Source: Candidatus Koribacter versatilis Ellin345 (GTDB taxonomy: Bacteria > Acidobacteriota > Terriglobia > Terriglobales > Acidobacteriaceae). From it: 64,000 nt of DNA. Positions within the stretch are counted from its first letter, which is position 1. Each line of letters begins with the position of its first letter. Both the position numbers and the translations under genes were made by a program. Of the stretch, positions 1 to 64,000 are shown one piece after another. The stretch spans positions 4,526,001-4,590,000 of the forward strand of contig NC_008009.1 of the NCBI RefSeq assembly GCF_000014005.1. Direction: 5' to 3'. Under the pieces are notes generated by a model that was not told where the DNA came from, made no database searches, and saw nothing but the letters and a program-made list of their open reading frames with translations.

Positions 1-876
1 GCACATGGTGCACGCCTGGTATTTAGTGGACTGGTTATGTCCCGGTCCGGCGGGTCCCTGCGCTGGGAACGAGTGGCATTGCAGACATAGCAGGTTCACC
101 TGGCTGACGCGCAGCAAACGCGGATTCGTGGATCCGTGCGGCGTGTGGCAGCTGCTACAGCCTTCGGTCTTTACCGGCACGTGTTCGTAAACGAACGGAC
201 CTTGTTTGTCGGCGTGGCACTTATAGCAGGCTGCGTCCCCATTGGCTACGGTGCGCGCCTGTCGAACGGTGGTGGTGCCGTGAACGTTATGGCAGTCTGC
301 GCACTGAATAAGGTGCTCATTGACGCGGTGGTGGTAGGGCTTTGCGAAGTCTGCTTTCGCGGCCGCGTGGCAGGAATAGCAGAGCTCGGGTTGGCTCTTT
401 ACGAGAAGGTGTTCCGGCTCGCGTGCCTGGTGGGGCGAATGGCAGTCGAGGCAGCCAACATTGCTGCCTGCATGGACGGATGACGCAAAGTGGCGCTGTT
501 CCTGCTTTTCTCCGTGGCAGGTCAGACACCGGCTGTTGATTTCCTGCTTCGATACATTCTTGAAAGAGAAGATCTTCGACTTGTCGCCGCCGCCCTCAAC
601 GTGCGCCGACCCCGGCCCGTGACAGGATTCGCATCCGTGGCCGTCGCCCAGCGTAGTTTTGTAGTGAGGGGTCCGCTCGAACTGTGTCTTGTAGAGGTCT
701 TCGTGACACGTCTTGCAGGTGTCAACGCCGACATAGTGTGCAGGCTCTGCCGGCGCCGGAACTGCAGCGCTCTTCTCTTGTGGTCCTGACGCCCGCAATG
801 GGCGAATCACGATGAGAGAGAGGACGACAACGGAAATTGTCCACAGCAAGAATCGTAAGACTCGTCCGACCTGCAC
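1..876 (-). CDS. Decaheme c-type cytochrome, DmsE-like (3' end outside window)
   Basis: The reading frame from a GTG at 876 runs off the left edge without a stop. It starts with a membrane-spanning/signal segment (about residues 5-24) and then carries nine complete CxxCH heme-binding motifs (CKTCH, CESCH, CLTCH, CLDCH, CYSCH, CADCH, CYKCH, CSSCH, CLQCH). A tenth CxxC sits at the edge, its His lying outside. Spacing and sequence (CLTCHGEKQEQ, CLDCHSPH) resemble the DmsE-type decaheme cytochromes, periplasmic electron carriers that pass electrons to outer-membrane or extracellular reductases. GAGGAG lies six bases before the GTG. The monoheme cytochrome at 955-1254 is upstream on the same strand, 78 bases away, so the two may be co-transcribed. 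The electron acceptor cannot be told from the sequence. Confidence 0.85.
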   Translation of the reverse strand, partial: MQVGRVLRFLLWTISVVVLSLIVIRPLRASGPQEKSAAVPAPAEPAHYVGVDTCKTCHEDLYKTQFERTPHYKTTLGDGHGCESCHGPGSAHVEGGGDKSKIFSFKNVSKQEINSRCLTCHGEKQEQRHFASSVHAGSNVGCLDCHSPHQAREPEHLLVKSQPELCYSCHAAAKADFAKPYHHRVNEHLIQCADCHNVHGTTTVRQARTVANGDAACYKCHADKQGPFVYEHVPVKTEGCSSCHTPHGSTNPRLLRVSQVNLLCLQCHSFPAQGPAGPGHNQSTKYQACTMC

Positions 877-954
877 GATCAACTCCTCAACCAACTTCGG
901 CAGTGTTGCAGTGAATCAACAGGAACGCGAGTCGCGATTCGTTCCTATATTGAA

Positions 955-1254
955 CTACAGGCCTTTAACGTAGGCTGCGATGGCCTTCGCTTGATCGTCG
1001 GTAACGCCGGAAATGCCCTTCGTGTGTGGTGCTTTGCTCCCGGCCTTGCCCTTTGTGATCTGGTCGGCGACCGCTCCGGCATCCAGTGCGGTGCCCTTCA
1101 GCGCGGGGGCTTTCATAGCGGGTTTGCCTTCGCCGCTGGCGCCATGACAGTGGGCGCATTTTTTCTTGTAAAGGGCCGCGCCGTCGTCCGCTGCCCACAG
1201 CGCGGTCGAGAGAATTGTCAGAACGAAAACGATGCGGAAAAAGCGGCTTCTCAT
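955..1254 (-). CDS. Monoheme class I cytochrome c
   Basis: A 99-residue exported protein with a signal peptide ending near LWAADD. A single CAHCH heme motif follows, and the C-terminal part has the usual class I cytochrome features (a KAGSKAPHTKG stretch and a final helix DDQAKAIAAYVKGL). These are small soluble periplasmic electron carriers related to cytochrome c551/c5. An in-frame ATG lies six codons further upstream (1272), but the inner ATG has GAGGAA at good spacing and directly starts the signal peptide, so it is preferred. The gene precedes the decaheme cytochrome, which suggests a shared respiratory function. Confidence 0.85.
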   Translation of the reverse strand: MRSRFFRIVFVLTILSTALWAADDGAALYKKKCAHCHGASGEGKPAMKAPALKGTALDAGAVADQITKGKAGSKAPHTKGISGVTDDQAKAIAAYVKGL

Positions 1255-1434
1255 GGAGAAATTCCTCGCCAAATTGAAATCGTGTTTCTTACGGTCCCCA
1301 CACTACTTCAAGAGTGCGAAAACTCTAGTCTCGAATCCACCGGCGAGCAAACTGCTAAATCTTACAGGGCATCGGATTTGGCAGCAGAGACTTACACACG
1401 AACGTGTCCGTCAGTGGGCAGTTACTTTACGGCC

Positions 1435-1467
1435 AAAAAAGTCCGGCATTCCATAGCGGAATGCCGG
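1435..1467 (-). terminator. Rho-independent terminator of the serine hydrolase gene
   Basis: A perfect 10-bp stem (CCGGCATTCC/GGAATGCCGG, 1443-1467) with a five-base loop is followed on the minus strand by a run of six T. It lies about 45 bases after the stop codon at 1514 and ends the minus-strand unit 7000-1514. Confidence 0.85.
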
Positions 1468-1513
1468 GATTATCAGGTAACCGGACTAACTTGCCAGTCT
1501 GCTGATGTCGTTC

Positions 1514-3490
1514 CTAGAACTTCAGGCTTGGCGCAAGGACATGCCATTCCAGAATGAACCAGGTCATGAAAATCGCTGAGAGCACGAACAGGACGTCGTA
1601 AACACGGTTCCACCACCATCGTTGCTCCCACCACGGGCGGAAGAAGTTGTAAATCGCGATCAGCGTCGAAACCACCGCGAGCAAGGCAGTGAACTGGATC
1701 ACTCGATAGAGCCAGTTGCTGCTGGTATTCAGTCCCAGTTCGCCCAGGGCGCTGAAAATGCCGACAACCGTCGCTATAAAGATAAGGTTCAACGCGGCCG
1801 CAAGCATCAGCAGCCGATGACGGCGCGCGTGGACTGGATCGAGGTTCAGACGTTTGTCGTAGTGCCGGCGGGCTGCCGCGCCCACTCCCCAAAGAACCAA
1901 CGCGAGAGAGAAAAAGACGATCGGAGCAATGAGGGTGAAGAGCGCGAATGGCTTGGTGCGGACGGCACCGGGCTTCATCCACATCATGAACGGATAGTCC
2001 ATGGCGAACGACTGGGCGCCGCTGTAGTCGGTAAAGAATTCGAGCTGTGCCTGGCCATCTTGCTCGCGATAGAGGTTCTGCTCAACTTCGACAAATTTCC
2101 TGGGCTGACCGTTGGGCGCCTTGAAATCTTCGATGATGACGTTGCCGTCGGCATCAGCGCCGACCTTCGACTGGCCAATCGCGTTCAGCGCATCCAGCAA
2201 GTTCGGGCCCGGGCGACGGCTGCTCATGTAATAACCTGCGAGACGGGCGGCGTCCTGTTTGGCAGAGGCGATGGCGGTTGTCGGCGGCGGTGTGTAGGGG
2301 AAGTAACGATCGAGAAAATGATGGAACACCGTTTCCCGCAAACCACCTTCAGGTTTCCCGGCGCTATTCTGCGAGATGAAGAACCCGACGTTCGAGTCCA
2401 GAATAAGGTGCAAGTCGCTGTGGAAGTATTGGGTATCGCCGGCGTGGCCAATGATGGTGTGTCCGTTGCGATTTTCCTGATAGAAACCGAGGCACATGCC
2501 GTTCAATCGCGGCCCGACCGAGAACGTGCGCGAGTGCATTTTCTGGGCGGTCGCGGTTTGCAGGATTTGCGCGCCTTCATACTCGCCGTTTTGCAGATGA
2601 GCAATCATGAAGTGCGAGATGTCGTCTGCCGTGATGGCAACGGAGCCCGCAGGGAATGCGGTCACGAACTCATAGGGCTTCGCTTCTCCCGAGCCCACGT
2701 CGTAGCCGGAAGACACGTTGGCTTCCCAGCCCTTCGGAAGAGGCTGGCGAAAAGTGGCGTGCTCCATGTGGAGCGGCTGATAGATGTGGTGCTCGATGTA
2801 GTCGTCGAACGGTTCGCCGGAGACGCGCTGCACGATGTAGCCCGCCAGCGTAGTAGCGTAGTTGGAGTAGGCCGGAACTTTTCCCGGCGGGTAGATGCGA
2901 CGCGGCTGGTGCGATATGACGTAGCCGCGAAGATCTTCCTTACCATTCTGATCTGCCGTAATGAGATCTTTGACCGCTTCTTCGAACCCTGCGGTGTGGG
3001 TCATGATGTTACGTAGGGTGATCGGCTGTCCGAACGCGGCCTCGATTTTGAAATCGAGATATTCGTTTACTTCCTTATCGAGATCCAGCTTGCCTTGTTC
3101 CACCAACTGCATGACAGCTGTCCAGGTGAAGAGCTTGGAGATGCTGCCCGGACGAAACAGGGTTTCGTTCGCTACCACCGGCCGTTTCGTCTTGACGTCG
3201 GCGTAACCGTAGCCCTTCTCATAGATGATCTTGCCGTCTTTTACGACCGAGACCACGGCGCCAGCGATATCGTTGCGAGCGATCTCGGTGGGGACGAGCC
3301 CATCCAAAAAGGCTTCGAGGTCGGCTGCGTCGAGTTCGTGTGTTGATTCCCCGGGAACTACCTTCGAAGTAGCGGGGGCGGCTTCGGGATGCTTTTCTTT
3401 GTTCGTCTTTTGAGGCAGCGGGTTCTGCGCGTTTATGAAGCTGGAACTGATGAGTGCGATACATCCAAGACTGAGTGCGAGTTTTCTCAT
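1514..3490 (-). CDS. Serine hydrolase, beta-lactamase/DD-peptidase fold with membrane C-terminus
   Basis: A 658-residue protein of the PF00144 family (class C beta-lactamase, DD-peptidase, D-aminopeptidase and esterase relatives). It has a signal peptide (MRKLALSLG...INAQ). The SxxK nucleophile motif is SISK near residue 116, YSN near 208, and a HAG triad in place of KTG near 360. A central domain is followed by about four hydrophobic helices at the C-terminus, which would anchor it in the inner membrane with the catalytic part in the periplasm. ATG at 3490 is preferred over upstream starts because it begins the signal peptide and has GGGAG before it. The Oar-like receptor lies 84 bases upstream on the same strand, so uptake and hydrolysis may be linked. 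The substrate cannot be read from sequence. Confidence 0.85.
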   Translation of the reverse strand: MRKLALSLGCIALISSSFINAQNPLPQKTNKEKHPEAAPATSKVVPGESTHELDAADLEAFLDGLVPTEIARNDIAGAVVSVVKDGKIIYEKGYGYADVKTKRPVVANETLFRPGSISKLFTWTAVMQLVEQGKLDLDKEVNEYLDFKIEAAFGQPITLRNIMTHTAGFEEAVKDLITADQNGKEDLRGYVISHQPRRIYPPGKVPAYSNYATTLAGYIVQRVSGEPFDDYIEHHIYQPLHMEHATFRQPLPKGWEANVSSGYDVGSGEAKPYEFVTAFPAGSVAITADDISHFMIAHLQNGEYEGAQILQTATAQKMHSRTFSVGPRLNGMCLGFYQENRNGHTIIGHAGDTQYFHSDLHLILDSNVGFFISQNSAGKPEGGLRETVFHHFLDRYFPYTPPPTTAIASAKQDAARLAGYYMSSRRPGPNLLDALNAIGQSKVGADADGNVIIEDFKAPNGQPRKFVEVEQNLYREQDGQAQLEFFTDYSGAQSFAMDYPFMMWMKPGAVRTKPFALFTLIAPIVFFSLALVLWGVGAAARRHYDKRLNLDPVHARRHRLLMLAAALNLIFIATVVGIFSALGELGLNTSSNWLYRVIQFTALLAVVSTLIAIYNFFRPWWEQRWWWNRVYDVLFVLSAIFMTWFILEWHVLAPSLKF

Positions 3491-3574
3491 TCGTGACTCC
3501 CTAGCCGACAGATCAAGAGCTGCGAGATAAACCCGGCGCAGCCACATTGCGCGGCGCCGGGGAGATGCGTTTTG

Positions 3575-6500
3575 TTAGAAAGAGAACTTCAGCGCCAACT
3601 GCAGAATGCGCGGGTTGGACAGCGTCTTCGTGATGGTTCCAAAACTTGGACCATCGGTGAAGACGTTATCGGGATCGGCGAAATTGACCTGGTTGAAAAC
3701 GTTGAAGGCTTCCGCGCGGAACTCGAAATTGGCAGCTTCACTCAACCGACGTACTGGGAAGACCTTGATCAACGAGAGGTCCGAGCTCGCTTGCGCCGGG
3801 CCCTTGAACAGTCCCAGCGAAGTGTTTCCGAAACCCGTGCCGCCATCCGCCGATGCGGGAGGAGCGGAAGTGAAGCAGGTTGTGTCGATCCATCCGTTCA
3901 GGCGACCAGTAACAGAACCGCCTTTGCTCAGCGAACACCCGGGTGTCATGGTCGCGAAGTCGTAGTTATAACCCTGGGTGTAGACGTTCGTTGGATTCAC
4001 GTCGAGCGCCGGCAGGAGATGTCCGGATTGAAGCGTCGTCACGCCGGCAACTTTCCAGTCTGACAGCAGCGCGCTCGCCCAGCCATGGTCGTGGAACCCG
4101 GGAATTTCGTAAACGTACGAGAGCACAAAACGGTGGGGACGAATAAAGATGTCCGGACCGTGGTCGCGGTTCGGGTTGAAGTTATCGCCAACCTGTGTTC
4201 CGCCGTTCGCGCCGGTCGTGGCGCCCCACACGCTGGTGAGGTCTTTGGCATAGGTATATGAGGCCAGGAACTGCAATCCGTGGCTCAATCGATGTTCCAC
4301 GCTGACCTGCAGCGCGTTGTACCACGAGTAGCCGGTGCTCTGGTCGTAGTAGAGGGCACCGAAGCCTTCATAGGGAATCCGGGCGTAGAAGTTGCCTAAG
4401 GTAGTGTCGGTCTGACCGCGCACCGGATTGTCGGCACTCGCCGCCGATGCCTGGTTCAGGTTGTTGTAGAGGAGCATGTGCGTGCCGTGCGAGCCGGCGT
4501 AGCCCACCTGTACCACCGTTGACTTGGTGATCTGCGCCTGCAAATTCAGTCCGTATTGCTGGAACAGCGGCGGGCGGAGGTTCTGCGCCAAGGCAAACGG
4601 AGAGAGCGTGGTAGTGGCAGCAAATTGTCCGGGAAGGTATTCCACGGGAGCTGAGTACGGGAAGAACTGCGGGAATGCTCCGGGATCGGGGCCGAACGGA
4701 TTGGCGAAGCCTGCAGTCCCTACGGCAGCTCGATACTGTCCCCACGGCTGGTTGGTCTCGAGCTGGAAGTAGGGTTGGCCGGTAATTCGCTGGCGGTAAA
4801 GGCCGTAACCACCGCGTAAAACGAAGCGATCTGAGCCGGGCAACATCCATGCGAAACCGATGCGTGGGTTCCACGTGTTCTGCCCGTCACCGTTGATCGC
4901 GAGATCGTTGCTGGCGCGAGTGACTCCGTCGGGAATCTGCCCCGAAAAGTTGCTGGCAACAATGATGCCTTCGAGACTTCCAGCGGCTCCTGGATTCGGA
5001 TTCACCAGCGAAGGATTCACGTTGGCATTTCTGCCCGCGTTCTCTCCGACATCACCGAGTCGCTCATAGCGGAAGCCCAGATTGAGGGTGAGTCTCTGGG
5101 TAACTTTGAAATCGTCCTGCGCGTAGAGCGACCCGTCCCACACGCGGTAGCCGCGCTGGGTGATGCCCGCGAGGTCGACAGACTGGTAAGGATTGAAGGG
5201 ACCGTCGCCAATCATCAAGCCCGGATAGTCGAGGAAGATCGTATAGCCGGCAAACGCGAACTCGGAGATATTGTCCTGTGAACGCGTGATGTTCCCGCCG
5301 AAGCGGAACGAGTGACGTCCGTGGAACCAGGAGAGCGTGTCCTGGAAGATGTAGTTGTTCTGAGCGATGACGGTCGTCTGGCCGTTGCCGCCTTCATCGA
5401 AGCCGCCGAGCACCGAGATGTTTGCACGTGCATCGTCAAATCCGGGTGCAGTCACACCAATGTCGGAATATTTCAGCGGGAACGACTGGTTGGTGCCGGC
5501 CAGGTTGCGGGTGAATCCAATTTGTGCCTGGTTCACCAGTGCCGAGGTGAACACATAGGTATGGCTGAGCGAGAAATCGCGGAAGTTCTGCGGGTTCTTC
5601 GAGGGAGAACCGGGAACTTGATCGCCAACTGTCTGGGTTTGCGGCAACGTGGATGTCGCTTCACTGTCCGCGTAGAAGAAGCGTTCCTGGAACGTGCTCT
5701 TGGAGTTCTGCAGCCAGTCGAGGTTCACCATGAACTGGTCTTCGTGATAGGGACACGCCACGCTATACGTGGAAAAGCCTTCGGGCAAGCCAGTCGCAGG
5801 ATCGGTTTTGATGACCTGCGGGTTGGGAATCAGGTATTGCCCATTCGAAAGCTTCGCATTGAAGAGCGCCGCGGCCTGCGGACTGATGTTCGCCGCAGTT
5901 ACTGGATTTCCGGTATACGGGTCCATACCGCCGAACGCTGTCGTCGCTCCAACGGCTGCTGCCAACCCTGCATTGGAGCGATCATCGGTCAACACAGGCA
6001 GCGTTACGCTGCTCGAACAGCTCGGATCGATGCCGTTGTTCTGGCGCGTTCCCTGATAGGACGTGAAGAAAAGAAGTTTGTCCCTGACGATAGGGCCGCC
6101 AAACGTGAAACCGAACTGGTTTTGCCGCAGCTCGGCACGAGGCTGGTCGGTCTGTTTGCGGAAGTAATCATTGGCATTCATGGCCTCGTTGCGGAAGAAC
6201 TCCCAACCACTGCCATGCCAGCGATTGGTGCCGGACTTCGTCAGCACGTTCACGTTGGCGCCCGCGTTCCGTCCGAACGAAGCGTCGTATTGGCCAGTCT
6301 GGACCTTGAATTCCTCGATGGTGTCAGGGTTCGGAGCGGACACGCCACCGCTGAAGTGACCGCTCCCCTGGAGGTCGTTGACGTTGACGCCATTCATCTG
6401 AAAATTGTTGTCGGAATAACTGGCGCCGCCGGTCACGAGAGCACCATCCACGCCGCCGCGACCGATCTCGCCGGCATTGAAAATCTCAGCCGAGACGCCC

Positions 6501-7000
6501 GGTGATAGGCCGAGGATTTGCTGATAGTTGCGCGTGACCAAGGGCAGGTTCGCGACTTGACGCTGATCCACGACGTTACCAAGAGAGCTATCTTCGGTCT
6601 TCAGCAGTTCGCCCATATCGTTCACGGAAACGGTTTCATTCTGCGACCCAACTGCCATCTGGACGTTGTCAGCGACGGTCTCCGTGATATGGACGGTGAT
6701 GTCGGGCCGCTCCGCGCGCTTGAAGCCGGTCTTAGTGACCGCCAACACATACGTGCCGGGATTAAGGAGGGAAACCACGTAGGCGCCGGTGTTGGAGGTT
6801 GTAGTGGTGCGAGTTTCGCCCGTGCGGGCGTCGGTCGCCGTGACCGTGGCGTTCGGGATGACGGCTCCAGCCGGATCCGTCACCGTACCGGCGATGGCGC
6901 CTGTGGAAGCGGTTTGGGCCGGAACTGTGTTCACGAGCCCGATGAGTACCAACGACACACAAGCGATATGCAGCACCATACGTTGCCCGAAGAGCGTCAT
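3575..7000 (-). CDS. Oar-like TonB-dependent receptor with carboxypeptidase-regulatory domain (1)
   Basis: A 1,141-residue outer-membrane protein. It has a signal peptide ending near VPAQT, then a carboxypeptidase-regulatory-like beta-sandwich (about 30-115, GAIAGTVTDPAGAVIPNATV). A plug region follows (about 125-230, with VNDLQGSGHFSGGVSAPNPDT), then a long barrel ending in the aromatic residue typical of outer-membrane proteins (LALKFSF). This large family is greatly expanded in Acidobacteriota and is usually thought to import large or complex ligands. GGGAGAG precedes the ATG. The gene is divergent from the MurR/RpiR regulator and is followed by the serine hydrolase, so it may serve the same D-amino-acid or peptide locus. 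The ligand is unknown. Confidence 0.9.
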   Translation of the reverse strand: MTLFGQRMVLHIACVSLVLIGLVNTVPAQTASTGAIAGTVTDPAGAVIPNATVTATDARTGETRTTTTSNTGAYVVSLLNPGTYVLAVTKTGFKRAERPDITVHITETVADNVQMAVGSQNETVSVNDMGELLKTEDSSLGNVVDQRQVANLPLVTRNYQQILGLSPGVSAEIFNAGEIGRGGVDGALVTGGASYSDNNFQMNGVNVNDLQGSGHFSGGVSAPNPDTIEEFKVQTGQYDASFGRNAGANVNVLTKSGTNRWHGSGWEFFRNEAMNANDYFRKQTDQPRAELRQNQFGFTFGGPIVRDKLLFFTSYQGTRQNNGIDPSCSSSVTLPVLTDDRSNAGLAAAVGATTAFGGMDPYTGNPVTAANISPQAAALFNAKLSNGQYLIPNPQVIKTDPATGLPEGFSTYSVACPYHEDQFMVNLDWLQNSKSTFQERFFYADSEATSTLPQTQTVGDQVPGSPSKNPQNFRDFSLSHTYVFTSALVNQAQIGFTRNLAGTNQSFPLKYSDIGVTAPGFDDARANISVLGGFDEGGNGQTTVIAQNNYIFQDTLSWFHGRHSFRFGGNITRSQDNISEFAFAGYTIFLDYPGLMIGDGPFNPYQSVDLAGITQRGYRVWDGSLYAQDDFKVTQRLTLNLGFRYERLGDVGENAGRNANVNPSLVNPNPGAAGSLEGIIVASNFSGQIPDGVTRASNDLAINGDGQNTWNPRIGFAWMLPGSDRFVLRGGYGLYRQRITGQPYFQLETNQPWGQYRAAVGTAGFANPFGPDPGAFPQFFPYSAPVEYLPGQFAATTTLSPFALAQNLRPPLFQQYGLNLQAQITKSTVVQVGYAGSHGTHMLLYNNLNQASAASADNPVRGQTDTTLGNFYARIPYEGFGALYYDQSTGYSWYNALQVSVEHRLSHGLQFLASYTYAKDLTSVWGATTGANGGTQVGDNFNPNRDHGPDIFIRPHRFVLSYVYEIPGFHDHGWASALLSDWKVAGVTTLQSGHLLPALDVNPTNVYTQGYNYDFATMTPGCSLSKGGSVTGRLNGWIDTTCFTSAPPASADGGTGFGNTSLGLFKGPAQASSDLSLIKVFPVRRLSEAANFEFRAEAFNVFNQVNFADPDNVFTDGPSFGTITKTLSNPRILQLALKFSF

Positions 7001-7075
7001 GGTCTCTCCCCCATTTCACCGGCTTTAACGCCAGCCCCAGTCTCTATTTGACGAAAACAAACCCGAACGACATGT

Positions 7076-7107
7076 GAAATAAACGTTTCTTGGAGTCTAA
7101 ACGTTTC
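7076..7107. promoter_or_regulatory. Candidate operator(s) between receptor and RpiR regulator
   Basis: The 200-base divergent region holds GAAATAAACGTTTC (7076-7089), an inverted repeat GAAA-N6-TTTC. TAAACGTTTC, with a palindromic AAACGTTT core, occurs twice (7080-7089 and 7098-7107), 18 bases apart, so both would face roughly the same side of the helix. A third partial inverted repeat, TTTTC-N5-GAAAA, lies near 7157-7172. RpiR-family regulators commonly bind A/T-rich inverted repeats of this general kind. The link to the neighbouring regulator is inference. Confidence 0.4.
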
Positions 7108-7223
7108 AAGTGGCAGAACTGTAGAACTCGCGGGTAATCGCTGTCAAGCCGCATTTTTAGATATTTTTCATCTGGAAAATCAAATGAAACATATGATACG
7201 TTGCAAGCCGAGCGCGACCACAA

Positions 7224-8108
7224 ATGCAGATGCGAGATGGGAAGGCACCGGCAAAAGGCAAGTGGCGGTTAATGAGCCAGGCGGAGCGGATTGCTCAATT
7301 GAGCCCGCGCCGCCGCGAGATTGTGCGCCCCGCGTTCGAAGACCCGCGGCGGTTCGTTTTGCTCAGCGTCCGCGACATGGCGGACAAGCTCGGGACGGAT
7401 CCAGCGACGATGGTGCGCATCGCGCAGAACCTTGGATTCGAGAGCTACAAAGAGTTTCAGCACTACTTGCATGAGTTGTCGGTGGTGAGGGCGACCTCGC
7501 TGGACACGCTGGAGGCGAGCGCGTCGACGGATTCCGATGTGGTCTCGGTGATGCGGGCCTGCCTCGACCAGGAACTCAAAAACATTCGAGCGCTCTACAA
7601 CGGACTCGACCTGGAGAAGCTCGGAACTGCGGCACGCAGGATGTGGCGAGCGCGACGAATCCTGGTGGTTGGCGGTGATGCGGCGACTTCCCTCGTCTCG
7701 TACACGGAATATCACTTCAACGTGATCGGGCTGCCTGCCTATGCGGCTACCTCGCCGGGCGTTGCAGTACACGCCGTGCGCAGCCTCGGCAAGAGTGATG
7801 TGCTGCTCGCGATCAGCTTCCGGCGCGGCCTCAGGATGACGATTGAGGCGATCCAGCAGGCGCGCAATGCGGGGGCCTACTGCATCGGGATTACCGATAC
7901 CTACATCTCGCCGGTTGCAAGGTTTGCGGATGAGTTCTTCCTTGCCGGCATCGATTCGAATTCCTTCGGTGTCTCCTACTCCGCGCCAATGTGCCTGCTG
8001 AATGTGTTCCTGGTGGCGATTGCACAAGCGCAGCGGGCCAAAACTCTGGAAGTGATGACCAAGGTCGCAGAAGAGCAGTCGCACGGATCGCGCTTCTACC
8101 AGGAATAA
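7224..8108 (+). CDS. MurR/RpiR-family transcriptional regulator
   Basis: A 294-residue protein with an N-terminal RpiR helix-turn-helix (about 20-95, RDMADKLGTDPATMVRIAQNLGFESYKEF) and a C-terminal SIS sugar-isomerase-fold domain (about 125-265, ILVVGGDAATSLVSYTEYHF and SDVLLAISFRRGL). Family members sense phosphosugars or related small molecules, for example N-acetylmuramate-6-phosphate for MurR. Start is uncertain: ATG at 7224, 7230 or 7272 are in frame and none has a strong ribosome-binding site; the 7272 start would still keep the whole HTH domain. It is followed 16 bases later by the acyltransferase and racemase genes and diverges from the receptor, so it is the likely local regulator. 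Confidence 0.88.
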   Translation: MQMRDGKAPAKGKWRLMSQAERIAQLSPRRREIVRPAFEDPRRFVLLSVRDMADKLGTDPATMVRIAQNLGFESYKEFQHYLHELSVVRATSLDTLEASASTDSDVVSVMRACLDQELKNIRALYNGLDLEKLGTAARRMWRARRILVVGGDAATSLVSYTEYHFNVIGLPAYAATSPGVAVHAVRSLGKSDVLLAISFRRGLRMTIEAIQQARNAGAYCIGITDTYISPVARFADEFFLAGIDSNSFGVSYSAPMCLLNVFLVAIAQAQRAKTLEVMTKVAEEQSHGSRFYQE

Positions 8109-8124
8109 TCCTCGTGGAGATTGA

Positions 8125-8913
8125 GTGAATCAGCAGATGCAATCCTCACAGTCCAGCCCAGGCGATGCAGCGACGGCTGCCAGCGTGGTGATACGGCCCT
8201 GCGCCACTCCGGAAGAATTTCGGGCGTGCGTGGAGGTGGAAACGGAAGTCTGGAACTTCGATGCAAGTGAGGCGGTGTCGCACCACATCATGGCGGTGGC
8301 ACACGAGACCGGAGGCCAGGTCTTCGGCGCTTTCGACGGGCAACGCATGATCGGCTTTGCGTTGGCGTTCCCTGCTATTCGCGACGGTCATGTCCACTTG
8401 CATTCGCACATGGCTGCCGTGATCTCCGCCTACCAGGAGCGTGGCATCGGTCAGATGCTGAAGCTGAAGCAGCGTGAGGAAGCTCTGTCGCGGGGGATCA
8501 AGCTGATCGAGTGGACGTTTGACCCGCTGCAAACACGAAATGCAAATTTCAATATCCGCAGGTTGGGAGCGGTGGTGCGCCGGTATCTTCCGAATTTTTA
8601 CGGAGTGTCATCCAGTCCTCTGCATTCCAATTTGCCGACGGACCGTCTGGTTGCCGCGTGGCACCTGGATTCAGGGCGGGTGCGGGCTCATATTGCCGGT
8701 AAAGCACATGAGCCTGGCGACAACCAACGCAAGATTTCTGTCCCGAAAAACATGAACGAACTTCGCCATGCGGATCCTTCGAAAGCCGCGGAAATTCAAT
8801 TGGGTGTACGTCGGCAATGCCAGGATGCATTTGAGCAACAGTACACAGTGACTGCATTTACAACCGACGAAAACAACGGCTATTTCATTTTGGAAAAAAA
8901 TTATGCGTATTGA
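8125..8913 (+). CDS. GNAT acyltransferase, likely D-amino-acid N-acyl/succinyltransferase
   Basis: A 262-residue GNAT-fold protein of the COG3375 type. Acyl-CoA-binding sequence is seen as AVISAYQERGIGQMLKLKQREEAL (an R/Q-x-x-G-x-G/A-like loop, about residues 98-121), with the family-typical run EWTFDPLQTRNANFNIRRLGA after it. Its stop overlaps the start of the racemase gene by 11 bases, so the two are translationally coupled. In Geobacillus kaustophilus a GNAT succinyl-CoA:D-amino-acid N-succinyltransferase works with an N-succinylamino-acid racemase to convert D- into L-amino acids; the same pairing here suggests the same chemistry. Acyl donor and amino-acid range are not visible in the sequence. 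Confidence 0.8.
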   Translation: MNQQMQSSQSSPGDAATAASVVIRPCATPEEFRACVEVETEVWNFDASEAVSHHIMAVAHETGGQVFGAFDGQRMIGFALAFPAIRDGHVHLHSHMAAVISAYQERGIGQMLKLKQREEALSRGIKLIEWTFDPLQTRNANFNIRRLGAVVRRYLPNFYGVSSSPLHSNLPTDRLVAAWHLDSGRVRAHIAGKAHEPGDNQRKISVPKNMNELRHADPSKAAEIQLGVRRQCQDAFEQQYTVTAFTTDENNGYFILEKNYAY

Positions 8914-10051
8914 TTTTGTAGCTTTGCGGGAACTGCAAATGAAGTTGCGGTCGCCTTTTGAGACGAGCTTTGGAACCACGGTGAACCGGCGCGTGCTGCT
9001 CGTGGAAGTGCGCTCGGAAGGCGCAACGGGGTGGGCCGAAATCACGACGCCCGAAGGGCCGTTTTACAACGCTGAAACCACTGACAGCGCTTGGCATGTA
9101 TTTCAGGATTTCATTGTGCCAATGGTACTCGGCAAGAGCGTGGAGCGAGCCGCTGACGCCACGCTGCTAATGCAAGGCATTCGTGGAAATGAAATGGCTC
9201 GGGCCGGCTTCGAGAATGCGCTCTGGGTAATTGAGGCCATCGCAAAACAACAGCCGCTCAGCAAGCTGCTCGGCGGTCAGCGCGAGGAGATCGCGTCTGG
9301 CGTGTCGCTGGGAATCCAGGCAGACACATCGGTCCTTCTCGAGAAGATTCAGCAAGAGCTTGAGGCTGGATACCGCCGCATCAAGCTGAAGATCAAACCG
9401 GGCATGGATCTCCAAGTTGTGCGCCAGGTGCGCGAAAAGTATCCAACGATCCCACTCATGGTGGATGCAAATTCTGCGTATCGGCTGGAAGATGCGCCGC
9501 TCCTGAAGGAACTCGACGCGTTCGATCTCATGATGATCGAGCAGCCGTTGAACTGGGACGACATCTACCTTCACTCACTTTTGCAGAAGCAATTGAAAAC
9601 TCCGATTTGTCTCGACGAATGTATCCACAACGCAGGCCATGCGCGGGCAGCGATTGAAATGCATGCCTGCGGGATCATCAACATCAAGCTGGGAAGAGTT
9701 GGCGGTCACAGCGAAGCACGGCACATTCACGACGTCTGCCTGCACCGCAACGTTCCCGTGTGGTGCGGCGGGATGCTGGAGTCCGGCGTAGGGCGCGCAC
9801 ACAACGTTGCAATGAGTGCCCTTCCTGGATTCGTGCTACCCGGCGATGTCTCCGCGAGCCGCCGTTACTGGGAAGAAGACATCATCGAACCGGAGATTGA
9901 GGTGCGCAGCAACGGCACCATTCCGGTGCCAAAAACGCCGGGGCTCGGATACGAAGTGAATGAAGATCGCGTAAAGCGACTGACCGTCCGGGAGCAGGAA
10001 TGGCGGGCGACATCGGAGGTTCCTGTCGGTGCTCTTCCGAATAGCGTGTAG
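8903..10051 (+). CDS. N-acylamino-acid racemase / o-succinylbenzoate synthase (enolase superfamily)
   Basis: A 382-residue enzyme of the MenC type 2 / NSAR-OSBS family, full length. The acid-base Lys pair is in IKLKIKPG (about 161 and 163). Metal ligands are in VDANSAY (Asp about 188), IEQPL (Glu about 213) and LDECI (Asp about 236). The second catalytic Lys is in INIKLGRVGG (about 262). These positions match those of characterised NSAR enzymes. No other menaquinone genes are nearby, while a GNAT transferase overlaps its start and an amino-acid permease and a DD-carboxypeptidase/D-aminoacylase gene follow. Racemisation of N-acylamino acids is therefore more likely than menaquinone synthesis, although both activities can occur in one protein. 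Confidence 0.88.
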   Translation: MRIDFVALRELQMKLRSPFETSFGTTVNRRVLLVEVRSEGATGWAEITTPEGPFYNAETTDSAWHVFQDFIVPMVLGKSVERAADATLLMQGIRGNEMARAGFENALWVIEAIAKQQPLSKLLGGQREEIASGVSLGIQADTSVLLEKIQQELEAGYRRIKLKIKPGMDLQVVRQVREKYPTIPLMVDANSAYRLEDAPLLKELDAFDLMMIEQPLNWDDIYLHSLLQKQLKTPICLDECIHNAGHARAAIEMHACGIINIKLGRVGGHSEARHIHDVCLHRNVPVWCGGMLESGVGRAHNVAMSALPGFVLPGDVSASRRYWEEDIIEPEIEVRSNGTIPVPKTPGLGYEVNEDRVKRLTVREQEWRATSEVPVGALPNSV

Positions 10052-10054
10052 TAG

Positions 10055-11419
10055 TCAGTCTTTGGCTTGGCGTTTGGAGCGTGCGTTCCAGATGAAGTAA
10101 ACCGGAGCGCCCGCGAGCACCAGACCCAAGCCGACAGCCGCACGCGCAGGTTGCGCGATGACGGTGTTGACCACGAGCGCAGTCGCTGCAAGCACGAAGA
10201 GGATGGGAGTAACGGGATATCCCGGAACGCGATAGGGCCGCTCGGCATCGGGCTCGCGCCGACGGTAGACGAACACGGCGAGTGCGCCGAATGCGTAAAA
10301 GATCCAACCCGTGAAGATGACATAGGTGAGCAATTGTTCGAACGTTCCGGAGACAGCCAACACGATCGACCAGGCGCAACCGGCGATGACTGCAAAGGCC
10401 GGCGTTTGGTAGCGAGGATGCACTTCGGCCAGTTTGCGGAAGAAGACGCCGTCCTGCGCCATGGCGTAATAGACGCGTGGACTGGTGAGGATCAAGCCGT
10501 TCGCCGCGCTGAACATGGAAACCAGGATCGCGAGCGAAATCAGTTTGGCGAAACCCGGTCCAAGCACAGCGCCAATCGCATCGGAAGCTACACGGTTCGA
10601 GGCAGCCGCCCCGCCTGCGCCCAGCGCCGCGAGATACCCAAGGTTAGCGAGAACATAGACACTCACCAACACAAGGCTTCCGACAAGCAGTGCGCGCGGG
10701 AACGTCTTTTGCGGATCCGCGATCTCTCCCGCACTGAAGGTGCAGTACTGCCAACCTTCATACGCCCAGAGCACGCTGATCATGGCGAGGCCGAAGCCGC
10801 TGTAGAGCGTCCCGGTTTGGGTGGTGGTGGCCGTCACGGTGGCGGAACTGTGACCTCCAAGCGCGAAGAGCACAACGGTCATTGCGAGAATGGCCGCAAC
10901 TTTCAGCGCGGTTGCGACGTTCTGCACATTCGCACTCTTGCGCGTCCCGATCACATTAATTACGCCGACGACCACGATCATCGCGGAAGCGACGATTTTC
11001 GCTTCGATATCGTTCAGCGGCACGATCTGTCGCAGATATGTACTGAAGGCGACCGCCAGGGTCGCGACCGAACCACTGCTCATCATGAAGAACAACGCCC
11101 AGCCGTACAGAAATGCGAGCGGGCGGCCAAAGCAATCGCGAAGGTAAACGTAGAGTCCGCCGGCTTGGGGCTTCATCGCGCCGAGTTCGCCGTAGGTGAG
11201 CGCGCCCATCAGCGAGAGAAGTCCGCCGAGGAGCCAAACTGCGAGTGCGAGGTCCACGCGGTTGTGCACGTTGCGAAGCACCGGGCCGGGAACAAGAAAA
11301 ATGCCGGAGCCAATCACGGTGCCAACGATGAGCAGTACGACGTCACGAAGAGTCAGGGTGCGCAGCAGCGGCAAGAAATTGTCCTTCGAATGACGAACGT
11401 TGTTTGCGAAGTGACGCAC
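10055..11419 (-). CDS. APC-superfamily amino acid permease
   Basis: An inner-membrane transporter of about 454 residues with 12 predicted helices. The first has the family signature VGTVIGSGIFLVPGPVL, and later sequence includes GELGAMKPQAGGLYVYLRD and WAYEGWQYCTFSAGE, as in LAT/APC-type amino-acid permeases and exchangers. The stop lies four bases after the racemase stop, in convergent orientation. An ATG or alternative start could be taken as far up as 11623, but that would overlap the DacB fusion gene; GTG at 11419 starts just before the conserved region and is a compromise. In this setting it could import or exchange amino acids handled by the neighbouring enzymes; specificity is not visible. 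Confidence 0.85.
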   Translation of the reverse strand: MRHFANNVRHSKDNFLPLLRTLTLRDVVLLIVGTVIGSGIFLVPGPVLRNVHNRVDLALAVWLLGGLLSLMGALTYGELGAMKPQAGGLYVYLRDCFGRPLAFLYGWALFFMMSSGSVATLAVAFSTYLRQIVPLNDIEAKIVASAMIVVVGVINVIGTRKSANVQNVATALKVAAILAMTVVLFALGGHSSATVTATTTQTGTLYSGFGLAMISVLWAYEGWQYCTFSAGEIADPQKTFPRALLVGSLVLVSVYVLANLGYLAALGAGGAAASNRVASDAIGAVLGPGFAKLISLAILVSMFSAANGLILTSPRVYYAMAQDGVFFRKLAEVHPRYQTPAFAVIAGCAWSIVLAVSGTFEQLLTYVIFTGWIFYAFGALAVFVYRRREPDAERPYRVPGYPVTPILFVLAATALVVNTVIAQPARAAVGLGLVLAGAPVYFIWNARSKRQAKD

Positions 11420-11486
11420 AGGGTAACAGAGGTTCGCTTTTCTAAGAAATTTGAATTGGGTTGAACATAACTCTTCGAGGTATTTC

Positions 11487-14400
11487 ATGAAGCGTTTCAG
11501 GATATTGCTACCGGCCTTCTTCTTGGCGACCACGTGGGTCAGCGCGCAGGCTCCCTCCGATCTCGCACAGCGCGTTGAAGAGATCATGACGCGCCCGGAG
11601 TTTGCGCATGCCACATTTGGCATGCAGTTCTATTCACTGAAGAGCGGCAAAGTGGTTTATGAACTGAACGCTCAGAAGCTCATGGTGCCGGGCTCGACCA
11701 CGAAGCTGTTTACCGAGGGCACAGCACTCGAGACGCTCGGTGCGGACTATCGCTTCCATACGCGGATTTACCACACCGGCACGCTCAAATCGAATGGCAC
11801 GCTCGAGGGCGACATCGTGCTGGTCGCGAGTGGCGATCCCAACTTGTCTGGACGCATTCAACCAGATGGAACGCTCGGTTTCGAAAATGAAGACCACAGT
11901 TATGGCGGCGTCGATAGCCGTGGCGTCGGCTCGGATCCGCTGCTGGTGATCCGCGAATTTGCGCAGCAGATTGCGAGCAAAGGCGTGAAGCGCGTGAAGG
12001 GCCGGGTGCTGATTGACGCGCGGCTGTTTCCGCAGGGGACGCGCGAACTGGGCACCGGCGTTGTGATGTCTCCGATCGTTGTGAACGACAACCTGATTGA
12101 TGTGATCGCCACTCCTGGAGCGACCGAAGGCGCACCCGCGCAACTGAAAATTGCGCCAGAAACTTCCTATGTGCGGTTCGTGAACAAGGTCACGACGGGC
12201 AAGACCGGTTCCAAACTCGAGTTCGATTACTCCGATCCGCAGCCTGGGCCGAATGGTTCGCAAGTCGTCACGGCAACGGGGAGCCTGCCATTGGGCAAAC
12301 CGGTAGGGATGGTTTCGTATCCGGTGCCGGATCCCGCGCGTTACGCCCAAGTGGTTCTGAGCGAGGCACTCCGCTCGCAGAAGATCGAAGTAGAAATTCC
12401 TGCCAACAATGATGCCGATTTCAAAGCGCTCGAACCGTCTTACAAGCCAGAGAACCTACTTGCCGAACACGTGTCGCCTCCGCTGAGTGAAGAAGTGAAG
12501 ATCACGCTGAAGGTCAGCCAGAATCTGCACGCGAGCATGACGCCGTATCTGCTTGGCGCACTCGCTGGTCACGCCACCAAGGACATCGATCAAGCTGGCT
12601 TTGATGTTGAGCACGATTTTCTGTCGAAGGTCGGGCTCGACCTTACCGCGGCCTCGCAGAGCGATGGCGCTGGCGGAAACGCATTTTTCACGCCTGACTT
12701 CGTCGTGAAGTATCTCGTCCATATGGCAAGCAGCAAAGATGCCGCGCTGTTCCGGCGCGGGTTGCCGATTCTTGGCCGCGACGGGACCCTCGCGAAGATT
12801 GAAACTGATTCTCCCGCAGCCGGACACGTTTTCGCGAAGACCGGCACGTACTTCGTATCGGATGCGCTGAACAAGAATCTTCTGGTCACTGGTAAAGGGC
12901 TCGCCGGCTACATGGAAACCAGTGGCGGCGATGAACTAGCGTTTGCGATTTACGCGAACAACGTTTCTGTGCCGATGGATTCCGAGCAGGCACAGAAGAT
13001 CGTAGGTGGCGCGCTGGGCGAGATCGCATCCGCTGCATACGCCTCCGCTGGAAGCGGGGCGCAAGCTGCGTCCTCTGGTGCATCCGCTGAGTACGACGTT
13101 CTGATTCGTGGCGGGCATGTGATCGATGGCAGCGGCAACCCATGGATCGCTCAAGACGTGGCGATCAAAGGCGACCGCATCGTCGCTCTCGGGAAACTTG
13201 GAAACGCGACGGCAAAGCGCACGATCGATGCGACCGGCCTCGTCGTGGCACCGGGATTCATCGACATGCTGGGGCAGTCGGAGTTTCAACTCGTCATCGA
13301 CAATCGCTCTTTCAGCAAACTCTCACAGGGCATCACGACTGAGATCACGGGCGAAGGACAATCCATCGCCCCGCAGAATGAACGTACGCTGGCGCCACTG
13401 AAACCGTTGGAAGATCAACTTCATTTCAAAATCGATTGGACCGACCTGGACGGGTACTTCGCTCACCTGGAGAAATCCGGCACGCCGATCAATATCGGCA
13501 CATACGTTGGCGCGGCACAGGTGCGCGAGGCAGTGATTGGAGAAGATGACCGCGTTCCGACTGCGCAGGAATTGGAAGCAATGAAGCAGTTGGTAGCGAC
13601 CGCAATGCAGCAAGGCGCATTCGGTATGTCGACGGCGCTGATTTACCCTCCCGGCCACTACGCCAAGACCGACGAACTGATCGAACTGTCGAAGGTGGTG
13701 TCGCAGTATGGCGGTATCTACGCATCGCACATGCGCAGTGAAGGCAGCTCCGAAATCAAAGCGATCGAGGAAGCTCTGCGCATCGGACGCGAAGCCAATG
13801 TGCCGGTCGAAATCTTCCATTTGAAAGTGGTCGGCGCACCGCGCTGGGGCACCATGCCAAAGATCGTGGACATGATCCAGACCGCACGCGACGCGGGTCA
13901 GGATGTGCGCGCGGATATGTATCCCTACGTCGCCGGAGGCACGGCACTCGCCTCAGCGCTGCCGCCTTGGGTTGCGGATGGAGGAATGCAAAAGCTGCTC
14001 GAGCGCCTGCATGACCCTGCGGTGCGTGCGCGCATCACTCGAGAGATTGAAGCCGGTGATCATCCCGATTGGGAGAATCTGTATTTCGACAGCGGCGGCG
14101 CCAAGGGCGTACTCGTCACGGGAATCACGAACAAAGACCTGAAAGACATCGACGGAAAAACGATCGCGCAGATCGCAGGGATCCAGAAGAAGAAACCACT
14201 CGATGCGCTGATGGATCTCGTGATCGCCGACAAGGCGCAAACGGGGGCACTCTACTTCATCGCCAACGAAAAAGATCTTCAATACGGACTCAAGCAGCCA
14301 TGGACGAGCATTGGTCTGGATGCGGGCGAACTTTCACTCGACGGTCCCCTGTTTGATCCGCATCAGCATCCGCGCGCATTCGGTTCGATGCCGCGCTTCC

Positions 14401-14717
14401 TCGGTCATTACGTTCGCGACCTTCACCTTATGAGCATGGAGCAAGCGATTCGAAAGATTACCTCGATGCCGGCGCAGCGTGAAGGATTGCATTATCGCGG
14501 ACTGATCAAAGAAGGCTTCTTCGCGGATGTCACGATCTTCGATCCAGCGACCATCCTCGACAAAGCTACCTATGAAGACTCAGTGAAACCGTCGGTGGGA
14601 GTGAAGTACGTTCTCGTCAACGGCCAACTCGAGTTCGCAGATGGAAAGGTGACCGGAGTGATTGCAGGCAAACCGCTTCGTGGCCCAGGTTGGAAGCCTG
14701 AACCAAACGCGAAGTAG
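11487..14717 (+). CDS. Fusion: PBP4-type DD-carboxypeptidase (DacB) + D-aminoacylase-like amidohydrolase
   Basis: One uninterrupted 1,076-residue frame. After a signal peptide (MKRFRILLPAFF...VSAQ) comes a peptidase S13 domain (about 20-520) with STTK at 70-73, SQSDGAGG near 390 in the place of the SxN motif, and KTGT near 450. An Ala/Ser/Gly linker (about 520-535) leads to a COG3653 amidohydrolase domain (about 536-1070) that begins YDVLIRGGHVIDGSG. In this half the usual HxH metal motif after APGFID is replaced by MLGQS, and the usual Cys position reads TGEGQS. His in ASHMRSEG (about 747) and EIFHLKV (about 776) and Asp in IGLDAGE (about 943) are kept. Both halves would act in the periplasm, releasing or processing D-amino-acid compounds. 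GAGG lies seven bases before the ATG. Confidence 0.85.
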   Translation: MKRFRILLPAFFLATTWVSAQAPSDLAQRVEEIMTRPEFAHATFGMQFYSLKSGKVVYELNAQKLMVPGSTTKLFTEGTALETLGADYRFHTRIYHTGTLKSNGTLEGDIVLVASGDPNLSGRIQPDGTLGFENEDHSYGGVDSRGVGSDPLLVIREFAQQIASKGVKRVKGRVLIDARLFPQGTRELGTGVVMSPIVVNDNLIDVIATPGATEGAPAQLKIAPETSYVRFVNKVTTGKTGSKLEFDYSDPQPGPNGSQVVTATGSLPLGKPVGMVSYPVPDPARYAQVVLSEALRSQKIEVEIPANNDADFKALEPSYKPENLLAEHVSPPLSEEVKITLKVSQNLHASMTPYLLGALAGHATKDIDQAGFDVEHDFLSKVGLDLTAASQSDGAGGNAFFTPDFVVKYLVHMASSKDAALFRRGLPILGRDGTLAKIETDSPAAGHVFAKTGTYFVSDALNKNLLVTGKGLAGYMETSGGDELAFAIYANNVSVPMDSEQAQKIVGGALGEIASAAYASAGSGAQAASSGASAEYDVLIRGGHVIDGSGNPWIAQDVAIKGDRIVALGKLGNATAKRTIDATGLVVAPGFIDMLGQSEFQLVIDNRSFSKLSQGITTEITGEGQSIAPQNERTLAPLKPLEDQLHFKIDWTDLDGYFAHLEKSGTPINIGTYVGAAQVREAVIGEDDRVPTAQELEAMKQLVATAMQQGAFGMSTALIYPPGHYAKTDELIELSKVVSQYGGIYASHMRSEGSSEIKAIEEALRIGREANVPVEIFHLKVVGAPRWGTMPKIVDMIQTARDAGQDVRADMYPYVAGGTALASALPPWVADGGMQKLLERLHDPAVRARITREIEAGDHPDWENLYFDSGGAKGVLVTGITNKDLKDIDGKTIAQIAGIQKKKPLDALMDLVIADKAQTGALYFIANEKDLQYGLKQPWTSIGLDAGELSLDGPLFDPHQHPRAFGSMPRFLGHYVRDLHLMSMEQAIRKITSMPAQREGLHYRGLIKEGFFADVTIFDPATILDKATYEDSVKPSVGVKYVLVNGQLEFADGKVTGVIAGKPLRGPGWKPEPNAK

Positions 14718-14734
14718 AGACGTAAAAGGCGAAC

Positions 14735-15889
14735 TCAGAAATCATCCGCGTCGACTTGTTCTGAGGCGCTCACCAGGTTGAGCGCCTGATTATCCTGCTC
14801 TTCACAGCGCGGGAGGACGATATGCACAACCGTCCCCCCGCCTTTGGCGGGCGAGATCGCCAACATGTGCGATCCTTTGTAGAGATGGTCGAGCCGCTCG
14901 CGAGTGTTTCGCAGGCCGGTGCCGCCGTTCTTGCCATTCGTTTTGGCCGGCAACCCTCTGCCGTTGTCCCTTACCCAAAGCTCCAGGTTCCCATCTCTGG
15001 CTAATGCATCGATTGCGACGACGAGTCCATTGGAAGTCTGTGACATGCCATGCTTGACCGAATTTTCTACGAGCGGCTGCAGCAGCATGGTCGGCACCAT
15101 GCAGCAATAGAGCGAGTCTTGGACGTCGATGGTCAATTGCAAACGCGACGGAAACCGGAGCTGCTCGATCGAGAAGAATGTTTTCGTAAATTCAAGCTCT
15201 TCGGCGAGCGTGTGCGTATTGCTTCGCATTCCACCAATAATTTCGCGAAGGAGGTCCGCGATGCTAAACAGCATTCTCTCGGCCGCATCGGGATCGGCGT
15301 GAATCAACTCGGCGGCCGTATTCAAGCAGTTGAAGAGGAAATGCGGCTGCAGTTGCAACCGGAGCATCTCGATCCGGGCTTCCGCGGCCGCCCGACGCAT
15401 TTGCTCTTCAGCAAGCGCTCTACGCTGGGCCTCGCTCTTGGACCACATGAGTTGCGCCAGGACGACCACCGAGAGATAGGCCGTAACGCCCTCACTGTGG
15501 AGGCTGTATAAGAACATTCGCCAGGCCAGATCCAAGCTCGCCGACGCAATTTCACCCGTGAACTGATTACGCACAGGATAGAGCGCCATGCGAAGCACGG
15601 TATGAGCGGCAGTGAATAGCACCATTCCAGCCGCGTGGATACCCACGAATCGAAGCCAATTGGATTTCTGCAGCACAATCCGGCTGGAGGCGACGAAAAC
15701 GAATGGCGTAAGAAACGCGTCAATCCAGCAATTCAACAGATGAAGAAGTTCGATCTCCCGTAGCGAGGTCGGATGCCCGGCTGCGAAGTGCCAGGCATAG
15801 TTCGACCCGCCGTAGAGGAGAGAAAATGCTGTCCACGCCGTGAAGCTCACTGCCCACAGACGCCAATCCTTCAGGCGGACGGTTTGCAA
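14735..15889 (-). CDS. LytS/YehU-type sensor histidine kinase
   Basis: A 384-residue kinase. About four to five hydrophobic helices occupy residues 10-160. A His_kinase domain follows with the phospho-acceptor in QLQPHFLFNCLN (His about 182), and then an HATPase domain with the N box NSVKHGM and DNGRGLP. This class has no separate HisKA dimerisation helix pair and works with LytTR regulators. The ATG at 15889 is four bases after the stop of the response-regulator gene, so the pair is a single operon with the regulator first. The signal is unknown; kinases of this class often sense envelope or small-molecule cues through the membrane part. Confidence 0.9.
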   Translation of the reverse strand: MQTVRLKDWRLWAVSFTAWTAFSLLYGGSNYAWHFAAGHPTSLREIELLHLLNCWIDAFLTPFVFVASSRIVLQKSNWLRFVGIHAAGMVLFTAAHTVLRMALYPVRNQFTGEIASASLDLAWRMFLYSLHSEGVTAYLSVVVLAQLMWSKSEAQRRALAEEQMRRAAAEARIEMLRLQLQPHFLFNCLNTAAELIHADPDAAERMLFSIADLLREIIGGMRSNTHTLAEELEFTKTFFSIEQLRFPSRLQLTIDVQDSLYCCMVPTMLLQPLVENSVKHGMSQTSNGLVVAIDALARDGNLELWVRDNGRGLPAKTNGKNGGTGLRNTRERLDHLYKGSHMLAISPAKGGGTVVHIVLPRCEEQDNQALNLVSASEQVDADDF

Positions 15890-15892
15890 GGG

Positions 15893-16657
15893 CTACACCC
15901 TGGTTCCCGAACGAGTCATGGAAAGCATGCGTTGCAACGCATCGCGGTAGGTCCTTGTGAGAGTGACTTTCGTGCCGAAAATCGTGGTGATCGAATACTC
16001 TCCATGGCACGTCGGTTCTAATTCCTGAACGAACGAGAGATTCACAATCTCAGACCGATTGACTCGAAAGAACCGACGCGGGTCAACGCGACATTGGATC
16101 CGCGTCATGGTTTCGCGAATGATGTAAGACTTCCCGGCGGCATACACGATGGCATAATTTCCGGCCGCAGAAATTCGTTCTACTTGCCCCGGATCCAGCA
16201 TCACAAACTTTCCATCCGTCTTGATCAGGATCCGCTCGTAACGCGAAGCGTCCAGACCCGACCGGGCATTGGACGTGCCTACGGAATTGGCTGCGGTCTT
16301 GAGTTTCCCGACGGCCGCCGAAAAACGTTCCTGGCTGATCGGTTTCAGCAGGTAATCCACCGCGCTCGCCTCGAACGCGCGGACAGCGTACTCCTCGTAC
16401 GCCGTCGTAAATACCACCCAGGGAAGCGTAGGACCCTGGAAGGCATCGAGCACTCCGAAGCCATCCACTTCGGGCATCTGCACATCGAGAAACACAACCT
16501 GCGGACGAAGCTCGCAAATACTCTCGATGGCGCTTGCGGCCGACGAACACTCAGCAACCAGCGACAAGGAGGGCTCCTCCCGCACCAGACGAGAAATCCG
16601 TTGCAGCGCGAAGGGTTCGTCGTCCACGGTGATCACCCGAATGGGCGCAGGGCTCAC
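15893..16657 (-). CDS. LytTR-family response regulator
   Basis: A 254-residue regulator with a receiver domain (about 5-120) and a LytTR DNA-binding domain (about 150-250). The receiver has acidic residues in VDDEP, phospho-Asp in VVFLDVQMPEVDG (about 57), Thr in FTTAYEEYA and Lys in YLLKPI. The LytTR part reads ISAAGNYAIVYAAG and FFRVNRSEIVNL. Start is GTG at 16657, with GGGGG eight bases before it. It is co-transcribed with the LytS-type kinase that follows. LytTR domains typically bind pairs of short repeats; the upstream region carries several inverted repeats that are candidate targets. Confidence 0.92.
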   Translation of the reverse strand: MSPAPIRVITVDDEPFALQRISRLVREEPSLSLVAECSSAASAIESICELRPQVVFLDVQMPEVDGFGVLDAFQGPTLPWVVFTTAYEEYAVRAFEASAVDYLLKPISQERFSAAVGKLKTAANSVGTSNARSGLDASRYERILIKTDGKFVMLDPGQVERISAAGNYAIVYAAGKSYIIRETMTRIQCRVDPRRFFRVNRSEIVNLSFVQELEPTCHGEYSITTIFGTKVTLTRTYRDALQRMLSMTRSGTRV

Positions 16658-16721
16658 GATTTATCCCCCAAGGAACGGCACAGAGACTCGAATCTCGCCG
16701 CACTTGATGCGAACGATAGCA

Positions 16722-16817
16722 GGTTTCGGAAACCGTTTAAAAGAATCCGGGTTCCATTCCAACCATTCCGTGACGGAATGGCCTGTGAACGGGACAGAGC
16801 GGACTTTCCGAACGGAA
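16722..16817. promoter_or_regulatory. Cluster of TTCCG/CGGAA palindromes upstream of the LytTR operon
   Basis: The 212 bases between the TPR gene and the LytTR regulator contain three inverted repeats with related half-sites: GGTTTC-G-GAAACC (16722-16734, perfect), CCATTCCGT-G-ACGGAATGG (16763-16781, perfect, 9+1+9) and TTCCG-AA-CGGAA (16806-16817). A direct CCATTCC copy lies next to the second at 16754-16760. The similarity of the cores suggests a multi-site operator, possibly autoregulatory. No functional data support it. Confidence 0.45.
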
Positions 16818-16869
16818 GTGAGAATGAAGGGACTAAACCGGTGGCCTTTCCCCATCATGAACAGCAGAC

Positions 16870-17739
16870 CTAATGGGCCTTCTTGCGGTAGATAAAGTCG
16901 TACTCAACCGACCAGCTTTTCCCGTCATCGGTTGATGACTGCGAGAATTGCCGCACGCTCCCGTCCGGAAACTTCGAAAAGGTCAGGTGTCTCATCAACT
17001 TTCCACCATCTTTGCGGGGTTTCACCAGTTCGTAGCGCATCTCGCCCTCACGGAGGGTGCCGATGAAGTAGTTGGTTGAGCCGTTATCTTCCACCCAGAA
17101 CTGCTCCCACGCCTTCCTTGCCGGGTCGTATTTGTTAAAGCTCTTCCCTTGACCGCCGGTGGTGTCAGTCCAATTTTCGAGTACGACGCAATTCTTGAGA
17201 ATCAACTCGATTTTGCTGTCTCCGACTTTCTGGCTTCCGCCAAACACTTCCCACTCACCAAGCCAGAAATCCAACTGACGGTACTCAGGATGTGCCGTCG
17301 CGTCCATGCACGGCTCGATAAGAGCCTGTTCACGTTGGGCTAACGCGTCGAAACGGCTGTCGCCAACGAGCTTGGCGAAATCGGGATCCCGTCCGATGGG
17401 TGCAGCCAGACCGGCCGCCACAATCGTTTGCAAAAGCTCTATGGCCTTGTCTTTTTCTCCCGCTCCGGCGTAGGCGACGGCGAGATTGTATTTCCCGAGG
17501 ATCGCATCGTACCCGTGCTCGAGTGCATTGCTGTAGGCCGTGATCGCCTCGCGGTCCTTTCCGCCCTGGTGGTAGGAATTGCCAAGTTCCACCCACGCAT
17601 TTGGGTCTGTGGGATTGTTCTTGACCTTCGCTTGTAGCGAATCGATGTCTGCGCCAACTGCTTGAGGCACTGCGAACAAACGCACACATAACACAACGAT
17701 CACGGCAAGATACCGCAGACCCGGCCGCTCGCAATTCAT
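16870..17739 (-). CDS. Secreted TPR protein with C-terminal DUF1579-like domain
   Basis: A 289-residue exported protein with a signal peptide ending near AVGADID. Two to three TPR-like repeats follow (about 35-115, NPNAWVELGNSYHQGGKDREA and LGKYNLAVAYAGAGEKDKAIELL after a NNPTDP start). The C-terminal lipocalin-like domain (about 140-285) begins HPEYRQLDFWLGEWEVFGG and ends in a beta-rich region. Such C-terminal domains appear in many uncharacterised acidobacterial secreted proteins. GGGAGG six bases before the ATG at 17739 decides this start over longer upstream options. The gene lies downstream of the second Oar-like receptor but a terminator separates them. Function is unknown. Confidence 0.8.
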   Translation of the reverse strand: MNCERPGLRYLAVIVVLCVRLFAVPQAVGADIDSLQAKVKNNPTDPNAWVELGNSYHQGGKDREAITAYSNALEHGYDAILGKYNLAVAYAGAGEKDKAIELLQTIVAAGLAAPIGRDPDFAKLVGDSRFDALAQREQALIEPCMDATAHPEYRQLDFWLGEWEVFGGSQKVGDSKIELILKNCVVLENWTDTTGGQGKSFNKYDPARKAWEQFWVEDNGSTNYFIGTLREGEMRYELVKPRKDGGKLMRHLTFSKFPDGSVRQFSQSSTDDGKSWSVEYDFIYRKKAH

Positions 17740-17821
17740 AGGTGCCTCCCAATCAGGGAAGCATGGCACGAGAAAAACACTGTGGTTAGGCAGACGTGAC
17801 GGACAGGAGCGGAAACGGGGC

Positions 17822-17856
17822 AGAAAAGAAAAGTGGGGAGGAGATAGGTCCTCCCC
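17822..17856 (-). terminator. Rho-independent terminator of receptor 2
   Basis: An eight-bp stem (GGGGAGGA/TCCTCCCC, 17835-17856) with a six-base loop is followed on the minus strand by a T-rich run (17822-17833). It lies about 27 bases after the receptor stop codon. Confidence 0.85.
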
Positions 17857-17882
17857 AGAAGCTTCTGAGCGATTACGACCGC

Positions 17883-20800
17883 TCAGAAGATGAACTTGAA
17901 GACCAACTGCAAAGCACGGGCGCCGCCGGTAAACTGCTTGGAATCCAGGAACTGGCTGCTCCCCGTTTGCACATAGCCAAGGTTGAACGCTTGGAGTCCA
18001 GTTGCGGTTCCGAACACCGTAACCGGACCGGCCACCGTAAAGTTGCGATGATTGAATACGTCGTAAACTTCTACGCGCGCCAGGAACGACTTCCCTTCCG
18101 TCACCCGGAAACTCTTCCCGAGCGACGCGTTCCATACTCCGAATCCCGGCGAGTACACCGTGTCACGGCCGAGATTCGAACGCGCACCAAGTTGACTGGC
18201 AACGAAAGCAGCGCCTGAATTCATGCTGACGTAGCCCACCACGTTCGAAGGCGAACACGGCGTTGCCGCGGCATCTTGCGGATTCACGATTCTGGTCGCG
18301 CCACCGCTTCCGTCGTTACAAACGAAGTTCACATCGGTAGAGAGGTTCTGGGAACCGTGGGGATTGAAGATCGCGCGCTCGCCAGCGGTGTCGCCGTTTG
18401 CATTCGCATCGTAAGGAGACAGAATCGTAACCGGCTGACCGGTCTGGGCGATGAAGTCGCCGTTGATTTCGTACCCGTTCGCCAGCGCTCTCAGCAAACG
18501 GCTACCGCTTGTCAGGTTCGGGGTGTGATAGGTCCAGGCTACGGCGAACTTATGCCGTACATCCAGCACTGAATTTCCCCGTTCCGCATCGAGGTCGTAG
18601 CTATCTTCAGCACGGCGCGGATTCACCGAGCTCGAGTTCAGTTCGTTCGTTGCGTTGTCGATGTTATGCGACCAGGTGTAATTCGCACGCATCGTCAAGC
18701 CGTGGCGCAGACTTTGTGTGAACGACACAGAAGCGCCGTGGTAGACGCTCGCACCAAACGGCCCGATCTCGGTCAGCACGTTGACGAATCCGTACTGTGA
18801 ATACGGCGCGAACCCCTGGTTTGCAAGGAAGGTTTTGAAATCCGCTTGCGTGGATGCAGGGTTCGGAACGGCCGACGGGACTTCGGAGTTGCTGAAGTAG
18901 GTCGGCAACGCAGTCAGACCGGCATCGAAAGCACTAATGCTGTTCAGTCGGATCTGGGTCGGCAGATGGAAACTCCGCGAACCAACGTAGCGCACATCCA
19001 AAACGCCACCAGCGTAAACCTCGCGCTGAATGCCGAGGCTCCAGTTCACGATGCGAGCATCAATCGTGTCTGGCATGATGGAAGCCGTGAGTGCCCGCGG
19101 TATGTCGGGACCGGGCGCGAGCGTATAGGTTGACGGCAGTGCTCCCTGCGCAAAGAAGTGGTCTCCTGAAGCGCACCATGCAGGAGCAGTGGTCAGGCCG
19201 CCGAAGCACGCTGTTCCCAGGTTGAGGACCGTCTGTACCTGCGGCGGCTGGGCATTCTGGTTGAAGTTGTTAACCGGAGGCGAATATCCCAATCCGATTC
19301 CGCCACGAACCGAGGTCTTGCCGGTTCCGGTGGGGTCCCACGCAAATCCGATTCGCGGTTCGAAATCCAGCTTCGCGGTGTTCGGTGCGTGAAAGTCGAT
19401 CACTCCGGGAACATTTGAAATTGCGTTCTTCGCCTGACGTTCTGCGCCAGAGGGATTGTTGGTGAACTCATATCGAAGACCGAGGTTCAGGGTCAGCCGA
19501 TTGCTCACCTTGAAGTCATCCTGCAGGAATGCCCCGACGGCACTCTGCGTTTCCGGAAACACCGGGTCTCCGGCGCCGCGGAGCATTTGGATCTCCGGCA
19601 CGCCGTCGTTGATAAACGTCTGTGTCGAAAGATAGAAGTAGTTCCCGTTGGATCTTTGCAGGAAAAATGCCGGCGCGATGTAATGACGATATTCACCGCC
19701 ATACTTCAATGTGTGCCGGCCGAAAATCTTGGTTTGCGTATCGATGACCTGGTACACATCCTGCAAGATCCTCTGCGGATCATTGGCCCCGAAGGTGATG
19801 CCATTCATGTCGGCCAGGAAAATGAGTGGGTTGTTGCTGAAGGGCTCTGGAACCGCGAGGCTCTGCAGAGAATGGGAGTACGAGATCCGCAGGTCGTTGA
19901 CCAGCGTGTTGGAGATCGACCAGGTGTCAATCAAGGCCGCTTTGTAATTTGTGAGGGTGGTAGGCAGATTGTATTCAGGCGTACTGATCGCACCGGCGGT
20001 TATGATGTCTTGCTTGTTGAACAGGAAGCGCGCGCTCAGTTCATGGCGACCTTCTTTTAGGTCGCTATTGATCTGAAAATCATGTTCTTTAAACGGATTG
20101 GGCGCCACCTGGGGAACCAAGCCGGTGGGAATGCTGACGCCGTTCACCAGAAGCGGCGCGGAGTTTGCGGTTTGCGCCGCAGGCAGCGTGCCAATCAGGT
20201 TCGCAATGTACGGAGTTGCCGCCAGCGACTGCAAAGTGCTGATGCCTGCTGCCGTAGGCGTTTCTATGTCGGCTCCGAGGCTGTCCGCGCGCTGGTCGAA
20301 GTATTCATAGGCGCCGAAGATGAACCAGCGGTTCTTGATGATCGGGCCACCTATCGTCCCACCTACTCGGCTGACGTCAAGCCTGGGAGTGTGGTCGATG
20401 GCGCCTTGCGCGATTGCATCTTTCGTCAAATTGTCGAGCGCATTCAGGAAGCGGTTCTGCAGGTAGTACTCCCCTGACCCGTGCCAACTGTTGGTGCCTG
20501 TCTTGGTGACGATGTTGAATTGCCCGCCGCCCGCGTGCCCGTACTCCGCGGAAAACGGATTCGTCACCAGGTTGAATTCGGCGACTGCATCCTGAATGAC
20601 GTTCGAGATCTGGCCGGAAGTGCCCGCGTTGTTATCGTCCACGCCGTCAATGTTGAAGGAGTTGGACCGTGGACGTGTACCGGAAACGGATCCGCCAGTG
20701 CCGGTTACGCCGCCTTGTTGCGCCGTAGTGTTCGCCGAAAACAATGCCAATTGCAGCGGACTGTTGGATCCGCTGGGAATATCGAGAGTTTCTCGCGTAT

Positions 20801-21251
20801 CAAACGTAGTGGCAACCGTCGACGAAGAGAGATCCACCGTCTCGGCAGCCGCGTTTACATCAATGGTGGTCGTCGACCCGCCGACTGCCAATGAGACGTT
20901 CCGGTCGTTGACCACATTGGTCGCGACCCGCACGTCGCGGACCGCGCTCGTGGCGAAGCCCTCCGATTGCACCGTCACGGTATACGGTCCCGGCAACAGT
21001 TCCGGAAATATGTAGGTGCCGGCCGAGTTGGTTGCCGTTTTCTCGGTGACCCCGCTGTCTTGGTTTGCGGCGGTGACCTTCGCACCAACCACCACGCTGC
21101 CGGCGGAATCGGTTACTTGACCGCGCAATGTGCCGGTGATCCTCTGTGCCATCGCTCCGACCGTCAGGCAGAGCATGATCAAGATCGTGCTCACACTCTT
21201 CCAAGGACTGCCTATGCGCGCCCTCGCTATCGCTTGCCTCATCTGCTTCAT
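17883..21251 (-). CDS. Oar-like TonB-dependent receptor with carboxypeptidase-regulatory domain (2)
   Basis: An outer-membrane protein of about 1,122 residues. The signal peptide ends near VGAMAQR. A carboxypeptidase-regulatory-like domain follows (GTLRGQVTDSAGSVVVGAKV), then a plug region with NSFNIDGVDDNNAGTSG, and the barrel ends in FKFIF. Several in-frame starts exist (21299, 21263, 21251); 21251 is chosen because GGGAAAA precedes it and it directly begins the basic n-region of the signal peptide. The protein is closely similar in plan to receptors 1 and 3, but its plug sequence belongs to a different subgroup, suggesting another ligand. It has its own terminator and is not obviously linked to a dedicated hydrolase. 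Confidence 0.9.
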   Translation of the reverse strand: MKQMRQAIARARIGSPWKSVSTILIMLCLTVGAMAQRITGTLRGQVTDSAGSVVVGAKVTAANQDSGVTEKTATNSAGTYIFPELLPGPYTVTVQSEGFATSAVRDVRVATNVVNDRNVSLAVGGSTTTIDVNAAAETVDLSSSTVATTFDTRETLDIPSGSNSPLQLALFSANTTAQQGGVTGTGGSVSGTRPRSNSFNIDGVDDNNAGTSGQISNVIQDAVAEFNLVTNPFSAEYGHAGGGQFNIVTKTGTNSWHGSGEYYLQNRFLNALDNLTKDAIAQGAIDHTPRLDVSRVGGTIGGPIIKNRWFIFGAYEYFDQRADSLGADIETPTAAGISTLQSLAATPYIANLIGTLPAAQTANSAPLLVNGVSIPTGLVPQVAPNPFKEHDFQINSDLKEGRHELSARFLFNKQDIITAGAISTPEYNLPTTLTNYKAALIDTWSISNTLVNDLRISYSHSLQSLAVPEPFSNNPLIFLADMNGITFGANDPQRILQDVYQVIDTQTKIFGRHTLKYGGEYRHYIAPAFFLQRSNGNYFYLSTQTFINDGVPEIQMLRGAGDPVFPETQSAVGAFLQDDFKVSNRLTLNLGLRYEFTNNPSGAERQAKNAISNVPGVIDFHAPNTAKLDFEPRIGFAWDPTGTGKTSVRGGIGLGYSPPVNNFNQNAQPPQVQTVLNLGTACFGGLTTAPAWCASGDHFFAQGALPSTYTLAPGPDIPRALTASIMPDTIDARIVNWSLGIQREVYAGGVLDVRYVGSRSFHLPTQIRLNSISAFDAGLTALPTYFSNSEVPSAVPNPASTQADFKTFLANQGFAPYSQYGFVNVLTEIGPFGASVYHGASVSFTQSLRHGLTMRANYTWSHNIDNATNELNSSSVNPRRAEDSYDLDAERGNSVLDVRHKFAVAWTYHTPNLTSGSRLLRALANGYEINGDFIAQTGQPVTILSPYDANANGDTAGERAIFNPHGSQNLSTDVNFVCNDGSGGATRIVNPQDAAATPCSPSNVVGYVSMNSGAAFVASQLGARSNLGRDTVYSPGFGVWNASLGKSFRVTEGKSFLARVEVYDVFNHRNFTVAGPVTVFGTATGLQAFNLGYVQTGSSQFLDSKQFTGGARALQLVFKFIF

Positions 21252-21531
21252 TTGTTTTCCCATCCGTTGATCGGCATGTAGCCGCATGAGGCATTGCACG
21301 AGAGGCTCCAGATCGGGCGTCCCGTGCGCTTTGTCACCGCGATTAGACGAAACGCTCTAACGCTGTGACTAAATGGCTACTCTCGGCGACGAACGGCTGA
21401 GCCCAGGCGAGCGCGATGTGTTTCAGCGACACTTTCGTCACGGGATCAACGCGTTTCGTTAGTTCGTACCGGGACAAAACAAGGGACGGCATTGTGTGCC
21501 GTCCCTTCAGACCTCGCATTGAATCCGAAAT
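21252..21531. other. Intergenic region between receptors 2 and 3
   Basis: No open frame with coding character was seen. It holds the terminator of receptor 3 at its right end and the presumed promoter of receptor 2. ACGAAACGC (about 21346) and its complement GCGTTTCGT (about 21449) form a long-range inverted pair of unknown meaning. Confidence 0.5.
21473..21505 (-). terminator. Rho-independent terminator of receptor 3
   Basis: A nine-bp perfect stem (GGGACGGCA/TGCCGTCCC, 21483-21505) with a five-base loop is followed on the minus strand by TTGTTTTGT. It lies 26 bases after the receptor stop. Confidence 0.88.
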
Positions 21532-24500
21532 TTAGAACGTGAAGCGAACCGCAAACTGGATGATTCGCGGATCGTACGTACCGAGAATTTGGCCGAAGGA
21601 TGGTGAGGTTATGTTCGTATCTGGGAGCCTGAACTCTGCATGGTTGAACACGTTGAACATTTCGGCGCGGAGTTGCATCCGTAGCGATTCCGTCAATTTC
21701 GTGGTCTTCGCGACTTCGAAGTCGAGGTTCGTTTCATGGGGACCGCGGAGGCTATTACGCGCGAAGTCGCCATATGGTGAACCGTAGTCATATTCGTTCG
21801 CGTTGCTGAACGAATTTGGATTGATCCAGTATGCTCCGGCACCAAGGCCGGAATAATACTTCCGCGGATCGAGAGTCCCCGTGGATCCGACAACGTTGGC
21901 ATAAGCCAGTGCGGGATCGCCGGCGCCAGATGGCCCCGGGACGGTATAGTCGAAACTGTCGTCGAAGCGGGCAAAGACACTATATGGAAAGCCTGTTCTC
22001 CAGGTCATGATTGGAAACACGCTCCACCCTTGGGTGAGGCGCTTCCATCCGGAAGGCCACCATTGGTCAAGCGCAAAGTCCCAACCGCCACTGAACGTCA
22101 ATCGGTGGTGAATGTCCTGGTCGGCGCTGGCACGGAACTGGTTTCCGTTGTAGTACGGCACTTGGGAGGTCACCTGCCGGAAACCGGAGGCGTTGTCGAT
22201 GTTGTGCGCATACGTGTACGCCAGCGTGAAATAGGTCTGACCTAACTTCCAGGTCGGGGTCGGTTGTCGCGTCACGCTCGCTTCCAGTGCGTTGTACACG
22301 GCGTTCGATGCGTTCTTGAACTCCGGCATCGAAGCGAAACAGAAACCTCCGAAGGCGTCGTCGCAGGACTGGTTCGCCGGCAATTCGTTGAGTAGACGCA
22401 CACCGGAGTGATTCGATAAATCGAATGGATTGATGTCGACCAGCGATGTCAGCTTATGGGAATCGCTTCCGACGTAGGACACATCCATGATGGTGTTCCT
22501 GGCAATTTCGCGCTCCAGACTCAAGTTGTACTGATAGGTATACGGCGTGCGCAAATGTGGATCGACGAAGAACGCCGAGCCCGCGTTGTTGAACGGCAAG
22601 AACCCTGCGGCGCCGAAATCGAGGTTGTGGTCAACGGGTTTCGAGGGGAACGGGTCCGTAACCCCGGCGCTTCCGTACGGATCGGCCAGAAAAGCGTAAT
22701 TGGAGTTGGCCGTCGCGTCGGGGAACAGCAAACCCGCGGACGAAAAGAACGGAGGCTGACCGTTGAATTGAAGATTGTCTTCGCCCTTCAGGATGTCGTA
22801 AAACAGCCCGACGCCGCCACGTAAACTAGTTTTACCGTCTCCGAAAACGTCATAAGCGAAACCTAAGCGCGGCCCGAAATCGTTTTTGTCCGGGAAGTTG
22901 GCCCCTGTAGGCGTGCCCTTATCGCCGGGAAAAACGAGGCTATTCGGTGCATTCGGAAACACTGTCGACTGTTGTCCGGGAATAATTGAATAGCTTCTTC
23001 CCTCCGTGTCGATCTTCGGTGTGCTGTACTCATACCGCAGTCCCAGGTTGAGCACCAGCCTGCGCGACACATGCCACTCGTCCTGCGCATACAAGAATGT
23101 GTTCTTGCTGCGGATGTTCGACGGGGCCTGGGGATACTGGATGTAATACGTCGGAACTCCCAGCAAAAAGTCAGCCAATGAATTCCCGCTGCCCGTGCCG
23201 TTGAACTGGAAATACCCGTTTACATAAAAGTCGTACAGCGTGTTGTTCTGGTACGGAGTAAATCCCGCGCCGAACTTCCAGGAGTGCTTGCCTCGAACCC
23301 ACGAGAAATTATCGGAATACGAGAAAGTGTTGCTCGCGAAATTAGTCGGTCCGAACAGGCTTGGCCCAATTGTCAAGCCGTTGTCGAACCCCAACACGGT
23401 CACGCCCGTGGGATCGTCAGAGTGAATCCCGACCCCAACATCGGCGGGCGTATGTTTCGCTCCCAGGGGCGCATCCTGCAGGTGGGTCGTACGTTGCGCG
23501 GTGAAACGGAACTCGTTCAGCATGCTATTTGAGAAGGTCCGAGTGTAGGCGAGTGTCAGGAAATTCTGGCTGTAGTGATTGGATACGGGAGATCCCGGGA
23601 CGTTCGAGAATCGGAAGTCATCCGTCTCAGAATTGCGATTGCCACCAAACGTTGCGCCAATCTTGTCTTGTTCATCGAGCTGAAAATCGATCTTCGCACT
23701 CAGTTCGTTGCGATTGTCTGTCTGGTTGCCGATGGCGTTCAGTTCGCCAGTCGAAGTGCTTGGAATCAGGCCAAGTCCGATGTACTTCTGTGCTACGGGA
23801 TCGAACTTTGCAGGATCGATGACAGCGTCCGCTGCGGTATGTCCTGGTGCGATAAAGTACGGGTGCGCGTTCAGGAAGTTTGCGACATTCGGGTCTCCGC
23901 CAAAATCGCCATTCTGCAGCTCGGGATTCGTAAATACCGTCGTCGTCGTCGAATTCCCGTACAAGGAAGGGTCTTCTGTCGCGGTGAGCCTTTGACCCTG
24001 GTACGACACGAAGAAGAACAACCGGTTCTTGATGATTGGACCGCCGATTGTGCCGCCGTACTGGTTCCGCTTCAGCACATTCCGCGGGAGGTCGTTCAGC
24101 TTGTTGAAGTAGGAGTTCGCATTGAACGCATCATTGCGCAGGAACTCAAAGCCGCTTCCGTGGAAGTTGTTGCCTCCTGACTTCGTGACTACGCTGATCA
24201 CGCCGCCGCCATTACGCCCGTATTCCGCCGTGTAGTTGTTCTGGAGGATTCTGAACTCCGCGATTGCATCTGGGTTGGGGTTGAACACGACTTCGTTGCC
24301 CAACAAATCGTTGTTAATGCCTCCGTCGAGTAGAAACGTGACTGAATCACTTCGCCCTCCGCCGATGCTATAACTGCCGGCGCCAGTGTTACCCTCGTTG
24401 GTCTCCGTTACTCCTGGCTGCAGTAACGCCAACTGCAGAACGTCGCGACCATTCAGCGGAAGATCCACCAGGGGACGGCTCGTCACCGATTGACCGAGGG

Positions 24501-24903
24501 TTGAGTTTACGGTCTCGACACCGGCGGCCTCCCCGGTCACATCGACGACCGTTTTTTCGGTTCCGACCTGCAAGCGAATGTCGATCCGAAGGTTCTGATT
24601 GATCTGTAGCGGCTTCTCTTCGGAGTGCGTCACAGCAAAGCCCGGGCTTTCGGCGGTCACCGTGTATTTGCCCACAGGAAGGTCGAGTACTCGAAACGAA
24701 CCGTCTTTGCCCGTGACTGTCTCTTTTGAAACCGCCGTGGCGCCATTCGTCACGCGAACACGCGCATCCGGAACGACCGAGCCCTGTAGATCAGTGATGG
24801 TTCCGAAGATGGTACCGGCCGCATCCTGCGCAACCAGGCGTGAGACGATCGAGAGACAACTTAGTAAAACAAGTATGCAGAGCGAACGGAGGGTACGATA
24901 CAC
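21532..24903 (-). CDS. Oar-like TonB-dependent receptor with carboxypeptidase-regulatory domain (3)
   Basis: A 1,123-residue outer-membrane protein with a signal peptide ending near SRLVAQDA. A regulatory-like domain follows (GTIFGTITDLQGSVVPDARV), then a plug with PLVDLPLNGRDVLQLALLQPG and FLLDGGINNDLLGNEV, and a barrel ending FAVRFTF. Start is GTG at 24903, with AGGAG seven bases before it. The LPLNGRD motif is typical of the acidobacterial subgroup of these proteins. The gene stands alone with its own terminator. Ligand unknown. Confidence 0.92.
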   Translation of the reverse strand: MYRTLRSLCILVLLSCLSIVSRLVAQDAAGTIFGTITDLQGSVVPDARVRVTNGATAVSKETVTGKDGSFRVLDLPVGKYTVTAESPGFAVTHSEEKPLQINQNLRIDIRLQVGTEKTVVDVTGEAAGVETVNSTLGQSVTSRPLVDLPLNGRDVLQLALLQPGVTETNEGNTGAGSYSIGGGRSDSVTFLLDGGINNDLLGNEVVFNPNPDAIAEFRILQNNYTAEYGRNGGGVISVVTKSGGNNFHGSGFEFLRNDAFNANSYFNKLNDLPRNVLKRNQYGGTIGGPIIKNRLFFFVSYQGQRLTATEDPSLYGNSTTTTVFTNPELQNGDFGGDPNVANFLNAHPYFIAPGHTAADAVIDPAKFDPVAQKYIGLGLIPSTSTGELNAIGNQTDNRNELSAKIDFQLDEQDKIGATFGGNRNSETDDFRFSNVPGSPVSNHYSQNFLTLAYTRTFSNSMLNEFRFTAQRTTHLQDAPLGAKHTPADVGVGIHSDDPTGVTVLGFDNGLTIGPSLFGPTNFASNTFSYSDNFSWVRGKHSWKFGAGFTPYQNNTLYDFYVNGYFQFNGTGSGNSLADFLLGVPTYYIQYPQAPSNIRSKNTFLYAQDEWHVSRRLVLNLGLRYEYSTPKIDTEGRSYSIIPGQQSTVFPNAPNSLVFPGDKGTPTGANFPDKNDFGPRLGFAYDVFGDGKTSLRGGVGLFYDILKGEDNLQFNGQPPFFSSAGLLFPDATANSNYAFLADPYGSAGVTDPFPSKPVDHNLDFGAAGFLPFNNAGSAFFVDPHLRTPYTYQYNLSLEREIARNTIMDVSYVGSDSHKLTSLVDINPFDLSNHSGVRLLNELPANQSCDDAFGGFCFASMPEFKNASNAVYNALEASVTRQPTPTWKLGQTYFTLAYTYAHNIDNASGFRQVTSQVPYYNGNQFRASADQDIHHRLTFSGGWDFALDQWWPSGWKRLTQGWSVFPIMTWRTGFPYSVFARFDDSFDYTVPGPSGAGDPALAYANVVGSTGTLDPRKYYSGLGAGAYWINPNSFSNANEYDYGSPYGDFARNSLRGPHETNLDFEVAKTTKLTESLRMQLRAEMFNVFNHAEFRLPDTNITSPSFGQILGTYDPRIIQFAVRFTF

Positions 24904-25042
24904 GGCGATCTCCTGAGTGGAATCGCGCGTATCTTGTCAGAATCTTCCGACGTCCCATTCTCGATTGTGACATCACGGCTGAATTGCAAGACAACTCACG
25001 CAGGAAAGGTTGTGAGTTGCGCTTGGTCACGCTTTTGTCCCG

Positions 25043-25303
25043 CTAAACCTCACCTGGGCATCCGACACAGTGGTGCTCCTTCACATGCGACTCGAATACC
25101 TCGACCGCGTTCCAGTAGGCCGTGCGCGCGCCATGTAAATGGGCCACTCGGTCCTGGGGAAGTTGTCCGCCGTTTGGGCCGGAGTCGCGGGAAATCTCCC
25201 AACGCAAACGAAACAGCGTCGCCGCTCGTAGTGTCATCCGCGCTCGAAGTTGCTCTCGCACCAGACAAACGGAGTTCCCTGCGTTGCCGCAATCACAAAT
25301 CAC
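25043..25303 (-). CDS. Small hypothetical protein
   Basis: An 86-codon frame (GTG at 25303; ATG at 25237 would give 64 residues). The last 64 codons have the G/C-biased third positions of real genes here. The protein ends TAYWNAVEVFESHVKEH followed by HCVGCP, so a His/Cys cluster could bind metal. No convincing ribosome-binding site was found and I do not recognise the family. It sits in an otherwise poorly coding stretch upstream of receptor 3 and could also be a gene remnant. Confidence 0.4.
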   Translation of the reverse strand: MICDCGNAGNSVCLVREQLRARMTLRAATLFRLRWEISRDSGPNGGQLPQDRVAHLHGARTAYWNAVEVFESHVKEHHCVGCPGEV

Positions 25304-25743
25304 GTGTCCCGATTGTCGCCGGAGTTGTTAGAAGGTCAACGTGGAAGGGATTAACCGGACGTTATCTGTGGCGCCAGCTCTCCGAGTTCCAACCTGCCGC
25401 TTCGGCGTTCGGCATCCACAAGGGTTCCGGGCTCTCGATTCGTCCGGTTCACCTCATCTTGAGCGGGGGCATGTCTATGCAGCGGATTCTTACGCGGAGC
25501 TCATCAACCGTTCCACGGAGCCAAGTCAACCAGCAGATCGAGCGCATTCGTTCGACCATGCAGACGTTCCACTCGCAGTCGATGCCATTTCCGAGGTAGC
25601 GACAGTCCGCCGAGTGCCGCGTGTAGAGGTAAAGCCCTTCGTCTTTCCCCTGCACCAGAGATGCTCCTAAACGAGCATTCTGCACGGCCAACTTTGTACA
25701 CGGCGCGATGTCGTAACTTATTGATTATAAAGCATTTTATGAT
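25304..25743. other. Weakly coding region next to tRNA-Ala
   Basis: About 440 bases with several short frames on both strands, none with consistent codon bias across its length. The part nearest the tRNA includes the possible integrase remnant listed separately. Confidence 0.5.
25449..25691 (-). pseudogene. Possible N-terminal remnant of a tyrosine recombinase/integrase
   Basis: This 80-codon minus-strand frame contains LYLYTRHSADCRYLG followed by two further Cys (DCEWNVC). This recalls the Cys-rich N-terminus (YxRHSxDC...C.C) of integrases common in Acidobacteriota. The similarity is lost after about 30 residues and no catalytic Arg/His/Tyr domain follows. It begins about 53 bases beyond the 3' end of a tRNA gene, the usual position for an integrase beside an attachment site. 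The match is from memory of the family and is short, so this may be chance. Confidence 0.28.
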
Positions 25744-25819
25744 TGGTGGACCTGGTCGGGATCGAACCGACGACCTCTTCCATGCCATGGAAGCGCGCTC
25801 CCAGCTGCGCCACAGGCCC
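25744..25819 (-). tRNA. tRNA-Ala (anticodon GGC)
   Basis: A full cloverleaf can be drawn. The acceptor arms are GGGCCTG and CAGGTCC, including the G3-U70 wobble that marks alanine tRNAs. The D arm is GCGC/GCGC; the anticodon stem CTTCC/GGAAG has loop ATGGCAT (anticodon GGC); the T arm is GTCGG-TTCGATC-CCGAC. The 3' ACCA is encoded. It decodes GCC. Confidence 0.97.
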
Positions 25820-25901
25820 ACTCTTAAAGGAAGGATCACGCTCTCGCGCGACTCTCTTATTGTCGCTCAGCCCCGCGTCCTCGTCAAACCTGCGACGCCA
25901 A

Positions 25902-27320
25902 TCACGCACTTGTCGTTTGTTCGAGTGCCACTCGGACGCAGTTGCGTCCATCACGCTTCGCCGTGTACAGCGCACGATCCGCCGAGCGCACCAGTTCTGA
26001 CGGCTCCGCCCCTATGTCCGGATGCGCATAGGCGATTCCCACGCTCACACTCACTTGCTTGTGTGGACTCCCTGCGTGCGGCAGCTCCAGGGCTGCCACT
26101 GCCTCCATCACATTGGCAGCTACGATTCCCGCCCCCGTTGCCGTCGTCTCCGGCAGAATTACCACGAACTCTTCGCCGCCGTAACGCGCCACGAAATCCG
26201 CCGATCGCTTCACCGAGGCCGCCATCACCGACCCGAGTTTGGCCAGGCATCGGTCTCCCGCCATGTGCCCATAAGCGTCGTTGTATTCTTTGAACTGGTC
26301 AACGTCGATCATCATCAGCGAGATTGGCATTCGCGACCGCATTGCGCGCCGCCACTCGCTGTTGAATCGCATGTCGAAGTGACGGCGGTTTGGCAAGTCA
26401 GTCAGCCAATCCACATATACCAATCCTGTTAGCCGCTCGTGTAACCGGTCTCGCTCTCCCAACACCGCCGCCAGCGGAAAGGATGTCGCCACCACGCATG
26501 CAAGATATGCCTGCAACAACAGTACCCGGTCCGTGAATGCATTCCCCGACCCGATCGTGATCGGCCCGAAGCCCTTCACCGCGCCGATGACTCCAATCGC
26601 CGCGATCGTCACTACGGCCAGGGCTGCGCCGGCAAACCCACGCTTGAACACGGCCAGCACCAGGACGGGAAAAACCAGGAACAGGAGGGGCAATCTCGAC
26701 TGCGAAAACACCACTGCCAGGCTGAGTCCCAACAGCAACAGCATTAACGCGGTACCGCCGAGTTTCTCCCGGCCAAACAATTCAGTCAACACATGGTCTT
26801 TGAGAAAAACGAAGAGCACTGGCGCGATGACCGCCATCCCAAGCGCATCGGCTAGGAACCAAACCCGCAAAGTGGCCTGGAAGTCGCCGCCTCTCGACGC
26901 CACCACCACGGTAGTGCCGAGCAGTGAACAGATGAGTGGCGCGACGATCGCGCCCCACAGAACGAAGCGGCCCAATCCACTCGGGTCTCGCAGGTCTACT
27001 TCGCGTCCACGCCGCGTCAACAACGCATAGGCAATCACTACCTCGAGCGCGTTGATGGCGGCAAGCGACGATGCCTGCAACCACTGGTCCCCTGCCACCC
27101 GGTTCGCCAGCAGATTGGCGAGAAAACCAATCATTACCAGGGGCAGCGTCGGCGTCTTGCCTTTGCTGAGCAACAGCACCACCAGCACGCCATTCGACAG
27201 CCAAATCGCCGCAACTCTGTCTTCTCCCCGGGTCAGCGTGAGTCCTACCCATACGCTCGCGAACACGAAAATCGCGACCGCCGCACTGTACAGAATTTGA
27301 CGTGCGCGCTCTGAAGCCAT
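25902..27320 (-). CDS. MASE1-domain diguanylate cyclase (GGDEF)
   Basis: A 472-residue membrane protein. About eight hydrophobic helices (residues 8-300) form a MASE1-type sensor, with the typical VAAIWLSNGVLVVLLL near the start. A GGDEF domain follows (about 310-465) with the intact active site GGEEF near 384, preceded at the right distance by RSAD, an RxxD inhibitory site. It should make cyclic di-GMP from GTP and be inhibited by its product. ATG at 27320 is preferred because it starts just before the first helix; the frame stays open for 62 codons upstream. It lies alone on the minus strand. The ligand of the membrane sensor is unknown. Confidence 0.92.
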   Translation of the reverse strand: MASERARQILYSAAVAIFVFASVWVGLTLTRGEDRVAAIWLSNGVLVVLLLSKGKTPTLPLVMIGFLANLLANRVAGDQWLQASSLAAINALEVVIAYALLTRRGREVDLRDPSGLGRFVLWGAIVAPLICSLLGTTVVVASRGGDFQATLRVWFLADALGMAVIAPVLFVFLKDHVLTELFGREKLGGTALMLLLLGLSLAVVFSQSRLPLLFLVFPVLVLAVFKRGFAGAALAVVTIAAIGVIGAVKGFGPITIGSGNAFTDRVLLLQAYLACVVATSFPLAAVLGERDRLHERLTGLVYVDWLTDLPNRRHFDMRFNSEWRRAMRSRMPISLMMIDVDQFKEYNDAYGHMAGDRCLAKLGSVMAASVKRSADFVARYGGEEFVVILPETTATGAGIVAANVMEAVAALELPHAGSPHKQVSVSVGIAYAHPDIGAEPSELVRSADRALYTAKRDGRNCVRVALEQTTSA

Positions 27321-27490
27321 GAACCGGCCTTTGAATAAATTGAGGGAGGATCGGAGGGATTCTACTGCAAGGAAAGCTCCGGATAATAGCCAATTCCGGC
27401 TACTCAGGCTAACTACTATCCTGATTCGATACTTCCGCTGCCGCGGGCCCCATGGGCGGACGGGACCCGCGCCTGCGGTTCTGCCGGACG

Positions 27491-28018
27491 CTACTTCTTC
27501 GGGCAACTAATCACGTTGCCGCTCGCGTCCTTGCAAGTCCCCGTGTGCTGATACCCCTGGCCCTTGGTCCAGGTCGTCTCACCTTGATAAGTGTCACCAT
27601 CCTTGGCAGTGATGTCGGTCTGCCGCTCTCCGCTCACCGCTCCGTCAGCGCTGCGCTGCGACGATCCCGTGCTCTCAATGGACCCGTTCTTCCCCGTCGC
27701 CGCGAAGCCGCTCTTGTGTGTCGCGCTGCCATCGCCATTCACCGTCGTCGTGCCCCCGCGTGCGCCCTTCGCACCGTTCGGTCCGCGCCACGCGGAGCCG
27801 CCCGCAGTCGTCACTGAACCTTGGCCATCGGTGCTCGTGCGACGTCCGTGCGCGATCGCTCCACCGTTCGGCCCTTTCGCAACTGTTCCATGCGCACTGG
27901 TAACGCCACTCTGCGCGTTCTTATGCAATGTGCGCCCGTGGGCCACACCCTGCGCATTGCCGGCCACTGCCAGCGCCATCGTCATCACCGCCATCATCAG
28001 CATCCGCTTCATACTCAT
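27491..28018 (-). CDS. Small secreted Gly/Asn/Ser-rich protein
   Basis: A 175-residue protein. A Met-rich signal peptide ends near AGNAQG, followed by low-complexity sequence with repeated GPNG, AHGR and GxxT elements (VAKGPNGGAIAHGRRT and AWRGPNGAKGARGG are examples), ending with a Cys pair (GTCKDASGNVISCPKK). The composition suggests an extended secreted or surface protein. AGGAG lies six bases before the second ATG (28018) and three before the first (28021). A 16-base motif about 90 bases upstream also occurs upstream of the Spy/CpxP-like gene at 30452, hinting at shared control. No known family recognised. Confidence 0.7.
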   Translation of the reverse strand: MSMKRMLMMAVMTMALAVAGNAQGVAHGRTLHKNAQSGVTSAHGTVAKGPNGGAIAHGRRTSTDGQGSVTTAGGSAWRGPNGAKGARGGTTTVNGDGSATHKSGFAATGKNGSIESTGSSQRSADGAVSGERQTDITAKDGDTYQGETTWTKGQGYQHTGTCKDASGNVISCPKK

Positions 28019-28102
28019 CATGTGCTCCTTACAAGTGGGTTATGTGTGAGGACCGATTTCTCGTTCGCTCACTACAAGTAACCCGGCCTCAAAAGTCTCT
28101 CT

Positions 28103-28118
28103 GTAAGGAACTGTCAGG
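28103..28118 (-). promoter_or_regulatory. Shared 16-base upstream motif, copy 1
   Basis: GTAAGGAACTGTCAGG (plus-strand reading) lies about 85-100 bases upstream of the secreted-protein gene. An identical copy is found upstream of the Spy-like gene at 30973-30988. On the minus strand it reads CCTGACAGTTCCTTAC. Confidence 0.5.
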
Positions 28119-28155
28119 TGAGAAGGTGAAGTGGATAAAAGGCGAAACGGTAGCT

Positions 28156-28256
28156 CTGTCATCCTGAGCGCAGTTTCGCGAAGCCGGGGACCCCGGCGAA
28201 CGCCGTTTTTGCGTTCGATGGGGTGGGAAGCGAAACGGAGTCGAAGGACCCCTATC
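28156..28256. repeat. Dispersed intergenic repeat, copy A (with an inserted central segment)
   Basis: It begins TGTCATCCTGAGCG and ends GGAGTCGAAGGACCCCTAT, the same ends as the copies near 30379, 50506 and 52601. The centre is longer than in the others. The two halves are complementary in part (CCTGAGCG.. and ..CGGAGTCGAAGG), so the transcript can fold. Confidence 0.75.
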
Positions 28257-28275
28257 GTCTCCAGAGCGTCGAAGG

Positions 28276-29640
28276 TTACGAACGCACCGGCAACTTCACA
28301 AGCACTTCCAGCCCCCCGCCCTCGCGGTTCTTCGCCTCGACAGTTCCCCCATGCACCGCCGCGGCTCTCTGTGCAATCGACAGCCCCAGCCCTCTTCCCC
28401 CCGACTTCTCACTCCGCGACTCCGCCACGCGATAGAACGGCTCAAACAATCGCGGCAGCGCCTCCGGCGGCACGCCCGGCCCGTGGTCCCGCACTCTGAT
28501 CTCCACCCACTGTGGGTGCCCGACCCTTCCGGTGGAATCTGAAACCGCCCTCTCCTCCACTTCAACTCTTCCGTTGTCGGGTGAATATCGCAATGCGTTG
28601 CGCACAATGTTCTCCACGCAACTCTTCAGCAGCGCCGGGTTCGCCTTAATCGTCAGCGGCTCCGCTTTCAGTTCGACGCTCACATTCCGCGCCCGTCCTT
28701 CATAATTCGCGTCGCGCACAACTTCGCTCAAGACAGTTTCCAAATTCGTTGACTGAAGCTCGACCCACTTCTCGCCCGCATCCAGCCGATTGAGTGTCAA
28801 CACCTGTTCGATCAGCTGCTCCAGCTTCTGCAGATCCGCATTCATTCGCTTCATCGCCTCGGCATCGCCGCCTTCCGCGAGTTCCAGCGCGACGCGCAGC
28901 CGCGTCAATGGCGACCGCAGTTCGTGCGAAATGTCTCCCAGCATCTGCCGCTGCGATTGCATCAGGGCCTCAATGCGCGCCGCCATCACATCGAATTCTT
29001 CCGCCAGCGAAACCAGTTCGTCTTTTCTCGGAGCCAGCGCTGGTGCGGCTCGGGCGCTCAAGTCTCCCGCTGCGATCCTTCGCGTCGCATGTTGCAAAAC
29101 CTCCACCGGGCGCGCAATATACCGCGCCAGCGCAAAGCACAACCCGCTCGCGAAAAGCAGGATCAGCATCGCGCGCGTCAGCACCGCCGATAGCGGCAAT
29201 TGCCGCACCATGCGCCGCGGATGCAACGCCCTCCCGACTACAACAAACTTCCCGCGCGGCGTATCCACCACTGCCGCACACTGCCATGCCAGCCGGATAC
29301 GGCACTCCGTCCGTCCCGACGCGCGTGCTTCCTCCAACAGTCCCTGCTGAAACGGCGTGAGGGCCCCGCCGCGAATCCGTTCTCCGTCGGGCCCGAACAG
29401 CGTCGTTTGAATTTCGCGCGCTTGTTCCGTGGACGTCAGGAACTGGTCCAGTCCCGCGTCTCCGCCCAGCAAATACGACTGCACCACATTGCGCGAATAC
29501 AAATCGCCAAAATTCGATGCCCACTGCCGCAACACCGGCGTGCCCGTAAGAAACACCGCAATAAACACCGACGCGACCGTGAGCAAAATCGACGTCAGCC
29601 AGAACCACAGGAAGATCTTTCCGAAGAGGCTCTTCATCAT
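28276..29640 (-). CDS. CpxA-like sensor histidine kinase
   Basis: A 454-residue kinase with a transmembrane helix at about 8-28, a periplasmic segment to about 155 and a second helix at about 156-176. A HAMP linker follows (RPVEVLQHATRRIAAGDLSARA). The HisKA domain has the phospho-acceptor in DISHELRSPLTRLRVALELA (His about 237), and the HATPase domain has NIVRNALRYSP, RDHGPGVP and GGRGLGLSIA. It starts three bases after the response-regulator stop. The gene order spy-like, regulator, kinase and the sequence style resemble the Cpx envelope-stress system, in which the kinase senses misfolded periplasmic protein. Confidence 0.9.
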   Translation of the reverse strand: MMKSLFGKIFLWFWLTSILLTVASVFIAVFLTGTPVLRQWASNFGDLYSRNVVQSYLLGGDAGLDQFLTSTEQAREIQTTLFGPDGERIRGGALTPFQQGLLEEARASGRTECRIRLAWQCAAVVDTPRGKFVVVGRALHPRRMVRQLPLSAVLTRAMLILLFASGLCFALARYIARPVEVLQHATRRIAAGDLSARAAPALAPRKDELVSLAEEFDVMAARIEALMQSQRQMLGDISHELRSPLTRLRVALELAEGGDAEAMKRMNADLQKLEQLIEQVLTLNRLDAGEKWVELQSTNLETVLSEVVRDANYEGRARNVSVELKAEPLTIKANPALLKSCVENIVRNALRYSPDNGRVEVEERAVSDSTGRVGHPQWVEIRVRDHGPGVPPEALPRLFEPFYRVAESRSEKSGGRGLGLSIAQRAAAVHGGTVEAKNREGGGLEVLVKLPVRS

Positions 29641-29643
29641 CCT

Positions 29644-30333
29644 TCAGCGCGCGTTGTACACGTATCCCGCACCACGCACGCTCTTGATCCTCTCTGCCAG
29701 CCCATACTTCGCGCCCAGCTTCTTCCTCAAATTGCTGATGTGCATATCAATGCTGCGATCGAGAAATGCCACCTCGCGTCCCAGCGCCTTCTCCGCCAGT
29801 TCATCGCGCGAAACCGTCTTCCCTGCCGCGCGCACCAGCACCAGCAGCACCTCATACTCGGCGCTCGTCAATTCGATTGGATTCCCTTCCTGCATCACCA
29901 CACGCTTGTTGTGATCGATGTGCAGGTCCCCCACACGAAACACATCCGGCACTCCCTGGTCCGGCACCCGTCGCAAAATCGCGCGGATTCTCGCAATCAG
30001 TTCTCGCGGACTGAACGGCTTAGCGACGTAATCATCCGCGCCAACCTCTAATCCCTTGATGCGATAGCGCTCCTCACCGCGCGCCGTCAGCATGATTACC
30101 GGTATCTTCGACTTCTCACGGATCTTCGCCAGCGTCTCAATGCCATTGCCTCCCGGCAGCATCACGTCAAGGATCACCAGGCTCCACGGCTCGGTCGTCG
30201 CGCGATGCAATCCGCTCCCCGCATCGTGCACCGCCGTCATCTCGATCGCCTCGCGCTCCATCGCGCGTGCCAACAGCGAACACAACTCCTCGTCATCATC
30301 CACCAGCAACACCGACACACGTTCGATGGTCAT
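29644..30333 (-). CDS. CpxR-like OmpR-family response regulator
   Basis: A 229-residue regulator with a receiver domain (about 8-118) and an OmpR winged helix (about 130-227). Receiver residues are DDDEE, phospho-Asp in LVILDVMLPGG (about 54), Thr in MLTARGEE and Lys in YVAKPFSPREL. The winged helix ends RSIDMHISNLRKKLG and IKSVRGAGYVYN. It forms one operon with the following kinase. A perfect inverted repeat TGACAG-TAC-CTGTCA lies 36-50 bases before its start, which could be its own binding site. The Spy/CpxP-like gene is just upstream on the same strand. Confidence 0.93.
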   Translation of the reverse strand: MTIERVSVLLVDDDEELCSLLARAMEREAIEMTAVHDAGSGLHRATTEPWSLVILDVMLPGGNGIETLAKIREKSKIPVIMLTARGEERYRIKGLEVGADDYVAKPFSPRELIARIRAILRRVPDQGVPDVFRVGDLHIDHNKRVVMQEGNPIELTSAEYEVLLVLVRAAGKTVSRDELAEKALGREVAFLDRSIDMHISNLRKKLGAKYGLAERIKSVRGAGYVYNAR

Positions 30334-30368
30334 AAGTCAAAAGTCGCGCCCATTCTACCTGCGCGGTG

Positions 30369-30383
30369 TGTGACAGTACCTGT
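30369..30383. promoter_or_regulatory. Inverted repeat upstream of the CpxR-like gene
   Basis: TGACAG-TAC-CTGTCA is a perfect 6+3+6 palindrome. The TGACAG half-site is also found in the 16-base motif upstream of the Spy-like and secreted-protein genes. The right half overlaps the first bases of dispersed repeat copy B, so part of the symmetry may come from that repeat. Confidence 0.4.
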
Positions 30384-30430
30384 CATCCCGAGCGGAGTCG
30401 CGCAGCGACGGAGTCGAAGGACCCCTATCG
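30379..30430. repeat. Dispersed intergenic repeat, copy B
   Basis: TGTCATCCCGAGCGGAG at the left end and GGAGTCGAAGGACCCCTAT at the right end match copies A, C and D. It lies between the Spy-like and response-regulator genes. Boundaries are approximate. Confidence 0.75.
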
Positions 30431-30451
30431 CCACGCCACTCTCAGAGAACC

Positions 30452-30901
30452 TCACAACTCTTCCCCCAAATTCTCCAACCGCTCCTGCACTCCCTCATGA
30501 CACTGCTCGATCATCTTGTTGACCTTCGTCCGCTGCTCCGGTGTCAGCACCGTGAATATCTTCGTTCTTACTTTCTCGCGCTCGACGATCGCGTCCACAT
30601 ACAGAGACGAATTACTCTCTGCCACACTGCGCACTTTCGCCTCGTCAAACGTGTTCATCGTCCGCAACTCCACGCGCTCGGCCTCCGCGCGCTGTACCAG
30701 CGCCTGGATATTCGGCTTCTCGTCTTTCAAAACCTGCTTGATCTGCTCTCGCTGCTGATCCGTGATATCCAGGTCCGCCATAATGTGCCGCACCCAGAAG
30801 TTCCGTGCCCCGTGACGCCGCAGCATCCCCGCGCTCTGCGCCGTCGCTGCCACCACTCCAACCAGCACCACCGCTGCCACCGCCAACCAAATCTTTTTCA
30901 T
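30452..30901 (-). CDS. Spy/CpxP-like periplasmic protein
   Basis: A 149-residue exported protein with a signal peptide (MKKIWLAVAAVVLVGVVAATAQS). The helical remainder has the LTxxQ signature of the Spy/CpxP/heavy-metal-sensor family twice: LDITDQQREQI near residue 47 and VLTPEQRTKV near 118. Family members are periplasmic ATP-independent chaperones or sensors that bind the Cpx kinase. It is the first gene of a minus-strand group followed by the CpxR-like regulator and CpxA-like kinase, so a feedback role is likely. The AAGG before the start is acceptable. In Escherichia coli cpxP is divergent from cpxRA; here it is in the same direction. Confidence 0.85.
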   Translation of the reverse strand: MKKIWLAVAAVVLVGVVAATAQSAGMLRRHGARNFWVRHIMADLDITDQQREQIKQVLKDEKPNIQALVQRAEAERVELRTMNTFDEAKVRSVAESNSSLYVDAIVEREKVRTKIFTVLTPEQRTKVNKMIEQCHEGVQERLENLGEEL

Positions 30902-30972
30902 AACCCTTCTCCTCGACTTCGCCCTTGATGGGTTCTGTCACTCCAGTTGACGTCCGAACCCATCCCTTTAAG

Positions 30973-30988
30973 GTAAGGAACTGTCAGG
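30973..30988 (-). promoter_or_regulatory. Shared 16-base upstream motif, copy 2
   Basis: GTAAGGAACTGTCAGG, identical to the copy at 28103-28118, lies about 72-87 bases upstream of the Spy-like gene. It includes the TGACAG half-site on the minus strand. Confidence 0.5.
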
Positions 30989-30990
30989 AC

Positions 30991-31015
30991 AAAAAAACGG
31001 CGCCCGAAGGCGCCG
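30991..31015 (-). terminator. Rho-independent terminator of the phosphoesterase gene
   Basis: A seven-bp stem (CGGCGCC/GGCGCCG) closed by a TTCG tetraloop on the minus strand is followed by seven T. It lies 22 bases after the stop at 31038. Confidence 0.92.
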
Positions 31016-31037
31016 CTCATTGGGAAAGAAAACTCAA

Positions 31038-32225
31038 CTAGAACGTAAACATGTCCTTCATCTCAATCGTTGCACCCGGCGCGGAGTTCCGCGAATTCAG
31101 GTTCGGCAGCGTCCAGTTCCACTGGATAAACCGCAAGAGTGAAACCAAGTCCATCTGCACATGCGAGATGTATCCAGTCTTCGCGTACGGCGAGATCACC
31201 ATCATAGGTATCCGCATCCCATCCAAGTTTCCGCCCACCGTTGGCGGAGGCACGTGATCGTAGAACCCGCCGCTCTCGTCCCACACCACCACCACCGCGC
31301 AGTCCGGCCACACCGGCGACTTCTGGATTCGCTGCACCAGCTTGTCGAGATACTCCGCGCACGTCGTAATCGAACTGTTTCCCGGATGGCAGTTATGTCC
31401 GCCGCCCGGATTCACGAACGAAACTGACGGCAGCGTCCCACCGTCCAGTTGCGAATAGAAGAGCGAAATGTCCTGTAAATTCGCGCTGTTTTGCGTGCTC
31501 GTGAAGTACTGGAACGGGTTCTCCGTCGCCACGTAATCGCCGCAAACGCCATACTGCTCGTGGAACCAGCTCCACGTCACGCCGGCTGTAGTCATTTCGT
31601 CGCCGACATTCTTGTTCGTCAGCGCCTTCGCATCCGGGTCCGTCTTGTTGCACGGTCCGTAGGACGGCTGTACCCCGAATTCGTTCCCCGTACCTTGCGC
31701 CGAGATCATCATCAGTGCGAGGTTCGGCTCCGTTCCAACATCCGGCATAAAGAAGTTGTCGGCTAGCGCGAACTGTCCGGCGTAATTCCAGATCGTATCC
31801 ACGCCGGGAATCGTGCTGTCGTAATGCCCCATCGACACGTTGGTCTGCTCAGCGACCGCGAACCCATCCATCTTTCCGCCGTTGATGCTCGCATTGTAGT
31901 ACTTCGCGCCGTGCGGCATGTCCGCGGGAAATGGATCAGTTAGCAAGTACGGCGTGACCGTACCGCCACCGCTCGCGCTCGCCTGCGTGTATCCCGGCGA
32001 ACCTGATGACAACGGGTCCATCACGCCCGGATACGTCGCAAACAACGAATCGAACGAATGGTTCTGCAGGATCAGCACAATCACCCGCTTCACCGGAGAA
32101 ACCGCGGTCCCGCCGGTTCCCGGTCCGGGTGTTGAACTCACTGCCATCGGTCCGCGACATCCTGCGGCCGCCATCATTAAAACTGCCAAGCCAACTACGA
32201 AACTCCAGCTCTTTCTCATGTTCAT
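31038..32225 (-). CDS. Phospholipase C/acid phosphatase-family phosphoesterase lipoprotein
   Basis: A 395-residue protein of the PF04185 family. The signal peptide ends in a lipobox (MMAAAGC), so the mature protein should be lipid-anchored. The family start is seen as VIVLILQNHSFDSLFATYPGV, with the metal-binding Asn/His pair. DNFFMPDVGTEPN (metal-region) comes in the middle, and VVVWDESGGFYDHVPPP near the C-terminus carries Asp and His ligands. Relatives hydrolyse phosphatidylcholine or other phosphomonoesters and diesters; the exact substrate is not determinable. Start 32225 (or 32219) is chosen as it begins the signal peptide; the frame is open to 32288. A strong terminator follows. Confidence 0.85.
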   Translation of the reverse strand: MNMRKSWSFVVGLAVLMMAAAGCRGPMAVSSTPGPGTGGTAVSPVKRVIVLILQNHSFDSLFATYPGVMDPLSSGSPGYTQASASGGGTVTPYLLTDPFPADMPHGAKYYNASINGGKMDGFAVAEQTNVSMGHYDSTIPGVDTIWNYAGQFALADNFFMPDVGTEPNLALMMISAQGTGNEFGVQPSYGPCNKTDPDAKALTNKNVGDEMTTAGVTWSWFHEQYGVCGDYVATENPFQYFTSTQNSANLQDISLFYSQLDGGTLPSVSFVNPGGGHNCHPGNSSITTCAEYLDKLVQRIQKSPVWPDCAVVVVWDESGGFYDHVPPPTVGGNLDGMRIPMMVISPYAKTGYISHVQMDLVSLLRFIQWNWTLPNLNSRNSAPGATIEMKDMFTF

Positions 32226-32605
32226 CCAGGGGGAAGTGGCTCGCTGCCTTTGAGAGCAGCCCAGCTTCAAACGCAAACGCCCTGCCAACCTCGGAATGTC
32301 TTCCCCGAGATCACCAAGGCATTCACCTTTCAGCGGCTTAGATGAGTGCTGCCTCTGCTCGCGCTGCTCGCCTCAAGGGCGAAAATGTGTCAGTGTGAGT
32401 ACCGGGATGCTCATTGTGAGTCCCTCAACTCCTCTGGATGCTTCAACCTTTATCCGCACCACGGATAGGCGAGAGTGTTCAGCCCCGAACAGCCCACCTA
32501 TTTCCAATCCCACCTTCCAAGCGGTAACCTGTCTGCAACAAGTTTCATCTGAGTAGCTGAGCTCAATCCTCTGGCCAATTCATCAGCCGATAAATCGGAG
32601 CAGGC

Positions 32606-33250
32606 ATGTCCCCCAGCAAGTCGGTTTTCCTTTGCGTAATCCTGGCGCTCGCCTCGGCCTGTGCCCTGGCGCAATCCGATCCCAGCGCGGCCCTCAATTC
32701 TTTGGAACAAACGGCTCGCAACTCCGTTGGCGATCTCCAACACCTCCGCGTGGAAAAGTGGAAAGCCGACGGCAACGTCAAGAAAGCCGCCCAGTCCGAT
32801 AGCGACTCCATCCAGCGCAACATGACCTCGGCATTGCCCGAGCTCATCGCCGGAGTTCGTTCCAATCCGCAGAACCTCAACGCCAACTTCAAGCTCTATC
32901 GCAACCTCAACGTGCTCTACGAGGTGTTCGCGCGCTTCGCGGAAACCGCCGGCGCGTTTGGCGCCCGCGAGGAGTATGAAGTCATCGCCAAGGACCTTGA
33001 CGGCATAGACTCCGCTCGTCGCGCGCTGGCCGACCGCATGGATACGTTAACCACCTCCGCCGAAACCGAACTCACCCAGTTCCGCTCGCAGGCCAAGTCC
33101 GCCCAGACTGCCGTCACCACCGCCCCGCCGAAGAAGATCGTGATCGACGACAGCGTGCAGGAAAAGAAGCCAGCGGCGAAGAAAAAGGCCAAACCCGCGA
33201 CAACGGCCCCCACAACCGGTGACAGCTCCGCCTCCAGCGCCCCGAAATAG
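32606..33250 (+). CDS. Hypothetical exported protein with Lys/Ala-rich tail
   Basis: A 214-residue protein with a signal peptide (SVFLCVILALASACALAQ), a mostly helical body (about 25-160) and a Lys/Ala/Thr-rich low-complexity tail (about 175-214, KKPAAKKKAKPATT). The body contains no recognised motif. It is followed by a strong rho-independent terminator and stands alone. No family assigned. Confidence 0.7.
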   Translation: MSPSKSVFLCVILALASACALAQSDPSAALNSLEQTARNSVGDLQHLRVEKWKADGNVKKAAQSDSDSIQRNMTSALPELIAGVRSNPQNLNANFKLYRNLNVLYEVFARFAETAGAFGAREEYEVIAKDLDGIDSARRALADRMDTLTTSAETELTQFRSQAKSAQTAVTTAPPKKIVIDDSVQEKKPAAKKKAKPATTAPTTGDSSASSAPK

Positions 33251-33282
33251 CCCATAAGCCCTCCAGAATCAACAAATAAAAG

Positions 33283-33314
33283 GGCGACCCGCAAATGGGT
33301 CGCCTCTTGTTTTT
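33283..33314 (+). terminator. Rho-independent terminator
   Basis: An eight-bp perfect stem (GGCGACCC/GGGTCGCC, 33283-33304) with a six-base loop is followed by TCTTGTTTTT. It ends the hypothetical gene at 32606-33250. Confidence 0.92.
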
Positions 33315-33724
33315 CTCTGTCTATATTCAGAATATCAAGCCAGCACCGGAAAAATTGCACTTTTTCGAACTTTATATCTTCCGCGAATTCAGCAACTTAC
33401 CCCCAATTTCGCCAATTTTGTGACTTGACAACAATTTTTGTCACTCGCCACGCCCGTGTCGGGTTCCCACGTCGCGCCCACCCCCTCACCCCCGCCCGCA
33501 CGTCCACTCCCCTCGCTTGTTATTCAGAGGAGCGAAGCGACGATGACTCTGCTGTTTCTTTCTACACACCAGAGTCTCTCAGGAACTTTCGTCCCTCAGT
33601 TGGTGTCTTTACCTATGCACGTGAGGGTGGACCGGGGATTCCCGGAAGTAACTCTCTTTTACCTGGGCCGAGTTGCACAAAGATTGTTGCTGCGCGTGAA
33701 TCGAATTATGATTGAGGTGACGCC
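33315..33724. other. Intergenic region upstream of the ECF sigma factor
   Basis: About 410 bases without a credible gene. It holds a C-rich tract near 33475-33515, a degenerate piece of the dispersed repeat near 33530-33550 (GGAGCGAAGCGACGATGACT) and the candidate ECF promoter at 33582-33610. Confidence 0.6.
33582..33610 (+). promoter_or_regulatory. Candidate ECF-type promoter for the sigma operon
   Basis: GGAACTT (33582-33588) is followed after 16 bases by GTCTTT (33605-33610). This resembles the sigma-E type consensus GGAACTT-N16-GTCTAA. It lies about 115 bases before the sigma gene start and would allow autoregulation. Confidence 0.45.
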
Positions 33725-34459
33725 GTGAGTGTCATGGCGGGTGCATCAGTGTCGGATCTCGCTAGCGCGATCGCAATTCGCAACGAAGAAGGTGCCATCG
33801 TTGCCGAGCTTAAGGCCGGCTCCGAGGACGCCTACTCGTGGCTGATCGCGCAGTACAACCAGCCGATCTACAGCCTCGTGTACCGGATCCTCGACGATCC
33901 TTCCGACGCTGCCGATACTACGCAGGAAGTCTTCATCAAGGTCTTCCGCGGCATCAAACGCTTCAACTCTGAGTCGAGCCTGAAGACGTGGATCTACCGC
34001 ATCGCGCTCCATGAGGCTTCGAACCGCCGACGTTGGTTCTTCCGTCATAAGGCGAAGGAAGCCTCGATCGAAGCCGGCCCCGAGACCGAAGAACATAGCC
34101 ACCCGATCGGACTCAAGGACACATTGGTGGACGACTCCGAGTCTCCGTTCGACACCGTCTTCCATACGGAAGTAAGTGCCAAGGTGGAAGAAGAGCTCAA
34201 GAACTTGCAGGAGCCTTATCGCACCACCGTCATCCTGCGCGACATTGAAGAGCTCTCGTACGAGCAGATTGCCGAGATTACCGAAACTTCGCTCGGCACC
34301 GTGAAGTCAAGATTGGTACGTGGGCGCGAAGCGCTGAAAAAGCGGCTGACGCGCTATGTGAAAGAAATGGGCCCCGAACTCGGTTTGTGCGATCCGGCCG
34401 AAAAAAAGCGGCCGCCGTCATCCGCCACTGGAAGCAAGGGTATTGAGGTTCAGTTATGA
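33725..34459 (+). CDS. ECF-family RNA polymerase sigma factor
   Basis: A 244-residue RpoE-like sigma factor. Region 2 lies at about 30-100 (YNQPIYSLVYRILDDPSDAADTTQEVFIKVF) and region 4 at about 165-220 (LPEPYRTTVILRD-like sequence, then SYEQIAEITETSLGTVKSRLVRGREAL). Between them is a charged linker of about 45 residues. Start is GTG at 33725 with AGGTG six bases before. The stop overlaps the anti-sigma gene start by four bases (ATGA), the usual arrangement for a sigma/anti-sigma pair. A sigma-E-like promoter upstream suggests autoregulation. Confidence 0.95.
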   Translation: MSVMAGASVSDLASAIAIRNEEGAIVAELKAGSEDAYSWLIAQYNQPIYSLVYRILDDPSDAADTTQEVFIKVFRGIKRFNSESSLKTWIYRIALHEASNRRRWFFRHKAKEASIEAGPETEEHSHPIGLKDTLVDDSESPFDTVFHTEVSAKVEEELKNLQEPYRTTVILRDIEELSYEQIAEITETSLGTVKSRLVRGREALKKRLTRYVKEMGPELGLCDPAEKKRPPSSATGSKGIEVQL

Positions 34460-35121
34460 AGTGTTCCGACACGAGGCCGCTGTTGTCGCTGTACCTCGAT
34501 GGGGCAACATCGCGCGAACAGCGCTCCGCCATCGAGCTGCACATCAAGACTTGCGACGCCTGCAGTGATCAGTACCGGCAGTTGCGTCGCACTCACACGC
34601 TGGTTGCCGCCGTTGGGCGTAAACCGGCGCCTCCGGACCTCGCGCTCCGTCTGCGCGTCGCCCTCTCGCAGGAGATCGCCGCCTCACGCCGTTCGCCATG
34701 GACCGGCATCGCCGTCCGCATCGAAAACGCATTCAACGCTTTCATGGTTCCCGCCGCTGCGGGCGTCGTGACCGCCGTCATTGTCTTCGGGCTGCTGATC
34801 GGACTGCTCGTCCCGACCGCCATGCGCAACTCCAACGACGTCCCAACCATGCTCTACACTCCGCCGGAAATTTCCTACTCTCCGTTCGGTCTCAGCATGG
34901 GTTCGGTCAACGCCGATTCGCTCGTCGTGGAAGCGTATGTCGATTCCAACGGCCGTGTGCAGGATTTCAGGATCCTCTCTTCGCCCGGCGACACCAAGGA
35001 CCTGACGCCAGAATTGAAGAACATGCTGATCTTCACCACCTTCAAGCCGGCCACGGCCTTCGGCCAGCCAACTTCAGGAAGGGCGATCCTGTCGTTCTCG
35101 AACATCCAGGTGAAGGGCTAA
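34456..35121 (+). CDS. Zinc-finger anti-sigma factor with TonB-C-like periplasmic domain
   Basis: A 221-residue membrane protein. The cytoplasmic N-terminus is a zinc-binding anti-sigma domain (C3, H29, C33, C36: HIKTCDAC). One transmembrane helix follows at about 92-118. The periplasmic part (about 145-221) has the pattern of a TonB C-terminal domain: VVEAYVDSNGRVQDFRILS, then LKNMLIFTTFKPATAFGQP and RAILSFS. Translation is coupled to the sigma gene by a four-base overlap. It should hold the sigma factor inactive until an envelope signal is received by the outer domain. Confidence 0.88.
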   Translation: MKCSDTRPLLSLYLDGATSREQRSAIELHIKTCDACSDQYRQLRRTHTLVAAVGRKPAPPDLALRLRVALSQEIAASRRSPWTGIAVRIENAFNAFMVPAAAGVVTAVIVFGLLIGLLVPTAMRNSNDVPTMLYTPPEISYSPFGLSMGSVNADSLVVEAYVDSNGRVQDFRILSSPGDTKDLTPELKNMLIFTTFKPATAFGQPTSGRAILSFSNIQVKG

Positions 35122-35141
35122 GTTAGATTGGTTATAAAGCA

Positions 35142-35165
35142 AACGCCGGATGCGTCCGGCGTTTT
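35142..35165 (+). terminator. Rho-independent terminator of the sigma/anti-sigma operon
   Basis: An eight-bp stem ACGCCGGA/TCCGGCGT (35143-35162) with a TGCG loop is followed by TTTTG, about 20 bases after the anti-sigma stop. Confidence 0.85.
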
Positions 35166-35300
35166 GCTATGCAAATCCGACAACTCTCCGACTTGGGAAT
35201 CGTCTAACCCACGTCCCCAGCGTACGGAGGCATCTCTCGCCTCCGCTGCGGCAAACGGGATACACTTATAAAAAGAATCCACACGCTGGAATCTTCCTAT

Positions 35301-36824
35301 TTGGGGGCTGTTCTGGGCTTCTTTTCACGCATCGCGATTTCGTCGGCGGTCATTACGGCTCTGCTCATTCCTGCCGCCGCGCAACAAAACAGCAAGGCTA
35401 CGCTCGACACCAGCGAGGCCCTGTTCGCTATCATGGCCGCCGCCAATAATTGCGGCTACAACGATGAGGTCTCCTCTTCCGCGCCCGTCCGCGCCAAAAT
35501 TCGTGGCGAAGTTGATTCGGCCTTGGCCAATAACCCCAAGGCTGCGCAGGCGGAAAAAGAAGTCTGTGCCTTTTACCGCGACCACCAGCAGTCCGACGCT
35601 CCACGCACCATCTCGTCGTACCTCTCGCTCGGCATTCTCGCCAGCGACCCGCCAAAGTTCCTGACCAAGGTCCCTGAATCCGATCTTCCTCCCGACGCCG
35701 CCTATGCACTCGGTATTCTCTCGCCGCTGGGCCGCATGTATGAAGAGGCTGGCCTCCACCAGGTTTGGCTCAAACACAAGCCCGAATACGATGCCCTGAT
35801 CCAGCGCTATCACCAACCGATGCACGACATGATCGACACCACCGACCGCTACCTGCGCATCCAGGTCAGCGGCTATGTCGGGCGTTCCTACATGATCTAT
35901 CTCGAGCCGCTCATCGGGCCGTCACTTGCGAATTCCCGCAATTACGGCAACGAATACTATTTCGTGGTCTCGCCCTCGGGCGCCAACCTGAAGATGCATG
36001 AAATCCGCCACACTTATTTGCACTTCATTCTCGATCCGATGGCATTTAAGCGCGGCTCCGACATGCGCCGCATCATGCCGCTGCTCGCCTCCGTCCAGAA
36101 TTCGCCACTCTCGGATGCGTACAAACAGGACCCGACGCTGCTCACCACTGAGTCTCTGATCCGCGCCATTGAAGCCCGCACCTTGCCCTTCGAAAAGGGC
36201 AACGACAAGCGTGAAGATGCCGTCCTCGAAGCCGAAAGCGAAGGCCTGGTCCTGACCCAGTATTTCTACGATCGTCTTGCGGAATTTGAAAAAGGCGACA
36301 CGGGCCTCGAAGCCGCATACGGTGAGTGGCTCCACTTCCTCGACCTGGACCACGAGAAGAAACGCGCGTCGAAGATCACGTTCAGCCAGCATGCCGCCCC
36401 CGAAGTGATGCAGGCATCTATTCTTCACAAGGAGACGCTGCTCACCATGGGTGAGCAGGCCCTGATCAAGGGCGACCTCGACGCCGCCGAACAGTCCGCT
36501 AACAAGGTCCTCGAAGGCAAGGACGAAGATGCAGCTAAAGCGTACTTCCTGCTGGCGCGCATTTACACAATGCGTGGCGAAATGGAATCTGCCAAGAGCT
36601 ACTTCTATCTCGCGATTGACCGCGGCACTGACGCACGTACGCGCGCCTGGTCGCATATTTACCTGGGTAGAATCTTCGACCTCCAGGAAAAGCGCGACGA
36701 AGCCCTGAAACAGTACAACGCCGCGCTGGCGGAGAACGACACCAAGCCCGATACAAATGCAGCGGCACAACGCGGCATGAAGGCTCCTTATACCAAGCCG
36801 GTGAAACAGAGCCAGGCTCAATAA
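35301..36824 (+). CDS. Exported TPR protein with an HExxH motif
   Basis: A 507-residue protein with a signal peptide (about 1-28, ending AAAQQ), a long middle domain, and C-terminal TPR repeats (about 395-490; EQALIKGDLDAAEQSANKVLEG, then AYFLLARIYTMRGEMESAKSYF). HEIRH (233-237) in KMHEIRHTYLHF fits the HExxH zinc-metallopeptidase signature, with Glu residues available further on in EAESEGL. If zinc is bound it would be a periplasmic protease; without it, a scaffold. Start is TTG at 35301, whose ribosome-binding site is weak, but no ATG lies near the signal peptide. The next gene, also TPR, follows 38 bases later in the same direction. Confidence 0.75.
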   Translation: MGAVLGFFSRIAISSAVITALLIPAAAQQNSKATLDTSEALFAIMAAANNCGYNDEVSSSAPVRAKIRGEVDSALANNPKAAQAEKEVCAFYRDHQQSDAPRTISSYLSLGILASDPPKFLTKVPESDLPPDAAYALGILSPLGRMYEEAGLHQVWLKHKPEYDALIQRYHQPMHDMIDTTDRYLRIQVSGYVGRSYMIYLEPLIGPSLANSRNYGNEYYFVVSPSGANLKMHEIRHTYLHFILDPMAFKRGSDMRRIMPLLASVQNSPLSDAYKQDPTLLTTESLIRAIEARTLPFEKGNDKREDAVLEAESEGLVLTQYFYDRLAEFEKGDTGLEAAYGEWLHFLDLDHEKKRASKITFSQHAAPEVMQASILHKETLLTMGEQALIKGDLDAAEQSANKVLEGKDEDAAKAYFLLARIYTMRGEMESAKSYFYLAIDRGTDARTRAWSHIYLGRIFDLQEKRDEALKQYNAALAENDTKPDTNAAAQRGMKAPYTKPVKQSQAQ

Positions 36825-36828
36825 TTCC

Positions 36829-36845
36829 GCCCGGGACGCCCGGGC
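36829..36845. other. GC-rich hairpin between two TPR genes
   Basis: GCCCGGG-ACG-CCCGGGC is a perfect seven-bp stem. It is followed by ATTTAT, not a T run, so it is more likely an attenuator or mRNA-stability element than a full terminator. Confidence 0.5.
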
Positions 36846-36862
36846 ATTTATCGGAGACGCTT

Positions 36863-37795
36863 ATGAAGCGCGCATTCCTTCTACTCTCACTTATCGCAAC
36901 CGCGACGTTCGCGGTTTCGCAGTCCCCAGCTGCGGGCCAGACCCAACCGTCCAAGCCGTCGCAGGCCGGATCGACCGTTCAGTCCGGGGCCGCTGCCCAA
37001 GGCACGCAGGCCACCCCGGGTGCGCAGACTACTCCGGCCACGCAAGCCGAGCCTGCGCCGCACAGCAAGGGCGCGCCGCAAGCCAGGACCCAGGAAGAAT
37101 TCAAGGCCTACCAGGACGTGATCGCCAAGACCGATCCGCAACAGATGGAAGCGGCCACGGACGACTTCGCGCAGAAGTTTCCTAACAGCGAGCTGCGCAC
37201 TGTTATCTACAACCAGTTGTTGAATGTCTATCGCAACGGTGGGGCGACTGACAAAGCGATCGCCGTCGGACGCAAGTCGCTCGCAATTGATCCGACCGAT
37301 CCGGTTCCCAACGTGATGGTAGCGATGTCCATCGCGCAGAGCACGCGTGACACCGATCTCGACAAAGACGATCGCCTCAATGAAGCTGTTAAAGACGCGC
37401 AGCGCGCCATCGACAACATTGATACCGGCATGGCGATTCCGCCGAACACACCGCCCGAAAAAGTCGCGGCCGCGAAGGCCAGCCTGCTCGAGATGGCAAA
37501 CGAAACCCTCGGCCAGGTGAACCTGAACCGTAAAGATTTCGCCGGCGCCGAAGCTGCTTTCCGCAAAGCTATTGACGCCAACAAGGCTGAGCCCGATGGC
37601 GTCCTTTATTTGCGCCTCGCCATCGCCCTCGACAATCAGAAGAAGTACCAAGAAGCGCTGCAGGCGACGGATACAGCCATCAAGTACAGCCAGCCGGGCA
37701 GCGATGCCATGAACTGGGCAAACCAGGAAAAGTCGCGACTTCAGAAGCTCGCTGGTACCGCTCCCGCAAGCTCTGCCGCTCCGACCGCGCAATAA
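36863..37795 (+). CDS. Exported TPR protein with Ala/Gln/Thr-rich linker
   Basis: A 310-residue protein: a signal peptide (MKRAFLLLSLIATATFAVSQ), a low-complexity Ala/Gln/Thr/Pro segment (about 20-75, GAAAQGTQATPGAQTTP and similar) and then four or so TPR-like repeats to about residue 295. It shares direction and TPR architecture with the preceding gene. GGAG precedes the ATG at 36863. Likely a periplasmic or membrane-bound scaffold; partner unknown. Confidence 0.78.
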   Translation: MKRAFLLLSLIATATFAVSQSPAAGQTQPSKPSQAGSTVQSGAAAQGTQATPGAQTTPATQAEPAPHSKGAPQARTQEEFKAYQDVIAKTDPQQMEAATDDFAQKFPNSELRTVIYNQLLNVYRNGGATDKAIAVGRKSLAIDPTDPVPNVMVAMSIAQSTRDTDLDKDDRLNEAVKDAQRAIDNIDTGMAIPPNTPPEKVAAAKASLLEMANETLGQVNLNRKDFAGAEAAFRKAIDANKAEPDGVLYLRLAIALDNQKKYQEALQATDTAIKYSQPGSDAMNWANQEKSRLQKLAGTAPASSAAPTAQ

Positions 37796-37806
37796 CTGTG
37801 GGTGCT

Positions 37807-37830
37807 CCACCCTTCCCGAGGGGAGGGTGG
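37807..37830 (+). promoter_or_regulatory. Long perfect hairpin just upstream of rnc
   Basis: CCACCCTTCCC (37807-37817) pairs with GGGGAGGGTGG (37820-37830), 11 pairs including one wobble, and lies 22 bases before the ATG of rnc. No T run follows, so it is not a standard terminator. It could be the site through which RNase III controls its own mRNA. Confidence 0.5.
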
Positions 37831-37852
37831 AATGCAAAACTCTTAACCGTTG

Positions 37853-38629
37853 ATGACCAAATCGCGAGACATCGCCGCCCTGGAGAAAGCGCTCGATCAT
37901 AAATTCGAGGAACAGGAACTTCTCGTTCGAGCGCTCACTCATAGCTCCTACGCCCGCGAGCAACGCGACCACATCCACGACAACTCCGTTCCTAACGATA
38001 ACGAGCAGCTCGAGTTCATCGGCGACTCCGTCCTCGCCTTCGTCACCAGCCAGGAACTGGTCAAGAAGTTCCCCCACTTTCAGGAAGGCGAACTCTCCAA
38101 GCTGCGCGCGTACCTTGTCAGCGCACGCCATCTCATCCAGACCGCCCGCAATCTCGATCTCGGCAAATTTCTTCGTCTCGGCCGTGGCGAAGAGCGCAGC
38201 GGAGGCCGCAGCAAGAGCGCCATTCTCGTGGACGCCCTCGAAGCCGTAATCGCCGCCATCTATCTCGACGGCGGCCTGCGTGTGGCACAAAAGTTCATCC
38301 TGCGCGAGATCGTGCGCCCCGAACTCAAGCGCATGGAAACTGAGCACGGGAGCGCGCTGCCGGTCACCGATTACAAATCGGCTCTTCAGGAACAAGCGCA
38401 CGCTGCCGGACGTAAACGTATTGTGTACGCTGTGGTGAAAGAAGAGGGCCCGGAGCACCGGAAGACCTTCACCGTCGAGGCGCGCATTCTGAGCGACGGC
38501 AACGAGGCCCCCGAATTCGTGGCACGCGCCGAGGGCCCCACCAAGAAGCGCGCGGAGCAGGCTGCGGCGCGTCAGGCGCTGCACTACATAGAATCGCTCG
38601 CAGAAGCGAGGGCCCCTCGATCCGAATGA
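37853..38629 (+). CDS. rnc: Ribonuclease III
   Basis: A 258-residue enzyme with an endonuclease domain (about 8-155) and a double-stranded RNA-binding domain (about 180-250, ending EGPTKKRAEQAAARQAL). The signature NEQLEFIGDSVLAFV is complete, with the second acidic site in ILVDALEAVIAAIYLDGG. It cuts double-stranded RNA in rRNA and mRNA processing. ATG at 37853 is preferred to the TTG just before it. The stop overlaps the signal peptidase start by four bases (ATGA). A strong hairpin lies just upstream. Confidence 0.97.
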   Translation: MTKSRDIAALEKALDHKFEEQELLVRALTHSSYAREQRDHIHDNSVPNDNEQLEFIGDSVLAFVTSQELVKKFPHFQEGELSKLRAYLVSARHLIQTARNLDLGKFLRLGRGEERSGGRSKSAILVDALEAVIAAIYLDGGLRVAQKFILREIVRPELKRMETEHGSALPVTDYKSALQEQAHAAGRKRIVYAVVKEEGPEHRKTFTVEARILSDGNEAPEFVARAEGPTKKRAEQAAARQALHYIESLAEARAPRSE

Positions 38630-39453
38630 GCGACCCCCAGGAGCCAATGCAGGAACAGGCCGTCATTACGCCCGAAGTTGCGGAGCCAACGCCCGAGCCG
38701 TCGCTCCCTCCGCCACCCAAGCGTAAGGGCCCTGTGGACTCAGGCACACTCAGCACCCTGCAGTCGCTTCTCGGCACCATCGCGATCGCGGTCTTCGTCA
38801 TCACCTTCATCGTCCAGGCGTTCACCATCCCGTCTGAGTCAATGGAAAAGACTCTGCTAATCGGCGACTACCTACTGGTGGACAAGGCCCACTTCGCTGA
38901 AGGCCCGGCGCACTGGTTCATGCCGTACAAGAAAATCCAGCGCCAGGAGATCATCGTCTTTCGCTACCCGGTGCACCCTTCGATGTACTTCGTGAAGCGA
39001 GTCATCGGCCTGCCCGGCGATCACGTGCGGCTCATCGACAAAAAAGTTTTCGTCAATGGCATCGCTCTGAACGAGCCCTACGTTGTCTATAGCCGCCCCT
39101 TCGACGCCTTTCGCGACGACTTCCCCAATGGTCCGCGCTATTCGTTTGAGATTGACGCCCATTGGGCATCCGAGATGCACACCTTGGTCGAAGACCACCA
39201 GCTCATCGTGCCCGACGGCTACTACTTCGTGATGGGTGACAACCGCGACGACAGCTCCGACAGCCGTTATTGGGGTTTCGTCCCCCGCGAGAACATCGTA
39301 GGACGACCGCTGCTCATCTACTTCAGTGCCGACCACCGCGACACGCCGCCGCCCACCGGCACCATGGGTGATAAACTTTGGAATCTGGCACTACGTTTGC
39401 GGCAACTCCCTGGAGATATCCGCTGGAAGCGTGTAGTGCGCCTCGTAAGATAG
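38626..39453 (+). CDS. lepB: Signal peptidase I (first of two)
   Basis: A 275-residue S26 signal peptidase. A Pro/Glu-rich cytoplasmic tail (about 1-40) leads to a transmembrane helix at about 45-66. The catalytic Ser is in IPSESMEKTL (about 72), the catalytic Lys in FVKRVIGLPGD (about 124), and the box E sequence MGDNRDDSSDSRYWG follows. It cleaves signal peptides on the periplasmic side of the inner membrane. It overlaps rnc by four bases and is followed seven bases later by a second copy. Confidence 0.95.
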   Translation: MSDPQEPMQEQAVITPEVAEPTPEPSLPPPPKRKGPVDSGTLSTLQSLLGTIAIAVFVITFIVQAFTIPSESMEKTLLIGDYLLVDKAHFAEGPAHWFMPYKKIQRQEIIVFRYPVHPSMYFVKRVIGLPGDHVRLIDKKVFVNGIALNEPYVVYSRPFDAFRDDFPNGPRYSFEIDAHWASEMHTLVEDHQLIVPDGYYFVMGDNRDDSSDSRYWGFVPRENIVGRPLLIYFSADHRDTPPPTGTMGDKLWNLALRLRQLPGDIRWKRVVRLVR

Positions 39454-39460
39454 TTTCTCT

Positions 39461-40258
39461 ATGAGCCCGAAAACCATCGAAAAAGTACAGGAAACGAAGA
39501 CCGAGAAGCCCGCGAAGAAGAAAGAGACCACGGCGGAATTCATCTCTTCCATGGCCGCGGTGCTCGTCACCGGCCTCTTCATCATCACCTTCTGCATGCA
39601 GGCCTTCGAAATCCCCTCGGGCTCGATGGAGAATACTCTGCTCATCGGGGACCACCTCTTCGTGGACCGCGGGTTACTCGCGCCCAAGACCAAGTGGATG
39701 CCGCTGATTCCTTATCAGCAGGTGCACCGCCGCGACATCATCGTGTTCGTCTCGCCCGCGCAGCCCGGACTTTATCTCGTGAAGCGAGTCATCGGCGTTC
39801 CCGGCGACCACATTCATCTGAAAGATGACGTCGTTTACATAAATGGGCAGGCCCAGGAAGAGAAATACAAGTACCTCGACCCACACCCGCGGGGCGGTTA
39901 CGTCCCCTATGCAACGAACTTCCCGTCGATCTCGCCGGAAGAGTCCAGCGTGCCACTCAATCCGGAATGGCAATTGATGTTGAGCTCGCATCTCGAGAAC
40001 GGTGACCTCATCGTTCCTCCCGACAGCTACTTCGCGATGGGCGACAACCGCGAGAACAGTTGGGATGGCCGCTTCTGGGGCTTCGTCCCGAAGGAAAATC
40101 TCATTGGCCGCCCGATGTTCATCTATTGGTCGTTCATCACGCCGGAAGACCAGTACACCAAGCAGGGCATGGGCGACCGCCTCGGCTTCATCGTCCACAT
40201 TGTGATTCACTTCTTCGATGAAACGCGCTGGTCCCGCATGTTCAGGCTGGTGCACTGA
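39461..40258 (+). CDS. Signal peptidase I (second of two)
   Basis: A 265-residue S26 signal peptidase, diverged from its neighbour. A Lys/Glu-rich tail (about 1-25) is followed by a transmembrane helix (about 28-48). The catalytic Ser is in IPSGSMENTL (about 55), the Lys in LVKRVIGVPGD (about 108), and box E reads MGDNRENSWDGRFWG. All catalytic residues are present, so both copies should be active. The sequences differ enough to suggest an old duplication with different substrate preference. The last base of its stop codon is the first base of the next gene. Confidence 0.95.
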   Translation: MSPKTIEKVQETKTEKPAKKKETTAEFISSMAAVLVTGLFIITFCMQAFEIPSGSMENTLLIGDHLFVDRGLLAPKTKWMPLIPYQQVHRRDIIVFVSPAQPGLYLVKRVIGVPGDHIHLKDDVVYINGQAQEEKYKYLDPHPRGGYVPYATNFPSISPEESSVPLNPEWQLMLSSHLENGDLIVPPDSYFAMGDNRENSWDGRFWGFVPKENLIGRPMFIYWSFITPEDQYTKQGMGDRLGFIVHIVIHFFDETRWSRMFRLVH

Positions 40259-42846
40259 TGTCCGAGCCGGGTATCCCCACTCCGGCGGTTGAGACCGAGG
40301 TTCGGCGGAGACCATCCTCCCGCAAAATCATGTTCTGGATCGTCGTCGCGATTCTGCTGGGGATTTTCCTTCCACCGTTCATCAACGTAAACCGTTACCG
40401 CGCGCGCATCGCATCTTCGATTAGCAATGCCGTCGGACGCCCCGCCACAGTCGGTGGCGTCGAGCTTCGCCTTCTGCCGCAGCCGGGCTTTGATCTTCAC
40501 AATGTCGAGATCGCCGACGATCCTTCCATCAGCCCCGAGTATCTTCTCCGCGCCGAGGAAGTCACTGCGTACCTGCGCCTGAGCTCGCTCTGGCGAGGAC
40601 GTCTCGAAGTCGCGCGGCTGAATCTCACCGACCCCAGCTTGAACGTCGTGCGCTCCGACGACGGCCGCTGGAACCTCGAAACCCTGCTCTCCCGCACCAC
40701 GCAGATTCCATCGGCGCCGACGGCGCAAGCGCATCCCGAATCCGCCCGTCGTCGCTTCCCCTACATCGAAGCCACTGGCGCGCGCATCAACTTCAAGTTC
40801 GGTCTCGAGAAGAAAGCGTTCACATTTACCGAAGCTGACCTCGCCCTATGGCTCGCCGCCGAAAACAGTTGGCACATGCGTCTTGAAGCCAAGCCCTCGC
40901 GTGTGGACACCAAAGTGACCGACACCGGCTCTATCAAGATGGAAGGCTCGTTCGAGCGCAACTCGCAGCTGCGCTACACGCCTGTAAAGTTCTCCATCAA
41001 CTGGCGCGACGCTCAACTCGGGCAGGTAACGAAACTCTTAAGCGGCGCCGATCATGGCTGGCGTGGCGGCACTACCCTCAGCATCACTGGAAGCGGCACC
41101 CCCGCCGACCTCGCCGTAATCGCCGACGTACGCGTGGACGACTTCCGCCGATACGACATCTTCAGCAGCGGCTCCATGCGCCTCAGCGCGCATTGCGTGA
41201 CGCGATATATTTCGCCTGAAGAGAAATTTGCCGACCTCAACTGCCAGGCCCCGATTGATAAGGGCATCCTTGAGATGCGAGGAACCGTGCAGCGCCTTCG
41301 CGCTCCGTTCTACGACCTCAGCTTCAGCGGACACAACGTCGCACTCAGCAGCTTCATGACGTTCATCCACCGCGCCAAGCGCGACCTGCCGGAAGATCTT
41401 TCTGCGAGCGGCGCCACTGACTTTGCGTTCACGGCGCGCAAAGCACTCGATTCCGAAGCGAAGATCTTGTGGTCCGGCAATGGCAGCACCAGCGAACTCG
41501 TGCTGCACTCGCAAGCGTTGGGTCCCGATCTCGCAATCGGCCGTGTGACCTACGTGATCGCGCCGGAACCGGTTGAGCCTCCCAAGCGCTTCCGTTCGAA
41601 AATGGATCGCGCTACGATCCCCTTGGAAGTGGACCAGTTCCGTCTCGCGGTTGCGCAGTTCCCTCTTCCGCTCGGCGCCACTGCGCCAACTTTGGCACAG
41701 GCGGTCATTACGGGCGAAGGCTTTAACATCGCCATTGCCGGCGATACCGATCTCGCCCGCGCGTTACAAGTCTCACGCGCGCTCGGCGTAGACACGCCGA
41801 AGGTCAATGCCAAGGGCGCCGCAAAGGTAGACCTCCACGTTACCGGCCGTTGGACTGGCTTTGAAGCACCCGACGTCACCGGCAGTGCGCAACTGAAGAA
41901 CGTAGTTGCGGAAGTGCCGGGCATCGTCGAAATCATCCAGGTCGCGTCTGCCACCGCCACGGTGGACGAAAAAGCGTTGCACCTGCAGAACGTCGTCGCC
42001 AGCTTTGCGAAAGGCCCAAACGTCACCGGCACAGTTGCAGTTCCTCGCAACTGTACGAACGATCGCTGCCCTATGGACTTCACCCTCCATGCCGACGAAC
42101 TTTCGCCTGAGCGTCTCGATTCGCTGCTCAACCCGAAGCTGCGCAACCGTCCCTGGTACAACTTCTTCATGCCCCGTCCTGCGAGCGGCACCAACCCGCT
42201 CTCAACGGTCGAGGCCTCCGGCCGTTTCGCCATCGATCGCTGGAACATGGAAGGCACGGTCGCCGCGCATGTAAGCGGCACGGCGAATATCGCGCACGAG
42301 CAAGTCGCGCTCGGCGACCTTCGCGCCGACCTGCTCGGCGGCCAGCACGTTGGCGAATGGACCATCGACTTTTCCAAAGACCACCCGGTGATTGACGGCA
42401 AGGGCAAAATCACCCACGGAAATCTCTCCCTGCTTTCGACCGCAATGCAGGATGCCTGGGCAACCGGCACCGTGGATTTGAGCTACCAAGTGAAGATGAC
42501 CGGCCGCAACTCCGAAGAGTTGCGCACCTCGGCATCGGGCCTCGGCGACTTCGCGGTCAAAGACGGCACGCTCCGCCGAATGGGTCTCGATGGAAAAGCC
42601 AGCGCACTCAAGATTTCCAAGCTCGACGGCACCATTGAACTACGCGACGGCAACTTTGTAATGAACGATGCGAAACTTCAGTCCGGCCCCGCGGTTTATA
42701 CCGTGCAAGGAACCGCTTCGTGGACGCGAGAGTTGAACTTCAAGATCGCCGACGACCAGCACGGCTACGCCATCACCGGAACCATCGCGCGTCCCGAGGT
42801 GAAATCCGCGCCCCTGGCCGAAGCCACCGTGAATCCCGGCCCATGA
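40258..42846 (+). CDS. AsmA-family inner-membrane protein
   Basis: An 862-residue protein with one N-terminal transmembrane helix (about 22-42, IMFWIVVAILLGIFLPPFI). The AsmA start follows directly: INVNRYRARIASSISNAVG. The remaining long beta-rich periplasmic part is consistent with the bridge-like lipid-transfer proteins of this superfamily, which affect outer-membrane lipid balance. It is translated with one-base overlap (TGATG) after lepB and overlaps the next gene by four bases. Confidence 0.88.
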   Translation: MSEPGIPTPAVETEVRRRPSSRKIMFWIVVAILLGIFLPPFINVNRYRARIASSISNAVGRPATVGGVELRLLPQPGFDLHNVEIADDPSISPEYLLRAEEVTAYLRLSSLWRGRLEVARLNLTDPSLNVVRSDDGRWNLETLLSRTTQIPSAPTAQAHPESARRRFPYIEATGARINFKFGLEKKAFTFTEADLALWLAAENSWHMRLEAKPSRVDTKVTDTGSIKMEGSFERNSQLRYTPVKFSINWRDAQLGQVTKLLSGADHGWRGGTTLSITGSGTPADLAVIADVRVDDFRRYDIFSSGSMRLSAHCVTRYISPEEKFADLNCQAPIDKGILEMRGTVQRLRAPFYDLSFSGHNVALSSFMTFIHRAKRDLPEDLSASGATDFAFTARKALDSEAKILWSGNGSTSELVLHSQALGPDLAIGRVTYVIAPEPVEPPKRFRSKMDRATIPLEVDQFRLAVAQFPLPLGATAPTLAQAVITGEGFNIAIAGDTDLARALQVSRALGVDTPKVNAKGAAKVDLHVTGRWTGFEAPDVTGSAQLKNVVAEVPGIVEIIQVASATATVDEKALHLQNVVASFAKGPNVTGTVAVPRNCTNDRCPMDFTLHADELSPERLDSLLNPKLRNRPWYNFFMPRPASGTNPLSTVEASGRFAIDRWNMEGTVAAHVSGTANIAHEQVALGDLRADLLGGQHVGEWTIDFSKDHPVIDGKGKITHGNLSLLSTAMQDAWATGTVDLSYQVKMTGRNSEELRTSASGLGDFAVKDGTLRRMGLDGKASALKISKLDGTIELRDGNFVMNDAKLQSGPAVYTVQGTASWTRELNFKIADDQHGYAITGTIARPEVKSAPLAEATVNPGP

Positions 42847-43406
42847 AACTAGCCGTCGCGGTTTTCCTAATCTTCAGTTCTGTTTTCGCATTGGCACAGC
42901 AAAGCCGCGACTATCTCAGCGCGGAAAAGAAGTTCGCCGCGGTCACAGCCTTCGAAGCCAATCCCGTCAAAGGCGGCTCGGTCACGAGCATCTCGGACGC
43001 CGAACTCAATGCCTGGCTGAACGAAGGCGGCGTTAAATGGTCCGACGGCGTGAGCGATGTCCGCATGTCCACTGACCCCGGCGTAATTCACGGTTCCGCG
43101 CAGGTGGACTTCGACAAGGTCACGGCCAAAGCGCGCACAAACAATCCGCTGATGATGATGTTCACCGGCCTGCACATCGTTCGCGTCACTGCGACTGCCG
43201 CCGGAAGCAAAGGTCGCGGCCGCATCACCGTGCAATCGGTCTCGCTCGACGGGCTCGAAATCCCCAAGCAAGCACTGGAACTCTTCATCCAGCACTACCT
43301 CCAGCCCAAGTATCCGGAAGTGGACCTCGACACCATCATCGGGCTTCCCTATCGCATCGATACCGCCGTCGTGGGCGATGGGCAGATCACGCTGACGCAG
43401 CGCTAG
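42843..43406 (+). CDS. Small exported protein of unknown function
   Basis: A 187-residue protein with a signal peptide (MKLAVAVFLIFSSVFALAQQ) and a beta-rich mature part (about 25-187) without recognised catalytic motifs. It starts within the stop codon of the AsmA-like gene (ATGA) and is thus translated with it, suggesting a joint envelope function. The longer frame starting at 42720 would lack the signal peptide start, so ATG 42843 is chosen. Confidence 0.8.
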   Translation: MKLAVAVFLIFSSVFALAQQSRDYLSAEKKFAAVTAFEANPVKGGSVTSISDAELNAWLNEGGVKWSDGVSDVRMSTDPGVIHGSAQVDFDKVTAKARTNNPLMMMFTGLHIVRVTATAAGSKGRGRITVQSVSLDGLEIPKQALELFIQHYLQPKYPEVDLDTIIGLPYRIDTAVVGDGQITLTQR

Positions 43407-43464
43407 ACCGCAGGTCTCTGGGCCGCGGAAATCAACCACTTCCGCGTGATAGTATCGAAGGGGA

Positions 43465-44109
43465 ATGTCGTTCAATCCCGCAGAAATTTTCTTTCAGATG
43501 GTCGCCTTTTTGTTTGCGATCAGCCTGCATGAAGCCGCCCACGCCTGGACGGCCGATCGCTGCGGAGACCCGACGGCAAAAATGCTCGGACGCATTACCC
43601 TGAACCCTCTGCGCCACATCGACCCGATCGGCTCACTCGTTCTACCGATCATTGGCTTGATATCGCATATCGGATTTATCGGATGGGCGCGCCCGACTCC
43701 GGTGGAACCTCGCAATTTCAGGCGACCAGTGCGAGACGATATCCTGGTCACCCTTGCGGGCCCGGCCAGCAACCTGTTTCTGGTGATCGTGTTCGGATTC
43801 CTTTTGAAGGGCCTGGTGATTTTCGCAAGAACTCATCAGATTCCGGAATCGATGGAGCCGCTCCTTTATCTTTCCGAAGCGGTGGTGTTCATCAACATTC
43901 TGCTTTTCGTTTTCAACCTGCTGCCCATTCCGCCGCTCGATGGAAGCCACGTCGTTCGGCACTTTCTGTCGCCCGATGCGCAGCGGGTTTACGACAGAGT
44001 CGGCACCTATGGCTTGATGCTGTTTTTCATTGCAAGCTGGTATTTCAATATCCTTGGGGTTCTAATCCATCCGCTCAATGTCGCATTCCAGCGGATTTTC
44101 TTAACCTAA
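43465..44109 (+). CDS. Site-2 protease-like M50 membrane metalloprotease
   Basis: A 214-residue integral membrane protein with about six helices. HEAAHAW (residues 23-29) is the zinc-binding HExxH of the M50 family, and the second signature NLLPIPPLDGS near 153 provides the Asp ligand. It belongs to the short single-domain YwhC/FtsH-independent group, with no PDZ domain. It should cut transmembrane segments of its substrates inside the membrane. The last base of its stop is the first base of trpS. Confidence 0.92.
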   Translation: MSFNPAEIFFQMVAFLFAISLHEAAHAWTADRCGDPTAKMLGRITLNPLRHIDPIGSLVLPIIGLISHIGFIGWARPTPVEPRNFRRPVRDDILVTLAGPASNLFLVIVFGFLLKGLVIFARTHQIPESMEPLLYLSEAVVFINILLFVFNLLPIPPLDGSHVVRHFLSPDAQRVYDRVGTYGLMLFFIASWYFNILGVLIHPLNVAFQRIFLT

Positions 44110-45188
44110 TGTCGAACATGAGCAAAGAACGCGTGTTGAGTGGGATGCGTCCCACCGGGAAGCTGCACCTGGGGCACTATGTCGGCGCCCTTCAGAACTG
44201 GGTGAAGTTGCAGGAGCAGTACGACTGTTTCTATTTCGTCGCCGATTGGCACGCGCTGACCACGAACTACGCCGATACCTCCGACATCAAGGCGAGTTGC
44301 ATTGAACTGATCATCGACTTCCTCTCCGCCGGACTCGATCCCGAGAAGTCCACGCTGTTCATCCAGTCACACGTGCCGCAGCATGCCGAGTTGTACCTGC
44401 TGCTGTCGATGATCACGCCGCTCGGCTGGCTCGAGCGTGTCCCCACGTACAAGGAACAGCTGGAGAACATCAAGGACAAAGACCTCGGGATGTACGGCTT
44501 CCTCGGCTACCCCGCGCTGCAAACCGCCGACATCATCATCTACAAGGCCAAGTATGTACCGGTAGGCCAGGACCAGGTGCCGCACCTCGAGATCAGCCGG
44601 GAAATCGCGCGTCGCTTCCACCAGTTCTATCCGCGCAAAATGCACGCCGGCATTGCCGCTCCGGAGCGCGACTACGTTTTTCCCGAGCCCAAGCCGCTGC
44701 TTACGCCGGCTGCAAAACTGCCCGGCACCGACGGCCGCAAGATGTCGAAGTCGTACGGCAACAGTATTCTGCTCAGCGATCCGGAAGCGGAAATTCGCGC
44801 AAAGCTGAAGACCATGGTCACCGACCCAGCGCGCGTGCGCCGCACCGATCCCGGCAATCCGGATGTGTGCCCGGTCGGCGACCTGCATAAAATCTTCAGC
44901 GACGCCGAGACCATGGCGAAGGTGAACGAAGGCTGCCGTACCGCTGGGATTGGCTGCATCCAGTGCAAAGGATGGGCCGCCGACTCCATCGTGAGAGTCC
45001 TGGCTCCGATTCAAGAGCGCCGCGCGAAATACGAGGGCAATCCGAAGATGGTCTGGGATATCCTCGAAGCCGGCTCGGCGAAGGCACGCGTTGCCGCCGA
45101 GGCCACAATGGTCGAAGTGCGCGAGGCGATGGGAATGTCACACCAGTACGAAGCGCCGAACACGTCGGCAGCAGCGGAGTCGAAGTAA
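44109..45188 (+). CDS. trpS: Tryptophanyl-tRNA synthetase
   Basis: A 359-residue class I synthetase of usual length. The HIGH motif appears as HLGH (near 19-22, PTGKLHLGHYVGAL) and the KMSKS motif is intact near 211 (GRKMSKSYGN). It charges tRNA-Trp. The start at 44109 overlaps the upstream stop by one base (TAATG). A second ATG three codons on is possible. scpA follows three bases after the stop. Confidence 0.97.
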   Translation: MSNMSKERVLSGMRPTGKLHLGHYVGALQNWVKLQEQYDCFYFVADWHALTTNYADTSDIKASCIELIIDFLSAGLDPEKSTLFIQSHVPQHAELYLLLSMITPLGWLERVPTYKEQLENIKDKDLGMYGFLGYPALQTADIIIYKAKYVPVGQDQVPHLEISREIARRFHQFYPRKMHAGIAAPERDYVFPEPKPLLTPAAKLPGTDGRKMSKSYGNSILLSDPEAEIRAKLKTMVTDPARVRRTDPGNPDVCPVGDLHKIFSDAETMAKVNEGCRTAGIGCIQCKGWAADSIVRVLAPIQERRAKYEGNPKMVWDILEAGSAKARVAAEATMVEVREAMGMSHQYEAPNTSAAAESK

Positions 45189-45191
45189 GCG

Positions 45192-46040
45192 ATGGCAGAA
45201 CCGGTGGAACAACAGAAACCCGTAGAGACGAAGCCCGCTGCGCCGGACGCGAAACGCCCGCAGGAGCGCGACGACTCCGTCTTCTCGATCACCGTCGGCC
45301 AGATCTACGACGGCCCGCTCGACCTGTTGCTCGACCTCGTGCGCAAGCAGGACATCGATATCTACGACATCCCGATCGCCAAGATCACTCGCCAGTACCT
45401 GACGTACACCGAACACATCAAGACGATTGATGTGGATGTGGCCGCCGAGTTCATCTACATGGCGTCGCTGCTGATCCACATCAAATCGAAGATGCTGTTG
45501 CCGCGCGATCCGGATGCGCCCGCTGGCGAAGAAGATCCGCGTATGGAACTGGTTAACCGGCTGCTCGAGCACGAGCGCTTCAAGACCGCCGCGCAGATGC
45601 TCCTGCAGAAACAACAGATCGAAGACGCGATTCTGACCAATCCGTCGATGAAGGAATTCCGCGACGCCGAAGGCGCGGAGCCGGAACTTGCCGCTGACGT
45701 CATCGACCTCGTAAAAACGTTTCGCGAGATTCTCGAGCGCGCAAAGTCGAAGCCGACATTCGACGTCACCGACGATAACGTCACCGTCGGGCAGATGATC
45801 CAGTACGTGCATCGGCGCTTGTCGCTCGAAGAAAAGCCAATCCGCCTGAAGGCGCTGCTGAAGCACCTGAACAGCCGCAACCAGTTGGTCTGCGCCTTCC
45901 TCGCGCTGCTCGAGCTGATTCGCCTCCAAGCGGTGCTCGTCCGCCAGGAAGCGGTCTTCGGAGAAGCGGTGATCAAGAAATACACCGAGTTCGACAATGT
46001 CATGACCGAGCAGGGCGCAGTACGGGACGATTGGAAGTAG
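45192..46040 (+). CDS. scpA: Segregation and condensation protein A
   Basis: A 282-residue kleisin. The N-terminal domain begins VGQIYDGPLDLLLDLVRKQDIDIYDIPIAKIT, the classical ScpA start, and the C-terminal winged helix (LVCAFLALLELIRLQAVLVRQE) is typical. It links SMC and ScpB in the condensin complex that organises the chromosome. It is followed by a 200-base repeat-containing gap and then scpB. Confidence 0.96.
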   Translation: MAEPVEQQKPVETKPAAPDAKRPQERDDSVFSITVGQIYDGPLDLLLDLVRKQDIDIYDIPIAKITRQYLTYTEHIKTIDVDVAAEFIYMASLLIHIKSKMLLPRDPDAPAGEEDPRMELVNRLLEHERFKTAAQMLLQKQQIEDAILTNPSMKEFRDAEGAEPELAADVIDLVKTFREILERAKSKPTFDVTDDNVTVGQMIQYVHRRLSLEEKPIRLKALLKHLNSRNQLVCAFLALLELIRLQAVLVRQEAVFGEAVIKKYTEFDNVMTEQGAVRDDWK

Positions 46041-46097
46041 CTTTCGGGATTTGGGACCGTTTTCACCACAGAGGCACCGAGACACAGAGGGATTTAG

Positions 46098-46202
46098 GTC
46101 ATTAGGAGTTAGGTATTGGGTTGTTAGGTGTTCGGGAAAGCTCCGAACGCCGCGGCACTGCGGAAGCTCATCCCTAGTTCCTAATACCTAATAACCTAAT
46201 CA
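46098..46202. repeat. Inverted TTAGG-type intergenic repeat between scpA and scpB
   Basis: The left arm contains ATTAGGAGTTAGGTATTGGG and the right arm the near-complement CCTAATACCTAATAACC. The unit TTAGG recurs about every 6-8 bases within each arm. A related TTAGG-rich piece is at 55045-55075. The function is unknown, and it separates two genes that are usually adjacent. Confidence 0.6.
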
Positions 46203-46244
46203 CCTGCATTGCACCGTCGCGAGACGAAGCACCACAAGGGAAAC

Positions 46245-47306
46245 ATGTCGCTTAAGGGAAAAATCGAAGCAATCATTTACGCGGCCGAAGAGCCGGTCAC
46301 CGTGGACCAGATGGCCGCGCTGCTGCGCGACATCGTGCTCGCCGAAATCGCGCAGGAGGCCTCGAACGCCGCGGCTGCCGAAGAAACGGCCAACGGTGAG
46401 ACCGCGCAGGCAGATGCTGCGGCCGCCGAAGGCACCACGCCAGAACCGCACGCCGAATCTGCTCCCGAGACGCCGAGCGAAGTGACCGGTGAAGCCGCGG
46501 TCGAGCCGGATGCCGCCACCGAAGTCAGCGCGCCCGAAACAACCTCGAAGAAGAAAGCGCCGAAAGATCCCGAGCTGACAGCAGTGAAAGCCAAGCTGCG
46601 CACGGTGCTCGCTGAGCTCGTTGCCGATTATCAAAGTGACGCGCGCGGCCTTGAAATCCGCCAGATTGCCGGCGGATATCGTATGGCGACCAAACCCGAG
46701 CATCACGATGTGGTCGTCGGTTTCGCGAAGAGCCTGAAGCCGCCCATTCGCCTTTCGTTGCAGGCGCTGGAAACACTGGCGGTCGTTGCCTACAAGCAGC
46801 CGGTCACCGCGCCGGAAGTCAGCGAGATTCGCGGCGTGGATTCCTCCGGCGTCATCGCCACGCTTCTTGATCGAAAGCTCGTCACGACCGCCGGACGCAA
46901 ACAGGTCATCGGCCGACCGATTCTCTACAAGACCACCAAGGAGTTCCTGCTGCGCTTCGGCCTGAAAGACGTCAACGAGCTGCCCAGCATGGAAGAGTTC
47001 GAAAAGCTAGGCGATGCCGGTCAGGGCGTGCTCTTCGAAGCCGAGCAGAAATCAGCAGGACAAAGTGCTTCCGATGAAGCAGCGCGAGCGGACGACGAAA
47101 TGATGGCACGCGAAGAAGACGAGATCGCATTGCAGGATGATGTGGTCGCGCGAGCAGCGGAGGCATCGGGAGACGCGAATGCATCGGAAGATGCGGCATC
47201 CGCTGCGACTGAAGAAACTAAACACGAACCCGCCCATGCGGAAGCGAATAGCGAATCCGCCGCCGACACGTCAGAGGTCCAGGGCTCAACGAATGAGAAT
47301 GCGTAG
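46245..47306 (+). CDS. scpB: Segregation and condensation protein B with long insertion and acidic tail
   Basis: A 353-residue ScpB, clearly longer than the usual 180-220. The start MSLKGKIEAIIYAAEEPVTV is normal, but after about residue 33 an Ala/Glu/Thr-rich insertion of about 75 residues interrupts the first winged helix. The family sequence then resumes (LTAVKAKLRTVLAEL and later LSLQALETLAVVAYKQPVT, RGVDSSGVI, GRPILYKTT). A second acidic Ala-rich tail runs from about 265 to the end. ATG at 46245 has AAGGG before it. It works with ScpA and SMC. Confidence 0.93.
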   Translation: MSLKGKIEAIIYAAEEPVTVDQMAALLRDIVLAEIAQEASNAAAAEETANGETAQADAAAAEGTTPEPHAESAPETPSEVTGEAAVEPDAATEVSAPETTSKKKAPKDPELTAVKAKLRTVLAELVADYQSDARGLEIRQIAGGYRMATKPEHHDVVVGFAKSLKPPIRLSLQALETLAVVAYKQPVTAPEVSEIRGVDSSGVIATLLDRKLVTTAGRKQVIGRPILYKTTKEFLLRFGLKDVNELPSMEEFEKLGDAGQGVLFEAEQKSAGQSASDEAARADDEMMAREEDEIALQDDVVARAAEASGDANASEDAASAATEETKHEPAHAEANSESAADTSEVQGSTNENA

Positions 47307-47311
47307 CCACT

Positions 47312-49354
47312 ATGTCCTCAGAACGATTGCAGAAAATTATCGCCGCCGCAGGTATGGCGTCTCGCCGTAAAGCCGAAGAACTCGTCACCGCCGGGCGTGT
47401 CACCGTGAACGGCGAAGTCAAGAATGAGCTCGGCTCCAAGGCCGATCCCGAAACCGATGACATCCGCGTAGACGGCAAGCCGCTCAAGGCCGAGCAACTT
47501 GTGTACGTGCTGCTGCACAAGCCCAAGGGCTACGTCACCACCGTGAGCGATCCCGAAGGCCGCGAGACCGTGATGGACCTCGTCAAAGGCATTCCCGCGC
47601 GGCTTTATCCCGTCGGGCGCCTCGACTACCTCAGCGAAGGCCTGCTGCTGCTCACTAACGACGGCGAAATGGCCGCTAAGCTGACGCACGCTTCCACCCA
47701 CGTGCCGAAGAAGTATCTCGTGAAAGTCAGCGGCGAACCCACCGAAGAGCAGATCCAGGAACTGCGCAATGGCGTGCAGCTTCCGCCGGAACAAGGGCAC
47801 ATTCACGCCGATCCGCGCGAAGGCGGACGTTTCGGTGGCGAGAAGCGTCGTTCCACCGCGGTGAAGACCGCGCCGTGCAAGATCGAACTCACCCGCGAGG
47901 GCGACAACCCGTGGTACGAAGTCACGCTCAACGAGGGCCGCAACCGGCAAATCCGCCGCATGTTCGACTTCATCGGACACCACGTGGAGAAGATCAAGCG
48001 CGTGGAGTACGGCCCGCTAAAACTCGACGTGGAGAACGGCGAGTTCCGCTTGCTGAATCCCGCGGAAGTAGCGCGGTTGAAGAAAGCGGCTGAGGGCAAA
48101 CACGAGGCCCCGCGTGCGCGCGACGAAAAACCGCGCTTCGCTAAAGCGCGTGGCGAACGCCCCGCGTTTGGCCGCGGGCGCAGCGATGACCGCGCCCCGT
48201 TCCAGAAAGGCTCGTACAAAGACCGTTCCGAGCTCGAGAGCGAGAAGGGTGAGCGCACGCGCACCGCACGCTTCGACGCAGATGGCAAGCGCATGGAAGA
48301 AGCACCGCGGGAACGTCGCGAGCGTCCGAAGTTCGACCGCGGCGCGCGCCCGGCATTCCGTGGCAAGCGCGACGATGCTCGTGGCGAACGCCCAGCATTT
48401 CGCGGGAAACGCGATGATGCTCGTGGGGAAAGACCTGCGTTTCGCGGTAAGCGCGATGACGCACGTAGCGAACGTCCGGCATTCCGTGCGCGTCGCGACG
48501 ACCAGGCTGGAGATCGCCCACGGTTTCCGCGGCGTGAGGAAGGCGAACGTCCAGCGTTCCGCGGTAAACGTGACGATGCACGTGGCGAACGTCCGGCATT
48601 CCGAGGCAAGCGCGACGATGCTCGTGGTGAGCGTCCAGCATTCCGAGGCAAGCGCGACGATGCTCGTGGTGAGCGTCCAGCGTTCCGCGGTAAACGGGAT
48701 GACGCGCGCGGCGAGCGTCCGGCATTCCGCGGGAAGCGCGATGATGCACGTGGTGAGCGGCCGGCATTCCGCGGTAAACGCGATGACGCACGCGGCGAGC
48801 GCCCGAAATTCGCGCGCAGCGGTGAACGCGGCGACCGTCCTTTCCGCGCACGTCCGGCGGGCGATGGCGAATCGCGCGGCAAGAGCTTCGATCGTCCGGC
48901 GCGTGCGGGTGCGCGACCGAATTTCGGCGATCGTCCGAAATTCGGTCCACGCAAAGAGGGCGGAGACCGTCCTTTCCGTGGCAAACCCGGCGAAAAGAAG
49001 GAATTTCGCGGTAAGCGTGAGGGTGGTTCGGCCGCGCGCGGCGACCGTAAACCCGGCGGTTTTGGACGCGATCGGCGTGAGGGCGGCGAACGGCCGTTCC
49101 GCGGCGGAGATCGGCCGGCGCGTGGTGACCGTTTCGGCAAAAAGCCGGGCGGTCCGCGCAAGGACTTCCGTCCGCGTCGCGACGCAGGCGTCCCGGAACG
49201 GGAGGAACCGCGGTCACAGGAATTCGTGGATAACGTCGCCAAGCGCTTCTCGGGAGGGCTAGAATCGGGAGTTCGCGGACGTGGGAAAGCTCCGCGGCGT
49301 GGCCCGGGCGGCGCCCCCAAGAAGCCGTTCCGCAAGCCGAAGGATAGGCGATGA
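47312..49354 (+). CDS. RluB/RsuA-family pseudouridine synthase with Arg/Gly/Asp repeat tail
   Basis: A 680-residue protein whose first 245 residues form a complete enzyme: an S4 RNA-binding domain (about 3-60, SRRKAEELVTAGRVTVNG) and a pseudouridine synthase domain with the catalytic Asp in VGRLDYLSEGLLLLTNDG. It modifies 23S rRNA (RluB-like) or 16S rRNA (RsuA-like). The remaining 435 residues are disordered, dominated by Arg, Gly, Asp, Pro, Phe and Lys, with nine near-identical 14-residue repeats of FRGKRDDARGERPA. The ATG follows five bases after scpB, and its stop overlaps the hisC start (ATGA). Confidence 0.9.
   Translation: MSSERLQKIIAAAGMASRRKAEELVTAGRVTVNGEVKNELGSKADPETDDIRVDGKPLKAEQLVYVLLHKPKGYVTTVSDPEGRETVMDLVKGIPARLYPVGRLDYLSEGLLLLTNDGEMAAKLTHASTHVPKKYLVKVSGEPTEEQIQELRNGVQLPPEQGHIHADPREGGRFGGEKRRSTAVKTAPCKIELTREGDNPWYEVTLNEGRNRQIRRMFDFIGHHVEKIKRVEYGPLKLDVENGEFRLLNPAEVARLKKAAEGKHEAPRARDEKPRFAKARGERPAFGRGRSDDRAPFQKGSYKDRSELESEKGERTRTARFDADGKRMEEAPRERRERPKFDRGARPAFRGKRDDARGERPAFRGKRDDARGERPAFRGKRDDARSERPAFRARRDDQAGDRPRFPRREEGERPAFRGKRDDARGERPAFRGKRDDARGERPAFRGKRDDARGERPAFRGKRDDARGERPAFRGKRDDARGERPAFRGKRDDARGERPKFARSGERGDRPFRARPAGDGESRGKSFDRPARAGARPNFGDRPKFGPRKEGGDRPFRGKPGEKKEFRGKREGGSAARGDRKPGGFGRDRREGGERPFRGGDRPARGDRFGKKPGGPRKDFRPRRDAGVPEREEPRSQEFVDNVAKRFSGGLESGVRGRGKAPRRGPGGAPKKPFRKPKDRR
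48356..48808 (+). repeat. 42-bp tandem repeats coding for FRGKRDDARGERPA units
   Basis: Nine in-frame copies of a 42-base unit lie within the tail of the pseudouridine synthase gene: three copies, a diverged spacer of about 75 bases, then six copies. The protein repeats are almost invariant while third codon positions vary, so selection probably acts on the protein. Confidence 0.9.
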
Positions 49355-50475
49355 AGTACGACGAAATGGTACCGGCGCACATTCGCGCGCTCGGTCCGTA
49401 TGTGCCGGGAAAACCGCTCCGGCAGGCTGAAGAAGAAACTGGAATCAAATGCACCAAGATGGCCTCGAACGAGAACCCGTTCGGGCCATCGCCGCGTGCG
49501 CTGGAAGCGATGGAGCACGCGCTGCGCGAAGTTCACCTCTACCCTGAGAACGGCGCGCCGGAACTGGCGAAGAAGATCGCCGAGAACGAAGGCGTAACGC
49601 CAGACCACATCCTGGTGACCGGCGGCTCCACGCCGTGCCTCGACATGGTAGGCCGCACGCTGCTCGCGCCGGGCAGCAACGCCATCACCAGTGAGCGTTC
49701 GTTCATCGTGTATCCGATCGTGACGCGCGCGGCTGGCGCGACGCTCAAGCTGGTTCCAACCAAGGACAACGGCTTCGATCTCGATGGCGTACTGAACGCG
49801 ATTGATACAGACACGCGTGTAATTTTCCTCGCGAATCCGAACAATCCCACGGGCACGATGTTCACCGCGCAGGAACTCGATGCATTTCTCGACAAGGTTC
49901 CCGACCACGTAGTGGCCGTGATCGACGAGGCGTATTACGACTTCGCGAAATATCTCGCGGAACGGCGCGGCGTGGAGTACTCGCACTCGGTCCGCTACGT
50001 GAATGAAGGCCGCAAGGTCATCGTGATGCGGACTTTCTCGAAGACGCATGGGCTCGCAGGTGTGCGCGTGGGCTTCGGGATCGGCGACCCGGTCCTGATG
50101 AACTACATGGCGCGGGTGCGCACGGCGTTCCAGACCACCACCGTCGGCGAAGCCGGGGCACTGGCCGCGTTGCATGACGACGACCACTTACAGCGCACGG
50201 TGGTCAACAACGCAAAGGGCGCGGAATTCCTCGAGCACGGACTGCGTGAACTCGGAGTGCACGTTACGCCGACCTGGGCGAACTTCGTCTTCTTCGAAGT
50301 GGATGACAACGCACCGGGAATTTCGCAAGCGCTAGAGCATTCGGGAGTGATCGTGCGTCCGCTGAAGGGCTGGGGCATTCCGCAGGGTTTGCGGGTTACG
50401 ATCGGAAAGCCGGAGCAGAACCAGAATTTCCTGAGTGCCTTGCGAAGAGTGTTGGAGAAGGAGCCGGTGCGGTAG
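49351..50475 (+). CDS. hisC: Histidinol-phosphate aminotransferase family
   Basis: A 374-residue PLP aminotransferase of fold type I. MASNENPFGPSPRAL, ANPNNPTGT and IDEAYYDF are family markers. The PLP Lys is in TFSKTHGLAGVRVGFG near 231. It catalyses imidazole-acetol phosphate to histidinol phosphate in histidine synthesis; the same family also includes tyrosine/phenylalanine aminotransferases, and no other his genes are here. It starts within the stop of the preceding gene. Family certain, exact substrate less so. Confidence 0.9.
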   Translation: MKYDEMVPAHIRALGPYVPGKPLRQAEEETGIKCTKMASNENPFGPSPRALEAMEHALREVHLYPENGAPELAKKIAENEGVTPDHILVTGGSTPCLDMVGRTLLAPGSNAITSERSFIVYPIVTRAAGATLKLVPTKDNGFDLDGVLNAIDTDTRVIFLANPNNPTGTMFTAQELDAFLDKVPDHVVAVIDEAYYDFAKYLAERRGVEYSHSVRYVNEGRKVIVMRTFSKTHGLAGVRVGFGIGDPVLMNYMARVRTAFQTTTVGEAGALAALHDDDHLQRTVVNNAKGAEFLEHGLRELGVHVTPTWANFVFFEVDDNAPGISQALEHSGVIVRPLKGWGIPQGLRVTIGKPEQNQNFLSALRRVLEKEPVR

Positions 50476-50505
50476 AGTCCGGCTAGCGCGAGGCGGGAGT
50501 GGCAG

Positions 50506-50554
50506 CGATAGGGGTCCTTCGACTCCGCGGCTTCGCTGCTCCGCTCAGGATGAC
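50506..50554. repeat. Dispersed intergenic repeat, copy C
   Basis: The opposite-orientation copy: ATAGGGGTCCTTCGACTCC at the left and CCGCTCAGGATGACA at the right. It lies between the convergent hisC and glucokinase genes. The two arms can pair in RNA and may act as a bidirectional terminator. Confidence 0.8.
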
Positions 50555-50616
50555 AGATTAAAAAACTACAAAAGCAGAATGGCCGCCCGCAGCGGCCATT
50601 TCGTTTGGATCGCGAT

Positions 50617-51660
50617 TTAGCGAGTGCCGGCTACCGGTGTATCAGCCTTGGATTGCGCGGCGGGTGCGGACGACTCGCCGTTGACGACCATCGGCAGGCG
50701 GGCGGCGCCGAACAGACCGGCATCGCCGCCGAGCAAAGCGCGGGTCACGATGGTGCGTTTCTGGCCGGCAGCGACCGCTTCCGGCGCGGTGACGCGATAG
50801 ATGAACGATCTCTTGCGTACTTCTTCCATCATCGGATTGTGGAAGGCGTCCCAGGCGCTGGCAACGCCGCCGCCGATCACGTACATCGGGAAATTCAGCG
50901 CGTTGACCATGTTGGCCACGGCGATGCCGATCGAGTGGCCGACGGTGTTGAAAATCTCCTGCGCGGCCTTGTCACCCTGGATGGCGAGCTGGTAAATCAC
51001 CTTCGAACTGAACTCTACGTCGTTGCGTGAGGCATTGGCGAGCGCGTCGGACAGGCCGTTGGCGACAGCTTCGCGCGCCATGCGCACGACGGCCGTCGCC
51101 GAGGCATATTGTTCGAGGCAGCCGTGGTTGCCGCAGCCGCAGATATGGCCGTCGGGCAAAACGGTATGGTGGCCAAGCTCCCCGGCCATGCCGTTCATCC
51201 CGTGCCACAAGCGGCCGGCCATGATAATTCCACCACCTACGCCGGTGCCGAGCGTGTACATCACCATGTCGTCGGTGTCGCGGCCGGCGCCGAGCCACTT
51301 CTCGCCCATCGCGGCGGCGTTGGCGTCGTTCTCAAGAATGACCTTGGTTCCGAGCCGGCTCTCGATGTCCTTATGCACGGGATAGTTCGACCAGCCGGGT
51401 AGGTTCGGCGATTCCCGCACGGTGCCGGTATCCATATCAATGAAGCCCGGGACACCGATGCCGATGCCAATCAGCTTGCCGTGGTCCTGGTACTTGGTAG
51501 TGACGTGGCGGATGGCATCGGTCATTTGACCGACAACATATTCGCGGCCGCGCTGTACCTGCGTGCCAAGCGTGACTTTTTCGAGGAGGGTGCCGCGTTC
51601 TTCGACGGCTGCGATTCGCAGATTGGTACCGCCGAGGTCCACACCGATTGCGTAAGACAT
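50617..51660 (-). CDS. ROK-family glucokinase
   Basis: A 347-residue kinase. The phosphate-binding start is AIGVDLGGTNLRIAAV, and the ROK zinc site is CGCGNHGCLEQYAS near 172. The catalytic Asp lies in ILENDANAAAMGE. It phosphorylates glucose or a related hexose with ATP at the cytosolic start of sugar metabolism. AAGGA precedes the ATG at 51660. It is convergent with hisC and next to mutM on the same strand, 86 bases apart. ROK members also act on N-acetylmannosamine or fructose, so glucose is likely but not certain. Confidence 0.9.
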   Translation of the reverse strand: MSYAIGVDLGGTNLRIAAVEERGTLLEKVTLGTQVQRGREYVVGQMTDAIRHVTTKYQDHGKLIGIGIGVPGFIDMDTGTVRESPNLPGWSNYPVHKDIESRLGTKVILENDANAAAMGEKWLGAGRDTDDMVMYTLGTGVGGGIIMAGRLWHGMNGMAGELGHHTVLPDGHICGCGNHGCLEQYASATAVVRMAREAVANGLSDALANASRNDVEFSSKVIYQLAIQGDKAAQEIFNTVGHSIGIAVANMVNALNFPMYVIGGGVASAWDAFHNPMMEEVRKRSFIYRVTAPEAVAAGQKRTIVTRALLGGDAGLFGAARLPMVVNGESSAPAAQSKADTPVAGTR

Positions 51661-51746
51661 AAGATCCTTCGTCGCGGGCCGATAACTTTCAGCTACATTG
51701 TCGCTGAAACGTTTTAAAACTGGAAATAAATTACGCTAGGCCAGTG

Positions 51747-52565
51747 CTATTTCTGGCAATTTTGACAGTAATGGCTGCTTCTTCCCGCTATGACCACCCG
51801 TTTAATCGGCTTCTTACAGGTGAAACAGGGCTCCCCAGTGCGCTGGTAAACGTTATGACGCAATTGAAAAAAACCCTCGTTGCCTTCTGCGTCAACATAA
51901 TCATTAACTGACGAACCGCCAAGTTCCACGGCCTCGCGTAACACTTCGCCGACTTTTTCGTGGAGCCGCGTGAGGTCGGCGCGACTGAGCGACTTGGCGC
52001 GTCGGCGCGGGCGGATACCGGCACGAAAGAGTGCCTCATCGGCGTAGATGTTGCCCACCCCGCTTAACAGGGCTTGGTTCAACAAGGCACTCTTGATCGG
52101 CGTGTTCCTCCCGCGGAAGAGCTTTTGGAAATCCTCCAGCGAGACGGTCAGCGGCTCCAGGCCGGGAGCGGCGAAAACGTCGGATTTCGCACGGACGGCG
52201 AGCTTGCCGAACATGCGCGGGTCCACGAAGCGCAGTTCTTTCCCCGACGACAGCTTGGCGATCAGGTGGGTGTGCTTGGGAAGCGGCGTATCGGGATCAA
52301 CGACCAGGGTGCTGCCGGTCATGCCGAGGTGGATGATCCACTGGCCGCGCGGTTCCCCGTCGGGCTCAGCGAGGTCGGCCACGATATGTTTGCCGACGCG
52401 GCGGACGAGCGTGATCTTCGCGCCTTCGAGCATTTTGGCAATGGCGCGGGCGCTGGACTTGAGCGGCTGCTTCTTCTCGCCGATCCAGACGGATTCTATG
52501 GTCGTGCCGGCGGCGCGCTTGTTCAGGCCGTTGGCTACGGTTTCTACCTCGGGAAGTTCGGGCAT
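51747..52565 (-). CDS. mutM: Formamidopyrimidine-DNA glycosylase
   Basis: A 272-residue Fpg enzyme. The catalytic N-terminus MPELPEVETV is intact (Pro2 nucleophile, Glu3), with the beta-clamp Lys in VGKHIVADL. The C-terminal zinc finger is complete (CFTCKKP, then CQNC at the end). It removes 8-oxoguanine and ring-opened purines from DNA and nicks the strand. It is divergent from the LysE gene with repeat copy D between them. Confidence 0.96.
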   Translation of the reverse strand: MPELPEVETVANGLNKRAAGTTIESVWIGEKKQPLKSSARAIAKMLEGAKITLVRRVGKHIVADLAEPDGEPRGQWIIHLGMTGSTLVVDPDTPLPKHTHLIAKLSSGKELRFVDPRMFGKLAVRAKSDVFAAPGLEPLTVSLEDFQKLFRGRNTPIKSALLNQALLSGVGNIYADEALFRAGIRPRRRAKSLSRADLTRLHEKVGEVLREAVELGGSSVNDYVDAEGNEGFFQLRHNVYQRTGEPCFTCKKPIKRVVIAGRSSHYCQNCQK

Positions 52566-52600
52566 TGAGCTCTATCGTAACCGGGGAGTTTGTGGTGGCG

Positions 52601-52650
52601 AAAGGGGTCCTTCGACTGCGCGGGCCCCGCCCGCTCCGCTCAGGATGACA
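52601..52650. repeat. Dispersed intergenic repeat, copy D
   Basis: AAAGGGGTCCTTCGACTGCG at the left and CCGCTCAGGATGACA at the right, as in copy C. The centre is longer and GC-rich. It lies between divergent mutM and the LysE-type gene, so it cannot be only a terminator. Confidence 0.8.
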
Positions 52651-52697
52651 GAGTGAGAACCTTCTGGTAGAAACGTGCGCGTACAGGAACTGCGCGT

Positions 52698-53309
52698 ATG
52701 TGGGCTTATTGCATGGCCGGGCTGCTGTATGGGTTTGCTGCCGGGGCGCAGCCTGGGCCGCTGAACGCGTACCTGATGTCGGTGACGCTGCGACATGGCT
52801 TTCGGCGGGCAGCGCCGGCGGCGTGTGCGCCGCTGATCAGCGATGCATTCATCATCGCGCTGACGCTTACCATCCTGAGCCGCATGCCCGTGGCGTTGAT
52901 CCGATGGCTGCATCTGCTCGGCGGTGCTTTTGTGCTTTATCTCGCGTGGGATGCGTGGCGGACGTATCGGCACTTCCAAGCTGCCGAAGAGGATGCCAAG
53001 TCGCATGCGGTGGAGAGCGTGTGGAAGGCGGCGGTGATCAACCTGCTCAATCCCAGCCCGTACATCGGTTGGAGCCTGGTGCTGGGGCCGTTCGTGCTGC
53101 AAGGGTGGCGCGAGGCGCATCGCAATGGGATCGCCATCGTGATCAGCTTCTACCTGGCGCTGGTAGGGACGACTCTGCTCGTCGTTTGGCTCTTCGATTT
53201 CGCGCGCAATGCTGGGCCACGGGTCGCGAAGGCGCTGGTAGCAGTCTCGAGTATAGTGCTGGCTGGATTTGGGGTGTATCAATTGTGGCTGGGAGTGCGA
53301 GGAAGCTAG
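52698..53309 (+). CDS. LysE/RhtB-family amino acid exporter
   Basis: A 203-residue membrane protein with six predicted helices. The first has the family signature GAQPGPLNAYLMSVTLRHGFRRA, and the fourth region carries VINLLNPSPYIGW. Members export lysine, homoserine, threonine or other compounds. Length is normal. A small membrane-protein gene follows three bases after its stop. Confidence 0.88.
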   Translation: MWAYCMAGLLYGFAAGAQPGPLNAYLMSVTLRHGFRRAAPAACAPLISDAFIIALTLTILSRMPVALIRWLHLLGGAFVLYLAWDAWRTYRHFQAAEEDAKSHAVESVWKAAVINLLNPSPYIGWSLVLGPFVLQGWREAHRNGIAIVISFYLALVGTTLLVVWLFDFARNAGPRVAKALVAVSSIVLAGFGVYQLWLGVRGS

Positions 53310-53312
53310 ACC

Positions 53313-53504
53313 ATGAGCACACGAGACATCCTCTGGATCGCAGGATCTCTGTTCGTTTTCAGTTTGGTGGACGACCGATTTCTCTCTCCATTCCTTCACC
53401 GAACTTCGCCCCAAGTTGCTGCTTTGGCGATTCCGTTGGTGTTCGCGGGTTTTGGCGCGCTTGTCGGTCTCGGACTGCGCTACAACTCGAAGAGGGCGCG
53501 GTAA
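53313..53504 (+). CDS. Small two-helix membrane protein
   Basis: A 63-residue frame with two hydrophobic segments (about 5-20 and 33-55). It starts three bases after the LysE stop with GAGGAA at a usable distance, and the third codon positions are G/C-biased. No family recognised. It might be an accessory of the exporter or an independent small protein. Confidence 0.55.
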   Translation: MSTRDILWIAGSLFVFSLVDDRFLSPFLHRTSPQVAALAIPLVFAGFGALVGLGLRYNSKRAR

Positions 53505-53612
53505 AAGCACTATCCGTTTCATTGCCCGGAAGCACCCCGTCACGGTAAAATAGGTCGTACACAGCCCGTCCCGGTTTCCAATCCTAGTCAACCCTGCGGT
53601 TCTTTAAGCGGG

Positions 53613-53633
53613 GCTTCTGTGTGCAGAAGCTTT
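53613..53633. terminator. Hairpin upstream of purA
   Basis: GCTTCTG-TGTG-CAGAAGC is a perfect seven-bp stem followed by TTTCTG. It may terminate the LysE operon or act as a leader hairpin of purA, whose start lies 80 bases on. Confidence 0.5.
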
Positions 53634-53715
53634 CTGATCCGCGCGCCTGCGCAAAAACGAACATCCTCGCAAGGCAGCGGCGGTCATTTGCAGTCATTTT
53701 GTGGGTTTGGAGTAC

Positions 53716-55044
<1,329 letters not shown>

Positions 55045-55075
55045 GCGTTAGGTTGTTAGGATTTAGGTTGAGGCG
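55045..55075. repeat. TTAGG-type intergenic repeat fragment
   Basis: GGCGTTAGGTTGTTAGGATT and following TTAGG units lie between purA and the next gene. The composition matches the scpA-scpB repeat at 46098. Confidence 0.5.
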
Positions 55076-55082
55076 GTGAGCG

Positions 55083-55370
55083 ATGGTTGTTCTTGCGGTG
55101 ACGTGGGTAGCACATGAGGGCCAGGAGCAGGAGATGGCCGAGGCGTTCGAGCGATTGGGCGCGGCTTCGCGCCAGGAGCCGGGTTGCCGGATGTATGTAG
55201 TGCATCGGCACCGCGAGGACAAGCGGACGTTTTTCATCTACGAGCAATACGACGACGATGCCGCGCTGCAGGCACACCGCGACTCGCCGCACTTCCAGAA
55301 AATCGTGAAAGAAGACCTGCACCTGGCAGGCCGTCGTACGGACGCTTTTCTCCTGGACCCCGTGGCGTAA
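55083..55370 (+). CDS. Antibiotic biosynthesis monooxygenase-fold (YgiN-like) protein
   Basis: A 95-residue ABM-domain protein: VLAVTWVAHEGQEQEMAEAF at the start, EPGCRMYVVHRH and DDAALQAHRDSPHF as in quinol monooxygenases. These small dimers oxidise quinols or act on reactive aromatics without cofactors. It precedes the ATP-grasp gene by six bases, so both are probably co-transcribed. Confidence 0.88.
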   Translation: MVVLAVTWVAHEGQEQEMAEAFERLGAASRQEPGCRMYVVHRHREDKRTFFIYEQYDDDAALQAHRDSPHFQKIVKEDLHLAGRRTDAFLLDPVA

Positions 55371-55376
55371 GGTACG

Positions 55377-56234
55377 ATGAAATCCATCGCATGGGTCACC
55401 TACAAAGCACTCAACGATATTGCACCCGATGATCGCATCGCCGCCGAGGCGGTGCGACGCCCGGGCGTGCGCGTAGAGCCGCTGGTGTGGGACGATCCGG
55501 CTGTCGATTGGTCGGCGTACGATGCGGTGGTGATCCGGTCGTGCTGGGACTATCAGTACACGCCGGAGAAGTTTGTGGCTTGGCTGGATGCGCTGGAGCG
55601 CAGTAGTGCTCGCGTGTTTAACCCTCTACCGGTTGTGCGGTGGAATCACGATAAGAAATATCTGCGGGATTTGGAGCAGCGCGGAGTTGAGATCGCGCCG
55701 ACCTATTGGTGCGAGCGTGCGACGGTGCCACGCATTCAGGATGTGCTGAGTTCGCGCGGGTGGCAGAAGGCCGTAGTGAAGCCGACAATCTCGGGAACAT
55801 CGATGAATACGTGGACCGTCACGCTCAGCGACTCCGACGATCACGATGCGGAGTTGGCTTCCCTGCTGGCGAAGCGCGACATGATGATCCAGGAATTCAT
55901 GCCGGAGATCCTCGACGGCGAGTGGTCACTCGCCTTCTTCGGCGGCGAGTTCAGCCATGCCGCGGTGAAGCGCGCCAAGCCCGGCGACTTCCGCGTACAG
56001 GATGAGCATGGCGGGACATGGGCACAGGAGCCGTGCTCGCCGGAGCTGATTGTCCAGGCGCGTCGAGTGTTGCAGTGCGTGGACGAAGACCTGCTCTACG
56101 CGCGGGTGGATGGCGTAGTGCGTGGCGGACGGTTTGTTTTGATGGAGCTTGAAGTCATCGAGCCGATGTTGTACTTGGGGGGAAATGTGGCGGCGGCGGA
56201 GATGTTTGCGGAGAAGCTGCTCGCACGGATCTAG
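55377..56234 (+). CDS. RimK/glutathione-synthase-like ATP-grasp protein
   Basis: A 285-residue ATP-grasp enzyme. The N-terminal part includes YDAVVIRSCWDYQYTPEKF. The ATP-binding part shows VVKPTISGTSMNTW, with MIQEFMPEILDGEWSL further on, and the metal-binding end is VLMELEVIEPMLYLG. Relatives (COG0189) ligate amino acids or carboxylates to peptides or tetrahydro-cofactors. The acceptor is unknown. The stop overlaps the end of the TPR gene on the other strand by four bases. Confidence 0.82.
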   Translation: MKSIAWVTYKALNDIAPDDRIAAEAVRRPGVRVEPLVWDDPAVDWSAYDAVVIRSCWDYQYTPEKFVAWLDALERSSARVFNPLPVVRWNHDKKYLRDLEQRGVEIAPTYWCERATVPRIQDVLSSRGWQKAVVKPTISGTSMNTWTVTLSDSDDHDAELASLLAKRDMMIQEFMPEILDGEWSLAFFGGEFSHAAVKRAKPGDFRVQDEHGGTWAQEPCSPELIVQARRVLQCVDEDLLYARVDGVVRGGRFVLMELEVIEPMLYLGGNVAAAEMFAEKLLARI

Positions 56235-56821
56235 CGTTTGTGTTTTGCGAGCATTTCGCGCGCGGTGTCTGCGGCAGATTCGTGCTCGGGATACATGGGT
56301 TTCAGCGTTAAGACAACCTCCCACTCTCGGCGCGCTTGATCGATGGCTCGACAAGCGAGCAATGCCTCGGCGAGGAAAAGATGAGCCGAGGCTTTTCCGT
56401 AATGTGGCTTTAGCTCAATACCCCGACGGAACATTCTAATCGCATCGTCATAACGCTTGAGCTTCGCGAAACAACGACCCAGTGAAATTGCGGGACGGGG
56501 GTCATCCGGTGCGAATTCCCCGGCCCGTTCATAGTATGAAACCGCAGCTTCTGCCTCTCCATTCTCCATCATGGCGTTGGCGAGCCACAGGTATCCATCA
56601 GCCCAGCTTGGTTTCAGTTCGACAGCCCTTTTAAATTCTGCGATCGCGGCGGGATAGTCCGGCGGTTCCTGAAAGAAATAACATTCCCCCAGTCCGAGGT
56701 GGTAGTTCGCGGCCGTCGGTTCCATCTCGACGGCCTTGCGCAGGTGTTTGCGAGCGCGACGGTATTCGCTCTTTGCAATGCAACCCATCCCGAGTTCGTA
56801 TTGCTGACGCGCTTCTTCCAA
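56231..56821 (-). CDS. TPR-repeat protein
   Basis: A protein of about 196 residues made almost only of TPR repeats (five recognisable: EEARQQYELGMGCIAKSEYR, AIAEFKRAVELKPSWADGYL, AAVSYYERAGEFAPDDPRPA, DDAIRMFRRGIELKPHYGKA and a last pair). It has no signal peptide, so it is cytosolic. The start is unclear: TTG at 56821 just after the tautomerase stop is chosen; TTG at 56899 would overlap it, and ATG at 56788 would cut the first repeat. It is probably translated with the tautomerase. Partner unknown. Confidence 0.75.
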   Translation of the reverse strand: MEEARQQYELGMGCIAKSEYRRARKHLRKAVEMEPTAANYHLGLGECYFFQEPPDYPAAIAEFKRAVELKPSWADGYLWLANAMMENGEAEAAVSYYERAGEFAPDDPRPAISLGRCFAKLKRYDDAIRMFRRGIELKPHYGKASAHLFLAEALLACRAIDQARREWEVVLTLKPMYPEHESAADTAREMLAKHKR

Positions 56822-56822
56822 G

Positions 56823-57020
56823 CTATTTCTGCTTTCTTTTATCTGCGACCAGCATTCCGTTGCTGGCGTAGCTCTCGGCGGGAACGTCAACGAATGCAAT
56901 CGTCACGGACTCGGGCTTGGCGCTCGCTTCCTGCACCATGAGGTCCGTAAGCTTGGTGACGAGGGTGCGTTTTTGTTCGGTTGTGCGGCCTTCGATCCAG
57001 GTGATTTGAATGTGGGGCAT
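56823..57020 (-). CDS. 4-oxalocrotonate tautomerase-family protein
   Basis: A 65-residue protein. After Met removal the N-terminal Pro is the general base (MPHIQITWIEGRTTEQK). The family pattern continues with LVTKLTDLMVQEA and VTIAFVDVPAESYASNG. GGAG is at a good distance before the ATG at 57020. It isomerises unsaturated keto acids or acts on other tautomers. It lies between ndk and the TPR gene in the same direction. Confidence 0.9.
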   Translation of the reverse strand: MPHIQITWIEGRTTEQKRTLVTKLTDLMVQEASAKPESVTIAFVDVPAESYASNGMLVADKRKQK

Positions 57021-57084
57021 TACGGTCTCCAAAAAACACAGGCATGCCGTCGCAGCATGCCTGCTCGCTTGTCGCGTGAAGTGC

Positions 57085-57510
57085 TTATCTTGCCAGTTCG
57101 TAGCCGGCGAAGAAGTAGCTGAGTTCGAAGCGCGCGGTGTCGTCGGCATCGGAGCCGTGGACGGCGTTCTTCTCGATGCTGGCTGCCCACTTCTTGCGGA
57201 TGGTGCCTTCTTCGGCGTTGGCCGGGTTGGTAGCGCCCATCAGCTTGCGGTAGTCGGCGATGGCGTTTTCCTTCTCCAGGCACATTACGACGATCGGGCC
57301 GCTGGCCATGAAGTCGGTGAGCGAGTGGAAGAACGGCTTGTTGGCGTGCACGGCGTAGAAGCCCTCGGCCTGGTTCTTGGTGAGGTGCAGCATCTTGATG
57401 CCGAGGATGCGGAAGTTGTTGTTCAGCAGGATGCTGATGATGTCGCCTTCGGCGTTCTTCTCGACCGCGTCGGGCTTGATGATGGAAAGAGTGCGTTGCA
57501 AGGTCTTCAT
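57085..57510 (-). CDS. ndk: Nucleoside diphosphate kinase
   Basis: A 141-residue enzyme: [15 protein letters not shown] at the start, [17 protein letters not shown] in the middle and [20 protein letters not shown] at the end, where the phospho-His sits. It transfers phosphate between nucleoside triphosphates and diphosphates. It follows sucCD in the same direction, 22 bases after sucD. Confidence 0.97.
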
Positions 57511-57532
57511 TCGTTTTCCTTAAGTTCAGATC

Positions 57533-58414
57533 TTATTTAACTTTTCCGCCCGTTGCCTGGACGAGCGTTTCACCCAGCAATGCCGGGCTCTTCACGATGT
57601 GGATGCCGGCAGCTTCCATGGCCTTGAACTTCTCGGCCGCGGTTCCCTTCCCGCCGGAAATGATGGCGCCGGCGTGGCCCATGCGGCGTCCGGGAGGCGC
57701 GGTTTGGCCGGCGATGAAGCCGACGACCGGCTTCTTTACGTTGGCCTTCACGAACTCGGCTGCGTTCTCTTCCGCGTTGCCGCCGATTTCGCCAATCATG
57801 ATGATGGCTTCGGTCTCGGGATCTTTGTTGAAGAGATCGAGGGCATCGATGAAGTTGGTGCCGATGATCGGATCGCCGCCGATGCCGATCGCCGTCGACT
57901 GCCCGATACCGCGAACGGTGAGTTGATGCACGGCTTCATAGGTCAGCGTCCCCGAGCGCGAGACGATGCCGACGTGTCCCTGCTTATGAATGCGCGCGGG
58001 CATGATGCCGATTTTCGCCTTGCCCGGCGAGATAATGCCGGGACAATTCGGACCGATGAGGCGCGACTTCTTGCCCTGCATGTAATCCCACACTTTGACC
58101 ATGTCTTGCGCCGGAATGCCTTCGGTGATGCAGACAACGAGCGGCAGTTCGGCGTCAACCGCTTCCATGATGGCGTCGGCGGCGAACGGCGGCGGAACGA
58201 AGATGACGCTGACGTTCGCGCCGGTCTGCTGCACAGCGTCGCTTACGGTGTTGTAGATCGGCCAGCCTTCGTGGGTGGTCCCGCCTTTGCCGGGTGTTAC
58301 GCCGCCAACGACCTTGGTTCCGTAGTCGGCGCAGGCCTTGGCGTGGAAAGTTCCTTCACGGCCGGTGAGGCCCTGGACGATGAGTCGCGTGTTCTTATCA
58401 ACGAGGATGCTCAT
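57533..58414 (-). CDS. sucD: Succinyl-CoA synthetase alpha subunit
   Basis: A 293-residue subunit with CoA-binding domain [18 protein letters not shown] and the phospho-His in [17 protein letters not shown]. It forms, with SucC, the enzyme that couples succinyl-CoA cleavage to NTP synthesis in the citric acid cycle. It begins directly after the sucC stop. Confidence 0.97.
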
Positions 58415-59593
58415 TTACTTCACCCCTTTCGCGGCTGCAACGACCTTTTCAGCGGCGTCTTTCATGGTCTCTGCGACGATGAAGTTCAATCCGCTCTTCT
58501 GAAGGATTTCGCGGCCCTGCTCTACGTTCGTACCTTCGAGTCGAAGGACGATCGGCAATTGAATCTTGGTTTGGGTTGCGGCCTGCACCACGCCGGTGGC
58601 CAGCGTGTCTACGCGCAGGATGCCGCCAAAGATATTGATCAGCACGGCCTTCACGTTCTTGTCGCTGAGCAGGATTTCAAACGCGTGGGTGACTTGCTCG
58701 GCGTTGGCGCCGCCGCCCACATCGAGGAAGTTCGCAGGCATGCCGCCGGCGTACTGGATGATGTCCATGGTCGCCATCGCGAGGCCGGCGCCGTTGACCA
58801 TGCAGCCCACGGTGCCGTCGAGCTTGATGTAGTTGAGGCCGTACTTGCTGGCTTCCACTTCGAGCGGGTCTTCTTCGGTAACGTCGCGCAGGTCCTTCAG
58901 GTCAGGATGGCGGAAGAGTCCGTTGTCGTCGAAGTTGAACTTGGCATCGAGCGCGAAGAGCCGGTTGTCACTGGTGGTGATGAACGGATTGATTTCCACC
59001 AGCGAGGCGTCGGTCTCGTCGTAGGTCTTGTAGAGCGCCTGCATGAACTTCACAGCCTGCCCAATGAGTTCCGGCTTCAGACCGAGTTTGAAGGCGATCT
59101 TGCGCGCCTGGAACGCACCCAGTCCGTAACCGGGCTCAATCCATTCCTTGATGATCGCGTTGGGGTCTTTCGCGGCGACTTCTTCGATCTCCATGCCGCC
59201 CGCGGCGGAGGCCATGAACACCGGCTTGCCGTTGCTGCGGTCGAGCACGATGGAGAGATAAAGCTCGCGTTCGATCGGCAGCGTCTCTTCAATCAGCAGG
59301 CGCTGCACTTTCTTACCCTCGGGCCCGGTCTGGTGGGTGATGAGGGTCATGCCGAGGATTTTGCCGGCAAGCTGGCCGGCTTCGTCCACGCTCTTGGCGA
59401 TCTTTACGCCGCCGCCTTTGCCGCGGCCTCCGGCGTGAATCTGGGCTTTGACGACGACGCCCTTGGCGCCATCGTGCATCAGGTCGTTGGCCACGCGCTC
59501 GGCTTCTTCGCGCGTAGTCACCATTTCTCCGCGGGGGACGGCCACGCCATACTTACGCAGAATCGCCTTGCCCTGGTATTCGTGAATTTTCAT
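58415..59593 (-). CDS. sucC: Succinyl-CoA synthetase beta subunit
   Basis: A 392-residue ATP-grasp subunit: [20 protein letters not shown] at the start, [16 protein letters not shown], the metal-binding LVEINPF and the CoA-side FLDVGGGA. The full domain set is present. It is first of the sucC-sucD-ndk group on the minus strand. Confidence 0.97.
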
Positions 59594-59732
59594 GATGAGC
59601 TCTTCTGGACTGCTGGAGACACAAGTAGAAAACCCTTCATTTTATAGGAGCGTACGGAGGTGAGTAAACCGCGCTATCCGGACCCGAGTCCCCGATTGGT
59701 GGGAGAATACTGCCAGCCCGAGGAGGCGACAG

Positions 59733-60140
59733 ATGACCAAGGCCATTCAACAGTCCGTAACCTTTCCGGCATCGGCGCGGGAACTGTTCGAGACCTATGT
59801 GGATTCCCGGAAACACACGGCATCCACGGGCATGCCCGCGAAGATCAGCCGCAAGGTCGGCGGGAAGTTCTCCGGCTTTGGCGGGATGATCGGCGGGCGA
59901 AACCTGATGTTGGTACCGGGACAGATGATCGTGCAGGCTTGGCGCTCGGCCGCTTGGAAGAAGACGGATGCCAACTCGATTCTCACCATCACCTTCACCG
60001 ACACGAAAAGCGGCGGACGCGTGGACCTGGTGCATGTGAACGTTCCCGCCCACGATCATCGTGGCGTGACCGAGGGATGGAAGAAGTACTACTGGAAGCC
60101 GTGGCGTGCGTACTTCCGGAAGCAGAAGAAAGAATCTTGA
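59733..60140 (+). CDS. SRPBCC (AHSA1-like) domain protein
   Basis: A 135-residue protein with the START-like fold: QQSVTFPASARELFETYVDS at the start, GGMIGGRNLMLVPGQMIVQAWR in the middle and GVTEGWKKYYWKPWRAYF at the end, the usual AHSA1 pattern. Such proteins bind hydrophobic ligands or act as Hsp90 co-chaperone-like domains. It diverges from sucC. AGGAGG precedes the ATG. Ligand unknown. Confidence 0.88.
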   Translation: MTKAIQQSVTFPASARELFETYVDSRKHTASTGMPAKISRKVGGKFSGFGGMIGGRNLMLVPGQMIVQAWRSAAWKKTDANSILTITFTDTKSGGRVDLVHVNVPAHDHRGVTEGWKKYYWKPWRAYFRKQKKES

Positions 60141-60147
60141 AGCAGCA

Positions 60148-60822
60148 GTGCCGTATCTTAAGAGCGTGACGACTCCACACATTATTCAGTTGGCGATTGG
60201 ACGGCCGGAGAACCATGCTCCGGCGGGCGAAGAACCCTGGATCACGGCGATCTATCGCAAGCCGGTGAGCGCAGCGGTTTTCTGCACCAAGCTCGGGTTC
60301 GAAGGCGATCAGGTCGCGAACCGGCGCGTTCACGGCGGGCCGGACAAAGCGGTCCTTTGCTACGGCGCGTCGAACTATCCCAAGTGGCAGGCGGACGGTT
60401 TGCCGGCGGGTCCCGGCGGCTTCGGCGAGAATCTCACGATCCAAGGTTTGGACGAAGAGACCGTCTGCATTGGCGATGTCTATCGGATCGGCGAAGTCGA
60501 AGCCCAAGTCTCGCAACCGCGCGGGCCGTGCAACACGTTGGCGCACCGCTGGGGACGTCCGGATCTCGTGAAAGTGGTGAAGGAGAACCATCGCTCCGGT
60601 TGGTATCTCCGCATCCTGCGCGAAGGAAAGATCGCGCCGGGGGATGTAGTGGAGTTGGTGTCGCGACCGCATCCGGCGTGGAATATCGCAAAGACTTCGG
60701 AGGTGAATTATTCGCGCAATCGAAGCCTGGAAGATGTGCGCGAGCTGGCGGGGTTACCGGAGCTGTCCGTGAATTGGAGAAGCGACTTTGAGAAGAAGTT
60801 GGGGGCGATGGCGGGAAGGTAA
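60148..60822 (+). CDS. MOSC-domain protein (YiiM-like)
   Basis: A protein of about 224 residues with a MOSC domain: VHGGPDKAVLCYGASNYPKW, GFGENLTIQGLDEETVCIGD and the conserved Cys in SQPRGPCNTLAHRWG. YiiM-type members bind molybdenum cofactor and reduce N-hydroxylated compounds. Start is uncertain (GTG at 60106, 60148 or 60166); 60148 is used. It follows the SRPBCC gene closely in the same direction. Confidence 0.87.
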   Translation: MPYLKSVTTPHIIQLAIGRPENHAPAGEEPWITAIYRKPVSAAVFCTKLGFEGDQVANRRVHGGPDKAVLCYGASNYPKWQADGLPAGPGGFGENLTIQGLDEETVCIGDVYRIGEVEAQVSQPRGPCNTLAHRWGRPDLVKVVKENHRSGWYLRILREGKIAPGDVVELVSRPHPAWNIAKTSEVNYSRNRSLEDVRELAGLPELSVNWRSDFEKKLGAMAGR

Positions 60823-60914
60823 GCCTTCGACACAGCGTACCGAGATGCAATGAAGCTGGTCGCCGCTCGACCGTTTCAGCAGGCGGAGACCGCCTTGGAG
60901 GATCGCGGCTGTTT

Positions 60915-61664
60915 TCACGAACCGCCGTCGGACAGTGAAAACTTCACATCTACCGTCGTTTCCACTGCTATAGGCATTCCATTCAGGAGATACGGCTGGT
61001 ATTTAAATCGCTTGGCGGCTTCGATAGCAGCGGGAACGAGCACATCGGGGCCACTCAGCTTTGCCGCTGCAACGACATTGCCAGCTTGATCGACGTGAAT
61101 TCGGAGAACAACCGTTCCTTCAACATGGTCGGCCTTGGCCTCGGGCGGATAGAGCAGCGGGACGCCGGCTACTTGACGCTGCATAAACTCTGGACGGAGG
61201 CGCACCATTGTTGGGGAAACGTGTACACAACCAGGCGCGCCAGGAATTACAACCTGTCTGATACCCGCTAAGGGCCCTCCCGCTTGGACGACAACAGACA
61301 CCATTTGGCTGATATCGGTTGCGATGGTGCTGTCGCCCGCAAACGTAACCGCCAGCTTTATGTTCCGCAAATCAGCCGACTTCTGCTGAACCGTGAATGA
61401 CTGTGCCTTCAATGTCGTGATCGCTGCATCGCGCAGTGCGGGTGGTCCTGACAACACGCGGGTGTCTCGTACTCTGCCAGACTTGCTCAATGCAACCTGC
61501 ACCACGATGGTTCGATCGTCGTCACTCGACGAAGGCGCGCGCTGCGAAGCTTGCGCCCGCTCCGTTGTTGCACATGGATCTTGAGGAACCTGAGAATTTT
61601 GGCTCTGAGCATCGCAGATGCCGCGCAACCAAAGAAGCAGGGTCAAGAGCGCGAGTGTACGCAT
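60915..61664 (-). CDS. Exported protein with two TonB-C-like domains
   Basis: A 249-residue protein with a cleavable signal peptide (MRTLALLTLLLWLRGICDAQ). The first beta-alpha-beta domain (about 40-105, IVVQVALSKSGRVRDTRVLS) and the second at the C-terminus (about 165-240, GTVVLRIHVDQAGNVVAAAK and FKYQPYLLNGMPI) both have TonB C-terminal features. It lacks the uncleaved membrane anchor and Pro-rich linker of a true TonB. It may bind outer-membrane receptors or the cell wall. Start at 61664 begins the signal peptide. Confidence 0.82.
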   Translation of the reverse strand: MRTLALLTLLLWLRGICDAQSQNSQVPQDPCATTERAQASQRAPSSSDDDRTIVVQVALSKSGRVRDTRVLSGPPALRDAAITTLKAQSFTVQQKSADLRNIKLAVTFAGDSTIATDISQMVSVVVQAGGPLAGIRQVVIPGAPGCVHVSPTMVRLRPEFMQRQVAGVPLLYPPEAKADHVEGTVVLRIHVDQAGNVVAAAKLSGPDVLVPAAIEAAKRFKYQPYLLNGMPIAVETTVDVKFSLSDGGS

Positions 61665-61956
61665 GATGTAGAGGATAACTGGCCGGCAGACGCTTACCAC
61701 TAGGTAACTTTACGCCGGTTGGCTCGCGATATTTCTCATTTCATTTCGGGCCCTAGCGACTAGATTCAAGTCTACCTTCCGCAGTTCCTGACCGTCATTG
61801 ACATCAAAGGTTTTGGGTTTACGATCTACGTGTTTGACAGACGGCGTATCCGCTGGATCGTCATATAGCCCCGGGTGACTACCGGGGCTTTGGTTTGCCA
61901 GTTTGGTATAGGTGACTGGTCTCCCCGAAAAAACTTCGATGCCATGAGCACGCGGA
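61665..61956. other. Intergenic region with a short open stretch and hairpin
   Basis: From 61764 to 61868 a frame of 34 codons (FLTVIDIKGFGFTIYVFDRR and so on) has plausible amino-acid composition but no standard start. It ends in a perfect hairpin AGCCCCGG/CCGGGGCT (61867-61889) followed by TT. It may be the tail of a decayed gene with its terminator. Confidence 0.4.
61867..61891 (+). terminator. Terminator-like hairpin
   Basis: An eight-bp stem AGCCCCGG/CCGGGGCT with a seven-base loop is followed by TTGG. The short T run makes it weaker than others in this window. Confidence 0.55.
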
Positions 61957-62421
61957 ATGGTAGGCTTCTGCGGCGTGGAAGACCATGCTCGCCCTTTGAG
62001 TATCTCGATTATCGGGTGGTTGATGATTATTGCGGGCTTGTTTGCGGTGCCGCTCGCATTGATTCACGTGCCGCTGTCGGCGTTTGGGATGATGCTCGTC
62101 GGATGGATTGCGACGGCGCTGATACTTGGGCTGGCGCTGGCGTATCTGCTGATTGGCTTCGGTCTGCTGCGCTTGAAGCGCGCGGCGTGGGTCGCTGCCA
62201 TCGCTTTGCTCGTGCTGTTTGCGGTCAATGCGATCGTTGATGCGTCGATCCCCGGCACCCACGCAAAGATGCTGGAAGCCATGAAGAGCACGCCGCTCTT
62301 TTCGCAGCAGGCAAACCGCCCGGCTCCCCCGGAGATGCCGCTCGCTCTCAAACTGCTGCCGATCAGTCTGCTGGCCATTCCGCTGTGGTTCCTGATCCGC
62401 CGGAGGGAAGCGTTTGAGTAG
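61957..62421 (+). CDS. Hypothetical four-helix membrane protein
   Basis: A 154-residue protein with about four membrane helices. RPLSISIIGWLMIIAGLFAVP at the start is split between a short leader and helix one; the last helix ends in LIRRREAFE. No known motif. GTG at 61975 is an alternative start closer to the first helix. It appears to be a stand-alone gene. Confidence 0.65.
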   Translation: MVGFCGVEDHARPLSISIIGWLMIIAGLFAVPLALIHVPLSAFGMMLVGWIATALILGLALAYLLIGFGLLRLKRAAWVAAIALLVLFAVNAIVDASIPGTHAKMLEAMKSTPLFSQQANRPAPPEMPLALKLLPISLLAIPLWFLIRRREAFE

Positions 62422-62483
62422 CGCGGATGGCTAACTATTTCGCTCTCCCACGTCTCGAAAGTCGCGAGACATGGGGCACCCGA

Positions 62484-63377
62484 CTATTTTTTCGCCCTCT
62501 GCGCCGCTACTGTCTTCTCAAAGTCGGCTTGCGCTGCGTTGACTGCCTCTGCGTATCCCTTCGGATCTACGAACGCAGCCTCGCCCTCGGTGGGCATCCG
62601 TTTCAGCTTTGGCAGCAGATCGAAATAAACGCCGTGAGCTCCGAGAAAGATGTCGCAGGGGAGCGCGCGCAGGGTCGCGAACGTTTTCTCGAAATCCTCA
62701 TTAATTCCCGGGTAGGAAGCCGGATGACCCGGTGTGCCGACGATTTGGTACTGAGAAAGCGCGCGCCAGCCGCCAACGATGACGACATCGCGCAGGCGGC
62801 CTGCGGGATCGCTTGCGATGTGGGCGCGTAAGGTCCACGTCGTGCAGCCGCGGGTATGGCCAGCGGTGCGATGCGCCGTGAGTGTCACGCCGCCGAGGAG
62901 GACCGTATCGCCGTCGTGGAGAACGCGGTCTACGCGCGCGGGCGGATAGGTCGTAAGCCCGTCGGTGCCGAAGGCGAAGTCTTTGCGTCCGCCACTGCTG
63001 ACGACGTCGGCATCGCCATCCATCACCATGTCTTGCGCACGGGTCTCGCGGATGACCTGGGCTGCGCCTCCCATGTGATCGGAGTGGGCCTGGCCGTTGA
63101 GAAGAATTTTTGTGTTCTTCCACGAGAACCCGAGCTTCTCAACGCTGGCGCGAATCAATGGCGGCGAGCTTTCAAGATTCGCGTTGATCAGGATGTTTCC
63201 CGCCGGAGTTGTAACCAGGTAGGCCGCGAGGTCGCGACTTCCAACGTAGTAGAGATTGTCGGCAATGCGGAAAGGGGGAAGCGCAGCTGTGTAGTCAGGG
63301 TTCTCTTTCGCCATCCCAGACAGGCAGACAACGACGAAGAAGAGGGCGGCGATTAACGTGCGCAAGCGAGCAGACAT
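62484..63377 (-). CDS. B3-type metallo-beta-lactamase fold enzyme, Gln-ligand variant
   Basis: A 297-residue exported protein with a signal peptide (about 1-23). The zinc-binding motif reads Q96-A-H98-S-D100-H101, where most subclass B3 enzymes have HxHxDH. The other ligands are H174 (TAGHTRGCTTW) and H248 (LGAHGVYFDL). This Gln variant is known in GOB-type B3 beta-lactamases, which are active. The size, export signal and B3-style C-terminus fit a true beta-lactamase; related hydrolases with other substrates cannot be excluded. ATG 63377 has GGAG six bases before it, and the next gene on the same strand is an O-methyltransferase. Confidence 0.85.
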   Translation of the reverse strand: MSARLRTLIAALFFVVVCLSGMAKENPDYTAALPPFRIADNLYYVGSRDLAAYLVTTPAGNILINANLESSPPLIRASVEKLGFSWKNTKILLNGQAHSDHMGGAAQVIRETRAQDMVMDGDADVVSSGGRKDFAFGTDGLTTYPPARVDRVLHDGDTVLLGGVTLTAHRTAGHTRGCTTWTLRAHIASDPAGRLRDVVIVGGWRALSQYQIVGTPGHPASYPGINEDFEKTFATLRALPCDIFLGAHGVYFDLLPKLKRMPTEGEAAFVDPKGYAEAVNAAQADFEKTVAAQRAKK

Positions 63378-63456
63378 AGCGACTCCGGGGCGGGCATTTC
63401 CATCAACCCTTCGATGTTCTCCAAAGTGTAACTGCGTGATCTGTGGATGCGCGATC

Positions 63457-64000
63457 TCACTCCAATTTCCGCACAGCCACAACCACGCCGCTAGCCCAAC
63501 TTATGGGAGTGGTTTCGAATCGTTTGTCCTTCGCCACCAGATCGATGAGCACGGGAACCTTGGCAGCGTGGCCCTCGGGCCAGTTGGGCTGCGGTAGCAT
63601 GTCGTCGATTACGAAGATGCCGCCCGGCTTCACCAAAGACAGGGCCAACTCGGTGCCTTCGTATTTTCCCGGCATGGCGTCGGCGAAGACGAAATCGAAG
63701 CTGGCAGCGGTTTGTTTTTTCAGAAATGCGGTCCCGTCTTGGGTCACGACGGTCAAGCGTCGGTCGTTGCCGAGCGCTCTGCGCGCGACATCCTGCACGG
63801 CGGCATCGTTGTCCACGCTCACCAGCGTGGCATCGTCGCTCATGCCATCGAGTATCCATGCGGCGGAGATGCCAGTCCCAGTACCGAGTTCCAGCAAGCG
63901 GCCACCCGGCTTCGAGGCGGCGAGAGAACGCAAAAGCGATCCCACCAGGGGCTCCGACGCCATGGAAAAGTTCAGTTCCCGAGTTTGTTCCAGCAGGTGC
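63457..64000 (-). CDS. Class I SAM-dependent O-methyltransferase-like protein (5' end outside window)
   Basis: The frame continues to the right edge without a stop. It contains LLELGTGTGISAAWILDGM (SAM-binding motif I), VSVDNDAAVQDVARRAL, FDFVFADAMPGKYEG and GGIFVIDDMLPQPNW, as in small O-methyltransferases. Upstream codons (HLLEQTRELNFS before the internal ATG at 63963) also fit the family, so the true start is outside. Substrate unknown. Confidence 0.82.
   Translation of the reverse strand, partial: HLLEQTRELNFSMASEPLVGSLLRSLAASKPGGRLLELGTGTGISAAWILDGMSDDATLVSVDNDAAVQDVARRALGNDRRLTVVTQDGTAFLKKQTAASFDFVFADAMPGKYEGTELALSLVKPGGIFVIDDMLPQPNWPEGHAAKVPVLIDLVAKDKRFETTPISWASGVVVAVRKLE

Follow-up and report, generated by a model that had tools for sequence, protein, structure and literature searches.

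Gene content and arrangement of the locus

The locus lies within a 64,000-nucleotide stretch of the Candidatus Koribacter versatilis Ellin345 genome (the window) and contains three contiguous plus-strand genes that form a tight operon, encoding a MurR/RpiR-family transcriptional regulator with HTH and SIS domains (RpiR, 7224..8108), a GNAT N-acyltransferase (8125..8913) and an N-acylamino-acid racemase of the NSAR/OSBS family (NSAR, 8903..10051). All of the genes named in a first-pass annotation of this DNA were found at, or very near, the positions reported there, and the overlap it described between the GNAT and NSAR genes was confirmed at 11 bases. The genes for an Oar-like TonB-dependent outer-membrane receptor (3575..7000, minus strand, divergent from RpiR) and a secreted PF00144 serine hydrolase (1514..3547, minus strand) do face the regulator side, as that annotation had said. 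It did not mention the orientation of the gene for an APC-family amino-acid permease (10055..11415), which lies on the minus strand, converging with NSAR and pointing away from the gene for a secreted S13/amidohydrolase fusion (11487..14717, plus strand). Because of this intervening permease gene, the fusion lies outside the operon and is a separate transcription unit.

Profile matches placed the SIS domain of RpiR above the Pfam cut-off and its HTH_6 domain below it (24.6 bits, cut-off 28.3). RpiR shares the MurR/RpiR fold family with MurR, the regulator of MurNAc use, but scored far below the cut-off of the MurR equivalog model NF012026 (39.3 bits versus 408), and its target genes appear to concern peptides rather than MurNAc. 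A second RpiR copy in the same genome (50%) adjoins an NlpC/P60 endopeptidase and an enolase-family protein.

The GNAT protein, predicted to acylate D-amino acids based on its profile match, AlphaFold2 (AF2) model and homologues, had a confidently modelled GNAT fold (AF2 pLDDT 90.6) with 2r7h_A as its best PDB match (TMt 0.84, E 3e-8), and homologues of 28–31% sit directly before NSAR in Bacillaceae. NSAR scored 342.8 bits against the o-succinylbenzoate synthase model TIGR01928 (cut-off 200.65) and has residues K161, K163, D188, E213, D238, K262 and R265. K161, K163, K262, D188, E213 and D238, which include the catalytic Lys pair and the three acidic metal ligands, are invariant in the NSAR alignment. 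In the NSAR tree, the window copy grouped with that of a syntenic locus in genome G051 (support 96/98), and a second NSAR/OSBS family copy in the window's own genome branched apart. That genome also has a second GNAT-NSAR pair outside any such context, and many acidobacteria carry pairs of this kind.

The permease (PF13520, 181 bits) has an open frame of 10055–11623 on the minus strand, with its start near 11400 given as an estimate, and its best model was an L-type amino acid transporter, with a score below that model's cut-off. The Oar-like receptor (PF25183, 590 bits; PF07715 above cut-off) comprises a carboxypeptidase-regulatory-like domain, a plug and a barrel. The serine hydrolase (214 bits) has C-terminal membrane segments and SxxK, YSN and HAG motifs at residues 135, 227 and 368, respectively. 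No L-deacylase was identified at the locus; the nearest M20 homologue in the genome is unlinked (C1:249670, 44% to the M20 protein of genome G083).

The secreted S13/amidohydrolase fusion

Profiles and motifs identified the 1076-residue fusion, whose ATG at 11487 (MKRFRILLPAFFLATTWVSAQA) precedes a signal peptide, as an S13 (PBP4-type) DD-carboxypeptidase/endopeptidase joined to a D-aminoacylase-like amidohydrolase. Its matches to Peptidase_S13 (193 bits) and TIGR00666 (149.4 bits, cut-off 107.8), along with intact S70-x-x-K73, S344-x-N and K451-T-G motifs, place it in the S13 family with PBP4/DacB, from which it differs in having the extra C-terminal amidohydrolase domain (residues ~530–1065).

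This domain is homologous over most of its length to D-aminoacylase and N-acyl-D-amino-acid deacylases (1M7J, 1RJP, 3GIP) and to PpOngB (PMC12017989). It scored 301.6 bits to 1RJP and retains the equivalents of H220, H250, K252 and D366. The first-pass assignment as D-aminoacylase-like was therefore correct at the level of the fold family but did not extend to the metal-ligand set, in which H67, H69 and C96 are absent. In place of the D-aminoacylase HxH (H67, H69) is the sequence GFIDMLGQSE (13254..13283, plus strand), with LGQ replacing HxH, and where D-aminoacylase has GNCG (C96) there is TGEGQS (13347..13364, plus strand), with a Glu and no Cys. Being secreted and fused to an S13 domain, it also differs from D-aminoacylase in its context. 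Subtype V amidohydrolases have a Cys/His/His metal site and a catalytic Asp (PMC12017989); the fusion domain lacks the Cys and keeps both His and the Asp. Compared to the subtype IV pattern, Glu/His/His plus HxH, the Glu and both His are conserved and the HxH is absent. Based on these comparisons, we predict a Glu/His/His metal site involving H748 and H778. An AF2 model of the fusion produced without an alignment had a pLDDT of 35.5 and was not used for metal-site geometry.

In a phylum-wide sample (E limit 1e-170) the fusion was identified only in the window's own genome. This picture of rarity was overturned by RpiR-anchored sampling of the class, which found the fusion in 13 loci, all from a single further family; the two domains form one ORF in 13 of the 14 loci that have them side by side. 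A single S13 clade uniting the window and the other family was rejected by an AU test (p 0.001), a value to be read with the long branches in mind and for a grouping picked after inspection of the tree. We favor a separate origin of the fusion in each of the two lineages, as judged from these trees.

Recurrence of the neighborhood and candidate operators

Co-occurrence in related genomes, on which the first-pass annotation had beforehand made its proposal depend, was looked for and found in several lineages. Genes for NSAR, S13, D-aminoacylase-like amidohydrolase (DAA), M15 (the family of D-Ala-D-Ala dipeptidases), M19, M55, serine hydrolase and Oar adjoin related RpiRs in several families, and most of these types were missing from 20 random control loci, 18 from genomes with RpiR-anchored loci and two from the window's own genome. 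In the 56 RpiR-anchored loci there were homologues of DAA in 22, S13 in 19, M15 in 18, and NSAR and serine hydrolase in 16 each, versus none of these in any random locus; as the loci from the second family with the fusion are related to one another, Fisher p-values for such comparisons overstate the significance. None of 77 NSAR loci outside this setting had DAA, S13 or M15. By contrast, APC homologues were few in RpiR loci (2/56) and no rarer in random loci (2/20). GNAT was present in just 4 of the 16 RpiR loci with NSAR, and most related RpiR loci lack it, so the acylation step may originate elsewhere.

The gene order differs by lineage, with hydrolases of D-specific or wall-peptide type, the regulator family and an operator-like palindrome in common. 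Genome G051 has RpiR-GNAT-NSAR divergent from Oar-serine hydrolase-S9-M23-amidohydrolase; G095 has RpiR-NSAR, Oar, M19, amidohydrolase, GNAT and serine hydrolases; and G083 has RpiR-GNAT-M20-aminotransferase-M55 and Oar-NSAR. The other fusion-bearing family has RpiR-[NSAR]-M15-S13/amidohydrolase-GGT, a Sulfotelmatobacter locus (L201) has Oar, serine hydrolases and APC-NSAR-amidohydrolase, and an Alicyclobacillus locus (L239) has RpiR-NSAR-M19-serine hydrolase-APC. Individual homologues occupy comparable positions: a 53% RpiR homologue lies directly before the fusion (L066), a 59% permease homologue directly before NSAR (L201), and Oar-like homologues of 44–47% adjoin RpiR and/or NSAR (L067, L120, L201, L202). 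Serine hydrolase homologues of 46–48% over most of the length occur in L067, L169, L170, L201 and L202, and L119 has a fragment (53%) where its contig ends; each of these is an NSAR locus. Many RpiR relatives have an Oar gene as their sole recognised neighbor and some have none, and the regulon may therefore be one of broader peptide scavenging.

The palindrome common to the RpiR loci is TGMAACANNTGTTKCA. A matrix trained without the window's own genome had its best match in the 64-kb window at 7185..7200 (TGAAACATATGATACG, 16.6 bits) and its second best at 7075..7090 (TGAAATAAACGTTTCT, 15.6 bits), both between Oar and RpiR, whereas the best match outside that intergenic region scored 11.8 bits. 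With leave-one-locus-out scoring, 36 of the 56 RpiR loci were above the 99th percentile of random stretches. Together with the comparison to the random loci, this led us to reject chance clustering. The same scan of the window found no operator-like match before the fusion or the permease. A GAAACGTTTC half-site had also been considered as the operator and was dropped in favor of the 16-base palindrome. Via the predicted operators between them, RpiR probably governs at least two divergent units, Oar/serine-hydrolase and RpiR-GNAT-NSAR.

Proposed function and alternatives

Gene content, conservation, the regulator-linked palindrome and the absence of a full MenD were computed here, and the most likely reading, which we consider probable, is that the locus harvests D-amino acids from D-containing peptides of peptidoglycan or other origin. 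The Oar-like receptor would take up peptides, and the periplasmic fusion would cleave D-Ala-containing cross-links and tails and hydrolyze N-acyl- or peptidyl-D-amino acids, assisted by the serine hydrolase. Amino acids would be imported by the APC permease, D-amino acids N-acylated by GNAT, the N-acyl-D form racemized to the L form by NSAR, and the acyl group removed by an unlinked M20-type hydrolase. Every reaction in this scheme, the transport specificities, the direction of flux and the ligand of the regulator we infer. The co-occurrence and the common regulator and palindrome lend partial support to the complete scavenging pathway put forward in the first-pass annotation. Direct control of the fusion and permease by RpiR, a final deacylation by an enzyme encoded outside the locus and a general part for GNAT are hypothetical.

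In Geobacillus kaustophilus, GNAT and NSAR provide a route from D- to L-amino acids. Bacilli such as Heyndrickxia coagulans (L265) and Caldibacillus (L267) carry RpiR-M20-GNAT-NSAR-transporter operons, likewise with RpiR, with GNAT directly followed by NSAR and with a transport gene nearby, and the acidobacterial locus is therefore an elaboration of an operon type already known. It differs in lacking the M20 deacylase, in its permease family and in having the secreted fusion, the serine hydrolase and the Oar receptor. A literature search for a prior description returned mostly nothing useful, apart from a review of NSAR in biocatalysis and the OngB article (PMC12017989) drawn on above for the metal site.

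An alternative is PBP4-like housekeeping, in which the cell uses the fusion and serine hydrolase to remodel or recycle its own wall, with GNAT-NSAR as a separate pair for D-amino-acid detoxification that is merely nearby. S13 peptidases of other bacteria do act on their own wall, the fusion forms its own transcription unit and lacks an operator, the second GNAT-NSAR pair in this genome lies outside such a context, and pairs of this kind are common among acidobacteria. We nevertheless consider this alternative rather unlikely, as a joint catabolic role is favored by the patchy distribution of the fusion, by the linkage in several lineages to genes for Oar receptors and for M15, M55, M19 and GGT-family proteins, and by the common operator. 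The substrates scavenged or detoxified might also be D-containing or blocked peptides in general, such as nonribosomal peptides or aged protein, rather than peptidoglycan, as some RpiR loci have S9, S15, M28, M19 and serine hydrolases with no wall-specific enzyme and the Oar-like genes near RpiR are diverse. This appears quite improbable, as S13, M15 and M23 peptidases are typical wall-peptide enzymes and an NlpC/P60 endopeptidase adjoins the second RpiR copy.

The TIGR01928 score, and the ability of NSAR/OSBS family members to have both activities, would fit an o-succinylbenzoate synthase of menaquinone synthesis with incidental neighbors. Such a role is unlikely because no MenD scored above cut-off in the complete genome (best 64.7 bits versus 244.2), whereas the futalosine-route protein MqnC did (482.5 bits, cut-off 428.1). 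The second family copy and the recurrence of the neighborhood in relatives also speak against this role, which we largely reject as having a very slight probability.

Returning to the harvesting of D-amino acids, we tentatively propose, at somewhat less than even confidence, that acidobacteria widely consume D-amino-acid peptides of bacterial cell walls under the control of an RpiR family that shares one palindromic operator, via a Glu-type D-aminoacylase variant whose fusion to a PBP4-type peptidase took place more than once. In soil, where acidobacteria are widespread, the D-amino acids of dead bacteria are a source of nitrogen and carbon. A defined regulator, operator and enzyme set would open acidobacterial cell-wall scavenging to genetic testing. 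In addition, an amidohydrolase variant that lacks the Cys and HxH ligands normally present widens the chemistry to be expected of homologues of D-aminoacylase, and the annotation of many of these may be wrong.

Organization of the locus

The window, drawn from a complete 5.65-Mb genome, was read for open reading frames and searched with profiles, and all five of the genes reported at this locus by the first-pass annotation were identified: an N-acyltransferase (GNAT), an N-acylamino-acid racemase (NSAR), an APC amino-acid permease, and a fusion of a peptidase with an amidohydrolase, following a MurR/RpiR-family regulator (RpiR). The RpiR gene (7224-8108, plus strand) heads a run that continues after 16 bases with the GNAT gene (8125-8913, plus strand) and then, with an 11-base overlap, with the NSAR gene (8903-10051, plus strand). 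Based on this head-to-tail order and spacing, the three genes likely form one operon. The permease gene has the opposite (minus) orientation, whereas the fusion gene (11487-14717, plus strand) is a unit of its own. On the other side of a 223-base gap, and divergent from RpiR, are an Oar-like TonB-dependent receptor gene (Oar, 3575-7000) and a serine hydrolase gene (1514-3547). Downstream of the locus is a histidine kinase paired with a LytTR response regulator (14735-16657), beyond which another gene of Oar-like appearance was seen (17883-21299).

Domains and origin of the fusion protein

Profile searches assigned residues 26-505 of the fusion to peptidase S13 (193 bits), and its S70xxK73, S344xN and K451TG motifs are all intact. 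The remainder is a D-aminoacylase-like amidohydrolase (DAA), which matched PDB 1RJP with 301.6 bits and retains the equivalents of H220, H250, K252 and D366. In the alignment H67 and H69 are not kept, as LGQ stands in their place (within GFIDMLGQSE), and C96 is absent, with TGEGQS at that position. This GQS/TGEG-type motif pair is common to most of the 65 aligned homologues, the most distant rows differing, and the Glu of the TGEG-type motif is present in nearly all of them. In subtype V enzymes, which have a catalytic Asp, zinc is bound by Cys/His/His ligands, and Glu/His/His is the ligand set of the CE9 family (PMC12017989). Since the Cys is gone from the fusion and the Glu is conserved, we predict from the alignment a mononuclear Glu/His/His site in its amidohydrolase.

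In the amidohydrolase tree the window protein grouped with two unfused relatives, from locus L107 and from Sulfotelmatobacter (99/98), within a clade otherwise made up of fused proteins of one other family. The S13 part of the window protein was placed outside the S13 clade of that fusion-bearing family. Two fusions could have produced these trees, as could a single fusion with later losses and a fast-evolving S13 part.

The GNAT-NSAR pair and menaquinone synthesis

Menaquinone in this organism appears, from profile searches of its genome, to be made via the futalosine route: MqnC was found above the cut-off, and matches to MenD were below threshold only. An NSAR homologue was identified in 60 of 61 sampled relatives, and in most loci inspected a GNAT homologue adjoins it. 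NSAR is near-ubiquitous in this sample although the window's own genome apparently uses the futalosine route. The window NSAR clustered with the copy from the locus of a third family, G051 (96/98). A second NSAR copy in the same genome (at 2609862 of its contig), also paired with a GNAT gene, fell inside a family clade apart from the window NSAR. This second pair (L068:7048-8972, near 2609 kb) is not inside any locus of the window's kind, and comparable pairs were seen among loci L007-L035.

Conservation of the neighbourhood and an operator-like site

To place the locus among its relatives, which by their named loci are Acidobacteriota, 56 RpiR-anchored loci drawn from phylum and class samples were read with one common reference set, alongside 20 random control loci (18 from genomes with RpiR-anchored loci and two from the window genome). 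The fusion's two parts were each enriched, with S13 in 19 of the 56 RpiR loci and DAA in 22, versus none of the 20 random loci for either. M15 (18/56), NSAR, the serine hydrolase and GGT (16/56 each) were likewise found in 0/20 random loci, and Oar in 27/56 versus 2/20, although RpiR loci within one family are kin and p-values on these 56-versus-20 counts run too strong. The independent support for the association is its recurrence across lineages in differing gene orders. One other family has the order ilvC-RpiR-[NSAR]-M15-S13/DAA-GGT; S13 and DAA are adjacent in 14 loci and form a single reading frame in 13 of these, one of which is broken off at a contig end. The G051 locus has RpiR-GNAT-NSAR divergent from Oar and the serine hydrolase, the same as in the window. 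Further genes in the neighbourhoods of other relatives are M19 (G095) and M55 with M20 (G083). Alicyclobacillus has its own order, RpiR-NSAR-M19-serine hydrolase-APC permease, as do Bacillaceae, RpiR-M20-GNAT-NSAR-transporter.

A palindrome was found in the intergenic gaps adjoining RpiR. A scoring matrix built on 43 such sites, none from the window genome, gave its top two scores in the whole window (16.6 and 15.6) in the Oar-RpiR gap, the highest score elsewhere in the window being 11.8; the same scan gave no match of comparable score upstream of the fusion or the permease. With each locus's own sites excluded from training and the better of the two RpiR flanks taken, 36 of the 56 RpiR loci scored higher than 99% of random stretches of 350 bases. 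In the window's own genome, 33 sites matched the pattern with one mismatch allowed, versus 16 for a reversed control.

Operator-like sites in this genome were also seen next to further Oar-like genes and to two divergently arranged serine hydrolase genes (L316, L317, L320 and L322). A second RpiR copy (L072:6857-9841) has two strong sites of 23.0 and 19.3 bits; its neighbours are an NlpC/P60 endopeptidase and an enolase-superfamily protein with a Tat-like signal. Another strong site (L323:5281, contig position 3690280; 20.6 bits) is at the downstream end of ilvC, the place where one other family has its RpiR locus, and is possibly a relic or a chance occurrence.

The window locus is a more elaborate form of a kind of operon already known, RpiR-GNAT-NSAR. 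The proposal that release of D-amino acids from the cell wall, their uptake and their D- to L-conversion are united in one locus is supported at the level of gene association, which is conserved and comes with a common regulator and an operator-like site; the scavenging chemistry is predicted.
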